The notes under the pieces are model-generated. The model worked only from the letters and a program-made list of their open reading frames with translations. It ran no database searches and was not told the DNA's origin. From assembly GCF_005876855.1 (NCBI RefSeq), contig NZ_QLAE01000035.1, positions 1 to 52,981 of the forward strand: DNA of 52,981 nt, read 5' to 3'. The translations under genes and the position numbers were made by a program. This document shows positions 1 through 52,981 of the stretch, piece after piece; position 1 is the first letter of the stretch; each line of letters begins with the position of its first letter. The stretch comes from Stutzerimonas nosocomialis (GTDB taxonomy: Bacteria; Pseudomonadota; Gammaproteobacteria; Pseudomonadales; Pseudomonadaceae).

Positions 1-1
1 T

Positions 2-253
2 CTGGGCTTGCGTCACCTGTACACCAAGCCCTACACGCCACGTACCAACGGCAAGGCAGAGCGATTCATCCAGACCAGCCTGCGTGAATGGGCCTATGCC
101 CGCAGCTACGACAGCTCCGAACAGCGAGCAGCACACTTGCTGCCGTGGCTTCATCACTACAACTGGCACAGATTGCACGCCAGCCTCGGCTACCAGCCGC
201 CAATCAGCAGGGCGCCATTCCTACTGAACAACGTACTGGCTTTACACATCTAG
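2..253 (+). CDS. IS481-family transposase, C-terminal fragment
   Basis: This is the last 83 codons of a DDE transposase/integrase-core protein; its start lies before the window. The frame is open from base 2 and stops at TAG 251-253. The segment PYTPRTNGKAERFIQT carries the E of the DDE triad in the IS481-type context, followed by the usual LREWAY and NWHRLHASLGYQPP tail. It would cut and join the ends of its insertion sequence. No terminal inverted repeat could be recognised downstream, so whether the element is intact cannot be decided. It marks an insertion point just upstream of katB. Confidence 0.8.
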   Translation: MGLRHLYTKPYTPRTNGKAERFIQTSLREWAYARSYDSSEQRAAHLLPWLHHYNWHRLHASLGYQPPISRAPFLLNNVLALHI

Positions 254-436
254 CGCCGCAAACCGGGTTCCGCCGCGCCCGCCACCTGTCGCGGCATAGC
301 GTATCGGGCGGCCGGAAGTGATGAAAGATCGCTATCGGCCGCTTTGCCTTTTCCAATTTAGCCGGCAGCGCAGCCCTCCGTAGCCTTGTCGGGCGTGCCT
401 TAGACACGCCTTTCAGAACATAAAGAGGGATGCACC

Positions 437-1972
437 ATGTCGATTACTTTCAGGGCGACCCTGCCCAACCGCCTGATGCTGGCGATCACCACCGGCGCGC
501 TTGCGCTGTCCGTCAACGCCGCGCCGCTTACCCGCGACAATGGCGCCCCGGTTGGCAACAACCAGAACTCCCAGACCGCCGGCCCCAATGGTCCGACCCT
601 GCTGCAGGACGTGCAGCTGATCCAGAAGCTGCAGCGTTTCGACCGCGAGCGCATCCCGGAGCGCGTCGTCCATGCGCGCGGCACCGGCGCCCACGGCGAG
701 TTCACCGCCACCGAAGACATCTCCGACCTTACCCTGGCCAAGGCCTTCGAGAAGGGCTCCACCACGCCGGTGTTCGTCCGCTTCTCCACCGTGGTGCACG
801 GTCTGCATTCCCCTGAAACCCTGCGCGACCCCCGCGGCTTCGCCACCAAGTTCTACACGGCGGACGGCAACTGGGACCTGGTCGGCAACAACTTCCCGAC
901 CTTCTTCATCCGCGACGCGATCAAGTTCCCCGACATGGTCCACTCGTTCAAGCCGGACCCGCGCACCAACCTGGATGACGACAGCCGCCGCTTCGACTTC
1001 CTCTCCCACCACCCCGAGTCGACCCGCACCCTGACCCTGCTGTACTCCAACCAGGGCACGCCGGCCAGCTACCGGATGATGGACGGCAACGGCGTGCACG
1101 CCTACAAGCTGGTCAACGACCAGGGCCAGGTGCACTACGTCAAGTTCCGCTGGAAGACCCTGCAAGGCCTGAAGAACCTCGATCCGAAAGAAAACGAAGC
1201 GATGCAGGGCAAGGACTACAGCCACCTGTCGCGCGACCTGATCACCGCGATCGAGAAAGGCGACTACCCCAAGTGGGACCTGATGATCCAGGTGCTCAAG
1301 CCCGAAGACCTGGCGAAGTTCGACTTCGATCCGCTGGATGCGACCAAGATCTGGCCTGACGTGCCGGAGCGCAAGATCGGCCAGATGGTGCTGAACAAGA
1401 ACCCGCAGAACATCTTCCAGGAAACCGAGCAGGTCGCCATGGCCCCGGCCAACCTGGTCCCGGGCATCGAGCCTTCGGAAGATCGCCTGCTGCAGGGCCG
1501 CCTGTTCGCCTACGCCGACACCCAGCTGCACCGCGTCGGCACCAACGGCCTGAGCCTGCCGATCAACCGCCCGAAGGTCGACGTCAACAACGGCAACCAG
1601 GACGGCGCGATGAACTTCGGCCAGACCACCTCGGGCGTGAACTACCAGCCGAGCCGTCGCGAAAACCGCGAGGAGACTCCACGCGCGGTCTACAGCAACC
1701 TGGAGCTGAGCGGCACCACCCAGCAGGCACCGATCCAGCGCCAGCAGAACTTCAAGCAGGCCGGCGAGCTGTATCGCTCGTTCACCGCCAAGGAAAAGAC
1801 CGACCTGGTCAACACCCTCGGTGGCGAGCTGGCCCATGCCGACGACGAGGCCAAGCACATCATGCTGTCGTTCTTCTACAAGGCCGACACCGAGTACGGC
1901 GAGCGCCTGACCAAGGTCGCCAAGGCCGACCTCAAGCGCGTGCAGGCACTGGCTGCCGACCTGGAGGACTGA
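437..1972 (+). CDS. katB: Periplasmic catalase KatB
   Basis: A monofunctional haem catalase that converts hydrogen peroxide to water and oxygen. The 511-residue protein has an N-terminal signal peptide (basic start, hydrophobic stretch about residues 12-26, cleavage near VNA-AP), so it is predicted to be periplasmic. The catalytic His is H79 in the VVHARGTGAHGEF context, the distal Asn is N152 in NNFPTFF, and the proximal haem Tyr is Y359 in RLFAYADTQLHRVG (the common motif is RLFSYPDTQ). The ATG at 437 follows a purine-rich AAAGAGGG. An ankyrin gene follows, as in the katB-ankB pair of Pseudomonas aeruginosa, where katB is known to be induced by peroxide through OxyR; no OxyR site was resolved here. 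Confidence 0.95.
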   Translation: MSITFRATLPNRLMLAITTGALALSVNAAPLTRDNGAPVGNNQNSQTAGPNGPTLLQDVQLIQKLQRFDRERIPERVVHARGTGAHGEFTATEDISDLTLAKAFEKGSTTPVFVRFSTVVHGLHSPETLRDPRGFATKFYTADGNWDLVGNNFPTFFIRDAIKFPDMVHSFKPDPRTNLDDDSRRFDFLSHHPESTRTLTLLYSNQGTPASYRMMDGNGVHAYKLVNDQGQVHYVKFRWKTLQGLKNLDPKENEAMQGKDYSHLSRDLITAIEKGDYPKWDLMIQVLKPEDLAKFDFDPLDATKIWPDVPERKIGQMVLNKNPQNIFQETEQVAMAPANLVPGIEPSEDRLLQGRLFAYADTQLHRVGTNGLSLPINRPKVDVNNGNQDGAMNFGQTTSGVNYQPSRRENREETPRAVYSNLELSGTTQQAPIQRQQNFKQAGELYRSFTAKEKTDLVNTLGGELAHADDEAKHIMLSFFYKADTEYGERLTKVAKADLKRVQALAADLED

Positions 1973-1980
1973 TCCGCCCC

Positions 1981-2043
1981 TGCCGATCCGCGGATCGGCA
2001 TCGCGGAGCCACGAAACACCCCGGGGCCGCCACCGGCGGCCCC
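1981..2043 (+). promoter_or_regulatory. Two stem-loops between katB and ankB
   Basis: The 88-base gap holds a perfect 20-base palindrome at 1981-2000 (TGCCGATCC arms) and a second hairpin at 2023-2043 (arms GGGGCCGCC and GGCGGCCCC, loop ACC) followed by TCTTCGG. The second resembles a weak terminator or attenuator that could lower ankB expression relative to katB. Its role is inferred from structure only. Confidence 0.45.
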
Positions 2044-2060
2044 CTCTTCGGAGGACGCCC

Positions 2061-2603
2061 ATGCGTTATCTGGTTTTGAGCGCACTCATGCTGATCGGCC
2101 TAGGCAGCTGGGCCGACGAACCCATTCCCAGCGACCCGACCGAGGTGCAGGCGACCCTGCGCCAGTACTATTTCGACGCCGCGCGCGCCGGCGATACCGC
2201 CATGCTGGCCGAATTCATCGATGAGGACTTCGACCTCGCGACCGCGGACGAAAAGGGCTATACCGCGCTGATCCTGTCGGCCTATCACGGCCACATGGAG
2301 GCCGTCGAACAGCTGCTGGCCGCCGGCGCCAATGCCTGCGCCCAGGACAAGCGAGGCAACACCGCCCTGATGGGCGCGATCTTCAAGGGCGAGCTGCGCA
2401 TCGCGCGGCGCCTGCTCGATACCGGGTGCAATCCCGACCAGCCCAACGGCGCCGGGCAGACCGCCGCCATGTACGCGGCACTGTTCCAGCGCAAGGACGT
2501 GCTCGATGCCCTGAAGGCCCGCGGCGCCGACCTGAATGCCGCCGACCATGCCGGCAACACCGCGCAGACCCTCGCGACGGGCGAGATCCGCAGCGGCTAC
2601 TGA
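2061..2603 (+). CDS. ankB: Ankyrin-repeat protein AnkB, downstream of katB
   Basis: A 180-residue secreted or periplasmic ankyrin protein. Residues 1-18 form a signal peptide (LVLSALMLIGLGSWA), followed by about four ankyrin repeats; the clearest start at KGYTALILSAYHGHMEAVEQ, RGNTALMGAIFKGELRIARR and GQTAAMYAALFQRKDVLDAL. Ankyrin repeats bind other proteins and have no catalytic residues. In P. aeruginosa the matching gene is cotranscribed with katB and is needed for full KatB activity, so the same partnership is inferred. The gene ends in a 7-base convergent overlap with the EAL gene on the other strand. Confidence 0.88.
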   Translation: MRYLVLSALMLIGLGSWADEPIPSDPTEVQATLRQYYFDAARAGDTAMLAEFIDEDFDLATADEKGYTALILSAYHGHMEAVEQLLAAGANACAQDKRGNTALMGAIFKGELRIARRLLDTGCNPDQPNGAGQTAAMYAALFQRKDVLDALKARGADLNAADHAGNTAQTLATGEIRSGY

Positions 2604-3346
2604 GCGGGGAAGCTGATCGGCGGCAACGCCTGGAATGCCGGCTTGGCGAAGAGGTAGCCCTGAAACAGGGTGACGCCCATTTCCCTGAGCGCGGTGTATT
2701 CGCCGAGGGTTTCGATGCCTTCGGCGATCACCGTGATGTTCAGGCGGCGGCAGATCTGCAACGTCGCCTCCACCAGCACCTGGCGGACCGAGTCGGCGTC
2801 GATCCCGCGGATCAGGTGCATGTCCAGCTTGATCACGTCGGGCTGGAAATCGGCCAGCAGGTTCAGGCCCGCATAGGCCGCGCCGAAGTCGTCGATGGCG
2901 GTGATGAAACCCATCCCGCGATAGCTGCGCAGGATCTGCAGCAGATGCTCCATGTCCTCGACCTGCTCCTGCTCGGTCACCTCGAACATGATGCGCTCGA
3001 CCGGGAAATTGACCCGCTTGGCCGTGGCCAGCGTGGCGCGGATGCACAGCTCGGGCTTGTACACCGCATTGGGCATGAAGTTGATCGACAGCCGTCCGGG
3101 CAGCTGCAGTTGCGCCGACCAGTTCAGCGCCGTGACGCGGCAGGCCTGGTCGAAGCTGTAGAGGTTTTCCTGGGTCACCCGCGACAGTACCCAGCCGGCC
3201 CCTTCTCCGGCGACGCCGCGCACCAGCGCTTCATGGGCGAAGACGCTGCGGTCGGTGATGTCGACGATCGGCTGGAACGCCATGCTGATCGGAAAATCCA
3301 GGGCCTCGCCATCGCGGCAGCCCGTACAACGGTGCAATTCTTTCAT
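2597..3346 (-). CDS. Stand-alone EAL-domain protein (putative c-di-GMP phosphodiesterase)
   Basis: A 249-residue protein that is almost entirely an EAL domain, the fold that hydrolyses cyclic di-GMP. Key residues look present: E39-A-L in HEALVRG, N89 in SINF, E122 in FEVTE, the metal pair DD in DDFG (152-155), K173 in IKLD, E in AEGIE (209) and Q229. An N-terminal pair of cysteines (CTGC, 7-10) precedes the domain and no transmembrane or sensor domain is visible. The DDFG-AAYAGL segment differs slightly from the classical DDFGTGYSSL. Activity is therefore likely but not certain. It may instead act as a binding protein. Confidence 0.85.
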   Translation of the reverse strand: MKELHRCTGCRDGEALDFPISMAFQPIVDITDRSVFAHEALVRGVAGEGAGWVLSRVTQENLYSFDQACRVTALNWSAQLQLPGRLSINFMPNAVYKPELCIRATLATAKRVNFPVERIMFEVTEQEQVEDMEHLLQILRSYRGMGFITAIDDFGAAYAGLNLLADFQPDVIKLDMHLIRGIDADSVRQVLVEATLQICRRLNITVIAEGIETLGEYTALREMGVTLFQGYLFAKPAFQALPPISFPAQ

Positions 3347-3599
3347 GCCTTGGCTCCGCGACAGAGAGGTTCATGATCGGTAGACCTCCCAGCCGCGCGA
3401 AGGCGCGGGGACCCAGACGGCGGCCGACAAGCGGCCATGGTCCGCCGGGCTTGGGCAGGAAGGCCGGATTATGGCCAATAGCCACCGGCGTTTCCATCGC
3501 GCGCAACCGTCACGGGCCAAATAAGCCGTTGACCGATGTCAACGGCGGCGCCGCCAACCGGCGCTATGGTGGCCGCTCCATTGCCATCGGAGCCTCCCC

Positions 3600-3869
3600 A
3601 TGCACGTCGACCACCACCCCTTGATCCGCGACTTTGCGGCACAACGCGAGAGGCTGCAGGAGCTGCGCCAGCACGACCTGCACTTCGCCCGCCTGGCCGA
3701 GCGTTACGAAGACCTGGACAAGCGCATCTGCCGCATCGAGGACGGCGTCGAGCCGCTGGACGACGCCGCCCTGGGTGCGCTGAAGCAGGAACGCGTGGTG
3801 CTCAAGGACGACATCGCCCGCCAGCTCGAAAAGCGCGCCGCCAGCTGCTGCGGCAAGTGCTGCGGCTGA
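3600..3869 (+). CDS. YdcH/DUF465-like small coiled-coil protein with Cys-rich tail
   Basis: An 89-residue, highly charged helical protein. The segments HPLIRDFAAQRERLQELRQHD and FARLAERYEDLDKRICRIEDG match the DUF465/YdcH pattern (HPL-R at the start, LDK-I and KQERVVLKDDIARQL later). It is predicted to be an alpha-helical hairpin in the cytosol; the function of the family is not known. The C-terminus CCGKCCG adds four cysteines, which is unusual and could bind metal. The ATG at 3600 follows GGAG at spacing typical of a ribosome site. It stands alone, convergent with the CopD-like gene. Confidence 0.8.
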   Translation: MHVDHHPLIRDFAAQRERLQELRQHDLHFARLAERYEDLDKRICRIEDGVEPLDDAALGALKQERVVLKDDIARQLEKRAASCCGKCCG

Positions 3870-3882
3870 AGCGGGCCTCGCC

Positions 3883-4317
3883 TCAGAACAGCCCGCCGAA
3901 GCGAAAGCCCGACCCGACCCAGACCAGCGCGACCGCGGCCAGGGTCAGCAGCAGGACGTGCAGCGCAAGCGCCGGCAGCCGTTGCGGCGTCAGCTGCGGA
4001 ATCAACCGCAGCCGCGCATGGACGCCGAGCAAGGCGGTCATGCCGAGCAGCGCCAGCTTGGCCTGCACCAGATAGGCCTGCGCCGAAGGCTCCAGCCAGG
4101 CCGCAGGCGGCAGCCAGAGGCTGGCCAGCCAGAGTCCGCTGATCACCTGCAGCGCCAGGGCCGGCAGGCCGACTCGCTCGTAGCGCCGCTCGAAGGCGCG
4201 CACGGCCGCCACGTCCCGGCGTCTCAAGGCGCCGGGCAACACGCCCAGCAGCAGCACCAGATGGCCACCGACCCAGACGCTGGCCCCCAGCAGATGAACG
4301 AACAACAGCATGCGCAT
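3883..4317 (-). CDS. CopD-family membrane protein
   Basis: A 144-residue integral membrane protein with four predicted helices (about residues 3-27, 49-68, 83-100 and 116-134). The opening MRMLLFVHLLGASVWVGGH, with two histidines in the first helix, is typical of the CopD/PF05425 copper-resistance and haem-type membrane family. The chosen ATG at 4317 makes the first helix start at the N-terminus; a longer frame upstream runs through the radA promoter and start and is not credible. The gene is divergent from radA with 115 bases between. The substrate is unknown; copper is only suggested by family name. Confidence 0.75.
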   Translation of the reverse strand: MRMLLFVHLLGASVWVGGHLVLLLGVLPGALRRRDVAAVRAFERRYERVGLPALALQVISGLWLASLWLPPAAWLEPSAQAYLVQAKLALLGMTALLGVHARLRLIPQLTPQRLPALALHVLLLTLAAVALVWVGSGFRFGGLF

Positions 4318-4432
4318 GGCGGTCTTCCGGTCCGATTTGTTTACAGTCTGAACGCGGTCGTCGCGCCCGGGGCTGATCGCGATCAAGGCAGCGGCTATCA
4401 TGCGCATCCTTTCGTCCGACGCGGAGCTCCCA

Positions 4433-5797
4433 ATGGCCAAGGCCAAGCGCATGTACGGCTGCACCGAATGCGGCTCGACCTTTCCCAAGTGGGCCGGCCA
4501 GTGCAGCGATTGCGGCGCCTGGAACACGCTGGTGGAAACCGTCGTCGACCCCATCGCGCCGTCGGCCTCCGGGCGCTCTGGCTGGGCTGGCGACAAGGCC
4601 AACCTCAAGACCCTGGCCGAAGTCAGCGTCGAGGAAGTGCCGCGCTTCTCCACCGCCTCGGGCGAGCTCGACCGGGTGCTCGGCGGCGGCCTGGTGGACG
4701 GCTCGGTGGTGCTGATCGGCGGCGATCCGGGCATCGGCAAGTCCACCATCCTGCTGCAGACCCTGTGCAACATCGCCCAGCGCTTCCCCGCGCTCTACGT
4801 CACCGGCGAGGAATCCCAGCAGCAGGTCGCCATGCGCGCGCGACGCCTGGACCTGCCGCAGGACAGGCTCAAGGTGATGACCGAGACCTGCATCGAATCG
4901 ATCATCGCCACGGCCCGGGAGGAAAAGCCCAAGGTCATGGTGATCGACTCCATCCAGACCATCTTCACCGAGCAGCTGCAGTCGGCACCCGGCGGCGTCG
5001 CTCAGGTGCGCGAGAGTGCGGCGCTGCTGGTGCGCTTCGCCAAGCAGAGCGGCACGGCGATCTTCCTGGTCGGCCACGTCACCAAGGAAGGCGCGCTGGC
5101 CGGCCCGCGCGTGCTCGAGCACATGGTCGATACCGTGCTCTATTTCGAGGGCGAGTCCGACGGGCGCCTGCGCCTGCTGCGCGCGGTGAAGAACCGCTTC
5201 GGCGCGGTCAACGAGCTGGGCGTGTTCGGCATGACCGACAAGGGCCTGAAGGAAGTCACCAACCCCTCGGCGATCTTCCTCACCCGCGCCCAGGAAGCGG
5301 TGCCCGGCAGCGTGGTCATGGCCACCTGGGAAGGCACCCGACCGATGCTGGTGGAAGTGCAGGCGCTGGTCGACACCAGCCACCTGGCCAACCCGCGCCG
5401 GGTGACCCTGGGCCTGGACCAGAACCGCCTGGCCATGCTGCTGGCCGTGCTGCACCGCCACGGCAGCATCCCCACCTACGACCAGGACGTGTTCATCAAC
5501 GTGGTCGGCGGCGTGAAGGTGCTGGAAACCGCGGCGGACCTCGCGCTGATGGCCGCCGTGATTTCCAGCCTGCGCAACCGCCCGCTGGACACGGACCTGC
5601 TGGTGTTCGGCGAAGTGGGATTGTCCGGCGAGATCCGCCCGGTGCCGAGCGGTCAGGAGCGATTGAAGGAAGCCGCCAAGCACGGCTTCAAGCGCGCCAT
5701 CGTGCCCAAGGGCAACGCGCCGAAGGAAGCACCGGCGGGATTGCGGATCATCGCCGTGACGCGTCTCGAGCAGGCGCTCGACGCGCTGTTCGAATAG
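4433..5797 (+). CDS. radA: DNA repair protein RadA
   Basis: A RecA-like branch-migration ATPase that processes recombination intermediates. The 454-residue protein has an N-terminal four-cysteine zinc finger (CTECGSTFPKWAGQCSDCG), a Walker A motif GGDPGIGKST, the RadA-specific VKNRFG motif, and a C-terminal Lon-protease-like region beginning around YDQDVFINVVGG. The start at 4433 (MAKAKRMYGC) is preferred because it puts the zinc finger right at the N-terminus and has GGAG seven bases upstream; an earlier in-frame ATG at 4400 lacks this. It is monocistronic. Confidence 0.96.
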   Translation: MAKAKRMYGCTECGSTFPKWAGQCSDCGAWNTLVETVVDPIAPSASGRSGWAGDKANLKTLAEVSVEEVPRFSTASGELDRVLGGGLVDGSVVLIGGDPGIGKSTILLQTLCNIAQRFPALYVTGEESQQQVAMRARRLDLPQDRLKVMTETCIESIIATAREEKPKVMVIDSIQTIFTEQLQSAPGGVAQVRESAALLVRFAKQSGTAIFLVGHVTKEGALAGPRVLEHMVDTVLYFEGESDGRLRLLRAVKNRFGAVNELGVFGMTDKGLKEVTNPSAIFLTRAQEAVPGSVVMATWEGTRPMLVEVQALVDTSHLANPRRVTLGLDQNRLAMLLAVLHRHGSIPTYDQDVFINVVGGVKVLETAADLALMAAVISSLRNRPLDTDLLVFGEVGLSGEIRPVPSGQERLKEAAKHGFKRAIVPKGNAPKEAPAGLRIIAVTRLEQALDALFE

Positions 5798-5830
5798 GCG
5801 GGCGCGGCCGACGAGGCCGCGCCGGCCGGC

Positions 5831-6196
5831 TCAGCCGCCCAGTGCCGCCAGCTCCCGCTCCAGCAGCTCGCTGTCACCCAGGTTGAGTTCCACCAGGCGG
5901 CGCAGGTGGCTGATCGAATCCAGGTCGATATGGCGGCAGGCGAAGCCCAGGGCGTTGCCCTCCTCGTGCGCCAGGTCGACCTCCATGCGCACCTGCGCGT
6001 CCGGCCCCAGGACGATGCGGGCACTGAACGGCAGGCAGGGGTCGCCATTCCAGCCTTCCGGTCGCTCGGCGAGTATTCCTTGCAGCGAAAGGTCCAGCAG
6101 CTTGGCGCTCCATCGCTGGTCGTGCTGGGTCAGCACGAGCGAGGCATCGAAGTCGATGCGCTGAAATCGGCGACGTTCTTGCGCTAGGCCGGTCAT
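5831..6196 (-). CDS. PilZ-domain protein
   Basis: A 121-residue single-domain PilZ protein, the usual bacterial receptor for cyclic di-GMP. The binding motifs are visible: an arginine-rich N-terminal ERRRFQR (RxxxR type) and DLSLQGI (D-x-S-x-x-G type) about 28 residues later. The rest follows the PilZ beta-barrel pattern. No output domain is attached, so it probably works by binding a partner. Two other c-di-GMP genes (2597-3346 and 7684-10641) lie within 5 kb, but separate transcription units are implied. Confidence 0.88.
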
Positions 6197-6261
6197 GACA
6201 ATGCTCCCGTATTGCTTTCAAGACTATAGAACGCGTATGACGGTGCGTCCCGACGACAGGC

Positions 6262-6296
6262 AAAAAGAAGCCCGGTGCACGCGCGTGCACCGGGCT
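6262..6296 (-). terminator. Rho-independent terminator of glyA
   Basis: A perfect palindrome at 6269-6296 (arms AGCCCGGTGCACG and its complement) is followed, reading on the minus strand, by TTCTTTTTG. It lies 16 bases beyond the glyA stop and has the standard stem plus T-run layout. Confidence 0.9.
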
Positions 6297-6311
6297 CGAT
6301 TGCCACTCGGA

Positions 6312-7565
<1,254 letters not shown>

Positions 7566-7683
7566 GGCGGTCCCCTGGTATCAGCTGGGCGGTAAGAAAG
7601 AGGCCGCGGATTCTACCCTATCGCCGGCGCGGTAGGTATGAAGCGCGATCATCCAATGACGAAGCGCGCTCATGCAGCCCGGA

Positions 7684-10641
7684 TCAGCGGCCCGGGAAAC
7701 GCCGCTCGATCTCCTTGGCCGCCATCGGGCGGCCGAGGTAGAAACCCTGCACCTCGTCGCACCCGTGGCGGCGCAGGAAGTCGAGCTGGGCCTGATTCTC
7801 CACGCCCTCGGCAATGACCGACATGTTCAGGCTATGGGCCATGGCGATGATCGCCCGGGCGATCTGCGCGTCCTGCTCGCCATCGGGCAGGCCGTCGACG
7901 AAGCTGCGGTCGATCTTCAGCACGTCGATCGGGAACTGCTTGAGGTAGTTGAGCGAAGAGTAGCCAGTGCCGAAATCATCCACCGCGATCGACGGCCCCA
8001 GCTCCTTGAGCACGCCCAGGATACGCATCGCCTCGGCCACATCGGTCATCAGGATGCTTTCGGTCAGCTCGAGCTCCAGGCACGCCGGGTCGATGCCGGT
8101 GCTGTCGAGGATCTGCGCGACCCGCCGGCCGAGCTGCCCGTCGCTGAACTGGCGCGCCGAGATGTTGACCGATACCTTCGGCACGGCGACCCCCAGCCGG
8201 TGCCAGTCGGAAATCTGCCGGCAGGACTCGTCGAGTACCCAGGCGCCCACCTCCACCACCAGCCCGACTTCCTCGAGCACCGGGATGAACTCGCAGGGCG
8301 GCACCAGCCCACGGATCGGGTGCTGCCAGCGCAGCAGCGCCTCGACGCCGGTCAGGCGGACGCCGTCGCAGCAGAACTGCGGCTGGTAGTGCAGCACGAA
8401 CTGGCCGTGCTCCAGCGCATGGCGCAGGTCGCTTTCCAGCTCCAGGCGCTCCAGGGCGCTGGCGTTCATGTCGCACTGGTAGAACTGGAAGTTGTTCTTG
8501 CCGCGCTCCTTGGCGTGGTACATGGCCGTGTCGGCGTTCTTCATCAGCTGGCTGAGCTCGGCGCCGTCCTGCGGGCTCAGGGCGATGCCGATGCTGGCGG
8601 TGACGAAGAACTCGCGCCCGGAGAGCACGAACGGCTCGGCCAGACTCGCCAGCACCTGCTCGGCCACCGCCACCGCCCGCCGGAGCGCCGCGTCGCGGTG
8701 GGCGATCGGGTGCAGCAGGAAGGTGAACTCGTCGCCGCCCATGCGCGCCACGGTGTCGTCCTGGTCGACGCAGGCGGCCAGGCGCACCGCGACATCCTTG
8801 AGCATGCGGTCGCCGGCGGCATGCCCGAGCGAGTCGTTGATCGGCTTGAAGCGGTCCAGGTCGAGGAACATCAGCACCACCCAGTCGCCGCGCCGTGCGG
8901 CCTGCTGCAGGCTGGTGTCCAGACGATCCTGGAACAGGGTGCGGTTGGGCAACCCGGTCAGGCCGTCGTAGTAGGCCAGCCGGTGGATGCGCTGCTCGCT
9001 GGCCTTGCGCTCGCTCATGTCGCTGAAAAAGCAGACGTAGCTGACCAGGTCGCCCTCGTCGTCGCGCACCGCGGTGATGCCGATCCAGCACGGGCAGACC
9101 TCGCCGTCCTTGCGCTTGAGCCAGAACTCCCCTTCCCAGCTGCCGCGCTCCTTGAGCTGGCCGAGCATGTAGCCGATCTGGTCGACCTGCTGGTGGTTAG
9201 CGATCAGCCGCGCGGGCAACTGGTCGATCACCTCCACGCCGGAATAGCCGGTGATGCGGGTGAAGGCTTCGTTGACCTGGACGATGTAGCCCGCCGGATC
9301 GGTGACCAGGATCGCCGCGGTGGAATGCTCGAACACCGTCGCGGCCATGCGCAGGTCCTTTTCCGCGCGACGCTGGAGGCTGATGTCGCGGCCGATGCAC
9401 AGGGTGCCGCCGAAGCGATCCTGCTCGGTCAGGATGAGCATGATCCGCAGCTCGATCGGCACCCGCTGGCCGGTCAGGGAAAGGCAGTCGAAATGCAGCA
9501 CCCTGCTCGGCAGCTGGTTGCGCAGCACGGCGAGCGCCGCCGGGTCGTTGGCGGTCGCGCGGATCTCGCGCATCAGCGCATGGAAGGCGGCGATCTGGCG
9601 CGGGTTGGTCACCACGTCCGTCAGGCCGTTCTTGGCGACCCAGGCCGGGCTGTAACCCAGCACCGTCTCGATCGAGGGGCTGATGAAGTCGATGCGCACG
9701 TCGCTGGTGGTGGTGAAGACGACATCGCTGAGGCTCTCGGCGAGCATCCGGTAGCGCCGCTCGCTGGTGCGCAGCGCGTGGCTGGCCTCGATCTGCTCGG
9801 TCACGTCGCGCGCCACGCCGATCAGCCGCTCCGCGCAGCCGGCCGCATCGCGCGTCAGCACCTGCTCGCTGACGCTGAACCAGCGCCACCCGCCTTCGTG
9901 ATGGCGCCAGCGCAGCAGCGATTCCTGAACCGCGCCGTCCTGCAGGCTGGCGCGCAGCGCCAGCAGCCGGGTCACGTATTCCTGGTCGTCGGGATGGGTG
10001 ATCGCCTTCCAGAAGCGGTTGGCATCCTCGCAGCGCCCGTAGCCGAGCTGCCGGGCCAGGTCCTGGTTGGAATAGAGCACCCGATTGGCCTGCAGGTCCT
10101 GGACGTAGAGCGTATCGGGCACGGTTCCGAGCACATCGGACCAGAACCGCTCGCGCTCGACCAGGGCCAGGCGCGCCGCCTGTTCTTCGGTGATGTCGCG
10201 CAGCAGCCAGACGAAGCCGGTGGCTCGGCCGTTGGGCGCGAGGGTGCGCCGGGTGACGGAAAACAGCCGCTGCTCGCCGTACTGCAGCAGGCGCAAGGGC
10301 TCGAGGTAAGGCTCGCTGTCGCCCAGGTTGCGCACCAGCGCCTGCGGGTCGAGGGTCGGCAAGAGTTCATGCAGCCGGTAGCGGGCCGCCTGTCGGTTTT
10401 CGAGCCCGAACATGTCGGCCGCGGAAATGTTCAGGTAATCCAGACGCCCGTCCAGCGTGGTGATCAGCACCCGCTCCTCGACCGCGGCAAGGGCATTGGC
10501 GGCGTAACGCAGCGTCTTGTTCCGCTCGAAGAGGCGCCGCGGGCCGGGAAACCAGCACAGCACGGTCGCGACACGGCCAAGCAGCCGCGCAATCCAGGGC
10601 TGGCCCGTCGTGGGTGATGCAGGAGTCAAGGGTCTACCCAC
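7684..10641 (-). CDS. Multi-PAS GGDEF-EAL c-di-GMP signalling protein
   Basis: A 985-residue sensor with about four PAS domains (roughly 45-155, 165-285, 290-420 and 430-545), a GGDEF domain (about 550-715) and an EAL domain (about 725-980). GGDEF is intact at 635-639, but the product-inhibition site expected just upstream (RxxD) reads DQDD, so the I-site is lost. The EAL domain keeps EALLRW (767-772), N826, the DDFG metal pair (888-891), KIDRSFV and AEGVEN, so phosphodiesterase activity is likely. A hydrophobic stretch near residues 20-33 is too short for a confident membrane anchor. It is divergent from ettA with 202 bases between. Which activity dominates cannot be told from sequence. Confidence 0.9.
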   Translation of the reverse strand: MGRPLTPASPTTGQPWIARLLGRVATVLCWFPGPRRLFERNKTLRYAANALAAVEERVLITTLDGRLDYLNISAADMFGLENRQAARYRLHELLPTLDPQALVRNLGDSEPYLEPLRLLQYGEQRLFSVTRRTLAPNGRATGFVWLLRDITEEQAARLALVERERFWSDVLGTVPDTLYVQDLQANRVLYSNQDLARQLGYGRCEDANRFWKAITHPDDQEYVTRLLALRASLQDGAVQESLLRWRHHEGGWRWFSVSEQVLTRDAAGCAERLIGVARDVTEQIEASHALRTSERRYRMLAESLSDVVFTTTSDVRIDFISPSIETVLGYSPAWVAKNGLTDVVTNPRQIAAFHALMREIRATANDPAALAVLRNQLPSRVLHFDCLSLTGQRVPIELRIMLILTEQDRFGGTLCIGRDISLQRRAEKDLRMAATVFEHSTAAILVTDPAGYIVQVNEAFTRITGYSGVEVIDQLPARLIANHQQVDQIGYMLGQLKERGSWEGEFWLKRKDGEVCPCWIGITAVRDDEGDLVSYVCFFSDMSERKASEQRIHRLAYYDGLTGLPNRTLFQDRLDTSLQQAARRGDWVVLMFLDLDRFKPINDSLGHAAGDRMLKDVAVRLAACVDQDDTVARMGGDEFTFLLHPIAHRDAALRRAVAVAEQVLASLAEPFVLSGREFFVTASIGIALSPQDGAELSQLMKNADTAMYHAKERGKNNFQFYQCDMNASALERLELESDLRHALEHGQFVLHYQPQFCCDGVRLTGVEALLRWQHPIRGLVPPCEFIPVLEEVGLVVEVGAWVLDESCRQISDWHRLGVAVPKVSVNISARQFSDGQLGRRVAQILDSTGIDPACLELELTESILMTDVAEAMRILGVLKELGPSIAVDDFGTGYSSLNYLKQFPIDVLKIDRSFVDGLPDGEQDAQIARAIIAMAHSLNMSVIAEGVENQAQLDFLRRHGCDEVQGFYLGRPMAAKEIERRFPGR

Positions 10642-10843
10642 GCTGAATGATCCGTAAGGCTATGTTGCATCGAAGTATCAGGGGCGACCCGCTAGGATGC
10701 CTTGACATAAGGCAAAGTGCCAGCACTACACGCCCGGCGGTTTGCCCTGACTTCGGCATTCCGGTAGCTTTGCCGGCATGTCCGGGCCACCGGCGCGGTC
10801 GATTCGCTTTCACCTTTTTCTTTCGTCACGGGCATTCGTCTCC

Positions 10844-12508
10844 ATGGCTCAATACGTCTACACCATGCACCGGCTGAGCAAGGTCGTTCCGCCGAAGCGT
10901 GAAATCCTCAAGAACATTTCCCTGTCGTTCTTCCCGGGCGCCAAGATCGGCGTGCTCGGCCTCAACGGCGCCGGCAAATCCACGCTGCTGCGCATCATGG
11001 CCGGCGTCGATACCGAGTTCGACGGCGAAGCCCGGGCGATGCCCGATCTCAATGTGGGTTATCTGCCGCAAGAGCCACAACTTGATCCCGAGCAGACCGT
11101 CCGCGAAGTCGTCGAGGAAGCGGTCAGCGTCATCAAGGATGCCCAGGCGCGGCTGGACCAGGTCTATGCCGCCTACGCCGAGCCGGACGCCGACTTCGAT
11201 GCCCTCGCCGCCGAGCAGGCCAAGCTCGAGGCCATCCTCCAGGCGTCCGACGGCCACAACCTGGAGCGCCAACTGGAAGTCGCCGCCGATGCGCTGCGCC
11301 TGCCGCCGTGGGACGCCAAGGTCGGCCACCTGTCCGGTGGCGAGAAGCGCCGCGTGGCGCTGTGCCGCCTGCTGCTGTCGGCACCCGACATGCTGCTGCT
11401 GGACGAACCGACCAACCACCTGGACGCCGATTCGGTCGCCTGGCTGGAGCATTTCCTCCACGACTTCCCCGGCACCGTGGTGGCGATCACCCACGACCGC
11501 TACTTCCTCGACAACGTCGCCGGCTGGATCCTGGAACTCGACCGTGGCCAGGGCATCCCTTACGAGGGCAACTACTCCGGCTGGCTGGACGCCAAGTCCG
11601 CGCGTCTGGCGCAGGAGTCCAAGCAGCAGTCGGCCCACGAGAAGGCGATGAAGGCCGAACTCGAATGGGTTCGCCAGGGCGCCAAGGCGCGCCAGGCCAA
11701 GTCCAAGGCCCGCCTGCAGCGCTTCGAGGAACTGCAGTCGCAGGAATTCCAGAAGCGCAGCGAGACCAACGAGATCTACATCCCGGCCGGTCCGCGCCTG
11801 GGCGACAAGGTCATCGAGTTCAAGAACGTCTCCAAGGGCTACGGCGATCGCCTGCTGATCGACAACCTCTCGTTCAGCGTGCCGAAGGGCGCCATCGTCG
11901 GCGTGATCGGCGGCAACGGCGCGGGCAAGTCCACCCTGTTCCGCATGATCATGGGCAAGGAGCAGCCGGACTCGGGCAGCATCGAAATCGGCGAAACCGT
12001 GCAGCTCGCCTCGGTCGACCAGAGCCGCGAAGAGCTGGTCGGCGACAAGACCGTCTGGGAGATGGTCTCCGACGGCCTGGACCAGATCCGCATCGGCAAC
12101 TATGAAGTGCCCTCGCGCACCTACGTCGGCCGCTTCAACTTCAAGGGCTCGGACCAGCAGAAGTTCGTCAAGGACCTCTCCGGTGGTGAGCGCGGTCGCC
12201 TGCACCTGGCGCTGACCCTCAAGCAGGGCGCCAACGTGCTGCTGCTCGACGAACCGTCCAACGACCTCGACGTGGAAACCCTGCGCTCGCTCGAAGAGGC
12301 GCTGCTGGACTTCCCCGGTTCGGCGATCGTGATCTCCCACGACCGCTGGTTCCTCGACCGGGTCGCCACCCACATCCTCTCCTACGAGGACGACTCGCAG
12401 GTGGTGTTCTTCGAGGGCAACTACACCGAGTTCGAAGCCGATCGCAAGAAGCGCCTCGGCGAAGCGGCCTCCCAGCCCAAGCGGGTCAAGCACCGCAAGC
12501 TGGCGTAA
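10844..12508 (+). CDS. ettA: Energy-dependent translational throttle protein EttA (ABC-F ATPase)
   Basis: A soluble ABC-F protein that binds the ribosomal E site and gates entry into elongation according to the ATP/ADP ratio. The 554-residue protein has two ABC domains: Walker A GLNGAGKST and GGNGAGKST, signature motifs LSGGEKRR and LSGGERGR, and Walker B regions LLLDEPTNHLD and LLLDEPSNDLD. The linker of about residues 240-320 is rich in charged residues as expected. The start MAQYVYTMHRL at 10844 matches the family N-terminus; an in-frame ATG at 10778 would add 22 atypical residues. A strong terminator follows. Confidence 0.96.
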   Translation: MAQYVYTMHRLSKVVPPKREILKNISLSFFPGAKIGVLGLNGAGKSTLLRIMAGVDTEFDGEARAMPDLNVGYLPQEPQLDPEQTVREVVEEAVSVIKDAQARLDQVYAAYAEPDADFDALAAEQAKLEAILQASDGHNLERQLEVAADALRLPPWDAKVGHLSGGEKRRVALCRLLLSAPDMLLLDEPTNHLDADSVAWLEHFLHDFPGTVVAITHDRYFLDNVAGWILELDRGQGIPYEGNYSGWLDAKSARLAQESKQQSAHEKAMKAELEWVRQGAKARQAKSKARLQRFEELQSQEFQKRSETNEIYIPAGPRLGDKVIEFKNVSKGYGDRLLIDNLSFSVPKGAIVGVIGGNGAGKSTLFRMIMGKEQPDSGSIEIGETVQLASVDQSREELVGDKTVWEMVSDGLDQIRIGNYEVPSRTYVGRFNFKGSDQQKFVKDLSGGERGRLHLALTLKQGANVLLLDEPSNDLDVETLRSLEEALLDFPGSAIVISHDRWFLDRVATHILSYEDDSQVVFFEGNYTEFEADRKKRLGEAASQPKRVKHRKLA

Positions 12509-12521
12509 GCCTCGCTCCGAG

Positions 12522-12552
12522 AAAAAGCCCCGGTCCCGTACCGGGGCTTTTT
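12522..12552 (+). terminator. Bidirectional Rho-independent terminator
   Basis: A perfect 13-base-pair stem (AAAAAGCCCCGGT with its complement, loop CCCGT) has an A-run at one end and a T-run at the other. It lies between the convergent ettA and gntK genes and should stop transcription from both sides. Confidence 0.9.
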
Positions 12553-12569
12553 CGTTTGCGCCGCCTAGC

Positions 12570-13067
12570 CTAGTCCTGTCCGGGCAGCGCCGCGACGATC
12601 TGCTCGACGATGGCCTCGGGCGTCTGGCGGACGTCCACCATCAAAGCTTCGTCAGGGCCCGGCGGCTCCAGCGTGTCGAGCTGATCCTGCAACAGCTCGG
12701 GCGCGAAGAAATGGCCGCGACGCCGGGTCAGGCGCTCAGCGAGCAGCTCGGGCGAGCCCTTCAGGTACACCATGAACAGATCGGCCCGGTCGCCGCGCAG
12801 CAGGTCGCGATAGGCGCGCTTGAGGGCCGAGCAGGCAAAGATGTGGGTCTGGCCCTTCTGGTACTGCTCGTCGATGGCCGCGCGGATGGCACGCAGCCAG
12901 GGCATGCGGTCTTCGTCCGTGAGCGCGATGCCTTGCGCCATCTTCCGCTTGCTGGCCTCGCTGTGAAACTGGTCGGCATCGGCGAAGCCGCAGTCCAGGC
13001 GCGCGGCCAGCTGCTCGCCGATGGTGGTCTTGCCGCTGCCGGACACGCCCATGATGAGGATGATCAT
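12570..13067 (-). CDS. gntK: Gluconokinase
   Basis: A 165-residue thermoresistant-type gluconokinase that phosphorylates gluconate to 6-phosphogluconate, feeding the Entner-Doudoroff and pentose phosphate routes. The P-loop is GVSGSGKTT at the N-terminus; DADQFH, ACSALKRAYRD and the LxGSPELLAERL-type region are characteristic of the family. The start at 13067 (MIILIMGV) is chosen over an upstream in-frame GTG/ATG at 13145 because it matches the family N-terminus. No gluconate permease or GntR regulator gene is nearby. Confidence 0.92.
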   Translation of the reverse strand: MIILIMGVSGSGKTTIGEQLAARLDCGFADADQFHSEASKRKMAQGIALTDEDRMPWLRAIRAAIDEQYQKGQTHIFACSALKRAYRDLLRGDRADLFMVYLKGSPELLAERLTRRRGHFFAPELLQDQLDTLEPPGPDEALMVDVRQTPEAIVEQIVAALPGQD

Positions 13068-13160
13068 CCCCTGCCCCTCCTGGTTTTCTGCTGTCAGGTT
13101 TCGGCGGGCCGGACGAGGCTTAAGTTCCGGGCCAGGGGTGACCAAAGGTTACGGTGCGCG

Positions 13161-13937
13161 TTACCAGTAGTTCTCGACGGCCACCTGGCCCGGGCGACGG
13201 GTCAGCGCCAGGTTCATCCCGCGCGCCTTGAGCACGGCCCGGGTGTCGTCGATCATCTCGGGATTGCCGCACAGCATGATCCGCGAATGCTCCGGCACCA
13301 GCGGCAGGTCCGCCGCGCGTTCGAGTTCGCCGTTCTCGATCAGGGTGGTGATCCGCGCATTCAGCGCACCGGGCACCGACTCGCGGGTCACCACCGGCAG
13401 GTAGAGCAGCTTGTGCCCCTGGCCTTCGAGGTAGTCCCGCTCGGGCAGCTCGCGGATCAGCGCCTGGTAGGCGAGCTCGGCGCGATGCCGTGCGCTGTAC
13501 ACCAGCACGATGCGCTCGAAGCGGCTCCAGACTTCCAGGTCCTGCAGGATCGAGAGAAAGGGCGCGATGCCGGTCCCGGTGCCGAGCAGCCAGAGGTCGC
13601 GCCCATCGGGGAAACGGTCCAGCGTCAGGAATCCGAACGCCTGCTTGTCCACCAGAAGTTCGTCGCCGGGCTTCAGCCGCGACAGCTCGCTGGTGAACTC
13701 GCCACCCGGCACCACGATGGAGAAGAAGTCGAGAAACTCGTCGTGGGGCGCCGAGACCATCGAATAGGCCCGCCAGACGATGGTGCCGTCGGCCTTGCGC
13801 ACGCCGAGCCGGGCGAACTGGCCGGCGCGAAAACGAAAGCCCGGGTCGCGGGTGGTACGCAAGGTAAAGAGGCTGGGTGTCAGCGTCTGCACCTCGAGCA
13901 GGCGCTGGCGGGTGAACTTCTCTTCGCTGACGGTCAT
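13161..13937 (-). CDS. fpr: Ferredoxin-NADP reductase
   Basis: A 258-residue FAD flavoenzyme that exchanges electrons between NADPH and ferredoxin or flavodoxin. The length equals that of Pseudomonas Fpr. Motifs are RAYSMVSAP (FAD binding), GTGTGIAPFLSI (NADPH pyrophosphate binding) and CGNPEMIDDTR near the C-terminus, ending in VENYW. The ATG at 13937 has GGAGCG upstream. It is divergent from rlmG with 84 bases between. In pseudomonads fpr responds to oxidative stress through FinR; no such regulator gene is next to this copy. Confidence 0.94.
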   Translation of the reverse strand: MTVSEEKFTRQRLLEVQTLTPSLFTLRTTRDPGFRFRAGQFARLGVRKADGTIVWRAYSMVSAPHDEFLDFFSIVVPGGEFTSELSRLKPGDELLVDKQAFGFLTLDRFPDGRDLWLLGTGTGIAPFLSILQDLEVWSRFERIVLVYSARHRAELAYQALIRELPERDYLEGQGHKLLYLPVVTRESVPGALNARITTLIENGELERAADLPLVPEHSRIMLCGNPEMIDDTRAVLKARGMNLALTRRPGQVAVENYW

Positions 13938-14021
13938 ACTTCGCTCCCTTCGCGGATATCGGCAGCTTGGCCTGCCGACCTTGATACTCCATTCCGACGC
14001 CGACAAACACCGCCAGTTCTT

Positions 14022-15152
14022 ATGCCTATTCTCGACAGCCCCTTCGCGCGCCTCGACCTGGTTCGCCAGCCGGAACAGCCCAACGAGCCATTGCAGGCCT
14101 TCGACGCCGCCGACGAGTACCTGCTGAGCCACCTCCACGAGCAGGGGCTGCCGGCCGATGCACGCGTGCTGATCCTCAACGACGGCTTCGGCGCCCTGGC
14201 CTGCGCGCTGGCCGGGCACGCGCAGGTCGTCAGCAGTGGCGACTCCCACCTGGCGCACCTCGCGCTGCAGAAGAACCTGCAGCGCAATGCCCTGGCTGCG
14301 GAGAGCGTCCGCTTCGTGCCCGCCAGCGAAACCGCCCGGGGGCCGTTCGATCGGGTGCTGATTCGCGTTCCCAAGACCCTGGCCCTGCTCGAAGAACAGC
14401 TGATCCGCTTGCAGGGGCAGCTGGCGCCGGGCGCCCAAGTGATCGCCGCCGCCATGGTCAAGCACCTGCCCCGCGCCGCCGGCGACCTGCTGGAGCGCCA
14501 CGTCGGCCCGGTACAGGCCTCGCTCGCGGTGAAGAAGGCCCGCCTGCTGTTCGCCAGCCCCGAGCAGAAGGCCCCGGTCGACTCGCCCTACCCGACCCGC
14601 TACCGCCTGGAGCAGCCGCCGCTGACGCTGGTCAACCACGCCAACCTGTTCTGCCGCGAGAGCCTGGACATCGGCACCCGTGCCTTCCTGCCCCACCTGC
14701 CCCGCGCGCTGGGCGACCTGCGCGTGGCGGACCTGGGTTGCGGCAACGGCGTGCTCGGCATCGTCTATGCACTGCATAACCCTCAGGCGAGCCTCACCCT
14801 GGTGGACGAAAGCTACATGGCGGTGCAGTCGGCGCGCGAGAACTGGCAGGCGGCCCTGGGCGATCGCCCGGCCGATATCCGCGCCGGCGACGGCCTGGCC
14901 GAGCAGTCGCCCGCCTCGCTGGACCTGGTGCTGTGCAACCCGCCGTTCCATCAGCAACAGGTGGTCGGCGACTTCCTCGCCTGGCGCATGTTCACCCAGG
15001 CCAAGGCCGCGCTCGCCAGGGGCGGCGAACTGTGGATCGTCGGCAACCGCCACCTGGGCTATCACCTGAAGCTCAAGCGCCTGTTCGGCAAGGTCGAGCA
15101 GGTCGCGGCGACGCCCAAGTTCGTGATTCTCAGGGCGATCAGGGATCGCTGA
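14022..15152 (+). CDS. rlmG: 23S rRNA (guanine-1835-N2) methyltransferase RlmG
   Basis: A 376-residue SAM-dependent enzyme that methylates G1835 of 23S rRNA. It shows the RsmC/RlmG layout: a non-catalytic N-terminal half (residues 1-190) and a catalytic C-terminal half with SAM motif VADLGCGNGVLG and the amino-methyltransferase motif CNPPFH (NPPF type). The start MPILDSPFARLDL at 14022 fits the family. It could be confused with RsmC, but the length and the N-terminal sequence favour RlmG. Confidence 0.88.
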   Translation: MPILDSPFARLDLVRQPEQPNEPLQAFDAADEYLLSHLHEQGLPADARVLILNDGFGALACALAGHAQVVSSGDSHLAHLALQKNLQRNALAAESVRFVPASETARGPFDRVLIRVPKTLALLEEQLIRLQGQLAPGAQVIAAAMVKHLPRAAGDLLERHVGPVQASLAVKKARLLFASPEQKAPVDSPYPTRYRLEQPPLTLVNHANLFCRESLDIGTRAFLPHLPRALGDLRVADLGCGNGVLGIVYALHNPQASLTLVDESYMAVQSARENWQAALGDRPADIRAGDGLAEQSPASLDLVLCNPPFHQQQVVGDFLAWRMFTQAKAALARGGELWIVGNRHLGYHLKLKRLFGKVEQVAATPKFVILRAIRDR

Positions 15153-15253
15153 GCAAAGCATGCGAACAGCGAACACCCGGTTCGCCACACGCTGCGCCGG
15201 GGTTGCCGCCGCATGCTAATGTGCGGCCCCCGTTCCCGCCGCTGCGCTCGCAC

Positions 15254-16498
15254 ATGTCTACCCACGCCAAGTTGTTGCTGCGTCACCAGGTTCCCTTCAT
15301 CAAGTTCTGGTTCGCCCGGGTCTGCACCGCCAGTGGCTTCCAGATGCTCGCGGTCGCCATTGGCTGGCACATGTACGAACTCACCGGCAACGTGCTGGAC
15401 CTGGGCCTGGTGGGCCTGGCCGAATTCATCCCGCGCGCGCTGTTCATCCTCTGGACCGGGCACGTCGCCGACCGCTTCGACCGACGCCGGGTCGCCGCCC
15501 TGTGCCAGGGCCTGCAAGGGCTGATCGCCCTGTCGCTGGTGCTCGGCGCCTGGGGGCTCGGGATTACGCGGGAGATGATCTTCGTCCTGGCCTTCCTGCT
15601 CGGTACCGCCCGCGCGTTCGAGATGCCGGCCACCCAGGCGTTGCTGCCGAGCCTGGTGCCGACGCCCCTGTTCCCGGCGGCGGTCGCGGCGTCATCCTCG
15701 GCGATGCAGGCGGCGACCATCGTCGCGCCGGCCACCGGCGGGCTGCTCTTCGCCCTGGGCCCGGTCTGGGTCTACGCCCCGGTCGCCGCACTGTTCGCCA
15801 TCGCCGTGAGCCTCATGCTGAGCCTGCCCAAGCGCCCGGCACCGCCCCGCCAGACGGGACCGGCGATGGACAACCTGCTCGCCGGGATGCGCTTCATCCG
15901 CAGCCGCCCGGACATCTTCGGCGCAATCTCGCTGGATATGTTCGCCGTGCTGCTCGGCGGCGCCACGGCGCTGCTACCCGTGTTCGCCAAGGACATCCTG
16001 CTGACCGGCCCCTGGGGTCTGGGCCTGCTGCGTTCGGCGCCCGCGGTGGGCGCGCTGCTGATGTCGTTCTGGCTGGCGCGCTACCCGATCAACCGGCACG
16101 TCGGCCGGGTGATGTTCGCCGCGGTCGGGATCTTCGGCCTGGCCACCATCGCCTTCGGCCTGTCCACCTCGTTCTGGCTGTCGATGGGCGTGCTGGTGGT
16201 ACTGGGCGCGGCGGACATGGTCAGCATGGTGATCCGCGGCGCCTTCGTGCAGCTGGAAACCCCGGACGAGATGCGCGGCCGCGTAAGCGCCGTGAACGGC
16301 CTGTTCATCGGCGCCTCGAACCAGCTCGGCGAATTCGAATCGGGCCTGACCGCCCACTGGTTCGGCACGGTACCGGCGGTGGTCATCGGTGGCGTCGGCA
16401 CGCTACTGATCGCCGGCACCTGGATGAAACTGTTTCCCACCCTCGCCAACCGCGACCGGCTCTACAAGGAGCCGGAAACGGGCGGCAAGACAGGCTAG
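15254..16498 (+). CDS. MFS transporter (EntS/MFS_3-like)
   Basis: A 414-residue major facilitator with about 12 predicted membrane helices. The loop motif [17 protein letters not shown] is the A-motif between helices 2 and 3, and [16 protein letters not shown] is typical of the EntS/MFS_3 branch of exporters. The substrate cannot be named; relatives export siderophores or drugs. The ATG at 15254 places the first helix correctly. The stop overlaps the convergent J-domain gene by four bases. Confidence 0.85.
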
Positions 16499-18192
16499 GG
16501 TTCGGGCTTTTCGCAGAGCTCCGGTTGTTGCAGGGCGCCGGCCGAGGGCAGGCACAGCGGATTGACGGCAGACGACCTCACCGGATCGAGCTGCCGGATC
16601 GCGCCCAGGCCGATGAACATGGCCAGGATGGCCAGCCAGATGAAGACACTCACGCCGTTGCCCTTGATGACCACAGCGATGCGCGCCCACAGCGGCGGCC
16701 TGCCGGTGCGCGGCGCCAGGACGTAATTCAAATACGCCAACAGTCCGAACGCCCCGCCCCCTCCGATCCCCACAGCATTGATCCCGAAAGCGTTGCGAGC
16801 GACATGCCAGATCAACAGCCCCACCAAGGCGCAAGGCAGCAGGTGGCGCAACGGCAGCAGGCCGCTGCCTTCTCGACAATAGCGAACAGGCAACAGGCGC
16901 TCTCCCAGCCAGACATCGAGGCTGGCAAGAGGATGCAGGAACGTGGTCCAGAGTTTTATCAACCATGAGCCGATGACAATGAGAAAGGTCGAAGCCATCG
17001 CCGCCGCAATGAGGGAGCGAGCGTCGAACTCCCGAGAAAGCACCACTACCAGCACCAACAAAGCGGGCCACCAGAACAGGTAATGGTCGGTCCGATCACT
17101 ACCGGGGCGCCAACGCCGCCAATCGGGCAGTTGCTCGACCGCCAGCCGAGGGAGCAGCCCGCTGGTGCGCAGCACGGTGCTTTCCAACTGATCGCAGGCG
17201 TCCCAGGTGTCGTTGTCGAAGCCGTCGGCCATCAGCCGTCGCTGCCCATTGGTCAACGGCTTGAGCAGGAACCAGGCGGCCTTTTCCGCGGCCGAGTGCG
17301 GTTTGCTTATCGCCAGGTCACGTTGAAGCCTGGCCAGCACCGTCTGGTACTGATTGCGGCTTTCGAGCTGGTGATACAGGTAGCCCGGAAAAGGCAATGC
17401 GCCTTGCGCTTCGTCCCAGCCTGCAAGGGTGCACACCCGGTCGAAAAACGCCCCGGACCAGCCTTCGACCTCGAACAACAATCCCGCAAGCCGATGGTGG
17501 AACTGGGTCCGCTGATCGAAGCCTTGAAGCCAAGGCTCCTGCAACAACGCCTTGATCAGACCAAGTGCCTCTCTCTCGTGCGCGTGATCCGGCTCGACCA
17601 GCGTCGCGCGTACCTGATCGAGCCGCGCAGTCAGCAGACAATCGGCCAGCTGCCGTAGCGCGCCGGGATCCAGGTCGACAGCCTGCCAGGCGCTGAACCA
17701 GCGCAACCTGACGATGGCCCACTCGATGGCGGGCAACGCCGCCGCCCCTTCGCTCAAGCAACGTGACAACAGCAGTTTCTCGAACTGCGCCCTTTCTCCG
17801 ACCTCGTCCGCCCGGGCCAAGGACGCATCGAGCGCTTCGGGCGCAAGGCTCGTCAGCATGATCACGGGCCGAGTTGGGCATGGCTCAGGCGCAGCGAGCT
17901 GGTCCAGCAAAGGCGCCTCTGAATGATCGGCCACGCCCATGGATGGTTCAGACCTGCCGGTAGACTCTGCCGCGATCGCAGCGGCGACAGGCGCCGGCGC
18001 AGCCTCCTCCTCATGGTCCACGTCCTCACGCCACTGAACGTAGGCCAGCGCCTGGTCATAAGCCTCACGCAATCGTTGAAAGCCATCCGGATCGTCGTCC
18101 GGGCGGGTGACCTTGAGCAGCCGCGCATACTGGCGCTTGACCGCGCGTGCGTCGGCATCGGCGTCGATGCCCAGCAGGTTCCAGCAATCCAT
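16495..18192 (-). CDS. Membrane J-domain protein, partner of HscC
   Basis: A 565-residue protein with an N-terminal J-like domain (1-60: [20 protein letters not shown] and [12 protein letters not shown]), a soluble middle region, and about five predicted membrane helices in the last 200 residues (371-386, 393-414, 447-465, 470-492 and 514-531). The J-domain tripeptide that stimulates Hsp70 ATPase is HPD in most proteins but reads R30-P31-D32 here. It starts 10 bases after hscC on the same strand, so the two are cotranscribed; E. coli HscC likewise works with membrane J-proteins DjlB and DjlC. It would anchor the chaperone at the inner membrane. Confidence 0.82.
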
Positions 18193-18202
18193 CGCTGCGC
18201 CC

Positions 18203-19897
18203 TCAGAGAGTGGTATCGAGTTCGGCCAACCGCGCGGCGATCTGCGAGCGCACTTCGCGGATCTGCCGTTCGTCCTGGGTCTCGAGCACGTGCTGCAGCT
18301 GCGCCGCGAGCTGCCCGTAATACTGGCGCAGCTCGCCGAGGTGCTCCTGATAGAGCCGGTCCAGACGCGCCAGCAACAGGCTGTTCGCCTGCTGATCGCG
18401 CGGATGGATCTTGAGCGCTTCCAACGCCTCAAGGCGCTCAGCGATCTGCTCGGGCGTCAGCACCCCCGGGTTGTTCTCGATGACCTTCTTGTAGGTTTCA
18501 CCCGTCAGTGGCAAGGACACCTGGGCCTCGAGCAGCCCGTTGTTGTCGTAGGTGAAGCGCACGTCGAGCGTCACCTCGCCCGCCTTGCGCGCAGGAACCG
18601 GAACGTTGAGATCGCCGAGAAAAATGTTGTCCTTAACCATGCGGCTTTCGCCCTGGTAGATCTTCAGCGCGACCTCGCGCTGATTGTCGTGAAGCGTCTG
18701 CAACTGCTGCACCTTGCTCACCGGCACCACACTGTTGCGCTCGATGATGGGCAGGAAATGACCGGATTCGATGCGAGGACCGATCTCCATGGAGGTTTCC
18801 ACGCCCAGGCTGTAGGGGCAGACGTCCGTCAGTACCACTTCCTCCAGCGCCGCGTGCCGCGCCTTGAGCGCGGCCTGGATCGCCGCGCCGCAGGCCACGA
18901 CCTCGTCCGGATTGAGCTGGGTGGAAGGAAAGCGGCCGAACAGCGTCGTGGCCAGGCGGCGAATCAGCGGCATACGGGTCGACCCGCCGACCAGCAGGAT
19001 CTCATCCAGGTCAGCCGCCCGGATGCGGGCGTCACGCAGGGCACGCTCGATGGGCAGGCGCAGCCGCTCGAGCAGGCCGGCGGTACAGGCCGCCAGATCA
19101 TCGGCGCTGAAGGCGTGGGTCCATTCCTGATCGTTCGTCCGTAGGGCGAACACGGCGGTGCCAGCGGTGCCCAACGCATGCCGAACCCGTTGAGCCTCGC
19201 GCCGCAACCGCTGGCGGATGACCGGCGCGGTGGCTTCAGGGAAGCCGGCTTCGCCGCGCTTGAGCGTGACGAAGGCCTGCACCAGCGCATCGTCGAAGTC
19301 CTCGCCGCCGAGGAAGTTGTCGCCGGCACTGGCACGGACTTCCATGACCCCGTCGAAAAGCTCGAGGATCGACACGTCGAAGGTGCCGCCGCCCAGGTCG
19401 AACACCAGGAAAGAACTCTCCTGGCGGGTGTGCAGACCATAGGCCAGGGCCGCGGCGGTGGGCTCGTTGATCAGCTTGTCCACCGCGAGGCCGGCGAGCT
19501 CGCCGGCGATGCGGGTGGCCTTGCGCTGGGCATCGCTGAAATAGGCCGGCACGCTGATGACCGCCTCGGTCACGGCCTCGCCGCAGGCGCGTTCGACATC
19601 CGCCTTGAGGCTCTTGAGCACCAGCGCGGACAACTCTTCAGGTCGGAACGCGCGACCGCCGAGACTGATGGTGTGGTCACTGCCCATATAGCGCTTGAAC
19701 AGCGCGGCGGTCAGGTGGGGATGGGTCTGCAGGCGTTCGCGGGCGACTTCGCCGACCAGCACCTGGCCGTCGTCATCAAGGCCGACGACGCTTGGTGTCA
19801 GCACACTGCCCAGCGCGTTGGGCACCAGTCTGGGCCCGTTTTCGTCCCATACCGCGACGAGACTGTTGGTGGTTCCTAAGTCGATGCCGACGATCAT
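18203..19897 (-). CDS. hscC: Hsp70-family chaperone HscC
   Basis: A 564-residue Hsp70 shorter than DnaK (about 640), matching HscC (Hsc62). The nucleotide-binding domain shows [13 protein letters not shown], the phosphate-2 motif [12 protein letters not shown] and the adenosine motif [14 protein letters not shown]; the substrate domain follows but the C-terminal lid is short. The start MIVGIDLGT at 19897 is preferred over an in-frame ATG 21 codons earlier. It is the first gene of a two-gene operon with the J-protein. In E. coli HscC does not replace DnaK and has been linked to sigma-70 regulation; the role here is unknown. Confidence 0.9.
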
Positions 19898-20080
19898 CCT
19901 GGCTGGCTCCTGCAGGTCGCGGCCATGGATGAAAGGACGGATAGGGTAACGGGCATCCATGCGCCGGGCCGCTATTACAGCCAGCCGTTCATGCGTCGTA
20001 AAGCGCCCGCAGCCATACGGCGCGGCCTTGGGCTCATTATCTCGACGGCGTCACATGGCGCTTGGCCACCACTGGCGCAC

Positions 20081-20111
20081 GCACCGCTCCCGACCCCGGT
20101 CGGAGCGGTGC
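20081..20111 (-). terminator. Stem-loop downstream of the aldehyde oxidoreductase operon
   Basis: Arms GCACCGCTCC and its complement extend to a 14-pair stem with one bulged C. It lies 9 bases past the stop of the molybdenum subunit gene on the minus strand. No T-run follows, so termination is uncertain. Confidence 0.45.
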
Positions 20112-20119
20112 GACCAGGG

Positions 20120-22324
20120 TCAGAGCAGCTTGTCCAGGGTGATCGGCAAATCCCGGATGCGCTTGCCGGTGGCGTGGTAGATGGCATTGGCCACCGCGGC
20201 GGCGACGCCGACGATGCCGATTTCGCCGACGCCCTTGGAGCCGAGCGCGTTGACGATCTCGTCCTTTTCCTCGACGAAGATCACCTCGATCTCGCCGATG
20301 TCGGCGTTGACCGGGATGTGGTACTCGGACAGGTTGTGGTTCATGTAGCGGCCCAGCTTGTGGTCGATCTGGGTTTCCTCCTGCAGCGCCTGGCCCACGC
20401 CCCACACCACGCCGCCCATGATCTGGTTGGCCGCGGTCCTGGGGTTGACCACGCGCCCCGCCGCGATCGCGCTGACCACGCGGCTGACCTTCACCGTGCC
20501 CAGCGACTCGTCCACCCGCACTTCGACGAAGACCGCCGAATGGGTGGCGCTGGCATAGCCCTCGCGCTGCTTGCCCGGCTCGGCCTTGACCTCGACCTCC
20601 AGCGCGCCGCTGACCGCGACGATCTGGTCGAGCTCGACCGCGGTCTCGGGGCGATCCTTCAGTTGCATCCGCCCACCGTCGAACACCACTGCATCGAGCG
20701 TCGCGCCGGTGAACGGCGAGACGGGCGATTGCTGCGCCGCGTCCAGAATCTTCTGCTGCAGCGCCTGGCAGGCCTGCTGCACCGCGCTGCCGACCGAGGA
20801 CACGGTGAACGAGCCCCCTTCGAGCGGGGCCTGGGAGAGGTTCGAGTCGCCCAGGCGAAACTCCACCTGCTCCATCGGCAGGCCCATGGTGGCCGCCGCG
20901 ATCTGCGTCATCACCGTGTAGGTGCCGGTACCGATGTCCGAGGTGGCGCTGCTGACCACCAGCCGGCCACCAGGCTCCAGGCAGGCCTTGGCGCTGGCCG
21001 GCATCTGCATCGCTTCCCACACGCCGGTGGCCATGCCCCAGCCGATCAGCTGGTGGCCGTCGCGCATGCTGCGCGGCTCCATCGGGCGCCGCGACCAGCC
21101 GAAGCGCTCGGCGCCCTGCTCGTAGCACTGGCGCAGCTCCTTGCTCGAATAGGGTTTGTCCTCGTTGCCGTTGTGGGCCGTGAAATTCCTCATGCGCAGC
21201 GCGACGGGGTCGATCGCCGCCGCGTAGGCCAGCTCGTCCATCGCGCATTCGAGGGCGTAGACGCCGACGGTGGCGCCCGGCGCACGCATGTCCAGCGGGG
21301 TATGGACGTCCAGCGGCACCAGCTGGTAGTCGAGCCTGACGTTCGGGCACGCGTACAGCATCCCCGACCACTCCACTTCGTGCTCGGTGAAGTCTTCGAA
21401 GCGCGACGTCTGCCCGATGGCCTGGTGGCTGATCGCCTCGAGCTGGCCATTGGGCGCCGCGCCGAGGGAGATCCGCTGCAGGGTGCGCGGGCGGTAACCG
21501 AAGGTGAACATCTGCTGGCGCTTGAGGGTGACGCGCACCGAGCGCTTGAGCCTGAGCGCGGCCATCACCGCCAGCGGCAGCTGGTGCTGCGGCCGCAGGC
21601 CTGACCCGAACGCACCGCCGACGAAGGGCGAGAGGATGCGGATTTTCCCCTCCATGCCGAACACGCCTTCGAGATAGCGCATGCAGTTCTGCACGCCCTG
21701 GGTCTTGTCGTAGATCTCGAGCGTGCCGTCGGGCAGGTAGTGCACCGTGGAGGCGTGGGGTTCCATCGGATTGTGGTGCTCGACCGGCGTGCTGTATTCG
21801 AGGTCGAGCCTGAGCATCGCACCGCGCAGCACGCCGTCGACGTCGCCCCGTGGAGACGGCAGCTCGGCCGGCGCCTTGTGCATGTTGCCGAGCTCGCTCA
21901 GCAGGTCGGTGTGGTGCGGCTCGCGTTCGTATTCGACGCGCACCAGGCTGCCGGCGTGGCGCGCCAGCTCCAGGTTCTCGGCCACCACCAGGGCGATGGG
22001 CTGGCCGCTGTAGAGGATGCGGTCGTTGAACAACGGGCGGAACGGCGAGCCTTCGGCCGCGTCGTCGTCCTCGTAGGGTTCGTCGTAGCTGGCGATCGGC
22101 GGGCGGTTCTGGTGGGTCAGCACCAGCACCACGCCGGGCACCGCCTCGGCCGCGCTGGCATCGATGCCGAGGATCCGCCCCCGGGCGATGGTGCTGTTGA
22201 CCACGCTGCCGTAGAGCAGCCCCGGCACGTGGAATTCGCCGGCATAGTGGGCCTGGCCGGTGACCTTGAGCGGGCCGTCGACACGCGCCAGGGGTTTTCC
22301 GAACGGAGAGGTCGAGCTGTTCAT
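20120..22324 (-). CDS. Aldehyde oxidoreductase molybdenum-binding subunit (PaoC-like)
   Basis: A 734-residue catalytic subunit of the xanthine oxidase family that binds the molybdenum cofactor and hydroxylates an aldehyde or a purine-like substrate. The size is that of E. coli PaoC (about 732). It opens with [22 protein letters not shown] as family members do, and ends with [10 protein letters not shown], where the Glu is the catalytic base. [12 protein letters not shown] and similar glycine-rich loops contact the cofactor. It overlaps the FAD subunit gene by four bases, implying translational coupling. The substrate is not readable from sequence; aromatic aldehydes are the known substrates of PaoABC. 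Confidence 0.9.
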
Positions 22325-23307
22325 CGGCTGGCTCCTTTGGCGGCGTCGCCCAGGGCGCGGGCAATGGAGCGGCGCGCCAGTTCGATCTTGAAGGCGTTGT
22401 GCTCGAAGCCGGACGCGCCGGCGAGCAGCAGGTCGGCGGCGGTGGCGAAGGCCGCGTCGTCCGCGACCTGCCCCACCAGCACCGCCTCGGCTTCGGGCTT
22501 GCGCCACGGTTTGTGCGCCACGCCACCCAGGGCGAGACGGGCGCCGGCGATGCGCTCGCCGTCCATTTCCAGCGCGGCGGCCACCGAGACCAGGGCGAAG
22601 GCGTAGCTGGCCCGGTCGCGCACCTTCAGGTAGGCGCTGTGGCGGGCGAAGCCCTGGGGAGGCAACTCGATCGCCGTGATCAGCTCACCCTCGGCCAGGG
22701 TGTTGTCGCGCTCCGGTGCGTCGCCCGGCAGACGATGAAAATCGGCGAAGGCGATGCGGCGCTCGCCACCGGCCCCCTGCACGATCACCTGCGCCTCCAG
22801 TGCCGCCAGCGCCACGCACATGTCCGAAGGGTGCACGGCGATGCAGGCGTCGCTGTGGCCGAGGATCGCGTGAATGCGGTTGAGCCCCTCGCGCGCCGAG
22901 CAGCCCGAGCCCGGCTCGCGCTTGTTGCACGGCGTGGTGCTGTCGTAGAAGTAGTAGCAACGGGTGCGCTGCAGCAGGTTGCCGCCCGTGGTCGCCATGT
23001 TGCGCAACTGCGGCGAGGCGCCGGCCAGGATCGCCCGGGACAGCAACGGATAGCGCTGCTCCACCAGCGGATGCCAGGCCAGGTCCGCGTTGCTCACCAG
23101 CGCACCGACGCGCAGCCCGCCGTCGGCGGTCTCTTCGACGTCGTGCAGCGGCAGCCGGGTGATGTCGATCAGCTGGGCCGGCCGGGTGACGTTTTCCTTC
23201 ATCAGGTCCAGCAGGTTGGTGCCGCCGGCGATGTAGCGGCTGTCGGGGCGGAACAGCGCGATGGCCTCTTCGACGGCGGCCGGCCGCGCGTAGCTGAAGG
23301 GATTCAT
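22321..23307 (-). CDS. Aldehyde oxidoreductase FAD-binding subunit with Fe-S insertion (PaoB-like)
   Basis: A 328-residue flavin subunit passing electrons from the iron-sulfur centres to an acceptor. FAD-binding signatures are [16 protein letters not shown] near the N-terminus and [15 protein letters not shown] in the middle. The cysteines in [23 protein letters not shown] and the later HPSDMCVAL match the insertion that carries an extra [4Fe-4S] cluster in PaoB and 4-hydroxybenzoyl-CoA reductase. The gene sits between the other two subunits, overlapping both by four bases. Confidence 0.9.
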
Positions 23308-23846
23308 GGCCGCACCTGCTGCACGGCGGCCGACAGGCGTTCGCGCGTCTCGGCGGAGGCGTCTTCGATGGCCGCGAGGATGTTGGGATAGGCGCCGCAG
23401 CGGCAGAGGTTGCCGCTCATCTGCTCGCGGATTTCGTCGCGGTCGCTGGCGCGTCCCTCGCCGATCATGCCCACCGCCGAGCAGATCTGCCCGGGCGTGC
23501 AATAGCCGCACTGGAAGGCGTCGTGCTCGACGAAGGCCGCCTGCATCGGATGCAGCGCATCGCCCTCGGCCAGCCCTTCGATGGTGGTCAGGCGGGCGCC
23601 GTCGTGCATGATCGCCAGGGTCAGGCAGGCGTTGATCCGCTTGCCGTTGAGCAGCACGGTGCAGGCGCCGCACTGACCGTGATCGCAGCCCTTCTTGGTG
23701 CCGGTCAGCTGCAGCTGCTCGCGCAGCAGGTCGAGCAGCGTGGTCCAGGGATACACCTCGAGTTGCCGGGTGCGGCCATTGAGTTCAAGGGAAATCGGGC
23801 AGGCGGCAACGGGGGTCGCCCCCTCATGGGTGGGGGTTGCGCTCAT
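23304..23846 (-). CDS. Aldehyde oxidoreductase [2Fe-2S] subunit (PaoA-like, no Tat signal)
   Basis: A 180-residue subunit with two [2Fe-2S] clusters. The N-terminal plant-ferredoxin type cluster uses cysteines in [17 protein letters not shown] and the later INACL; the second uses CGYCTPGQ and [10 protein letters not shown]. coli PaoA is longer because of a twin-arginine signal peptide; here the N-terminus [20 protein letters not shown] has no RR motif or hydrophobic stretch, so the complex is predicted to be cytoplasmic. It is the promoter-proximal gene of the three. No dedicated XdhC/PaoD-type maturation gene was recognised in the window. Confidence 0.92.
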
Positions 23847-23883
23847 GGGTGCCTCACGGTCGGTTGTCGCGCCGCTACGTCTA

Positions 23884-24200
23884 GCGCGTAGGTTGCGCAG
23901 TGATTGCGTCTAGTTTTACGACCGGGGCCGCGCCGTGATCGTTCAGCCATTCGTCGATGCGGGCCGGATCGCGACCGATCACTGCCGAATCATGGGCAAA
24001 TGGCTATCGGGCGGCTTGCCGCAGCGGTGAAGGGTTCGTCGCCGCCCGGCGTTCAACGGCGATCGGCAGGGGTGTCGATTTTCCTGGACCGGCATCTCGA
24101 CCGCCCGGGCGTTGGCGAACAGGGCCTGCGCGCCGCGGTCGCCGTCGAGCTGCGCAGGTCGTCGAGATAAGCCGCGTCGATAGCCCCACGCCACAGGGCA
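23884..24200 (-). pseudogene. Possible decayed gene upstream of the oxidoreductase operon
   Basis: The 514 bases between 23847 and 24360 hold no intact gene. On the minus strand, protein-like stretches appear in changing frames: AIDAAYLDDLRSS near 24160-24190, then GAQALFANARAVEMPVQE, and finally HDSAVIGRDPARIDEWLNDHG ending at TAG 23881-23883. Their order and strand suggest a short gene broken by frameshifts. The family was not recognised and there is no usable start. The rest of the gap (24200-24360) holds the leader of the permease gene and nothing else identified. Confidence 0.25.
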
Positions 24201-24360
24201 CGTCACCCGCTCGATGGAAATTCAACCGCACCGCCGCACGGTGTAAGATGCCGGCCTTTTTCGCCCGCCGCTTTGCAAGGGCTCGACGATCGGCTTTGCT
24301 TAGCCAGACTGCAGGCCAAGGCGTGCACGCATGCCCCGACCGGCAACAAGAGGATTGACC

Positions 24361-25656
24361 ATGCTCGAAAAGCTGTTTCGACTCAAGGCGCACAACACCA
24401 CGGTGCGCACCGAGGTTATCGCCGGCCTGACCACCTTCCTGACCATGGCCTACATCCTGTTCGTCAACCCGAGCATGCTGGCCGAAACCGGCATGGACCA
24501 TGGCGCGGTGTTCGTCGCCACCTGTCTCGCCGCGGCGCTCGGCTCGGCGATCATGGGCCTGGTCGCCAACTACCCGATCGCCCTGGCGCCGGGCATGGGG
24601 CTCAACGCCTTCTTCACCTATACCGTGGTCATGACCATGGGCTACGCCTGGCAGACCGCGCTCGGCGCGGTGTTCCTGTCGGGCGCGATCTTCTTCGTGC
24701 TGTCGATCTTCAAGATCCGCGAATGGATCATCCACAGCATCCCGCTGGCGCTGCGCTCGGGCATCGCCGCGGGCATCGGCCTGTTCCTGGCGATCATCGC
24801 GCTGAAGAACGCGGGCATCGTCGTCGACAACCCGGCCACCCTGGTGGGCCTTGGCGACATGACCGCAGGCGGGCCGCTGCTCGCCTGCCTGGGCTTCGTG
24901 CTGATCGTCGCCCTCGCCTATCGCCGCGTGACCGGCGCGGTGATGATCGGCATCCTCGCGGTGACCCTGCTGTCGATCCTGTTCGGCCTGTCGCAGCTCA
25001 ACGGCGTGGTGTCGATGCCGCCATCGCTGGCCCCCACCTTCCTCGAACTGGACCTGATGGGCGCGCTGGACATCGGCCTGCTCAGCGTCATCTTCGCGTT
25101 CCTGTTCGTCGACCTGTTCGACACCTCGGGCACCCTGGTCGGCGTCGCGCAGAAGGCCGACCTGCTGGACAAGGACGGCAAGATGCCGCGCCTGGGCCGC
25201 GCGCTGCTGGCCGACAGCACCGCCACCATGGCCGGCGCCGCCCTGGGCACCAGCAGCACCACCAGCTACATCGAATCGGCCGCCGGCATCAGCGCCGGCG
25301 GGCGCACCGGCCTGACCGCCTGCGTGGTCGCCGCGCTGTTCCTGCTCAGCCTGTTCTTCGCCCCGCTGGCCGGCGCCGTGCCGGCCTACGCCACCGCGCC
25401 GGCGCTGCTGTTCGTCGCCGTGCTGATGACCGGCAGCCTGGCGGGCATCGACTGGGACGACCTCACCGTCGCCGCGCCGGTGGTCATCGCCGCGCTGGCC
25501 ATGCCGCTGACCTTCTCGATCGCCAACGGCATCGCCTTCGGCTTCATCGCCTGGACCGCGATCAAGCTGCTCGCCGGCCGCTGGCGCGAACTCAACCCGG
25601 CGCTGGTGATCCTGTCGATCCTGTTCGTCATCAAGCTCGGCTTCTTCGCCGCCTGA
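24361..25656 (+). CDS. NCS2-family purine permease (AzgA/PbuG-like)
   Basis: A 431-residue inner-membrane transporter of the COG2252 branch of NCS2, which takes up adenine, hypoxanthine or guanine with protons. Features are about 12 to 14 membrane helices, the opening TEVIAGLTTFLTMAYILFVNP, the FVDLFDTSGTL motif in the eighth helix region and GTSSTTSYIESAAGISAGGRTGLT. The ATG at 24361 follows AAGAGGATTGACC, giving a good ribosome site; an ATG ten codons earlier lacks one. Exact specificity (adenine versus hypoxanthine/guanine) is not resolved. Confidence 0.9.
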   Translation: MLEKLFRLKAHNTTVRTEVIAGLTTFLTMAYILFVNPSMLAETGMDHGAVFVATCLAAALGSAIMGLVANYPIALAPGMGLNAFFTYTVVMTMGYAWQTALGAVFLSGAIFFVLSIFKIREWIIHSIPLALRSGIAAGIGLFLAIIALKNAGIVVDNPATLVGLGDMTAGGPLLACLGFVLIVALAYRRVTGAVMIGILAVTLLSILFGLSQLNGVVSMPPSLAPTFLELDLMGALDIGLLSVIFAFLFVDLFDTSGTLVGVAQKADLLDKDGKMPRLGRALLADSTATMAGAALGTSSTTSYIESAAGISAGGRTGLTACVVAALFLLSLFFAPLAGAVPAYATAPALLFVAVLMTGSLAGIDWDDLTVAAPVVIAALAMPLTFSIANGIAFGFIAWTAIKLLAGRWRELNPALVILSILFVIKLGFFAA

Positions 25657-25716
25657 GCCGACCTCTGACCGCCCCGGCGGGCCGCCTGGCTCGCCGACGC
25701 TGATTCGTGAGTACCC

Positions 25717-26811
25717 ATGAGCGCTCCCCAGTTCGACCCCGCCACCTACGATGCCCAGCTCGCCGAAAAGGCCGAACGCCTGCAGGCGCTGCTGGCGCCC
25801 TTCGACGCGCCCGCACCGCAGGTGTTCGATTCGCCGCGCGAGCACTACCGCCTGCGCGCCGAATTCCGCCTCTGGCGCGAGACGGGCAGCGAGCGTCGCG
25901 ACTACGCGATGTTCGAGCAGGGCGACAAGCACACGCCGATCCTGATCGAGCGCTTCCCCATCGCCAGCGCCCGGATCAACGAACTGATGCCGCGCCTCAA
26001 GGCGGGCTGGCAGGCCAGCCCGGCGCTGTCGTTCAAGCTGTTCCAGGTCGAATTCCTGACCACCCTTTCGGGCGACGCGCTGATCACGCTGGCCTACCAC
26101 CGGCCGCTGGACGCCGCCTGGCAGGAGGCCGCCGAAGCCCTGGCGAGCGAGCTGGGGGCGAGCATCGTCGGGCGTTCGCGGGGCAAACGCATCGTCATCG
26201 GTCGCGATCACGTCGAGGAAGAACTGCAGGTCGCCGGCCGCCGCTTCCGCTATCGCCAGCCGGAGGGCGCCTTCACCCAGCCCAACGGCGAGGTCAACCA
26301 GAAGATGCTCGGCTGGGCCTATGAGGCGCTGGGGCCGCGCGAGGACGACCTGCTCGAACTCTATTGCGGTAACGGCAATTTCACCCTGCCGCTGGCGACC
26401 CGGGTGCGCAAGGTGCTCGCCACCGAGATCAGCAAGTCGTCGGTCAACGCGGCGCTGGCCAACCTTGCCGACAACGGCATCGACAACGTCACCCTGGTGC
26501 GCCTGTCGGCCGAGGAGCTGACCCAGGCGCTGAACGAGGTCCGCCCGTTCCGCCGCCTGGCCGGGATCGACCTCAAGGGCTACGACTTCGGCAGCGTATT
26601 CGTCGACCCGCCGCGCGCCGGCATGGACCCGGACACCTGCGAGCTGACCCGCCGCTTCGAGCGCATCCTCTACATCTCCTGCAATCCGGAAACCCTGGCG
26701 CAGAACATCGCCCAGCTGCACGACACCCACCGCGTGGAGCGCTGCGCCCTGTTCGACCAGTTTCCCTACACCCACCACATGGAAGCGGGCGTCCTGCTGA
26801 CGCGTCGCTGA
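25717..26811 (+). CDS. trmA: tRNA (uracil-54-C5)-methyltransferase
   Basis: A 364-residue enzyme that makes ribothymidine at position 54 of tRNA. The SAM-binding motif is [15 protein letters not shown], the DPPRAGMD motif follows, and the catalytic cysteine lies in [11 protein letters not shown]. Residues 40-60 ([11 protein letters not shown]) match the TrmA N-terminus and there is no TRAM domain, which separates it from RlmD. It is convergent with the DUF4345 gene, with two bases between stops. Confidence 0.95.
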
Positions 26812-26813
26812 AC

Positions 26814-27407
26814 TCAGCGCTCTCCGGCAGCGGGCGGGTTCGCCGGGGTTGCCGGGTCGGCGTCCGACGGTGAGGGATCGCCTACCCGAAACGGCTGCGG
26901 CTCGGCCGGCGTCACCACCGCGTCGCCGGGCGTCGGGCCTTCGCCGACCCGGAAGGGTGCCGGCTCTCGGGGAAAGGCATGACGCCGGGACGTCGGAGCG
27001 CTTTCCGGCGCCTGCGGCTCGACCTCCGGCCGCAGGGAACGCAGCGCAGCGGCTGCCAGCGCCGCGCCCAGCAGGCGATAGACCAGCGACACCAGATCGA
27101 AACCGATGAGGCTGCCGCCATCGAGCCACAGGGAGGCGAGCCGCGCGCCGGCCAGCGTCAGCAGGGTGATGACCAGCATCACCAGCGCCGCGCGCGCGTA
27201 GTCCGGCGCGCGCACCGCCCACAGCAGGAACAGCGCCAGGCCCAGCTGCAGGCCGCCGTAGTAGACGCGCATGTGGCTGACCGATGCGCTCTCCATCAAC
27301 AGCATGCCGTTGAGATTGGCCATTTCGTAGGGGCGAACCCAGTAAGCCAGGCTCAGGGCGACCATGACCACAGCCTGGGCGACCAAGACGATCCGGGCGA
27401 AACGCAT
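26814..27407 (-). CDS. DUF4345-like membrane protein with proline-rich tail
   Basis: A 197-residue protein with four predicted membrane helices in residues 1-120 (for example IVLVAQAVVMVALSLAYW and LVMLVITLLTLAGARLA), resembling DUF4345, a family of unknown function. The motif MRVYYGGLQLGLALFLLWA fits. The last 75 residues are a hydrophilic Pro/Glu-rich tail in which PFRVG occurs twice (APFRVGEGPTPGDA and QPFRVGDPSPSDA), looking like a short internal duplication. The ATG at 27407 has AGGAGAG at ideal spacing. Confidence 0.7.
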   Translation of the reverse strand: MRFARIVLVAQAVVMVALSLAYWVRPYEMANLNGMLLMESASVSHMRVYYGGLQLGLALFLLWAVRAPDYARAALVMLVITLLTLAGARLASLWLDGGSLIGFDLVSLVYRLLGAALAAAALRSLRPEVEPQAPESAPTSRRHAFPREPAPFRVGEGPTPGDAVVTPAEPQPFRVGDPSPSDADPATPANPPAAGER

Positions 27408-27625
27408 CGATGCTCTCCTGCTGGCCCGAAGCGAAACGGAAAGTCCCCGGGCGATCTGCAAAAGACCCGCGCCGCTCCGATTTGTTCGCTACGTCACACT
27501 CGCGGCCGCGCGCCAAGGGCAGTGCGACCTGTCGTCACGCCGGCGTCTCCGGACACCGCCGCGGCTTGGGCAGGAGCCGATCCGGCGTTATGCTGCCGGA
27601 CGTTATCTGCCGTCTGGTGACCCTC

Positions 27626-28072
27626 ATGCGCCGCCCGCTCCTGCTCGCCACCCTTTGCTCCGTCCTGTTCGCCAGCCTCGCCCAGGCCGCCGAGCCACTG
27701 GCCATCGACGTCTACCGCGACCCGAACTGCGGCTGCTGCACCGCCTGGATCGAGCACCTGGAAGAAAACGGCTTTGCCGTGACCGACCACGTCGAAACCG
27801 ACATGGCCGGCGTGAAGAGCCGCCTCGGCGTACCGCATCGCCTGGGCTCGTGCCATACCGGGGTCATCGACGGCAAGTTCGTCGAAGGCCATGTTCCGGC
27901 GGCCGACATTCTCAAGCTGCGCGCCCAGCCGGACCTGCTCGGCGCGGCGGTCCCGGGCATGCCGATCGGCTCGCCGGGCATGGAAATGGGCGATCGCCAC
28001 GACGCCTACCAGGTGATCGGCCTGGATCGGCAAGGCCAGGAATCGGTCCTCTCCCAATACCCGGCCCGCTGA
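27626..28072 (+). CDS. DUF411 periplasmic metal-binding-like protein
   Basis: A 148-residue protein with a signal peptide (about 1-21, ending LAQAAEP). The mature part starts with IDVYRDPNCGCCTAWIEHLE, the conserved DUF411 cysteine motif, and includes SCHTGVIDGKFVEGHVP. DUF411 proteins are often found with copper or other metal-resistance genes and are proposed to bind metal; activity is unproven. An upstream in-frame ATG at 27590 exists but the 27626 start gives a clean signal peptide. It is the last recognisable chromosomal gene before the mobile region. Confidence 0.85.
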   Translation: MRRPLLLATLCSVLFASLAQAAEPLAIDVYRDPNCGCCTAWIEHLEENGFAVTDHVETDMAGVKSRLGVPHRLGSCHTGVIDGKFVEGHVPAADILKLRAQPDLLGAAVPGMPIGSPGMEMGDRHDAYQVIGLDRQGQESVLSQYPAR

Positions 28073-28141
28073 TCGTCATCCCCTATCCCCAAAGGCCGCT
28101 TGCGTTACATATAGCACGTAAAAGTGCGTAATTTTGATAAG

Positions 28142-28167
28142 AAGCCACCTTCGGGTGGCTTTTTCTT
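28142..28167 (+). terminator. Rho-independent terminator after the DUF411 gene
   Basis: AAGCCACC and GGTGGCTT form an 8-pair stem with loop TTCG, followed by TTTCTT. It insulates the DUF411 gene from the recombinase cassette, whose leader starts just after. Confidence 0.9.
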
Positions 28168-28193
28168 GATCTTTCCGCCATATAGTTAAATAG

Positions 28194-28199
28194 TATAAT
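28194..28199 (+). promoter_or_regulatory. Probable -10 box for the recombinase cassette
   Basis: A perfect TATAAT lies 27 bases before the first recombinase start in an A/T-rich leader. No convincing -35 box stands at normal spacing; TTGATC at 28166-28171 is 22 bases away. Confidence 0.5.
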
Positions 28200-28225
28200 C
28201 CATGTAATTTGTGTAAGGGGGTGGC

Positions 28226-29683
28226 ATGGCTTCGGTTAGCGTCGTCGCAAAAATCGTAGAGGACAACACAGGGGTCGCAAGCGAGCTCCCTTTGCTGATA
28301 ACAGAGGAGGGGGAGCTTTCTCCTCTGACCGACTACCTCTTGTACCTACACGCCAATGGGCGCTCCAAGTCGACGCTTGAGAAAACGGTTCGTGCGGTGG
28401 CGATGCTTCTTGACTACATGGAAGCAAACGCTGATGCGTTCACAGACCCCGAGAAGTTGTTCCAGGCGTTCGTCAGGCGGCTGTACAGCGGGACAGCTTC
28501 GGAGGCGGGCCTAGACCCTTCCGGTCTGTACTGGGTGCCCGCCTCCGAAGCGACAGTGAGAGAGCGCATCATCGCACTCACGGGCTTCACGGAATGGCTT
28601 GCTGATAAGCAGGGCACCAAGCCGCTGAACCCTTTACGCAAAGCCACGCCTCACGAAGAGCGCCTCAACTACGCGGCATGGTTTCGGCGAAATCAGAACG
28701 ATTTCCTAGGCCACATCAAAGACAAGTCAATCAGCACCACCGTCAAGCGTGCGCGGAGCATCAAGGGCCGCACCCCGCTGGCGAAGACGGAGGATGACGC
28801 GATCTCCTTTCCGAATGCCAAATTCGAAGCCTTCTTCACCCAAGGCATCGGCGGCGCCAAAGATCCCCGAGTCGCTCTGCGGGACAAGCTGATTCTCCTT
28901 TTAATGCACGGCGCGGGGCTTAGGATCAGCGAGGCCATGCTGCTGTGGGTCACCGATGTTTTTGAGAATCCCGCCGACCCAAGCCAAGCGCTTGTACGCA
29001 TCTACAGCGAGCGCGAAGGTGTTGCCCCCGAAGGCTGGAAGAGTCGCAAGGGCGAGCGAACCCGCAAGGTGTATCTGAAAGAGAAGTACGGGCGCATACC
29101 TCGCTGCGAGATGAAGGGGACGCAGTACCTGGGCTGGAAGGCCAAGCTTGTCGATGACAAGGACGGCTACTTGATTGCGCAGTGGTTCCCAGTCGATTTT
29201 GGCCGGGTTTTCATGGCCCTATGGAAGACCCACCTGAAATACCGCGCAACAGCGGACGCGCATCACCCCTACGCATTCATCAGCTTCGACAGCAAGGCGT
29301 TTGGCAATCCTTATACGATCAACGCCTTTAATCAGAACTATGCCGCCGGTCTGCGCCGCATCGGCCTGGAGCCGAACAAAGCCGAGGGGCTCGATCCCCA
29401 TGGGCATCGGCACAACTACGGGCGGCGTCTGACCCAGGCGGGCATCGACCCGCTGATCCGAAAGAAATGCCTTCACCACAAGTCCCTTGAGTCGCAAACG
29501 GTCTATACCCTGCCGGGCAACCAGGACGTTTCGAACATGCTCAGCGCGGCCTCCGAGCAACTGGCGCGGCCCGACGCCAAGATTATGGTCACGGACTGGA
29601 AGGCACTGGTTGAGCACGGCTTTGAGGACATCGATCCGCAGGGGTTTTACACCGGCAAGCGGCCGCGACTGGAAGGGGCATGA
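28226..29683 (+). CDS. gmtY: Gamma-mobile-trio tyrosine recombinase GmtY
   Basis: A 485-residue site-specific recombinase. The C-terminal catalytic domain shows Arg I at R233 in HGAGLRISE, the HxxR box at H392-R395 in DPHGHRHNYGRR, a histidine at 417/418 in CLHHKS, and the nucleophile Tyr at Y427 in SQTVYTLPG. The N-terminal part (about 30-130) looks like a SAM-like core-binding domain. It would cut and rejoin DNA to move the island. The ATG at 28226 follows AAGGGGGTGG. The last four bases overlap the next gene. The base composition is visibly less GC-rich than the flanking chromosome. Confidence 0.85.
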   Translation: MASVSVVAKIVEDNTGVASELPLLITEEGELSPLTDYLLYLHANGRSKSTLEKTVRAVAMLLDYMEANADAFTDPEKLFQAFVRRLYSGTASEAGLDPSGLYWVPASEATVRERIIALTGFTEWLADKQGTKPLNPLRKATPHEERLNYAAWFRRNQNDFLGHIKDKSISTTVKRARSIKGRTPLAKTEDDAISFPNAKFEAFFTQGIGGAKDPRVALRDKLILLLMHGAGLRISEAMLLWVTDVFENPADPSQALVRIYSEREGVAPEGWKSRKGERTRKVYLKEKYGRIPRCEMKGTQYLGWKAKLVDDKDGYLIAQWFPVDFGRVFMALWKTHLKYRATADAHHPYAFISFDSKAFGNPYTINAFNQNYAAGLRRIGLEPNKAEGLDPHGHRHNYGRRLTQAGIDPLIRKKCLHHKSLESQTVYTLPGNQDVSNMLSAASEQLARPDAKIMVTDWKALVEHGFEDIDPQGFYTGKRPRLEGA

Positions 29684-32325
29684 GAATGGCGCAGAAGAAA
29701 ACCAATGGGCGCTCGGCTGATCTGACACTCTCCTGGCTCACGCGCTCGCATGGCGAAGACTGGCTGCAATGGCAGCAGTATGCGGCCGAGTGGATGGCGA
29801 CTCAGGACGCTGGCGTTGCTCATAGACTGAAGGCTCTCCGTCATTTCTTCGTCACCTACCTGATGCGCCATGCCTCCTACGCCAACGATGTCACGGCCTT
29901 TTTCAAGGGGCATGCCGGACACAGAGCGTCGTCCCAGGAGTTCGTCGAGGCTATGCAGGCTGCGGGCGTCAACGATCAGCGCGTGCAGGCGGAGTATGTA
30001 AATTACGTGGCTGCCTTCTTCGACCACGTCATCGAGCAGCATTACAGCGCCGAGGACGATCACGGTGTCGCACGACCCATTGTCTCGAATCCTTGCGAGC
30101 GGATCGCGAAACAGGGCTCGACGCAGGAGACCGTCAGGAACCCGCTGCCGTACCGCTACATTCAGCAGCTACGACAGATCCTCTGCCGTTACGCTCACGG
30201 CAGCGAGCAAGAGGACTCACAAGAAGGTGCTGCCTGTAACGCCCGCTGGACGAATCGCCATTTCCGTGACTGGTCGTGGGCGCATGAGCATGTGTTCTAC
30301 GCGTGGTTCGAGGTGGAGCCCGAGATCATCGACCGCGACGACCCCGACTGCGTATGGCGCGCCAAAGTGGTCAAGCGCAAAAACACGAAGACCACCATCC
30401 ACCAGATGTGGTCGCCGGTCACCGCAATGCTGCTCTTCGTGAAGCTGCATCTGCCGCTGCGCACCTATCAGGTTCGCTTTCTCGATTCCGGCGAAGCCGA
30501 TACCTGGCGCTATGAGGGCGGGCGCTGGGTAGCGAATACCCATCCCTTCGTCTACGGCAGCAAGAAGCGTCCTTACGCCAAGGGCGTGTTCCGTCGCACC
30601 TACGATGCGATGACGGAGACCTACGCCACCGCGCTCTACGTCTCCACCAACAAGACCGCAGATCAGAACAAGGGCGAAGTGGATCGCGGCTACACGATTC
30701 CTTGGCAGCACGAGGAACTGCTGTACTGGCTGGAGAAGCTGCGCAACTGGCAGGAGAAGTACAACCCGATCACTGCGCCGACCCATGCGAGCACACTGGG
30801 CAGGAAGCATGTTGGCGCGACCAAGAGCCCATCCGCACTGAAGGCCATGGGCGAGTATTGCTTCCTGTTCCGGGACGCCAGCGCAAAAAGCGCGGAAGAC
30901 CGCACCAAGCCGATTACCGAGCTTTCCTGCGCATTGTCCTGGCATCAACTGCTACTTCAGTTGGAGCAGAACCTGGCAGCGACGGGCCATAAACTGAGCG
31001 ACGGCACCGCACTGAAACTGGTGGAAGACTACCCGGACGACACGCCTGACGGGGCTAAAACGAAGACCCTGTTCCCACTGCACAGCCTCCGGGTGTCCCT
31101 GATCACTGCCTTCACCATGGACACGGCCCTGCCCCTGCCGGTGGTCTCCAAGCTTCTGGCGGGCCACACGCGCCTGCTGATGACGATCTACTACAACAAA
31201 ATCACCCCCTCCGTCATGGCGGAGAAAATGGAAGAGGCGCACGCGGCGCTGGATGCCAAGGCGCAAGCCTCGCTCCGCACCTTTCTCAAGAATGCGGAAC
31301 TCTCCCAGATCCAGGCTCGCACCGCCTGCAACAGCGAGGAATCAGTCGAGGCGGCCCTCGCTAACCGCAATCCCATCGGTTGGGAGCACCGCTCGGCAGG
31401 GCTGTGCCTGGTCGGCGGCAATACCGTCCGCTCGGACGAGCTGAGCACGCTGGGCGGCTGCTGGAACGGCGGCCCCGTCGTTAAGGAAGCCGCAGTCGTG
31501 CATTCCCGCGCTTATGCCCCAGTGCCCCACGGGCCGGAGAACTGTATCCGCTGCCGCTGGTTCATCACTGACGCCAGCTATCTGCCCGCACTGAGCAGCC
31601 AGTTCAACCAGATCAGCTACAAGGCCCACCAGGCGGCGAGTCTGGCGATGGAGATCGAGGGCGAGCTGGAAGCGCTAAAGGACGAGCTGTTCTTCGCTGA
31701 GGAGCAAGGCGCACCGTTCACCAAGCACCATGAGCTTCAAGTGCTGGAGCGACGCTATGAGAAGCAGAAAGTGGAGGCCGATGAGTACGCCAAGGACTTT
31801 ATCGCCTGCTTCAATCTGATCCAGCGCTTGATGGACATCGAGAACCAGCGCGACGAGGCCGACGAGGGTCAGAAGCTCGTCGCCGTGGGCTCTCGCGAGG
31901 ATCTGGCGGTAAGCATGCGTTTTATCGAGACCGACTCAGAGCTGCTGCACCTGTCGCTGCTCTGTGAGGATGCGGAGTTCTATCCCGACCTACAGGATGA
32001 CCTTCGAAAGACCCCGGTCATCGCCAAGCGCACGCTCGCACTCAGCCGCATGATGATGCGGAAGGGGTATCAGCCGCTGTTGATGGAAATGGACGAGCGG
32101 GCGCAGTTGATCGCCGCAAACGCCCTCATGCGCAAAATGGCCAAGATCGCGCACCCGACCGACAAGCTGGAGGGCTACCGGATCGCGGCGAACTACATCG
32201 AGGCCCAGGGGTATTTGGTAGACGACCGGCTTCTTGAGGCGGGAATCGACCAGATGAGCCAGGCCGCGCCGCTTGCCTTGCCGAGCATCAAGCAACGGCT
32301 TATCCAACATGAGGAGGTCATCTGA
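29680..32325 (+). CDS. gmtZ: Gamma-mobile-trio integrase GmtZ
   Basis: An 881-residue protein with a tyrosine-recombinase-like active site in its middle: HSLRVSLIT (H468, R471), AGHTRLL (H496) and tyrosines Y504/Y505 in IYYNK. A possible zinc pair C622-x-x-C625 lies in ENCIRCRWF, followed by a long charged helical region (about 640-760) suited to DNA or protein contacts. It is far longer than ordinary integrases. Start ATG 29680 overlaps the stop of gmtY; a second ATG two codons later is equally possible. It is presumed to work with GmtY in transposition of the island. Confidence 0.8.
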   Translation: MRMAQKKTNGRSADLTLSWLTRSHGEDWLQWQQYAAEWMATQDAGVAHRLKALRHFFVTYLMRHASYANDVTAFFKGHAGHRASSQEFVEAMQAAGVNDQRVQAEYVNYVAAFFDHVIEQHYSAEDDHGVARPIVSNPCERIAKQGSTQETVRNPLPYRYIQQLRQILCRYAHGSEQEDSQEGAACNARWTNRHFRDWSWAHEHVFYAWFEVEPEIIDRDDPDCVWRAKVVKRKNTKTTIHQMWSPVTAMLLFVKLHLPLRTYQVRFLDSGEADTWRYEGGRWVANTHPFVYGSKKRPYAKGVFRRTYDAMTETYATALYVSTNKTADQNKGEVDRGYTIPWQHEELLYWLEKLRNWQEKYNPITAPTHASTLGRKHVGATKSPSALKAMGEYCFLFRDASAKSAEDRTKPITELSCALSWHQLLLQLEQNLAATGHKLSDGTALKLVEDYPDDTPDGAKTKTLFPLHSLRVSLITAFTMDTALPLPVVSKLLAGHTRLLMTIYYNKITPSVMAEKMEEAHAALDAKAQASLRTFLKNAELSQIQARTACNSEESVEAALANRNPIGWEHRSAGLCLVGGNTVRSDELSTLGGCWNGGPVVKEAAVVHSRAYAPVPHGPENCIRCRWFITDASYLPALSSQFNQISYKAHQAASLAMEIEGELEALKDELFFAEEQGAPFTKHHELQVLERRYEKQKVEADEYAKDFIACFNLIQRLMDIENQRDEADEGQKLVAVGSREDLAVSMRFIETDSELLHLSLLCEDAEFYPDLQDDLRKTPVIAKRTLALSRMMMRKGYQPLLMEMDERAQLIAANALMRKMAKIAHPTDKLEGYRIAANYIEAQGYLVDDRLLEAGIDQMSQAAPLALPSIKQRLIQHEEVI

Positions 32326-33005
32326 TGGAGATCGATATCGACGTCATTCTTGAGGATCTCAAAGAAGGCAAGACGGCGAAGACGCAGCAGTCGCTCGACA
32401 AGCTCAATCAAACCTTGTGCGACTATTACGAGCGCGGCGAACGCGACTTCTCGATCACCACCATCGGTCGGGTTTCGGCAGAGGACGGCGGTGTCGGCTA
32501 CCAGTCCGTCCGGGCGACAGCTAACAAGCACTACCGCGATCTGATCGAGGCATGGGCGGCGAAGGCCAAGACCACCACCAAAAAGCCCCTCAGCCCCCAA
32601 AGTCGATCCCGCCGAGCACCTCAGGACAATCAATTGCTTGAGCGCATTCCCGATCCCGCCCTGCGGGTGCTGTTCGGCCAGATCATCGCCGAGCGCAACC
32701 GCTACCGTACTCAGCTCAATATTCTCAAGAACCAAGCTGAGGTCGTGATCGATAAGCGTCCGGTGAGGCAGTTTGAAGTCAGCGCCGAACCCTCCGTCGA
32801 GCTTCTCCCTTCGCTCAAGGGCATTGCCTCCGATAACGAGATAAAGGCGCTTCGGTTCGCCGCGTCCGACGAATGTATCGAGCGCCGGGGGTGGCTGGTC
32901 ACGCAGGCCGGACAGGTGAAAGACGAGCTTGGGGAGGAGGTGTTCCCCCGTGGTTTCATGACGGGCCTCCGCAAGCTCGTCGGGGAAGTTGACTCCGATG
33001 AGTAG
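32325..33005 (+). CDS. gmtX: Gamma-mobile-trio small protein GmtX
   Basis: A 226-residue basic, soluble protein whose start ATG shares one base with the gmtZ stop. No catalytic motif is visible; the charged N-terminus (DVILEDLKEGKTAKTQQSLD) and helical middle (LFGQIIAERNRYRTQLNIL) suggest a DNA- or partner-binding helper. In the known trio the third gene is a small protein required with the two recombinases. Its call rests mainly on position and size. Confidence 0.72.
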   Translation: MEIDIDVILEDLKEGKTAKTQQSLDKLNQTLCDYYERGERDFSITTIGRVSAEDGGVGYQSVRATANKHYRDLIEAWAAKAKTTTKKPLSPQSRSRRAPQDNQLLERIPDPALRVLFGQIIAERNRYRTQLNILKNQAEVVIDKRPVRQFEVSAEPSVELLPSLKGIASDNEIKALRFAASDECIERRGWLVTQAGQVKDELGEEVFPRGFMTGLRKLVGEVDSDE

Positions 33006-33419
33006 TCATCGGGTTTGATTCTGTTACAGATTCAAACTCATCTGGTCGGACTAGGAGATTTCAAAATGCAATCGTCGGACGACAGATAAGCCGAGTAAAA
33101 CGACTCACAAAATGAGACATCATGCCCAAGAGGCCCTTTGCCTCTTGGATGCAGCCTCTGGCAAGGTACAGCATTCGCTGAATGCCCCCGGTTTTCCATG
33201 TGACTGGGGCTGCTTCCGGCCAGAAGCAGTCAGTCAATGCGTTACAGTGATTTTTTGCAGCTCTTTATAGAGCCGTTAGCTGCCGCCACCAATAATCCAT
33301 AGGCCTGCCAGTCGTCAGAGAGTCTTATTCTCGATCAGGCGATTTCCCCGTGGATGACCAGTAGCTCACTGGTGATGGAGCCAGAGTCCTGTCTTCGAAT
33401 GCAGGACTCCTGGCTTTGC
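33006..33419. other. Non-coding junction with several hairpins between the trio and the efflux operon
   Basis: No gene is seen in these 414 bases. Structures are: an 11-pair hairpin with one mismatch at about 33011-33035 (GTTTGATTCTG, loop TTA) just after gmtX; a perfect 8-pair stem at 33126-33148 (CCAAGAGG); an interrupted inverted repeat near 33200-33236 (CTGCTTC/GAAGCAG with outer TGACTG/CAGTCA); and ACCAGT/ACTGGT around 33356-33373. One end of the mobile island may lie here, but no repeat proves it. Confidence 0.5.
33379..33415 (-). terminator. Stem-loop ending the efflux operon
   Basis: Arms AGCCAGAGTCCTG and its complement form a 13-pair stem with one bulged C. It begins four bases beyond the stop of the outer-membrane gene. 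It has no T-run, so it may be an RNA-stability hairpin rather than a terminator. Confidence 0.4.
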
Positions 33420-34853
33420 TCACTCAGCGCCGATCCCGGCCATCGGTTCAGTTTGGCCCCAGCCACCGCCCAGAGACCTGAACAGGTCAACCAGCGCAAT
33501 CTGCCGTTCCGTGCTGATTTGAATTAGTGTGGTCTGGTTGCTAAAGGTGCTGCGCTGGGCGTCAAGATAACGCAGGTAGTCGTCCACGCCGCCCTCGTAA
33601 CGCGCCTTAGCCAGGGCCATCGCAGCCTCGCTGGAACCGGCCAGAGCCTGGCGGGCAGCCTCCTCGCGGCGCAGGGTGTCGGTGGCGGCCAGGGCATCGG
33701 CCACTTCGCGGAAGGCGGTCTGGATGGTGCCTTCGTAGTCGGCCACCGCCGCGTCCTGGCGCACTTCGGCGAGGTCCAGGTTGGCGCGGTTGCGGCCACC
33801 GGCGAAGATCGGCAGCGACAGCGTCGGGGCAAAGCTCCAGGCCCGCGAGCCGCCATCGAACAATCCGGACAACTCGGCACTGGAGCTGCCCACCGAACCG
33901 GTCAGGCTGATCCGGGGAAAGAACGCGGCGCGAGCTGCACCGATATCGGCATTGCGCGCCTTGAGGCGGTGCTCGCTGGCGAGAATGTCCGGGCGCCGTT
34001 CGATCAGTTCCGAGCTGGTGCCGGGGGCGATGTCCTGCAGCACCATCAGGTCGTCGCGGGGCGTCGCGGGCAGCAGGCGAGCGGCATCTGGCGTGCCGAG
34101 CAACAGGACCAGGGCGTTGTCCGCCTGGCGTAACTGGCGTTCGGTGCTCTCGCGCTCGGCCCTAGCCTGTTCGGCAAGGCCGACCGCTTCCTGGTAATCC
34201 AGGGCGGTGGCGGCCCCCGCTGCACGGCGCTGGCTGACCAGCTCCAGCGAGGCCATGCGGCTGTCCAGGGTTTGTTCGACCAGGGCCATGCGGCGTAGCG
34301 CACCATCGCGGGTCAGGTAGGCCTGGATGACCTCGGCAACCAGGCTGATCTGCGTGGCACGGGTCGCCTCCTCGGTCGCCAGGTAGGTCTCCAGCACGGC
34401 CTCGGAGAGGTTGCGCACGCGGCCGAACAGGTCGACTTCGTACTCCGCGAGGCCGAGGCCGACCTGATAGTTGCTGGTCACTTCCGAGCGCCCGGTCTGC
34501 GACAGATCGGCAGGCAGGCGCTGGCGGTTGCCGCTGGCATTGGCGTTGATCGAAGGCAGGCGATCAGCACGCTGGATGCGGTACTGGGCACGCGCAGCTT
34601 CGATATCCAGCAGCGCCTGGCGCAGGCTGCGGTTGTTGCTCAGCGCCGTATCCACCGCGCGGCGCAAGTCGGCATCGACGATGAAGGTCTGCCAGTCCAG
34701 CGCCTGGGCACGGGCGCCCTCCGCGTCGGCGGCTTGCCAGTGCGACGCGACCGGTGCCTGCGGGCGCTCGTAGGTCGGGGCCAGCGAACACCCCGCCAGG
34801 GCGGCGATGGCCAGGGGCAGCAGAGCGCGACGGAGCATGAAGTGAGAGGTCAT
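33420..34853 (-). CDS. RND efflux outer-membrane lipoprotein (OprM/TtgC-like)
   Basis: A 477-residue outer-membrane channel of the TolC/OprM family. It has a lipoprotein signal peptide ending in the lipobox LAGC (Cys about residue 22), the family opening LAPTYERPQAPV, and two repeats of the outer-membrane efflux fold (helical hairpins with LRQALLDIEAARAQYRIQRADRLPSI and later ERRPDILASEHRLKARNADIGAARAAFFPRISL). It would form the exit duct for the pump. Third gene of the operon, four bases after the pump stop. Confidence 0.92.
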   Translation of the reverse strand: MTSHFMLRRALLPLAIAALAGCSLAPTYERPQAPVASHWQAADAEGARAQALDWQTFIVDADLRRAVDTALSNNRSLRQALLDIEAARAQYRIQRADRLPSINANASGNRQRLPADLSQTGRSEVTSNYQVGLGLAEYEVDLFGRVRNLSEAVLETYLATEEATRATQISLVAEVIQAYLTRDGALRRMALVEQTLDSRMASLELVSQRRAAGAATALDYQEAVGLAEQARAERESTERQLRQADNALVLLLGTPDAARLLPATPRDDLMVLQDIAPGTSSELIERRPDILASEHRLKARNADIGAARAAFFPRISLTGSVGSSSAELSGLFDGGSRAWSFAPTLSLPIFAGGRNRANLDLAEVRQDAAVADYEGTIQTAFREVADALAATDTLRREEAARQALAGSSEAAMALAKARYEGGVDDYLRYLDAQRSTFSNQTTLIQISTERQIALVDLFRSLGGGWGQTEPMAGIGAE

Positions 34854-34857
34854 CGCA

Positions 34858-37800
34858 TTACTCCGCTTTATGCAGGGGATGGTTGTCGGTTTGCTGAGGT
34901 TTGGTGCGCAGCAGCGACAGCACCCAGACGAAGAAGATCGGCACGAAGATCACCCCGAGCATGGTCGCGCTGAGCATCCCGCCCAGCACCCCGGTGCCCA
35001 GTGCGCGCTGGCTCGCAGCGCCGGCGCCAGTGGCGATGGCCAGCGGCACCACGCCGAGCATGAACGCCATGGAGGTCATGATGATCGGGCGGAAACGCAG
35101 GCGCGCGGCTTCGACAGCGGCATCGCGCAGCGAGTAGCCGTCTTCCCACAGGTCCTTGGCGAACTCGACGATGAGAATGGCGTTCTTCGCCGCCAGGCCG
35201 ATCACGGTGATCAGGCCGACCTTGAAGTACACGTCGTTGGGCAGGCCGATGGCAGTCACCGCCAGTACCGCGCCGAGTGCGCCGACCGGCACGATCAGCA
35301 TCACCGTCAGCGGGATCGCCCAGCTCTCGTAGAGCGCCACCAGCAGCAGGAACACCACGGTGATGGCCAGCGCGAACAGCATCGTCGCCTGGCCGCTGGC
35401 GACCCGCTCCTGATACGAAAGCCCGGTCCACTCGTAGCCGATACCTTCGGGCAGCTCGGCAGCGATGCGCTCCAGTTCGAGCATCGCCTCGCCAGTGCTC
35501 ACGCCGGGCGCGGCGTCACCGGCAATGCGGATCGACGGGTAACCGTTGTAACGCGCGACCTGCACCGGGCCTTCCTCCCAGCTCGTGGTGACGAAAGCAC
35601 TCAGCGGTACCAGGCTGCCGCTGTCGTTGGGCACATGCAGGCGCAGGACGCTTTCCGGCGTCATGCGCTCGGCCTGTTCGGCCTGTACCACCACGCGCTG
35701 CTGGCGGCCGGCGTTGGCGAAGTCGTTGATCACCGACGAGCCGAACGCAGTGGACAGCGCGCTGCTGATCGCTTCGAAGCTGACACCCAGCGTGCGGGCC
35801 TGCTCACGGTCGATCACCAGGCGCAGCTGCGGCGCCTCGGCCAGACCTTCCATCATGGCGTAGAGGAACTTCGGATTGCCGTTGACCTTGCCCAGCACTT
35901 CATCGCGCGCTGCCAACAGGGCATCGCGGCCAAGGCCGGCGCGGTCCTGCAGGCGCAGGGCGAAACCACCCGAGTTGCCCAGGCCTTCGACCGGCGGTGG
36001 CGGCACCGCCATGATCGCGCCGTCATCGAGGTTGGCGAAGTGCTGGTTGACCGCAGCCGACTCGGCTTCCGGCGACTGCGAAGAATCTCGCTCGGACCAG
36101 TCCTTGAGCAGCGGGAAGGCAATGGCCGCGTTCTCACCCATGCCGGAGAAGCTGAAGCCGAGGACCAGAAAGGACGTCTGCACGGCCTCGCGGGCCATCA
36201 GAAACTCTTCCAGCTCCTCACCCGTGGCCGAGGTGCGCTCACGGGTAGCGCCTGGCGGCAACTGGATGTCGACGATCATGTAGCCCTGGTCTTCCACCGG
36301 CACGAAGGATTCCGGCAGGCGCAGGTAGAAGAAACCCATCAGCACCACCACGCCCAGGTAGATGAACATCACCCGCCCGGCGCGCGGCACCAGCTTGCCG
36401 TTGAGTTTGGTGTAGCGGCCGGTCAGGGCGGTGAACTTGCGGTTGAACCTGCCGAAGAAACCGGTCTTCTCGTGATGGCCCTCGGGGATCGGTTTGAGCA
36501 GCGTGGCACACAGCGCCGGGGTGAAGGTCAGCGCAAGAAAGCCCGAGAACAGGATCGACACCGCCAGCGACAGCGAGAACTGCTGGTAGATCACCCCCAC
36601 CGAGCCGGCCATGAAGGCCAGCGGCAGGAACACCGCCGACAGCACCAGGGTGATACCGATGATCGCCCCGGACACCTGCCCCATCGCCTTGATGGTCGCC
36701 GGCACCGGCGCCAGGCCTTCCTCGGCCATGATCCGCTCGACGTTCTCCACCACCACGATGGCGTCGTCCACCAAGATGCCGATGGCCAGCACCATGCCGA
36801 ACATGGTCATCATGTTCACCGAGAAGCCCAGCAGGTACATGAAGGTCAGGGTACCAAGCAGACACACCGGCACGACGATGGACGGGATCAGGGTGTAGCG
36901 CACGTTCTGCAGGAACAGGAACATCACCAGGAACACCAGCACCATGGCCTCGATGAGGGTCATGATGACCTTGTCGATGGCCACGTCGACGAAGCGCGAG
37001 GTGTCGTACGGCACGGAGAACTCGACGTTGTCCGGGAAGTTGGCCGACAGCTCGGTCAGACGCTGCTTGACCGCCTCGGCGGTCTGGATCGCGTTGGCAC
37101 CGGGCGACAGCTGCACGGCGGCGGCAACGGCGGGCTTGCCGTCCTGGCGCGAGCCGAAGTTGTAGTCCTGGCTGCCGACCTCGATGCGTGCCACGTCGCC
37201 CAGGGTCAGGCGCGAGCCGTCCTGGTTGGCACGCAGCACGATGGCGGCGAATTCCTGCGGGTTGTCCAGGGTGCCCTTGACCGCCAGGGTCGCCGTCAGC
37301 TCCTGCTCGCTGGAACCCGGCGTGCTGCCGAAGGCACCGGCCGGCACCTGCACGTTCTGCGCGCGGATCGCGTTGTTCACGTCATCGATGGACAGGCCGT
37401 AGCCGACCAGCTTCTGCGGATCGATCCACACGCGCATGGCCGCCTCGGAGGCGAAGAACTGCAGCTTGCCGACGCCGTTCACGCGACGGATTTCGTTGTT
37501 GATGTTGCGCGCGGCGTAATCGGCCAGCGCCGTGACGTTGGCGTCCTTGTCGCCATCGGTGTAGCTCAGCGCATAGATCAGCAGGAAGCCGGCGGTGGCC
37601 TGCTCGGTCTGGATGCCGAGGGTCAGCACGGCCTGCGGCATACGTGCCTCGGCCTTCTTCAGACGGTTCTGCACGTCAACCTGGGCCAGTTCGGGGTCGG
37701 TCCCTGGCTGGAAGGTGACGGTGATCTCGGCGATGCCGTTGGCGTTGCTGGTGGACTCGAAGTACAGCAGGTTCTTGGCGCCGTTGAGTTCTTCCTCGAT

Positions 37801-37992
37801 GACGCTGGTCACCGAGTCGGTGAGCACCTGCGCCGAAGCGCCGGGATAGGTGGCGGTCACGGTGATCTGCGGCGGCGCCACGTTGGGGTACTGCGCCACC
37901 GGCAGGAACGGGATGGCCAGCAGGCCACCCAGCGAGATGAACAGGGCGACTACCCAGGCGAAATTGGGGCGCCGGATGAAAAACAGGGACAT
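34858..37992 (-). CDS. RND multidrug efflux pump, inner-membrane subunit (HAE1 family)
   Basis: A 1044-residue proton-driven pump of the AcrB/MexB/TtgB type. It opens with MSLFFIRRPNFAWVVALFI, has the proton-relay Asp pair in GILVDDAIVVVENVER (helix 4) and the Lys in GLAAKNAILIVEFAKD (helix 10), and about 12 membrane helices with two large periplasmic loops. Substrates are probably amphiphilic drugs, solvents or organotins. TtgB and the P. stutzeri TbtB are plausible relatives but were not compared directly. The stop is 4 bases from the outer-membrane gene, the start 15 bases from the fusion-protein gene. Confidence 0.95.
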   Translation of the reverse strand: MSLFFIRRPNFAWVVALFISLGGLLAIPFLPVAQYPNVAPPQITVTATYPGASAQVLTDSVTSVIEEELNGAKNLLYFESTSNANGIAEITVTFQPGTDPELAQVDVQNRLKKAEARMPQAVLTLGIQTEQATAGFLLIYALSYTDGDKDANVTALADYAARNINNEIRRVNGVGKLQFFASEAAMRVWIDPQKLVGYGLSIDDVNNAIRAQNVQVPAGAFGSTPGSSEQELTATLAVKGTLDNPQEFAAIVLRANQDGSRLTLGDVARIEVGSQDYNFGSRQDGKPAVAAAVQLSPGANAIQTAEAVKQRLTELSANFPDNVEFSVPYDTSRFVDVAIDKVIMTLIEAMVLVFLVMFLFLQNVRYTLIPSIVVPVCLLGTLTFMYLLGFSVNMMTMFGMVLAIGILVDDAIVVVENVERIMAEEGLAPVPATIKAMGQVSGAIIGITLVLSAVFLPLAFMAGSVGVIYQQFSLSLAVSILFSGFLALTFTPALCATLLKPIPEGHHEKTGFFGRFNRKFTALTGRYTKLNGKLVPRAGRVMFIYLGVVVLMGFFYLRLPESFVPVEDQGYMIVDIQLPPGATRERTSATGEELEEFLMAREAVQTSFLVLGFSFSGMGENAAIAFPLLKDWSERDSSQSPEAESAAVNQHFANLDDGAIMAVPPPPVEGLGNSGGFALRLQDRAGLGRDALLAARDEVLGKVNGNPKFLYAMMEGLAEAPQLRLVIDREQARTLGVSFEAISSALSTAFGSSVINDFANAGRQQRVVVQAEQAERMTPESVLRLHVPNDSGSLVPLSAFVTTSWEEGPVQVARYNGYPSIRIAGDAAPGVSTGEAMLELERIAAELPEGIGYEWTGLSYQERVASGQATMLFALAITVVFLLLVALYESWAIPLTVMLIVPVGALGAVLAVTAIGLPNDVYFKVGLITVIGLAAKNAILIVEFAKDLWEDGYSLRDAAVEAARLRFRPIIMTSMAFMLGVVPLAIATGAGAASQRALGTGVLGGMLSATMLGVIFVPIFFVWVLSLLRTKPQQTDNHPLHKAE

Positions 37993-38007
37993 GAGAGGTT
38001 CTCCGGC

Positions 38008-39171
38008 TTACTGCGCCTGGGACTGTGGAGCGGCTTCGGCGGCATCTTGCTCGCGGGGGATGACCTTGGCGCCCGGACGGATAGCCGCCAGCGAGCTGGT
38101 GATCACCTTGTCGCCGACCTGCAGGCCCTCGCTGATCTGCCAGCGCGAGCCCTGCATGGCACCGGTGGTGACCTGGCGCGCCTCGACGGTATCGCCCTGC
38201 CCCAGCAGCATCACGCTGGCCTGACCGTCAGCCGAACGCTGCACGGCACGTTGCGGCACCAGGATGGCGTTCTGGTTGAGCCCCTGCGGCGTGCGCACAC
38301 GCACGTACATACCCGGCAGCAACACGCCCTCGGGGTTGTCGAACTGCCCTCGCAGGGCGATTTGCCCGGTGCTGCGATCCACCGAGATATCAGTGAACAG
38401 CAGCGTGCCCTTGCTCTCGATATCGGTACCATCGACGCGCAGCGACAACGGCTGGTCGCTAGCGCCGGCAACCTTGCCCTCGGCGATGGCCGCGCGCAGG
38501 CGCAGGGCGTCGGCAGCCGGCTGGGTGAAGTCGGCGTACACCGGATCAAGTTGCTGGATACGCGCTAGCAGAGTCGCCTCACCCTGGCCTACCAGCGCCC
38601 CTTCGGTGACCTGGGCTCGGCCGATGCGTCCGGCAATGGGTGCGCGAACCTCGGCATAGCCCAGGTCCAGGCGGGCGGTTTCGACATTGGCCTGGGCCGA
38701 TCGCTTGTCGGCCTGGGCACTCTGCAGAGCGGCCTTGGCGTTGTCGAAATCCTGCTGGCTGACGGCGTTGATCTTCACCAGCGGCTCGTATCGGCGAACC
38801 ATCGCCTGGGCCTGGAACAACTGCGCCTCGGCGCGGGCCAGTTCACCCTGCGCCCGCGACAGGGCCGCTTTGAACGGCGCAGGGTCGATCTGGAACAGCA
38901 CGTCGCCGGCCTTCACGTCGGCCCCTTCCTCAAAGGTGCGCTTGAGCACGATCCCCGCCACCCGCGCGCGCACCTCGGCGACACGCACCGGCTCGATGCG
39001 TCCTGGTAGCTCGGCAACCACGGTGAAGGGCTCGGTCTGCACGCTGAGCACATCGACTTCACGCGCCGGCGCCTCCTCCCCTTGCTCTTCGGGCTTGTCG
39101 CAGCCAACCAGGGTCACGGCGACCAAACAGGAGATCACGGAAAAAGTGATCCACTCGCGAAATTTGTTCAT
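38008..39171 (-). CDS. RND efflux membrane fusion protein
   Basis: A 387-residue periplasmic adaptor joining pump and outer-membrane channel. The N-terminus is a lipoprotein signal with lipobox LVGC (Cys about 24). Typical segments are ELPGRIEPVRVAEVRARVAGIV, a helical hairpin (RAQGELARAEAQLFQAQAMV and ALQSAQADKRSAQANVE) and the lipoyl/barrel part YAEVRAPIAGRIGRAQVTEG. It is the first gene of the operon; its promoter region contains the 48-base palindrome described separately. A Gly-Gly or Arg substitution in the adaptor hairpin was not assessed. Confidence 0.93.
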   Translation of the reverse strand: MNKFREWITFSVISCLVAVTLVGCDKPEEQGEEAPAREVDVLSVQTEPFTVVAELPGRIEPVRVAEVRARVAGIVLKRTFEEGADVKAGDVLFQIDPAPFKAALSRAQGELARAEAQLFQAQAMVRRYEPLVKINAVSQQDFDNAKAALQSAQADKRSAQANVETARLDLGYAEVRAPIAGRIGRAQVTEGALVGQGEATLLARIQQLDPVYADFTQPAADALRLRAAIAEGKVAGASDQPLSLRVDGTDIESKGTLLFTDISVDRSTGQIALRGQFDNPEGVLLPGMYVRVRTPQGLNQNAILVPQRAVQRSADGQASVMLLGQGDTVEARQVTTGAMQGSRWQISEGLQVGDKVITSSLAAIRPGAKVIPREQDAAEAAPQSQAQ

Positions 39172-39219
39172 ATCTCACCCAAGCACGAAGCCAGTACGTA
39201 GTCGAAGCCGCGCATGATC

Positions 39220-39267
39220 CACACTAAAATCAAATGAGTCAATATTGACTCATCTGATTTTAGTGTG
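39220..39267. promoter_or_regulatory. 48-base near-perfect palindrome, probable TetR operator
   Basis: Two 24-base arms differ at one position; the core is TGAGTCAATATTGACTCA and the outer arms read CACACTAAAATC. The centre lies between 39243 and 39244. It sits between the fusion-protein gene (start 39171, minus) and the TetR gene (start 39351, plus). TTGACT occurs on both strands inside it and can serve as a -35 box, with GATCAT 17 bases downstream on the minus strand. Binding of the repressor here would control both directions. Confidence 0.8.
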
Positions 39268-39350
39268 AACAAAGCTAGTATCCTCTTTGAGAAAAATGAG
39301 TGTTCTAGGAAAAATACCCGCATCTGCCTGCGATAGATAAAGAGTGACCG

Positions 39351-39908
39351 ATGGATTTAACTGCTGCCGATGAGAAATTGCTGAAGGCCCTGGCGATCGC
39401 CATCGTTGACCACCCGCGAGCCACGTTCAAAGAAATAGCCCAGGCAGCGGGAGTCAGCAAGGCGACGCTAAACAGGTTTTGCGGCACCCGCGACAACCTG
39501 ATCGAGATGCTTCTGGATCATGGTTCGGTGGTTATTTATCGGGTCATTGCCGATGCCGATCTTGAGTCGGCGCCCTTGGACGCATTGCATCGCCTGATCG
39601 AAGGCCATTTGACTCACAGGGAGTTGTTGGTTTTCCTCTCATTTCAGTGGCGCCCGGACACGTTTGATTTAGATGCAGGCGGCTGCCGATGGCTGCCTTA
39701 CTCAGAAACGCTGGACGAGTTCTTTCTACGCGGGCAAAAACTGGGCGTATTCCGTATCGATATCGGTGCCCCGGCGCTTACCGAAATCTTCTCCTCCTTG
39801 ATCTTCGGCCTGGTAGACGCCGAGCGCCGCGGCCGTATCGCACGCGCAGGTATGGCGGCGTTGATCGAGCAATTCTTCCTGAACGGCGCTTGCAACTACC
39901 AAACTTAA
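39351..39908 (+). CDS. TetR-family regulator of the RND operon
   Basis: A 185-residue regulator with an N-terminal helix-turn-helix (TFKEIAQAAGVSKATLNRFCG, about residues 23-43) and a helical ligand-binding C-terminal part (residues 60-185). It is divergent from the efflux operon and separated from it by the large palindrome, the usual arrangement for a local repressor released by pump substrates. The ATG at 39351 has AAGAG upstream. The ligand is unknown. Confidence 0.88.
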   Translation: MDLTAADEKLLKALAIAIVDHPRATFKEIAQAAGVSKATLNRFCGTRDNLIEMLLDHGSVVIYRVIADADLESAPLDALHRLIEGHLTHRELLVFLSFQWRPDTFDLDAGGCRWLPYSETLDEFFLRGQKLGVFRIDIGAPALTEIFSSLIFGLVDAERRGRIARAGMAALIEQFFLNGACNYQT

Positions 39909-40159
39909 CGGAAAGCAACGCTCAGTTTTTTTGCAATGGGTTGGCAGTGTCCGTTTTTGGCCGGTCGTGAGCGACCACAATAGGTTGGAATAGGCATACT
40001 CTTTTACCGGCAATCCCGCTCAGTTCGAGACAGGCCATTAGCTGCTGACGTGGTTAAAGCTGAAGTTTTACCTATTCCAGCTCAGTAGAGCTAAGGAAGG
40101 TCTGAAAAAGACTTCCCGAATCTGGTGAAACACGCCGATCCCGCCAGCCGAGTTTTTCC

Positions 40160-40673
40160 ATGAAGCAGATGACCTTCGCCGACGCCGAGTACGCCGGCAA
40201 GCGCAAGCAGACCCGTAAGGAATTGTTCCTGATCGAGATGGATCAGGTGGTGCCGTGGAAGGGATTGATTGCCCTGATCGAGCCACACTACCCAAAGGGT
40301 GAAGGTGGTCGTCCAGCCTATCCGCTGATGGCCATGTTACGTATCCATCTGATGCAGAACTGGTTCGGCTACAGCGACCCGGCCATGGAAGAAGCGCTCT
40401 ACGAGACGACCATCCTGCGTCAGTTCGCCGGGCTGAGCCTGGAGCGTATTCCCGACGAAACCACCATCCTAAATTTCCGTCGCTTGCTGGAGAAACATGA
40501 GCTGGCAGCCGGCATCCTCGGCGTAATCAATGGCTACCTGGGGGATCGCGGCCTGTCGCTGCGCCAGGGCACTATCGTCGATGCCACACTGATCCACGCG
40601 CCCAGCTCGACCAAGAACCAGGACGGCAAGCGCGATCCGGAGATGCACCAGACCAAGAAGGGCAACCAGTACT
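40160..40673 (+). pseudogene. IS5-family transposase, 5' exon
   Basis: These 171 codons plus one base encode the N-terminal half of an IS5 transposase: MKQMTFADAEYAGKRKQTRK, the helical YPLMAMLRIHLMQNWFGYSDPA block, and the first catalytic Asp in IVDATLIHAPSS. The frame then enters an intron after KKGNQY and stops at 40697-40699. If the intron is removed, the frame continues at about 42524. Translation without splicing gives a truncated, inactive protein. Confidence 0.88.
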
Positions 40674-41066
40674 GTGTGTCACGAACACAGGTCAGATGAC
40701 CTGTGCTGCTGTGCCGAAGATGGAAGTAGGCCTTCCGAAGTCGGCTTGCAGGAGCGGACTTCAAACCACCCGGTGCTGCTGCATCCAAAAGGTGTGGTGG
40801 TGAGCGACCGAGGAAAAGTCATCCCTGAGGATGGCAGGTGAGTATGGAGAAGATGAGCGAAAGCAAACCGTCCGATGACGCATCGTTATGCCCAAGGTGC
40901 TGCCGAAACTGAGGTGGAGTACTGGCTTCAGGACAAGTCGGGGCGTTACCTGCTTACGGACCCGATGGCAGCCGGTGTATAGGCGGCATGATCTTCATAC
41001 AGGCTTTGGTACGGAACGTGAGAACCTTGTTCCAGATGCGAAGGAAAATGACAAATGGCCAACACC

Positions 41067-41195
41067 ATGAGGAAGAATACCGATGCTGGAACGAGGGGCG
41101 GAGCCTCCCGTAGTAGCGATGAAGCCTCTGTAATGGAGGTGGAGCGAAGGGGCGGCGTTATCCGGCCGACGAGCGTTGCCAACCTCCGGGGATGA
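41067..41195 (+). CDS. Short open frame coupled to the intron reverse transcriptase
   Basis: A 42-codon frame, MRKNTDAGTRGGASRSSDEA at its start, ends in a TGA that overlaps the ATG of the reverse transcriptase (ATGA). It may be a leader that couples translation to the maturase, or simply intron RNA that happens to be open. No homology is recognised. Confidence 0.3.
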   Translation: MRKNTDAGTRGGASRSSDEASVMEVERRGGVIRPTSVANLRG

Positions 41196-42460
41196 GTGGC
41201 GTGAGCTCGGCGAAACCTTATGACATAGCGAAACGCACGGTATGGGACGCCTACCAGCAGGTCAGGGCCAACCGCGGTGCTGCCGGCATCGACGATGAAA
41301 CCATCGCCGATTTCGAGCGGGATCTGTCTAAGAATCTCTACAAACTGTGGAATCGGATGTCGTCGGGGTCGTACTTCCCGCCTCCGGTCAAGCAAGTAGA
41401 AATTCCCAAGGCATCGGGAGGCACGCGCAAGCTGGGAGTGCCCACGGTTGGTGATCGTGTCGCGCAAACCGTGGTCAAGCTTCTCATCGAGCCGGAGCTG
41501 GACTCGATCTTCCACTCGGACTCCTATGGGTACCGGCCGGGACGATCAGCGAAGCAGGCGGTGGCGATCACGCGTGAGCGCTGCTGGCGATACGACTGGG
41601 TGGTGGAGTTTGATATCAAGGCAGCCTTCGATCAGATCAATCATGGGTTGCTGATGAAGGCGGTGCGCCTGCACATCAAGGAGGACTGGATACTTCTGTA
41701 CATCGAGCGGTGGCTGGTTGCGCCGTTCGAAACGGATGACGGCATGCGCGTCCCACGCGAACGCGGCACCCCGCAAGGTGGAGTGATCAGTCCCCTCCTG
41801 ATGAATCTGTTCATGCACTATGCCTTCGACACCTGGATGCAACGTACCAGCCCCAACTGCCCGTTTGCCCGCTACGCCGATGATGCGGTGGTGCACTGCC
41901 GCAGTCGAAAGCAAGCGGAGTACGTGATGCGCTCCATTGCTTCACGGCTGGCTGTCTGTGGCTTGACGATGCACCCGGAGAAATCGAAGGTCGTGTACTG
42001 CAAGGACAGTAACCGTCGCGCAGGTTATCCGCATGTGAGCTTTACCTTCCTCGGCTTCACCTTTAGGCCGAGGAAGGCGCTCAGCAAACAAGACCAGCTC
42101 TTCACGAGCTTCCTTCCGGGAGCGAGTGCGGATGCCTTAAAGCGGATGCGGCAAGCGGTACGCAGGTGGCGACTCAATCGCCAAACCCACGTGACGCTGG
42201 TCGACGTGGCTCGGCTCTACAATCCAGTGATACAGGGGTGGTGGCAATACTATGGCTCGTTCTATCGGACAGCCATGCTTGGCATCTTCCAGCACATTGA
42301 CCGCGCGCTTGAACGCTGGGCCCGACGAAAATACAAGGCCCTTCATAGGCGCAAGCGGCGCATTAGCCAATGGCTGGACAAGATGCGGACTGTGGTACCC
42401 CGGCTGTTTCATCACTGGCGAGTGACCGGGCAGCAAGGTTGGATAACGGGAGCCGTATGA
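41192..42460 (+). CDS. ltrA: Group II intron reverse transcriptase/maturase (LtrA-like)
   Basis: A 422-residue protein that splices the intron RNA and copies it into DNA during retrohoming. The reverse-transcriptase domain shows GYRPGRSAKQAV, VVEFDIKAAFDQINH, GTPQGGVISPLLMN and the catalytic Y228-A-D-D231 in ARYADDAVVH. The C-terminal maturase (GIIM) region includes YNPVIQGWWQYYG. No HNH endonuclease domain follows, so target priming would use nicks or replication forks. Its stop codon lies inside domain V of the intron. Confidence 0.94.
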   Translation: MSGVSSAKPYDIAKRTVWDAYQQVRANRGAAGIDDETIADFERDLSKNLYKLWNRMSSGSYFPPPVKQVEIPKASGGTRKLGVPTVGDRVAQTVVKLLIEPELDSIFHSDSYGYRPGRSAKQAVAITRERCWRYDWVVEFDIKAAFDQINHGLLMKAVRLHIKEDWILLYIERWLVAPFETDDGMRVPRERGTPQGGVISPLLMNLFMHYAFDTWMQRTSPNCPFARYADDAVVHCRSRKQAEYVMRSIASRLAVCGLTMHPEKSKVVYCKDSNRRAGYPHVSFTFLGFTFRPRKALSKQDQLFTSFLPGASADALKRMRQAVRRWRLNRQTHVTLVDVARLYNPVIQGWWQYYGSFYRTAMLGIFQHIDRALERWARRKYKALHRRKRRISQWLDKMRTVVPRLFHHWRVTGQQGWITGAV

Positions 42461-42483
42461 CGCGAGAGTGTCACGTACGGTTC
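42450..42483 (+). ncRNA. Group II intron domain V
   Basis: A 34-base hairpin with arms GAGCCGTATG and TACGGTTC and an internal GCGAGAGTGT loop region, the most conserved part of group II introns and the site of the catalytic triad. It overlaps the last codons of the maturase gene. Confidence 0.88.
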
Positions 42484-42522
42484 TGCGAGCGGCTGCGGGG
42501 GCAGTTCCCGCGGCCGACTCAC

Positions 42523-42990
42523 CACTTCGGCATGAAGGCCCACATCGGTGTGGATGACGAGTCGGGGCTGGTGCACAGCGTGGTCGGCACGGCGGCAAAC
42601 GTGGCGGATATCACCCAGGTCGACAAACTGCTGCACGGTGACGAGAACGTCGTCTGCGCCGATGCCGGCTACACCGGCGTCGAAAAGCGCCCCGAACATG
42701 CTGGCCGCGAAGTGATCTGGCAGGTCGCAGCACGCCGCAGCACCTACAAGAAGCTCGATAAACGCAGCGCCCTGTACAAAGCCAAGCGCAAGATCGAGAA
42801 GGCCAAGGCACAAGTGCGAGCGAAGGTCGAGCACCCGTTTCGAGTGATCAAGCGCCAGTTCGGTTACGTGAAGGTGCGCTTCCGTGGCCTGGCCAAGAAC
42901 ACCGCTCAGCTGGTGACGCTGTTCGCGCTGTCGAACCTATGGATGGCGCGCCGACATTTGCTGACTACCGCAGGAAAGGTGCACCTGTAA
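42523..42990 (+). pseudogene. IS5-family transposase, 3' exon
   Basis: The C-terminal half of the split IS5 transposase. HFGMKAHIGVDDESGLVH leads in; VVCADAGYTGVEKR carries the second catalytic Asp and KVEHPFRVIKRQFGY carries the Glu. It ends at TAA 42988-42990. Joined to the 5' exon it yields a protein of about 326 residues, the usual size for this group. The upstream frame seen in the unspliced DNA comes from intron domain V/VI. Confidence 0.86.
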
Positions 42991-43147
42991 TGCGGAAAAT
43001 GGCTGCTGCGAGGTGCTCGCGGCGGCCAAAAACGGAGAACTGAGCGGGTTACCTGGTCGATTTTGATCGACGGCCCGCTTTCAAAAGCAGCGAGGGCTGA
43101 AGTCGACCGGAAATACAGGGGGCGGTTGCAGGAGCTGAGTGCAACAC

Positions 43148-43185
43148 GGGCAGCCCGCAGAATTCGGAAAAAATCGTACGCTAAG
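43148..43185. repeat. Tn501/Tn1696-type 38-base terminal inverted repeat
   Basis: A 38-base segment that reads GGGCAGCCCGC at its outer end and then CAGAATTCGG and ATCGTACGCTAAG inward. From memory, the inner 30 bases equal the Tn501 repeat and the whole differs little from Tn1696. Its orientation makes it the left end of a transposon extending to the right. No matching complement was found before 47833, so its partner is outside the window or was removed. Confidence 0.8.
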
Positions 43186-43214
43186 GCGCCCCATCTGCTT
43201 GCGCGCGAGCGCTC

Positions 43215-44429
43215 TCAAGAGGAGGGTTTCTCGTGCTTCCGAAACGCGCGCCAAAGTGCAACGTCATAGGCGATCTTGAGCAGGCCGCAGGCAACCAGCG
43301 GCGCCGCCAGCCAGCCAGCGGCGAACAGGGCGCCGCCAATGGCGGGGCTCGCTGCGGCGGCAAGGCTCCTGGGAGCGGCGGTGAAGCTCGCCGCCGCGGC
43401 GCGCTCTGCCGGCGTTACCACCGCCATGACGAAGGCCGAGCGCGTCGGCACGTCCATCTGCGACAGGGCGCTGCGCAGGAACAGCAGCGCGAGCGCCGCC
43501 GGCAGGCTATCGGCGAAGGCGGCGAGGATCAGACAGACGCTGGACGGGATGTGCGTGAACACCATCGTATTGATCAGACCAATATGGCGTGCCACCCAGG
43601 GGGCGGCGAGCTGGGAGCCGGCCGACAGCAGTCCGGCCCAGAAGAAGAACTGGCCGGCAGCGGCGAGTGAGAGGTCGAAACGCTCGAACAGCCAGAGCGC
43701 GAGTAAGGTATTGACGATCAACCCGCCGGCGAAGGCATCGACCGAGAACAGCGCCGCCAGTTTGATCACGATGCCGCGCGAAGGCCCCAGTGCTGCGGAC
43801 GGCGCCGCCTGCTCGTGCACGCGGTGGTCCGGCAAGGCGCGATACAGGACGAAGATCGCGACACCGATCAGCCCGTAGGCGACGAACATCAGGCGCAACG
43901 CGTCGAGTTGGGCCAGGCCGGCATCAGTCAGCACTTGCGGGATCACGGTCGCCAGCGAACCGGTCGCGGCACACAAGGCGCCGACGAAGGTGTAGCGCGC
44001 GAACAGGAAGGTGCGCGCCTCGCCTTGTGCCGATTCGGCCAGCCGCGCATGCTCCAGCGGCAGAAAGACGCTGACGTCGCCGGAGCTGGGGTTCATCGTG
44101 CCGACGAAGGCGACGATCAGCAGCGGCCAGAAGGCGCCGATGCCGCCCAGGCCGGCCAGCAGCAGACCGGTGGCGGCCATCAGCCAGGCGGCGGCGAGGA
44201 GCAGCCGGCGCTGCGGAAAGCGATGGCCCCATTGCCCGACCGCCAGGGTCGCCAGCGCCGATCCGAGCAGGGTGGCGGAGCTGATCAGCCCGACTTCCCA
44301 CTTGCCGAGCCCGAGCGTGAGCAGATAGACCGGCAGCAGAATGGCCACAAAGCCGTCGGTGAAGGCCCGCAGGGCCCGGCCGATCAGCAGCAGGCGTGCC
44401 TCGGGCGCGACGCCGGCGGGCAGCAGCAT
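43215..44429 (-). CDS. MFS transporter of the chromate operon
   Basis: A 404-residue major facilitator with about 11 to 12 membrane helices; FPQRRLLLAAAWLMAATGLL lies in the loop 2-3/helix 3 region. The ATG at 44429 shares one base with the stop of the preceding ChrB-domain gene (TGATG), which supports this start over an ATG 20 codons upstream. MFS genes occur in several chromate clusters but the substrate is not known. It is the last gene of the operon and ends 29 bases from the transposon repeat. Confidence 0.85.
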   Translation of the reverse strand: MLLPAGVAPEARLLLIGRALRAFTDGFVAILLPVYLLTLGLGKWEVGLISSATLLGSALATLAVGQWGHRFPQRRLLLAAAWLMAATGLLLAGLGGIGAFWPLLIVAFVGTMNPSSGDVSVFLPLEHARLAESAQGEARTFLFARYTFVGALCAATGSLATVIPQVLTDAGLAQLDALRLMFVAYGLIGVAIFVLYRALPDHRVHEQAAPSAALGPSRGIVIKLAALFSVDAFAGGLIVNTLLALWLFERFDLSLAAAGQFFFWAGLLSAGSQLAAPWVARHIGLINTMVFTHIPSSVCLILAAFADSLPAALALLFLRSALSQMDVPTRSAFVMAVVTPAERAAAASFTAAPRSLAAAASPAIGGALFAAGWLAAPLVACGLLKIAYDVALWRAFRKHEKPSS

Positions 44430-44893
44430 CACTTCAGGCCGGGCAGGCGGGCGACCGTCTTCAGCGGCCCCGTGGTTGAGTGGGCGCACCAGGCGTAGAG
44501 CGCGTCGTACATCACCATGCCTGCCTTCAGCATCTCGTGGTCGTCGGCGAAGTTGAGCGACAGCCCTTGCGAGATGGCGAGCAGGCCGGCCGCTTCGGTC
44601 GCCAGTTGCGGCTGGGCACAGTCGGCGGCCCGCACGATGAGCGCCAGCTTGTTCAAGGCCGGATCGTCGAGTTTGTACTTCTCGATGAAGGCATCGAAGC
44701 TGCAGCGGTCGCTGTGGTGGCCGAGCTCTACATTCGGCACGTCATAGGGGATCGCGCCGGTGTCGGCCGCGACTCTCATGACGTCACTTGCCGGCACGTA
44801 CAGGAACTCGGGGGCCTCGTCGACGAAGCGCGCTACCAGCCAGGGGCAGGCGATGCGGTCGATCTTGGGCCGTTCGCGGGTGATCCATTTCAT
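44429..44893 (-). CDS. ChrB C-terminal-domain protein
   Basis: A 154-residue protein equal to the C-terminal part of ChrB: MKWITRERPKIDRIACPWLV parallels the DRLASAWLIRRFID segment of ChrB, and later parts (VPNVELGHHSDRCSFDAFIE) correspond to the AFSHVGTKVTFETLL region. The family (PF09828-type) is associated with chromate resistance, without a defined reaction. It might be named chrF in some clusters, but this is not certain. It starts two bases after the superoxide dismutase stop and is coupled to the transporter that follows. Confidence 0.78.
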   Translation of the reverse strand: MKWITRERPKIDRIACPWLVARFVDEAPEFLYVPASDVMRVAADTGAIPYDVPNVELGHHSDRCSFDAFIEKYKLDDPALNKLALIVRAADCAQPQLATEAAGLLAISQGLSLNFADDHEMLKAGMVMYDALYAWCAHSTTGPLKTVARLPGLK

Positions 44894-44895
44894 GC

Positions 44896-45489
44896 TCAGC
44901 CCTCCACCTTGGCAAATGCAGCGTCGGCAGCCGTCCAGGACAGGTTCTGCATGAAGGCGTCCACATAGGCCCCGGCCTTGGCGCCGAAGTCCATGTGGTA
45001 GCTGTGCTCGTACATGTCCAGGGCGATGAGCGGCGTGGCGCCGGCGAGGTTGTGGGCGTGGTCGGCGGCCCAGGCGTTCACGAGGCGCCCGCGGCGCGGG
45101 CTCCATACCAGCAGGGTCCAGCCGGAGCCGCCGCCCTGGGCCTTGCCCATGGCCGTGAATTCGGCGCGCCACGCGTCCACGGAGCCGAAGTCCCGCTTGA
45201 TGGCCTGCTTCAACGCTCCGCCAGGGTCGCCGCCGGTACCGCCGAGGGAATCGAAGTACACCTCATGCAGGATCATGGAACCGCTGGCGATCATCTCCTC
45301 GCGCTTGAGGCCGTTGATCTCGAACACCGGGGCGCTGGCCCAGGTCAATTCGGCCAGGCGCTGCTCGATGGCATTGAGGCGCTTGACCGCCCCGCCGTAG
45401 TTGTTTTCCCAGTGGCTGACGATGAGCTTCTCGGACAGGCCGGTGAGTTTGGCCGGATCGCACGAAAGGGGCTTCAGTTCGTAAGGCAT
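44896..45489 (-). CDS. chrC: Fe/Mn-type superoxide dismutase ChrC
   Basis: A 197-residue enzyme that removes superoxide formed when chromate is reduced in the cell. The metal ligands are seen in IVSHWENNYGG (His), SMILHEVYFDSL (His), and ALDMYEHSYHMDFG (Asp and His). It is somewhat divergent from housekeeping SodB. It is the third gene of the operon, 59 bases after chrA. No signal peptide is present, so it is cytoplasmic. Confidence 0.9.
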   Translation of the reverse strand: MPYELKPLSCDPAKLTGLSEKLIVSHWENNYGGAVKRLNAIEQRLAELTWASAPVFEINGLKREEMIASGSMILHEVYFDSLGGTGGDPGGALKQAIKRDFGSVDAWRAEFTAMGKAQGGGSGWTLLVWSPRRGRLVNAWAADHAHNLAGATPLIALDMYEHSYHMDFGAKAGAYVDAFMQNLSWTAADAAFAKVEG

Positions 45490-45548
45490 CTTGGCTTCCT
45501 CAGTAGGGTGGATCGGAAACGGCGCGGCGAAGGCTGACTCGATCAGAT

Positions 45549-46781
45549 TCAGCCTTGGTTCGGAAACACCAGCCAGCCCGCCAATCCCGCCGCGAGGATC
45601 ACGACGACGACGTTGAGCTTGTTCTTCCAGGCATAAAGGAATGCCAAGCCTGCGGCGAAGATTGACATGCCCATCGTCAGCGATGGCACACGTTCAGCCG
45701 TGACCTGCGCCAGGTCGAGGGTGGTTGCGCCGATCAGGCCGACTACGCCGGCCGCGACGCCGTCCAGGAACGCGTGCAGCCGTTTGTTCTCCACGACCGC
45801 CTCCAGCCGGTCGTAGAAAATCAGCGAGAACGCAAAGGCCGGAAGAAAGACACCCACCGTCATGGCCACCGCCCCGATCGGCCCCCCTGCCACATAGCCG
45901 ACGAACGTGGCGAAGATGATGAGGGGTGCCGGCAGCACACCGGACAGTGCCAGGCCGTCCAGGAACTGCCCATCCGTCATCCACCCGCGCCCGACGGCGT
46001 CGTTGCGAACGAACGGGATCGCCGTGTAGGCGCCGCCGAAGGTGAGCAAGCCGGCCTTCAGGCCCGAGGCGAAGATGAGCAGCACCGATGCCTGGCCTTG
46101 AACGACCGTTTCCACCAGCTTCGCCGCCGGCGCAGCCCACAAAGCCACGGCCGCGGCCAGCGCCACCGCCCCCAGTGTCACCAGCAGCGCCAAGACTCGA
46201 TGCTTCAGCACGAGCAGGGCGTACACCAGGCCGCTCGCCGGCAGGGTGATCCAGAAGTCGACACGAGCCATGGCGGCCAGCGCGCAAACGATGGCAATGG
46301 CCCACAACCAGCGATCGAGCAGGATGTGCTCGCCGATGCGGTGCACGGCGCGCACGATCAGGGCGATCACGGCCGCCTGCACGCCAAGGAACGCCGCGCC
46401 CAGCGAGGTGCCCACGAATTCGATCTGGAAGTACAGCCAGGACAGCGCGAACATCAGCAAGAATCCGGGAAGCATGAACCCGAGTCCCGCCAGTACGCCC
46501 CCAAGCCGCCCCTTCGCTCGGATGCCCAAATGAACGCATATTTCGTGCGCTTCGGGTCCGGGCAGCACCTGCATCACCGCAAGCAGCTTGTTGAAGCGTC
46601 TGCTGGAGATCCAGCGTTCCTCGTCCACGAGCTCGCGGCGCAACATGCCGATCTGAGCCACAGGCCCGCCCCATGCGAGCAAGCCGAACTTGAGGAAGCG
46701 CGCGAAGAGCTGCAGGTAGCTCATCGCTGGAGGGACGGCTTCAGTCGTGGCAGCGGTCTGAGGTCTGGTCGGGGCGTTCAC
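45549..46781 (-). CDS. chrA: Chromate transporter ChrA
   Basis: A 410-residue CHR-family exporter that pumps chromate out of the cytoplasm. Both halves carry the CHR signature: KFGLLAWGGPVAQIGMLRRE with VLPGPEAHEICVHLG in the N-terminal half, and LLTFGGAYTAIPFVRNDAV with SGVLPAPLIIFATFVGY in the second. About 10 to 12 helices are predicted. The start codon is GTG at 46781, overlapping the chrB stop by four bases (GTGA), so translation is coupled to the regulator. Confidence 0.95.
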   Translation of the reverse strand: MNAPTRPQTAATTEAVPPAMSYLQLFARFLKFGLLAWGGPVAQIGMLRRELVDEERWISSRRFNKLLAVMQVLPGPEAHEICVHLGIRAKGRLGGVLAGLGFMLPGFLLMFALSWLYFQIEFVGTSLGAAFLGVQAAVIALIVRAVHRIGEHILLDRWLWAIAIVCALAAMARVDFWITLPASGLVYALLVLKHRVLALLVTLGAVALAAAVALWAAPAAKLVETVVQGQASVLLIFASGLKAGLLTFGGAYTAIPFVRNDAVGRGWMTDGQFLDGLALSGVLPAPLIIFATFVGYVAGGPIGAVAMTVGVFLPAFAFSLIFYDRLEAVVENKRLHAFLDGVAAGVVGLIGATTLDLAQVTAERVPSLTMGMSIFAAGLAFLYAWKNKLNVVVVILAAGLAGWLVFPNQG

Positions 46782-47722
46782 GTTGCTTTGTCCTCGTAAC
46801 TCTTGAGTAGCCAGTCAAAGACTTCACACGCGCGGGTAAGCAGCGCGTCGTCGTCGGGTTCGGATGCGCGCAGGCCGGCGAGCAGCGCTTCGATGCCCAG
46901 CGCTTCCGCGACCGGGAGTCCCCCCACGTCCAGGCAATGCACGAGCTCGCCCAGACGTACCAGTGCAGGGGCGGAATCAAGTCCGAAACTCGCCAGCAGC
47001 GTCTCGAAGGTGACCTTGGTGCCGACGTGGCTGAACGCCGCTCCGTCGAAATCGAAGCCGAGCCAATCAGCTTTGCAGTCGGAGGGGCTCGCCAGCCAGA
47101 CGATGCGAGCGCTCGGGTCGATGAACCGGCGGATCAGCCAGGCACTGGCCAGCCGATCCACCCACGGGCGCGCCCGCGTGGCCCAGGTGCGGCCCTGATA
47201 GTCGGAGCGGCCCAGCCGCGGAACATCCGCCTCCCGGGCGGTCGGCTCGTCGGGAGACAGGCGGCGGGTGATCGCGTCGCGCAGGTCGTCGAGCAGCTTC
47301 AAGGTCTGGCGCTGCGCCTCGCCAGGGAAGAAGTCGATGCGCGCCACCTGCTCGAAGCGGCGCACGAGCGCCTGGAGCTTGCGTGCGGCGGCTGCGCCAT
47401 CCAGGGATGTCAGGCTCCGTCCGAGCTCCTTGATCTCCTCGGCGATGCCGGCGTACTCCTCGCCACGGTCGAACAGGGCGCGCAGTGCAGCCTCCTGGGC
47501 TTCGTCACACCCCGACAGACGATAGACCTCGCCGCTGCCTCCGGCCTCCGCCGCCTGCGCCGCCACTTCGTCCAGCGCTGCGGCGTTGTCGGCCGTGTCG
47601 GGCAGCAGATAGACCCCATCACGCAGCGTTGCGCAGCCCAGCGCCTTGACGGAGCGCCAGGCGCGCATGCGGCCGGTCGATGCCTTGGTGGGCAGGCTGA
47701 TGAATAGGGCAAGAAAGCTCAA
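46778..47722 (-). CDS. chrB: Chromate-sensing regulator ChrB
   Basis: A 314-residue protein; in chromate transposons ChrB senses chromate and controls the operon. The N-terminal domain (LFISLPTKASTGRMRAWRSV and LRDGVYLLPD) is typical, and the C-terminal domain is shared with the 154-residue downstream protein. The start is TTG at 47722, chosen because AAGGAG lies seven bases upstream and the family N-terminus begins here; no ATG fits. First gene of the operon. Confidence 0.9.
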   Translation of the reverse strand: MSFLALFISLPTKASTGRMRAWRSVKALGCATLRDGVYLLPDTADNAAALDEVAAQAAEAGGSGEVYRLSGCDEAQEAALRALFDRGEEYAGIAEEIKELGRSLTSLDGAAAARKLQALVRRFEQVARIDFFPGEAQRQTLKLLDDLRDAITRRLSPDEPTAREADVPRLGRSDYQGRTWATRARPWVDRLASAWLIRRFIDPSARIVWLASPSDCKADWLGFDFDGAAFSHVGTKVTFETLLASFGLDSAPALVRLGELVHCLDVGGLPVAEALGIEALLAGLRASEPDDDALLTRACEVFDWLLKSYEDKAT

Positions 47723-47744
47723 GCACGGGCTCCTTCGTCAACAA

Positions 47745-47833
47745 GGAATAGCGAATGTAATAGACTCTACATCACGTTATAGTTAAAACTCAATTTGTGC
47801 TGAAGCGTCAATTTAAGGCATACCCTAACTGGA
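47745..47833 (-). promoter_or_regulatory. chrB promoter and possible operator
   Basis: On the minus strand TATAAC follows TTCAGC at 17 bases, a plausible promoter in this A/T-rich gap. Between it and the gene is ATGTA-(8)-TACAT, an inverted repeat at about 47754-47771 that could bind ChrB. Neither is proven. Confidence 0.45.
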
Positions 47834-47961
47834 TGTCATTTTCAGAAGACGACTGCACCAGTTGATTGGGCGTAATGGCTGTTGTGCAGCCAGCTCCTGA
47901 CAGTTCAATATCAGAAGTGATCTGCACCAATCTCGACTATGCTCAATACTCGTGTGCACCA
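47834..47961 (+). repeat. Tn402-type terminal repeat with TniA-binding repeats
   Basis: The 25-base outer repeat starts TGTCATTTTCAGAAGACGAC (47834) and ends at 47858. Related blocks ending in TGCACCA recur at about 47841-47861, 47909-47930 and 47949-47961, the first two sharing TCAGAAG. They match the IRt end found next to tniA in class 1 integrons. They are expected TniA binding sites. Confidence 0.85.
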
Positions 47962-47974
47962 AAGCGAGGTGAGC

Positions 47975-49654
47975 ATGGCGACGGACACCCCACGGATTCC
48001 AGAACAAGGCGTGGCCACTCTGCCTGATGAGGCTTGGGAGCGTGCGCGCCGTCGTGCGGAGATCATCAGTCCGTTGGCGCAGTCGGAGACGGTCGGGCAC
48101 GAAGCGGCCGATATGGCGGCTCAGGCGCTGGGCTTGTCTCGGCGCCAGGTATACGTTCTGATCCGGCGTGCCCGGCAAGGCAGCGGCCTCGTGACGGATC
48201 TGGTGCCCGGCCAGTCCGGTGGAGGTAAAGGTAAGGGGCGCTTGCCGGAACCGGTCGAGCGCGTCATCCACGAGCTACTGCAAAAGCGGTTCCTGACCAA
48301 GCAGAAGCGCAGCCTAGCGGCCTTTCACCGCGAAGTCACTCAGGTGTGCAAGGCTCAAAAACTGCGAGTGCCGGCGCGCAATACCGTGGCCTTACGGATC
48401 GCTAGCCTTGACCCGCGCAAGGTCATCCGCCGGCGGGAAGGCCAGGATGCCGCTCGTGACCTACAAGGTGTGGGCGGCGAGCCTCCTGCCGTGACCGCGC
48501 CGCTGGAGCAGGTGCAGATAGACCATACGGTCATCGACCTGATCGTGGTCGATGACCGCGACCGGCAACCTATTGGCCGCCCGTACCTGACCCTCGCCAT
48601 CGACGTGTTCACCCGCTGCGTGCTCGGCATGGTCGTCACGCTGGAAGCGCCGTCTGCCGTTTCGGTTGGCCTGTGCCTCGTGCATGTCGCCTGCGACAAG
48701 CGCCCTTGGCTGGAAGGACTGAACGTGGAAATGGATTGGCAGATGAGCGGCAAGCCCTTGCTGCTCTACCTAGACAACGCGGCCGAGTTCAAGAGCGAGG
48801 CCCTGCGCCGGGGTTGCGAGCAGCATGGCATCCGGCTGGACTATCGCCCGCTGGGACAGCCGCACTATGGCGGCATCGTGGAACGGATCATCGGCACGGC
48901 GATGCAGATGATTCACGACGAACTGCCGGGAACGACCTTCTCCAACCCTGACCAGCGCGGCGACTACGATTCCGAAAACAAGGCCGCCCTGACGCTGCGC
49001 GAGCTAGAGCGCTGGCTCACATTGGCGGTCGGCACCTACCACGGTTCGGTGCACAACGGCCTGCTCCAACCGCCGGCCGCGCGCTGGGCCGAGGCCGTGG
49101 CGCGTGTCGGCGTACCGGCCGTCGTCACACGCGCTACTTCGTTCCTGGTCGATTTTCTGCCGATCCTCCGGCGCACGCTGACCCGCACCGGCTTTGTCAT
49201 CGACCACATCCACTACTACGCCGATGCGCTCAAGCCGTGGATTGCGCGGCGTGAACGCTGGCCGTCCTTTCTGATCCGGCGCGATCCGCGCGACATCAGC
49301 CGTATCTGGGTCCTGGAACCGGAGGGACAGCATTACCTGGAAATTCCCTACCGTACCTTGTCGCATCCGGCTGTCACCCTCTGGGAACAACGGCAGGCGC
49401 TGGCGAAACTGCGGCAGCAAGGGCGCGAACAGGTGGATGAGTCGGCGCTGTTCCGCATGATCGGCCAGATGCGTGAGATTGTGACCAGCGCGCAGAAGGC
49501 CACACGCAAGGCGCGGCGTGACGCGGATCGCCGCCAGCACCTCAAGACATCAGCTCGGCCGGACAAGCCCGTTCCGCCGGATACGGATATTGCCGACCCG
49601 CAGGCAGACAACTTGCCACCCGCCAAACCGTTCGACCAGATTGAGGAGTGGTAG
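47975..49654 (+). CDS. tniA: Transposase TniA (Tn402/Tn5053 family)
   Basis: A 559-residue DDE transposase of the Mu/Tn7-TnsB type. The catalytic triad is in EQVQIDHTVIDL (Asp), LYLDNAAEFKS (Asp) and HYGGIVERIIG (Glu). N-terminal helix-turn-helix domains (AAQALGLSRRQVYVLIRRAR) bind the terminal repeats. The ATG at 47975 follows AGGTGAG and gives the family length; an ATG 12 codons earlier overlaps the repeat region. It appears intact and should act with TniB and TniQ. Confidence 0.95.
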   Translation: MATDTPRIPEQGVATLPDEAWERARRRAEIISPLAQSETVGHEAADMAAQALGLSRRQVYVLIRRARQGSGLVTDLVPGQSGGGKGKGRLPEPVERVIHELLQKRFLTKQKRSLAAFHREVTQVCKAQKLRVPARNTVALRIASLDPRKVIRRREGQDAARDLQGVGGEPPAVTAPLEQVQIDHTVIDLIVVDDRDRQPIGRPYLTLAIDVFTRCVLGMVVTLEAPSAVSVGLCLVHVACDKRPWLEGLNVEMDWQMSGKPLLLYLDNAAEFKSEALRRGCEQHGIRLDYRPLGQPHYGGIVERIIGTAMQMIHDELPGTTFSNPDQRGDYDSENKAALTLRELERWLTLAVGTYHGSVHNGLLQPPAARWAEAVARVGVPAVVTRATSFLVDFLPILRRTLTRTGFVIDHIHYYADALKPWIARRERWPSFLIRRDPRDISRIWVLEPEGQHYLEIPYRTLSHPAVTLWEQRQALAKLRQQGREQVDESALFRMIGQMREIVTSAQKATRKARRDADRRQHLKTSARPDKPVPPDTDIADPQADNLPPAKPFDQIEEW

Positions 49655-49656
49655 CC

Positions 49657-50514
49657 GTGGACGAATATCCCATCATCGACCTGTCCCACCTGCTGCCGGC
49701 GGCCCAGGGCTTGGCCCGTCTTCCGGCGGACGAGCGCATCCAGCGCCTTCGCGCCGACCGCTGGATCGGCTATCCGCGCGCAGTCGAGGCGCTGAACCGG
49801 CTGGAAGCCCTTTATGCGTGGCCAAACAAGCAACGCATGCCCAACCTGCTGCTGGTTGGCCCGACCAACAATGGCAAGTCGATGATCGTCGAGAAGTTCC
49901 GCCGCACCCACCCGGCCAGCTCCGACGCCGACCAGGAGCACATCCCGGTGTTGGTCGTGCAGATGCCGTCCGAGCCGTCCGTGATCCGCTTCTACGTCGC
50001 GCTGCTCGCCGCGATGGGCGCGCCGCTGCGCCCACGCCCACGGTTGCCGGAAATGGAGCAACTGGCTCTGGCACTGCTGCGCAAGGTCGGCGTGCGCATG
50101 CTGGTGATCGACGAGCTGCACAACGTGCTGGCCGGCAACAGCGTCAACCGCCGGGAATTCCTCAACCTGCTGCGCTTCCTCGGCAACGAACTGCGCATCC
50201 CGTTGGTTGGGGTAGGCACGCGCGACGCCTACCTAGCCATCCGCTCCGATGACCAGTTGGAAAATCGCTTCGAGCCGATGATGCTGCCGGTATGGGAGGC
50301 CAACGACGATTGCTGCTCACTGCTGGCCAGCTTCGCCGCTTCGCTCCCGCTGCGCCGGCCTTCCCCAATTGCCACGCTGGACATGGCTCGCTACCTGCTC
50401 ACACGCAGCGAGGGCACCATAGGGGAACTGGCGCACTTGCTGATGGCGGCGGCCATCGTCGCCGTGGAGAGCGGCGAGGAAGCGATCAACCATCGCACAC
50501 TCAGCATGGCCTGT
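49657..50514 (+). pseudogene. tniB: Transposition ATPase TniB, 3' end cut off by IS21
   Basis: An AAA+ ATPase that helps TniA choose targets. Walker A is GPTNNGKS and Walker B is LVIDELHN. The start is GTG 49657, with GAGGAG at 49643-49648; it begins 2 bases after the tniA stop. The native sequence runs to 50511; then the insertion sequence supplies a Cys codon and the stop TGA. About 286 residues remain of the roughly 302 usual, so the last 17 or so are lost. Activity is doubtful. Confidence 0.88.
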
Positions 50515-50627
50515 TGAGTTGCATCTAAAATTGACCCACTTAGGGTAAAGATTTGCGTCGAAATTTGACCCACGTATGACACTGTTTCCCGTCTGGATAT
50601 GGCGGGAGAAATCAAGGAGTGATAAAC

Positions 50628-52142
50628 GTGGCGATATTGAGCGCAATTCGACGCTGGCATTTTCGCGATGGTGCGTCGATTCGGGAAATAGCCCGACGAA
50701 GCGGCCTGTCCAGGAACACCGTTCGCAAGTATTTGCAAAGCAAGGTGGTTGAACCGCAGTACCCAGCGCGAGACAGCGTTGGCAAGTTAAGTCCTTTTGA
50801 GCCCAAGTTAAGGCAGTGGCTCTCCACCGAGCACAAAAAGACAAAGAAGCTGCGCAGAAACCTGCGCAGCATGTACCGGGATTTGGTCGCTTTGGGCTTT
50901 ACCGGGTCTTATGACCGAGTGTGTGCCTTTGCCCGACAGTGGAAAGATTCCGAACAGTTCAAGGCGCAAACCTCGGGCAAGGGTTGTTTCATCCCCTTGC
51001 GCTTTGCTTGTGGCGAAGCCTTCCAATTCGATTGGAGTGAGGACTTTGCCCGCATAGCGGGCAAACAGGTCAAACTTCAGATTGCCCAGTTTAAGTTGGC
51101 CCACAGCCGGGCCTTTGTGCTTCGGGCTTACTACCAGCAAAAACATGAAATGCTGTTTGATGCCCACTGGCATGCCTTTCAAATCTTCGGTGGCATTCCC
51201 AAGCGCGGCATCTACGACAACATGAAGACCGCTGTGGATTCGGTGGGGCGTGGCAAAGAGCGCAGGGTCAATCAGCGGTTCACTGCCATGGTCAGCCACT
51301 ACCTGTTTGATGCGCAGTTCTGTAATCCAGCATCGGGTTGGGAGAAAGGCCAGATTGAGAAGAACGTGCAGGATTCCCGCCAACGCCTGTGGCAAGGGGC
51401 ACCAGACTTTCAAAGCCTTGCTGATTTGAATGTGTGGCTTGAGCATCGCTGCAAAGCGCTGTGGTCTGAGCTGCGCCACCCCGAATTGGACCAAACCGTG
51501 CAAGAGGCCTTTGCCGATGAACAAGGCGAGTTGATGGCGCTACCCAATGCCTTTGATGCATTCGTGGAGCAAACCAAGCGAGTCACTTCAACCTGCCTTG
51601 TTCACCACGAGGGCAATCGCTACAGCGTTCCTGCCAGTTACGCCAACAGGGCCATCAGCCTTCGGATTTATGCAGACAAGCTGGTGATGGCTGCCGAAGG
51701 CCAACACATTGCCGAGCATCCAAGATTGTTTGGCAGTGGCCACGCTCGGCGTGGCCACACACAATACGACTGGCACCATTACTTGTCTGTGCTTCAGAAG
51801 AAACCTGGGGCGTTGCGCAATGGTGCGCCATTTGCTGAATTGCCACCCGCGTTCAAGAAGCTTCAATCCATCTTGCTGCAACGCCCCGGCGGTGACCGTG
51901 ACATGGTGGAAATTCTGGCCCTTGTATTGCACCACGATGAAGGTGCGGTACTCAGTGCTGTGGAATTGGCATTGGAGTGTGGCAAGCCATCGAAGGAGCA
52001 TGTGCTTAATCTGTTGGGACGTTTGACCGAAGAACCTCCACCCAAACCGATTCCAATTCCCAAGGGGTTAAGGCTGACATTGGAACCACAGGCCAACGTG
52101 AACCGCTATGACAGTTTAAGGAGAGCCCATGATGCAGCATGA
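50628..52142 (+). CDS. istA: IS21-family transposase IstA
   Basis: A 504-residue DDE transposase. An N-terminal helix-turn-helix ([20 protein letters not shown]) precedes the catalytic core with Asp in FQFDWSED, Asp in [10 protein letters not shown] and Glu in [11 protein letters not shown]. The start GTG at 50628 is chosen for the AAGGAG eight bases earlier; another GTG at 50619 lies inside that ribosome site. The 3' end overlaps istB by 14 bases. Confidence 0.93.
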
Positions 52143-52914
52143 AGGCCATGTGAGAATCCTCAAATCCTTGAAACTCTTTGGCATGGCACACGCCATTGAG
52201 GAGTTGGGCAATCAGAATTCACCAGCATTTAATCAAGCCTTGCCCATGCTGGACAGCTTGATTAAAGCTGAAGTGGCAGAGCGTGAAGTACGTTCGGTGA
52301 ACTATCAATTGCGGGTGGCCAAGTTCCCCGTGTATCGGGACTTGGTGGGCTTTGACTTCAGTCAAAGCCTGGTTAATGAGGCCACGGTCAAACAATTGCA
52401 CCGGTGCGACTTCATGGAACAAGCCCAGAACGTGGTGCTGATTGGTGGGCCAGGCACAGGCAAGACTCACCTGGCCACAGCCATTGGTACACAAGCAGTG
52501 ATGCACTTGAACCGACGGGTGCGTTTCTTCTCCACCGTGGATTTGGTCAATGCACTGGAGCAAGAGAAATCATCTGGGCGTCAGGGACAAATCGCAAACC
52601 GTCTGTTGTATGCCGATTTGGTGATTCTGGATGAGCTGGGATATTTGCCTTTTAGCCAAACCGGTGGGGCACTGCTGTTTCACCTGCTCTCAAAGCTGTA
52701 CGAAAAAACCAGCGTGATACTGACCACCAACTTGAGCTTCTCGGAATGGAGCCGAGTGTTTGGCGATGAAAAGATGACAACAGCGTTGTTGGACCGACTA
52801 ACCCACCACTGCCACATCCTGGAAACCGGCAATGAAAGTTACCGCTTCAAACACAGTTCAACTCAGAATAAGCAGGAGGAAAAACAGACCCGCAAACTGA
52901 AAATCGAGACATAA
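52129..52914 (+). CDS. istB: IS21-family helper ATPase IstB
   Basis: A 261-residue DnaC-like AAA+ ATPase that prepares target DNA for IstA. Walker A is [11 protein letters not shown] (about residue 106) and Walker B is [13 protein letters not shown]. The start ATGATG at 52129 lies in the end of istA after AAGGAGAG, so the two are translationally coupled. A basic tail ([13 protein letters not shown]) ends the protein. Codon use is less GC-rich than in the host genes. Confidence 0.93.
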
Positions 52915-52981
52915 TTCTGACAACAAGGGGTGGGTCAAAATTCAATGCAAATCCCGGGTCAAATTTGGGTGCAAATCAACA

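What the first reader, a model, noticed from the sequence alone, without database searches (positions are those of the whole stretch)
28226..33005. Gamma-mobile-trio cassette in a pseudomonad, next to an RND efflux operon
Three overlapping genes encode two large proteins with tyrosine-recombinase active sites and a third small protein, in the order and size of gmtY-gmtZ-gmtX. These modules are known mainly for carrying defence and toxin cargo. Here the adjacent intact block is a regulated multidrug pump, which would make resistance the cargo. The two recombinase active sites are directly visible; trio membership and cargo status are inferred.
Basis: partly seen in the sequence, partly recalled or inferred. 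Interest (0 to 1): 0.75.

Follow-up and report, generated by a model that had tools for sequence, protein, structure and literature searches.

The report
Mobile island carrying a tigecycline-resistance pump
A known kind of mobile genetic island has inserted into the stop signal of a gene in a pseudomonad chromosome and appears to carry a multidrug pump already known for making bacteria resistant to the last-line antibiotic tigecycline, together with chromate and arsenic resistance genes.

Summary
The three genes are gmtY-gmtZ-gmtX: all pass NCBIfam's curated cut-offs for gamma-mobile-trio (GMT) proteins. The left island end is exact: a congener (G002) matches up to window 28101 and then has an empty site, the terminator hairpin after the DUF411 gene. 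The other half of that terminator lies on contig C4 (20667), preceded by the end signature of other GMT loci. Window contig and C4 are not joined in the assembly. Between the ends lie the pump, a chromate operon, Tn402-type genes and (C4) arsenic genes. The pump is TMexCD-TOprJ, tmexC6D6-toprJ1b type: 99.6% nucleotide identity to a P. aeruginosa plasmid copy. It is a 6.75-kb unit with recurrent ends, found elsewhere in two trio-less congeners, so it probably entered ready-made. The passages I read name SE elements, IS and integrons as its neighbours; no listed paper pairs it with GMT. Side result: GMT islands of this clade tend to sit in intrinsic terminators: 28 of 39 left ends look so, against 17% of control positions. 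Movement was not shown.

The parts
27410..28072 (+). ORF with the DUF411 domain (called start uncertain); the island sits in the terminator that follows it
   Evidence: PF04214; the G002 match ends at 28101
28091..28101 (+). 5' half of the chromosomal intrinsic terminator (AAAGGCCGCTT); in G002 the uninterrupted site reads AAAAAGGCCGCTTCTGCGGCCTTTTT
   Evidence: the 3' half GCGGCCTTTTTCATC is at own-genome C4:20667
28104..28133 (+). GMT left end (GTTACATATAGCACGTAAAAGTGCGTAATT)
   Evidence: alignment with L088, L089, L090 starts at 28103/28104; imperfect inverted copy at the right end on C4
28142..28165 (+). terminator-like hairpin just inside the left end (AAGCCACCTTCGGGTGGCTTTTTC)
   Evidence: sequence; a hairpin lies at the same distance in L088-L090
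28226..29683 (+). gmtY, tyrosine recombinase
   Evidence: NF040693 546.2 bits, cut-off 340
29680..32325 (+). gmtZ, large tyrosine recombinase (Integrase_2)
   Evidence: NF047926 1032.8 bits, cut-off 600; PF13009
32325..33005 (+). gmtX, small accessory protein
   Evidence: NF040692 244.1 bits, cut-off 40
33006..33216 (.). spacer between gmtX and the pump unit; no match in the plasmid collection
   Evidence: query 32990-33230, blastn, E 1e-5
33217..39963 (.). tmexC6D6-toprJ1b-type pump unit with recurrent ends CGGCCAGAAGCAGTCAG and TGTCCGTTTTTGGCCG
   Evidence: 99.6% nt to NZ_CP073081 over 33216-39963; same ends in 5 of 5 loci compared; plasmid rows
33420..34853 (-). toprJ, outer-membrane channel
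   Evidence: TIGR01845; 476/477 aa identical to the plasmid copy
34858..37992 (-). tmexD, RND permease
   Evidence: NF000282; 1043/1044 aa identical
38008..39171 (-). tmexC, periplasmic adaptor
   Evidence: MexC-type model NF033138 605.7 bits, just under its cut-off 625; 387/387 aa identical
39351..39908 (+). tnfxB, regulator annotated TetR/AcrR-type in the plasmid record
   Evidence: 185/185 aa identical to the plasmid copy; no NCBIfam hit of its own
40091..43114 (+). IS whose transposase (DUF772 and DDE parts; IS5-type is recalled) is split by a group II intron (RT/maturase 41192-42460)
   Evidence: PF05598, PF01609, PF00078, PF08388; Rfam RF01999 and RF00029; bounds from relatives in G019 (unsplit) and G013
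43148..47722 (-). chromate resistance genes (MFS, ChrB-domain gene, superoxide dismutase, chrA 45549-46781, chrB 46778-47722)
   Evidence: TIGR00937; 43148-50511 is 98.4% nt identical to the annotated stretch in NZ_CP064948
47833..50517 (+). tniA-like and tniB-like genes (Tn402/Tn5053 type, name recalled), tniB cut short before IS21
   Evidence: PF09299, PF05621; 47833-47956 identical to a stretch in NZ_CP073081
50619..52914 (+). IS21-type istA-istB at the contig end
   Evidence: PF22483, PF01695; held once in the assembly

Best explanation
A GMT island, at least 45.5 kb long if window and C4 belong together, sits in the loop of the intrinsic terminator behind a chromosomal DUF411 gene. GmtY and GmtZ are two tyrosine recombinases that act on the island's two imperfectly inverted ends, with GmtX as accessory factor, in the manner proposed for Tn554 and SE elements (inferred). 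The island carries a resistance load: the TMexCD-TOprJ tigecycline/multidrug pump with its regulator next to the trio, then an IS, a chromate-resistance Tn402-type stretch and, on the far side of an assembly gap, arsenic resistance genes. The pump entered the island as a preformed 6.75-kb unit that also exists outside GMT islands; once inside the ends it would travel with the island. Shown: trio identity, left end and its target, a GMT-type right end at the matching flank, pump identity. Inferred: that both contigs are one island, that it is active, and that the pump moves with it.
For: Trio equivalogs over cut-off. G002 matches up to 28101, empty site there. Right chromosomal flank found at C4:20667 and collinear with G002 for 6.3 kb. 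C4:20622-20665 bears the right-end signature CACTCAYTCAC followed by a TATA core; the CACTCAYTCAC motif is in 15 of 83 other GMT loci scanned (many of the rest are cut by contig or flank ends), in most of them with the TATA core; it occurs once in C4:1-27000 and not in the window. The two ends resemble each other in inverted orientation (score 24; 2 of 5000 island 50-mers reach it). A Providencia plasmid GMT (61.6% GmtZ identity) is inserted in the same way in a terminator loop, with both ends and an empty site known. Close trios in Halomonas and in Camelimonas (an alphaproteobacterium; class recalled) match from 28103/28104 to 33004/33007 with no further match to the window's cargo in the DNA held. 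Pump identity.
Against: Window and C4 are separate contigs; other contigs may lie between and the right end could belong to a second element. The empty site rests on one congener: of 29 DUF411 loci looked at, only that of G002 has the same neighbour gene. C4:1.2-6.3 kb has relatives in 49 of 56 genus genomes, the own one included, so part of C4 may be ordinary genus DNA that came by another route. The pump unit lives without GMT in G010, G013 and many plasmids, so GMT need not have brought it. No excision or transfer was observed. My automatic terminator test fails on the window's own left flank (the C4 flank passes); the terminator there is seen only by comparison with G002.
Confidence: 0.77

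Rival explanations
1. The pump is not GMT cargo in any functional sense: a pre-existing GMT island was a landing pad, and the pump unit, the IS, the chromate stretch and the arsenic genes were inserted later by their own mobility systems; the GMT trio no longer moves anything of this size.
For: Pump unit has its own recurrent ends in 5 of 5 loci compared and occurs without GmtY in G010 and G013; nested IS, intron, tni genes and IS21; two of three annotated plasmid GMT loci start their cargo with a VPA1267 gene and an AAA ATPase (not 74), which are missing here.
Against: Both GMT ends and the three genes are intact by sequence; being inside the ends is what makes cargo, whatever the order of arrival.
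Confidence: 0.35
2. The right end on C4 belongs to another GMT island or to an old GMT scar, and the window's island ends elsewhere; the chromosome was rearranged.
For: The contigs are not joined.
Against: The C4 flank outside the end is the other half of the same terminator and continues collinear with G002 for 6.3 kb; only one GmtY over cut-off exists in the genome, so a second right end would be an orphan.
Confidence: 0.1
3. The pump is still inside an SE element (its published vehicle) that was inserted beside the trio.
For: The pump's published module is an SE, int1-int2-hp1-hp2, inserted in umuC (PMC10214605, PMC12108250); a umuC C-terminal fragment lies in C4.
Against: No SE-type proteins found in window 28102-52981 or C4:1-20700 with 7 query proteins; their source loci as positive control were found. 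The trio-pump spacer has no match in the plasmid collection, which holds the umuC insertions.
Confidence: 0.05

Closest known systems
Gamma-mobile-trio (GMT) islands (Mahata et al. 2024, Nat Microbiol; primary paper not held; seen only through passages of PMC12039261 and PMC12715929 and the NCBIfam models)
   Same: All three proteins, order and overlap, end sequences; cargo lies behind gmtX as in the three annotated plasmid loci
   Different: Cargo: those passages describe T6SS toxins and antiphage systems; here drug and metal resistance. Of 10 cargo proteins scanned, one marginal PADLOC match
GMT island on Providencia plasmid p16Pre36-NDM (NZ_KX832927)
   Same: GMT with resistance cargo: integron integrase, dfrA6-type gene and an erythromycin esterase inside the ends; inserted in a terminator loop
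   Different: GmtZ 61.6% identical; plasmid-borne; has VPA1267 and AAA ATPase genes; no pump
tmexCD-toprJ on SE elements (SE-PaeBT2436, PMC10214605) and in the three contexts listed in PMC12108250
   Same: Same pump; PMC12108250 lists CP073081, the closest copy here, as IS1182 with tnfxB6-tmexC6D6-toprJ1b
   Different: No SE core genes found; neighbour is a GMT trio; not in umuC
Tn554, GInt, RIT elements
   Same: Two or more tyrosine recombinases; Tn554 and GInt with a small accessory protein (PMC10214605, sections read)
   Different: Named as separate groups there; GInt and SE have four core genes; not compared with GMT proteins by me

Membership tests
GMT island | GmtY of the curated family | tested here: met
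   546.2 bits, cut-off 340
GMT island | GmtZ of the curated family | tested here: met
   1032.8 bits, cut-off 600
GMT island | GmtX of the curated family | tested here: met
   244.1 bits, cut-off 40
GMT island | Gene order Y-Z-X in one overlapping run at one island end | tested here: met
   ORFs overlap by 4 and 1 bases; left end 122 bases before gmtY
GMT island | Two recognisable ends around cargo | tested here: inconclusive
   Both ends found and alike, but on two contigs not joined
GMT island | Defence or toxin cargo (usual, not required) | tested here: inconclusive
   10 selected cargo proteins scanned against PADLOC: one marginal hit (E 0.00094) of the pump regulator, none for the other 9; toxins not scanned
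GMT island | Movement | not testable with these tools
   needs the strain
SE element (as vehicle of the pump) | intA-tfp-intB-srap core genes | tested here: not met
   7 query proteins (3 from L169, among them the protein that PMC10214605 names for SE-PaeBT2436, and 4 from G010), no tblastn hit in the held island; intA and tfp of SE-PaeBT2436 itself were not among the queries
TMexCD-TOprJ (tmexC6D6-toprJ1b type) | Near-identity of all four genes to a named member | tested here: met
   TMexC 387/387, TMexD 1043/1044, TOprJ 476/477, regulator 185/185 against NZ_CP073081; variant name from a PMC12108250 passage; PLSDB labels it TMexD2/TOprJ1
TMexCD-TOprJ (tmexC6D6-toprJ1b type) | Resistance phenotype | not testable with these tools
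   needs susceptibility tests on the strain

The most novel reading that the evidence does not exclude
GMT modules are a further class of multi-recombinase element, beside SE and perhaps a four-gene element in G010, that has taken up the tmexCD-toprJ unit, and this GMT clade has a general safe-harbour rule: it inserts into the loops of intrinsic transcription terminators on chromosomes and plasmids, so it can spread resistance cargo without breaking genes.
Probability: 0.5. Interest if true: 0.75.

Novelty: new member of a known kind. Interest (0 to 1): 0.58.

Why it matters
The passages I could read describe tmexCD-toprJ on SE elements, plasmids, ICEs, IS units and integrons, and GMT islands as armories of toxins and antiphage systems. 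A GMT island holding this pump with chromate and arsenic resistance would be a new chromosomal vehicle and would couple metal and drug selection. The terminator rule gives a simple way to find the exact ends of GMT islands and makes their integration mechanism testable in harmless strains.

Tried and rejected
Unrelated phage integrases: rejected by the trio models. Class 1 integron beyond IS21: the qacE-sul1 stretch of L168 matches the own genome only at 47833-47939 in the window; no integron integrase over cut-off, the best being two pieces on contig C60, one with stops. SE core genes beside the pump: none found. Spacer 33006-33216: no plasmid match. Extra empty sites at DUF411: only G002 of 29 loci has the same neighbour gene by a motif search within the held flank. 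A first left-end count with a faulty pattern (9 of 13, and 0 of 5 at lower identity) was replaced. In one search, 5 loci of at least 55% GmtZ identity and 31 others had no left end found and are not counted; at least four ends (L098, L101, L102, L185) were set on an inner repeat; in the lower-identity group 3 of 5 were terminator-like. In one search, L140 was left out by hand and right-end hits in L098, L101, L103, L110 (contig ends) and L101, L155 (no TATA core) were dropped before the count. The terminator criterion was set after seeing examples. Structure prediction of GmtX and GmtZ: machine busy. The GMT primary paper is not held, so I cannot say whether the terminator rule or resistance cargo is in print there. 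Searches: GMT, terminators; tmexCD; both: 272 papers hold two or more of five terms; none of the 40 listed, best first, holds a GMT term.

Full report
What is there. The three ORFs at 28226-33005 are gmtY, gmtZ and gmtX. Each is over the curated cut-off of the matching NCBIfam equivalog, they overlap by 4 and 1 bases, and the tyrosine-recombinase residues are invariant in 18-row alignments (the first catalytic Arg of GmtZ was not assigned). In the genus, 6 of 56 genomes searched, the own one included, have a GmtY over cut-off; in the family, 14 of 398 sampled have a GmtZ relative at E 1e-60 or better. The closest GmtZ relatives found lie outside the family: Halomonas rhizosphaerae 86%, Camelimonas fluminis 82%, against 62% for the best other family member in the sample. 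In 83 GMT loci given to a script (80 kept of 106 found, and 3 plasmid loci), GmtY was found in 79, GmtZ in 80, GmtX in 78 (several loci are cut by contig ends).

The left end. G002, a congener without GmtY, matches the window from 6929 to 28101 (pieces of 88-92% identity, with an unmatched stretch at 16.5-20.1 kb) and then departs. At that point G002 reads AAAAAGGCCGCTT CTGCGGCCTTTTT, an intrinsic terminator by its sequence, behind the DUF411 gene; the window has its first half and then the island. The Halomonas and Camelimonas trios match from 28103/28104 to 33004/33007, and no cargo match to the window was seen in the DNA held, so the element begins at about 28104.

The right end. G002's continuation is found in the own genome on contig C4 from 20667, collinear for 6.3 kb. 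Just before it C4 reads CACTCATTCACTCAATTACACAGTATTTGCTATAAAGAGCGTCGA and then GCGGCCTTTTTCATC, the other half of the terminator. Inverted, this resembles the left end (score 24; 2 of 5000 random island 50-mers reach it). The same kind of right-end signature, CACTCACTCAC, is in 15 of 83 other GMT loci, in most followed by a TATA-rich core; in C4:1-27000 it occurs once, in the window never. A GMT island on the plasmid p16Pre36-NDM, compared with an empty IncC plasmid, shows the same anatomy: both ends, and insertion in the loop of the terminator behind traN, GGGGCC TTTC GGCCCC.

A target rule. Outward flanks of GMT ends look like half terminators (GC stem then T run): 17 of 23 junctions against 15.8% of 20000 random positions; with left ends only, 28 of 39 loci of at least 55% GmtZ identity against 16.6% of control positions. 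The window's own left flank fails this mechanical test and counts as a miss in both; the C4 flank passes. The criterion was set after seeing examples; dropped rows are told in Tried and rejected. Other GMT islands of the genus (G016, G019, G054) share one sequence 162-165 bases before gmtY, where a frame that reads NGCSWNSCTFCD stops, so they seem to use another target and the rule is for this clade only.

The cargo. Right behind gmtX and a 211-base spacer without plasmid match comes a 6.75-kb unit, 33217-39963, with regulator, adaptor, permease and outer-membrane gene. It is 99.6% identical over 33216-39963 to plasmid pNDTH9845 of P. aeruginosa; TMexC 387/387, TMexD 1043/1044, TOprJ 476/477, regulator 185/185. 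PMC12108250 (passages read) names that record's cluster tmexC6D6-toprJ1b. The unit has the same ends, CGGCCAGAAGCAGTCAG and TGTCCGTTTTTGGCCG, in 5 of 5 loci compared base by base: the window, pNDTH9845, pVIM-24-ZDHY414, G010 and G013. In the 19 rows that cover the pump (60 of 613 records were listed), 19 of 19 begin at 33216 or 33217 and 17 of 19 end at 39963-39966. G010 and G013 have no GmtY match. In pVIM-24-ZDHY414 the unit stands near the protein that PMC10214605 names for SE-PaeBT2436; in G010 it lies about 12 kb from a four-gene operon with two integrase-like proteins, both below cut-off. So the unit is a parcel of its own, now inside a GMT island. Further right lie an IS split by a group II intron, a chromate operon with tniA- and tniB-like genes and an IS21 element to the contig end. 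On C4, inside the right end, are ArsA, an ArsR-type regulator, ArsH and the ArsJ-associated GAPDH over cut-off, and ArsC-like proteins below it; at its left are sugar, MBOAT and SulP genes, of which most of C4:1-9594 is also found on contig 49 of G017 with chromate genes nearby. C4:1.2-6.3 kb has relatives in 49 of 56 genus genomes, the own one included but not G002, so how it came here is open.

How it most likely works. Two tyrosine recombinases and a small helper act on two inverted ends and place the island in a terminator loop; the parallel to Tn554 and SE elements (PMC10214605: abstract, passages and sections 9, 10, 12, 13 read) is inference. The island has terminator-like hairpins just inside both ends, which could keep host and island transcription apart. 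The pump is held down by its regulator and gives resistance to several drugs including tigecycline; that is from the abstract of PMC10269656 on tmexC6D6-toprJ1b, not tested here.

Against this reading. The two contigs are not joined; the empty site has one witness (1 of 29 DUF411 loci with the same neighbour); the pump does not need GMT elsewhere; no movement was seen.

Novelty. The trio is an ordinary GMT member. GMT with resistance cargo is not alone: p16Pre36-NDM's GMT holds an integron integrase with a dfrA gene and an erythromycin esterase. New, as far as searches and the passages read show, is the GMT context of tmexCD-toprJ and the terminator rule; the primary GMT paper could not be read, so either may be partly in print.

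Noticed in passing
window 40091-43114: An IS transposase is split by a group II intron with reverse transcriptase/maturase; Rfam matches two parts of the intron and a congener (G019) holds the unsplit IS.
   Followed up: partly
L080, L079/L087, L084/L085 (G016, G019, G054): Three congeners carry another GMT clade, with a GmtZ frame enlarged by N-terminal repeats in G016 and G019, all behind one and the same sequence where a frame reading NGCSWNSCTFCD stops; in G039 a further GMT lies beside a greB-like gene (name recalled).
   Followed up: partly
L185 (NZ_KX832927, Providencia p16Pre36-NDM): A GMT island on an NDM plasmid carries an integron integrase, a dfrA6-type gene and an erythromycin esterase between its ends.
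   Followed up: partly
L072-L073 (G010:C13): The same pump unit lies about 12 kb from a four-gene operon with two integrase-like proteins, beside two ttcA-like frames (name recalled); this may be an SE or GInt element.
   Followed up: partly
L089 (Camelimonas fluminis): A GMT trio with 82% GmtZ identity in a record named Camelimonas (an alphaproteobacterium, recalled), outside the gamma group of the family's name; its left flank fails the terminator test.
   Followed up: no
window 33217 and 39963: The tmexCD-toprJ unit ends in short inverted motifs (CGGCCA/TGGCCG) in the five contexts compared, with no recombinase gene inside; what moves it is unexplained.
   Followed up: partly
own genome C60:3073-4016 (L204, L205): A broken integron integrase on another contig.
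   Followed up: no
own genome C4:10549-11208 (in L077): A C-terminal umuC-like fragment inside the island; umuC is the published target of the module that carries tmexCD-toprJ.
   Followed up: no
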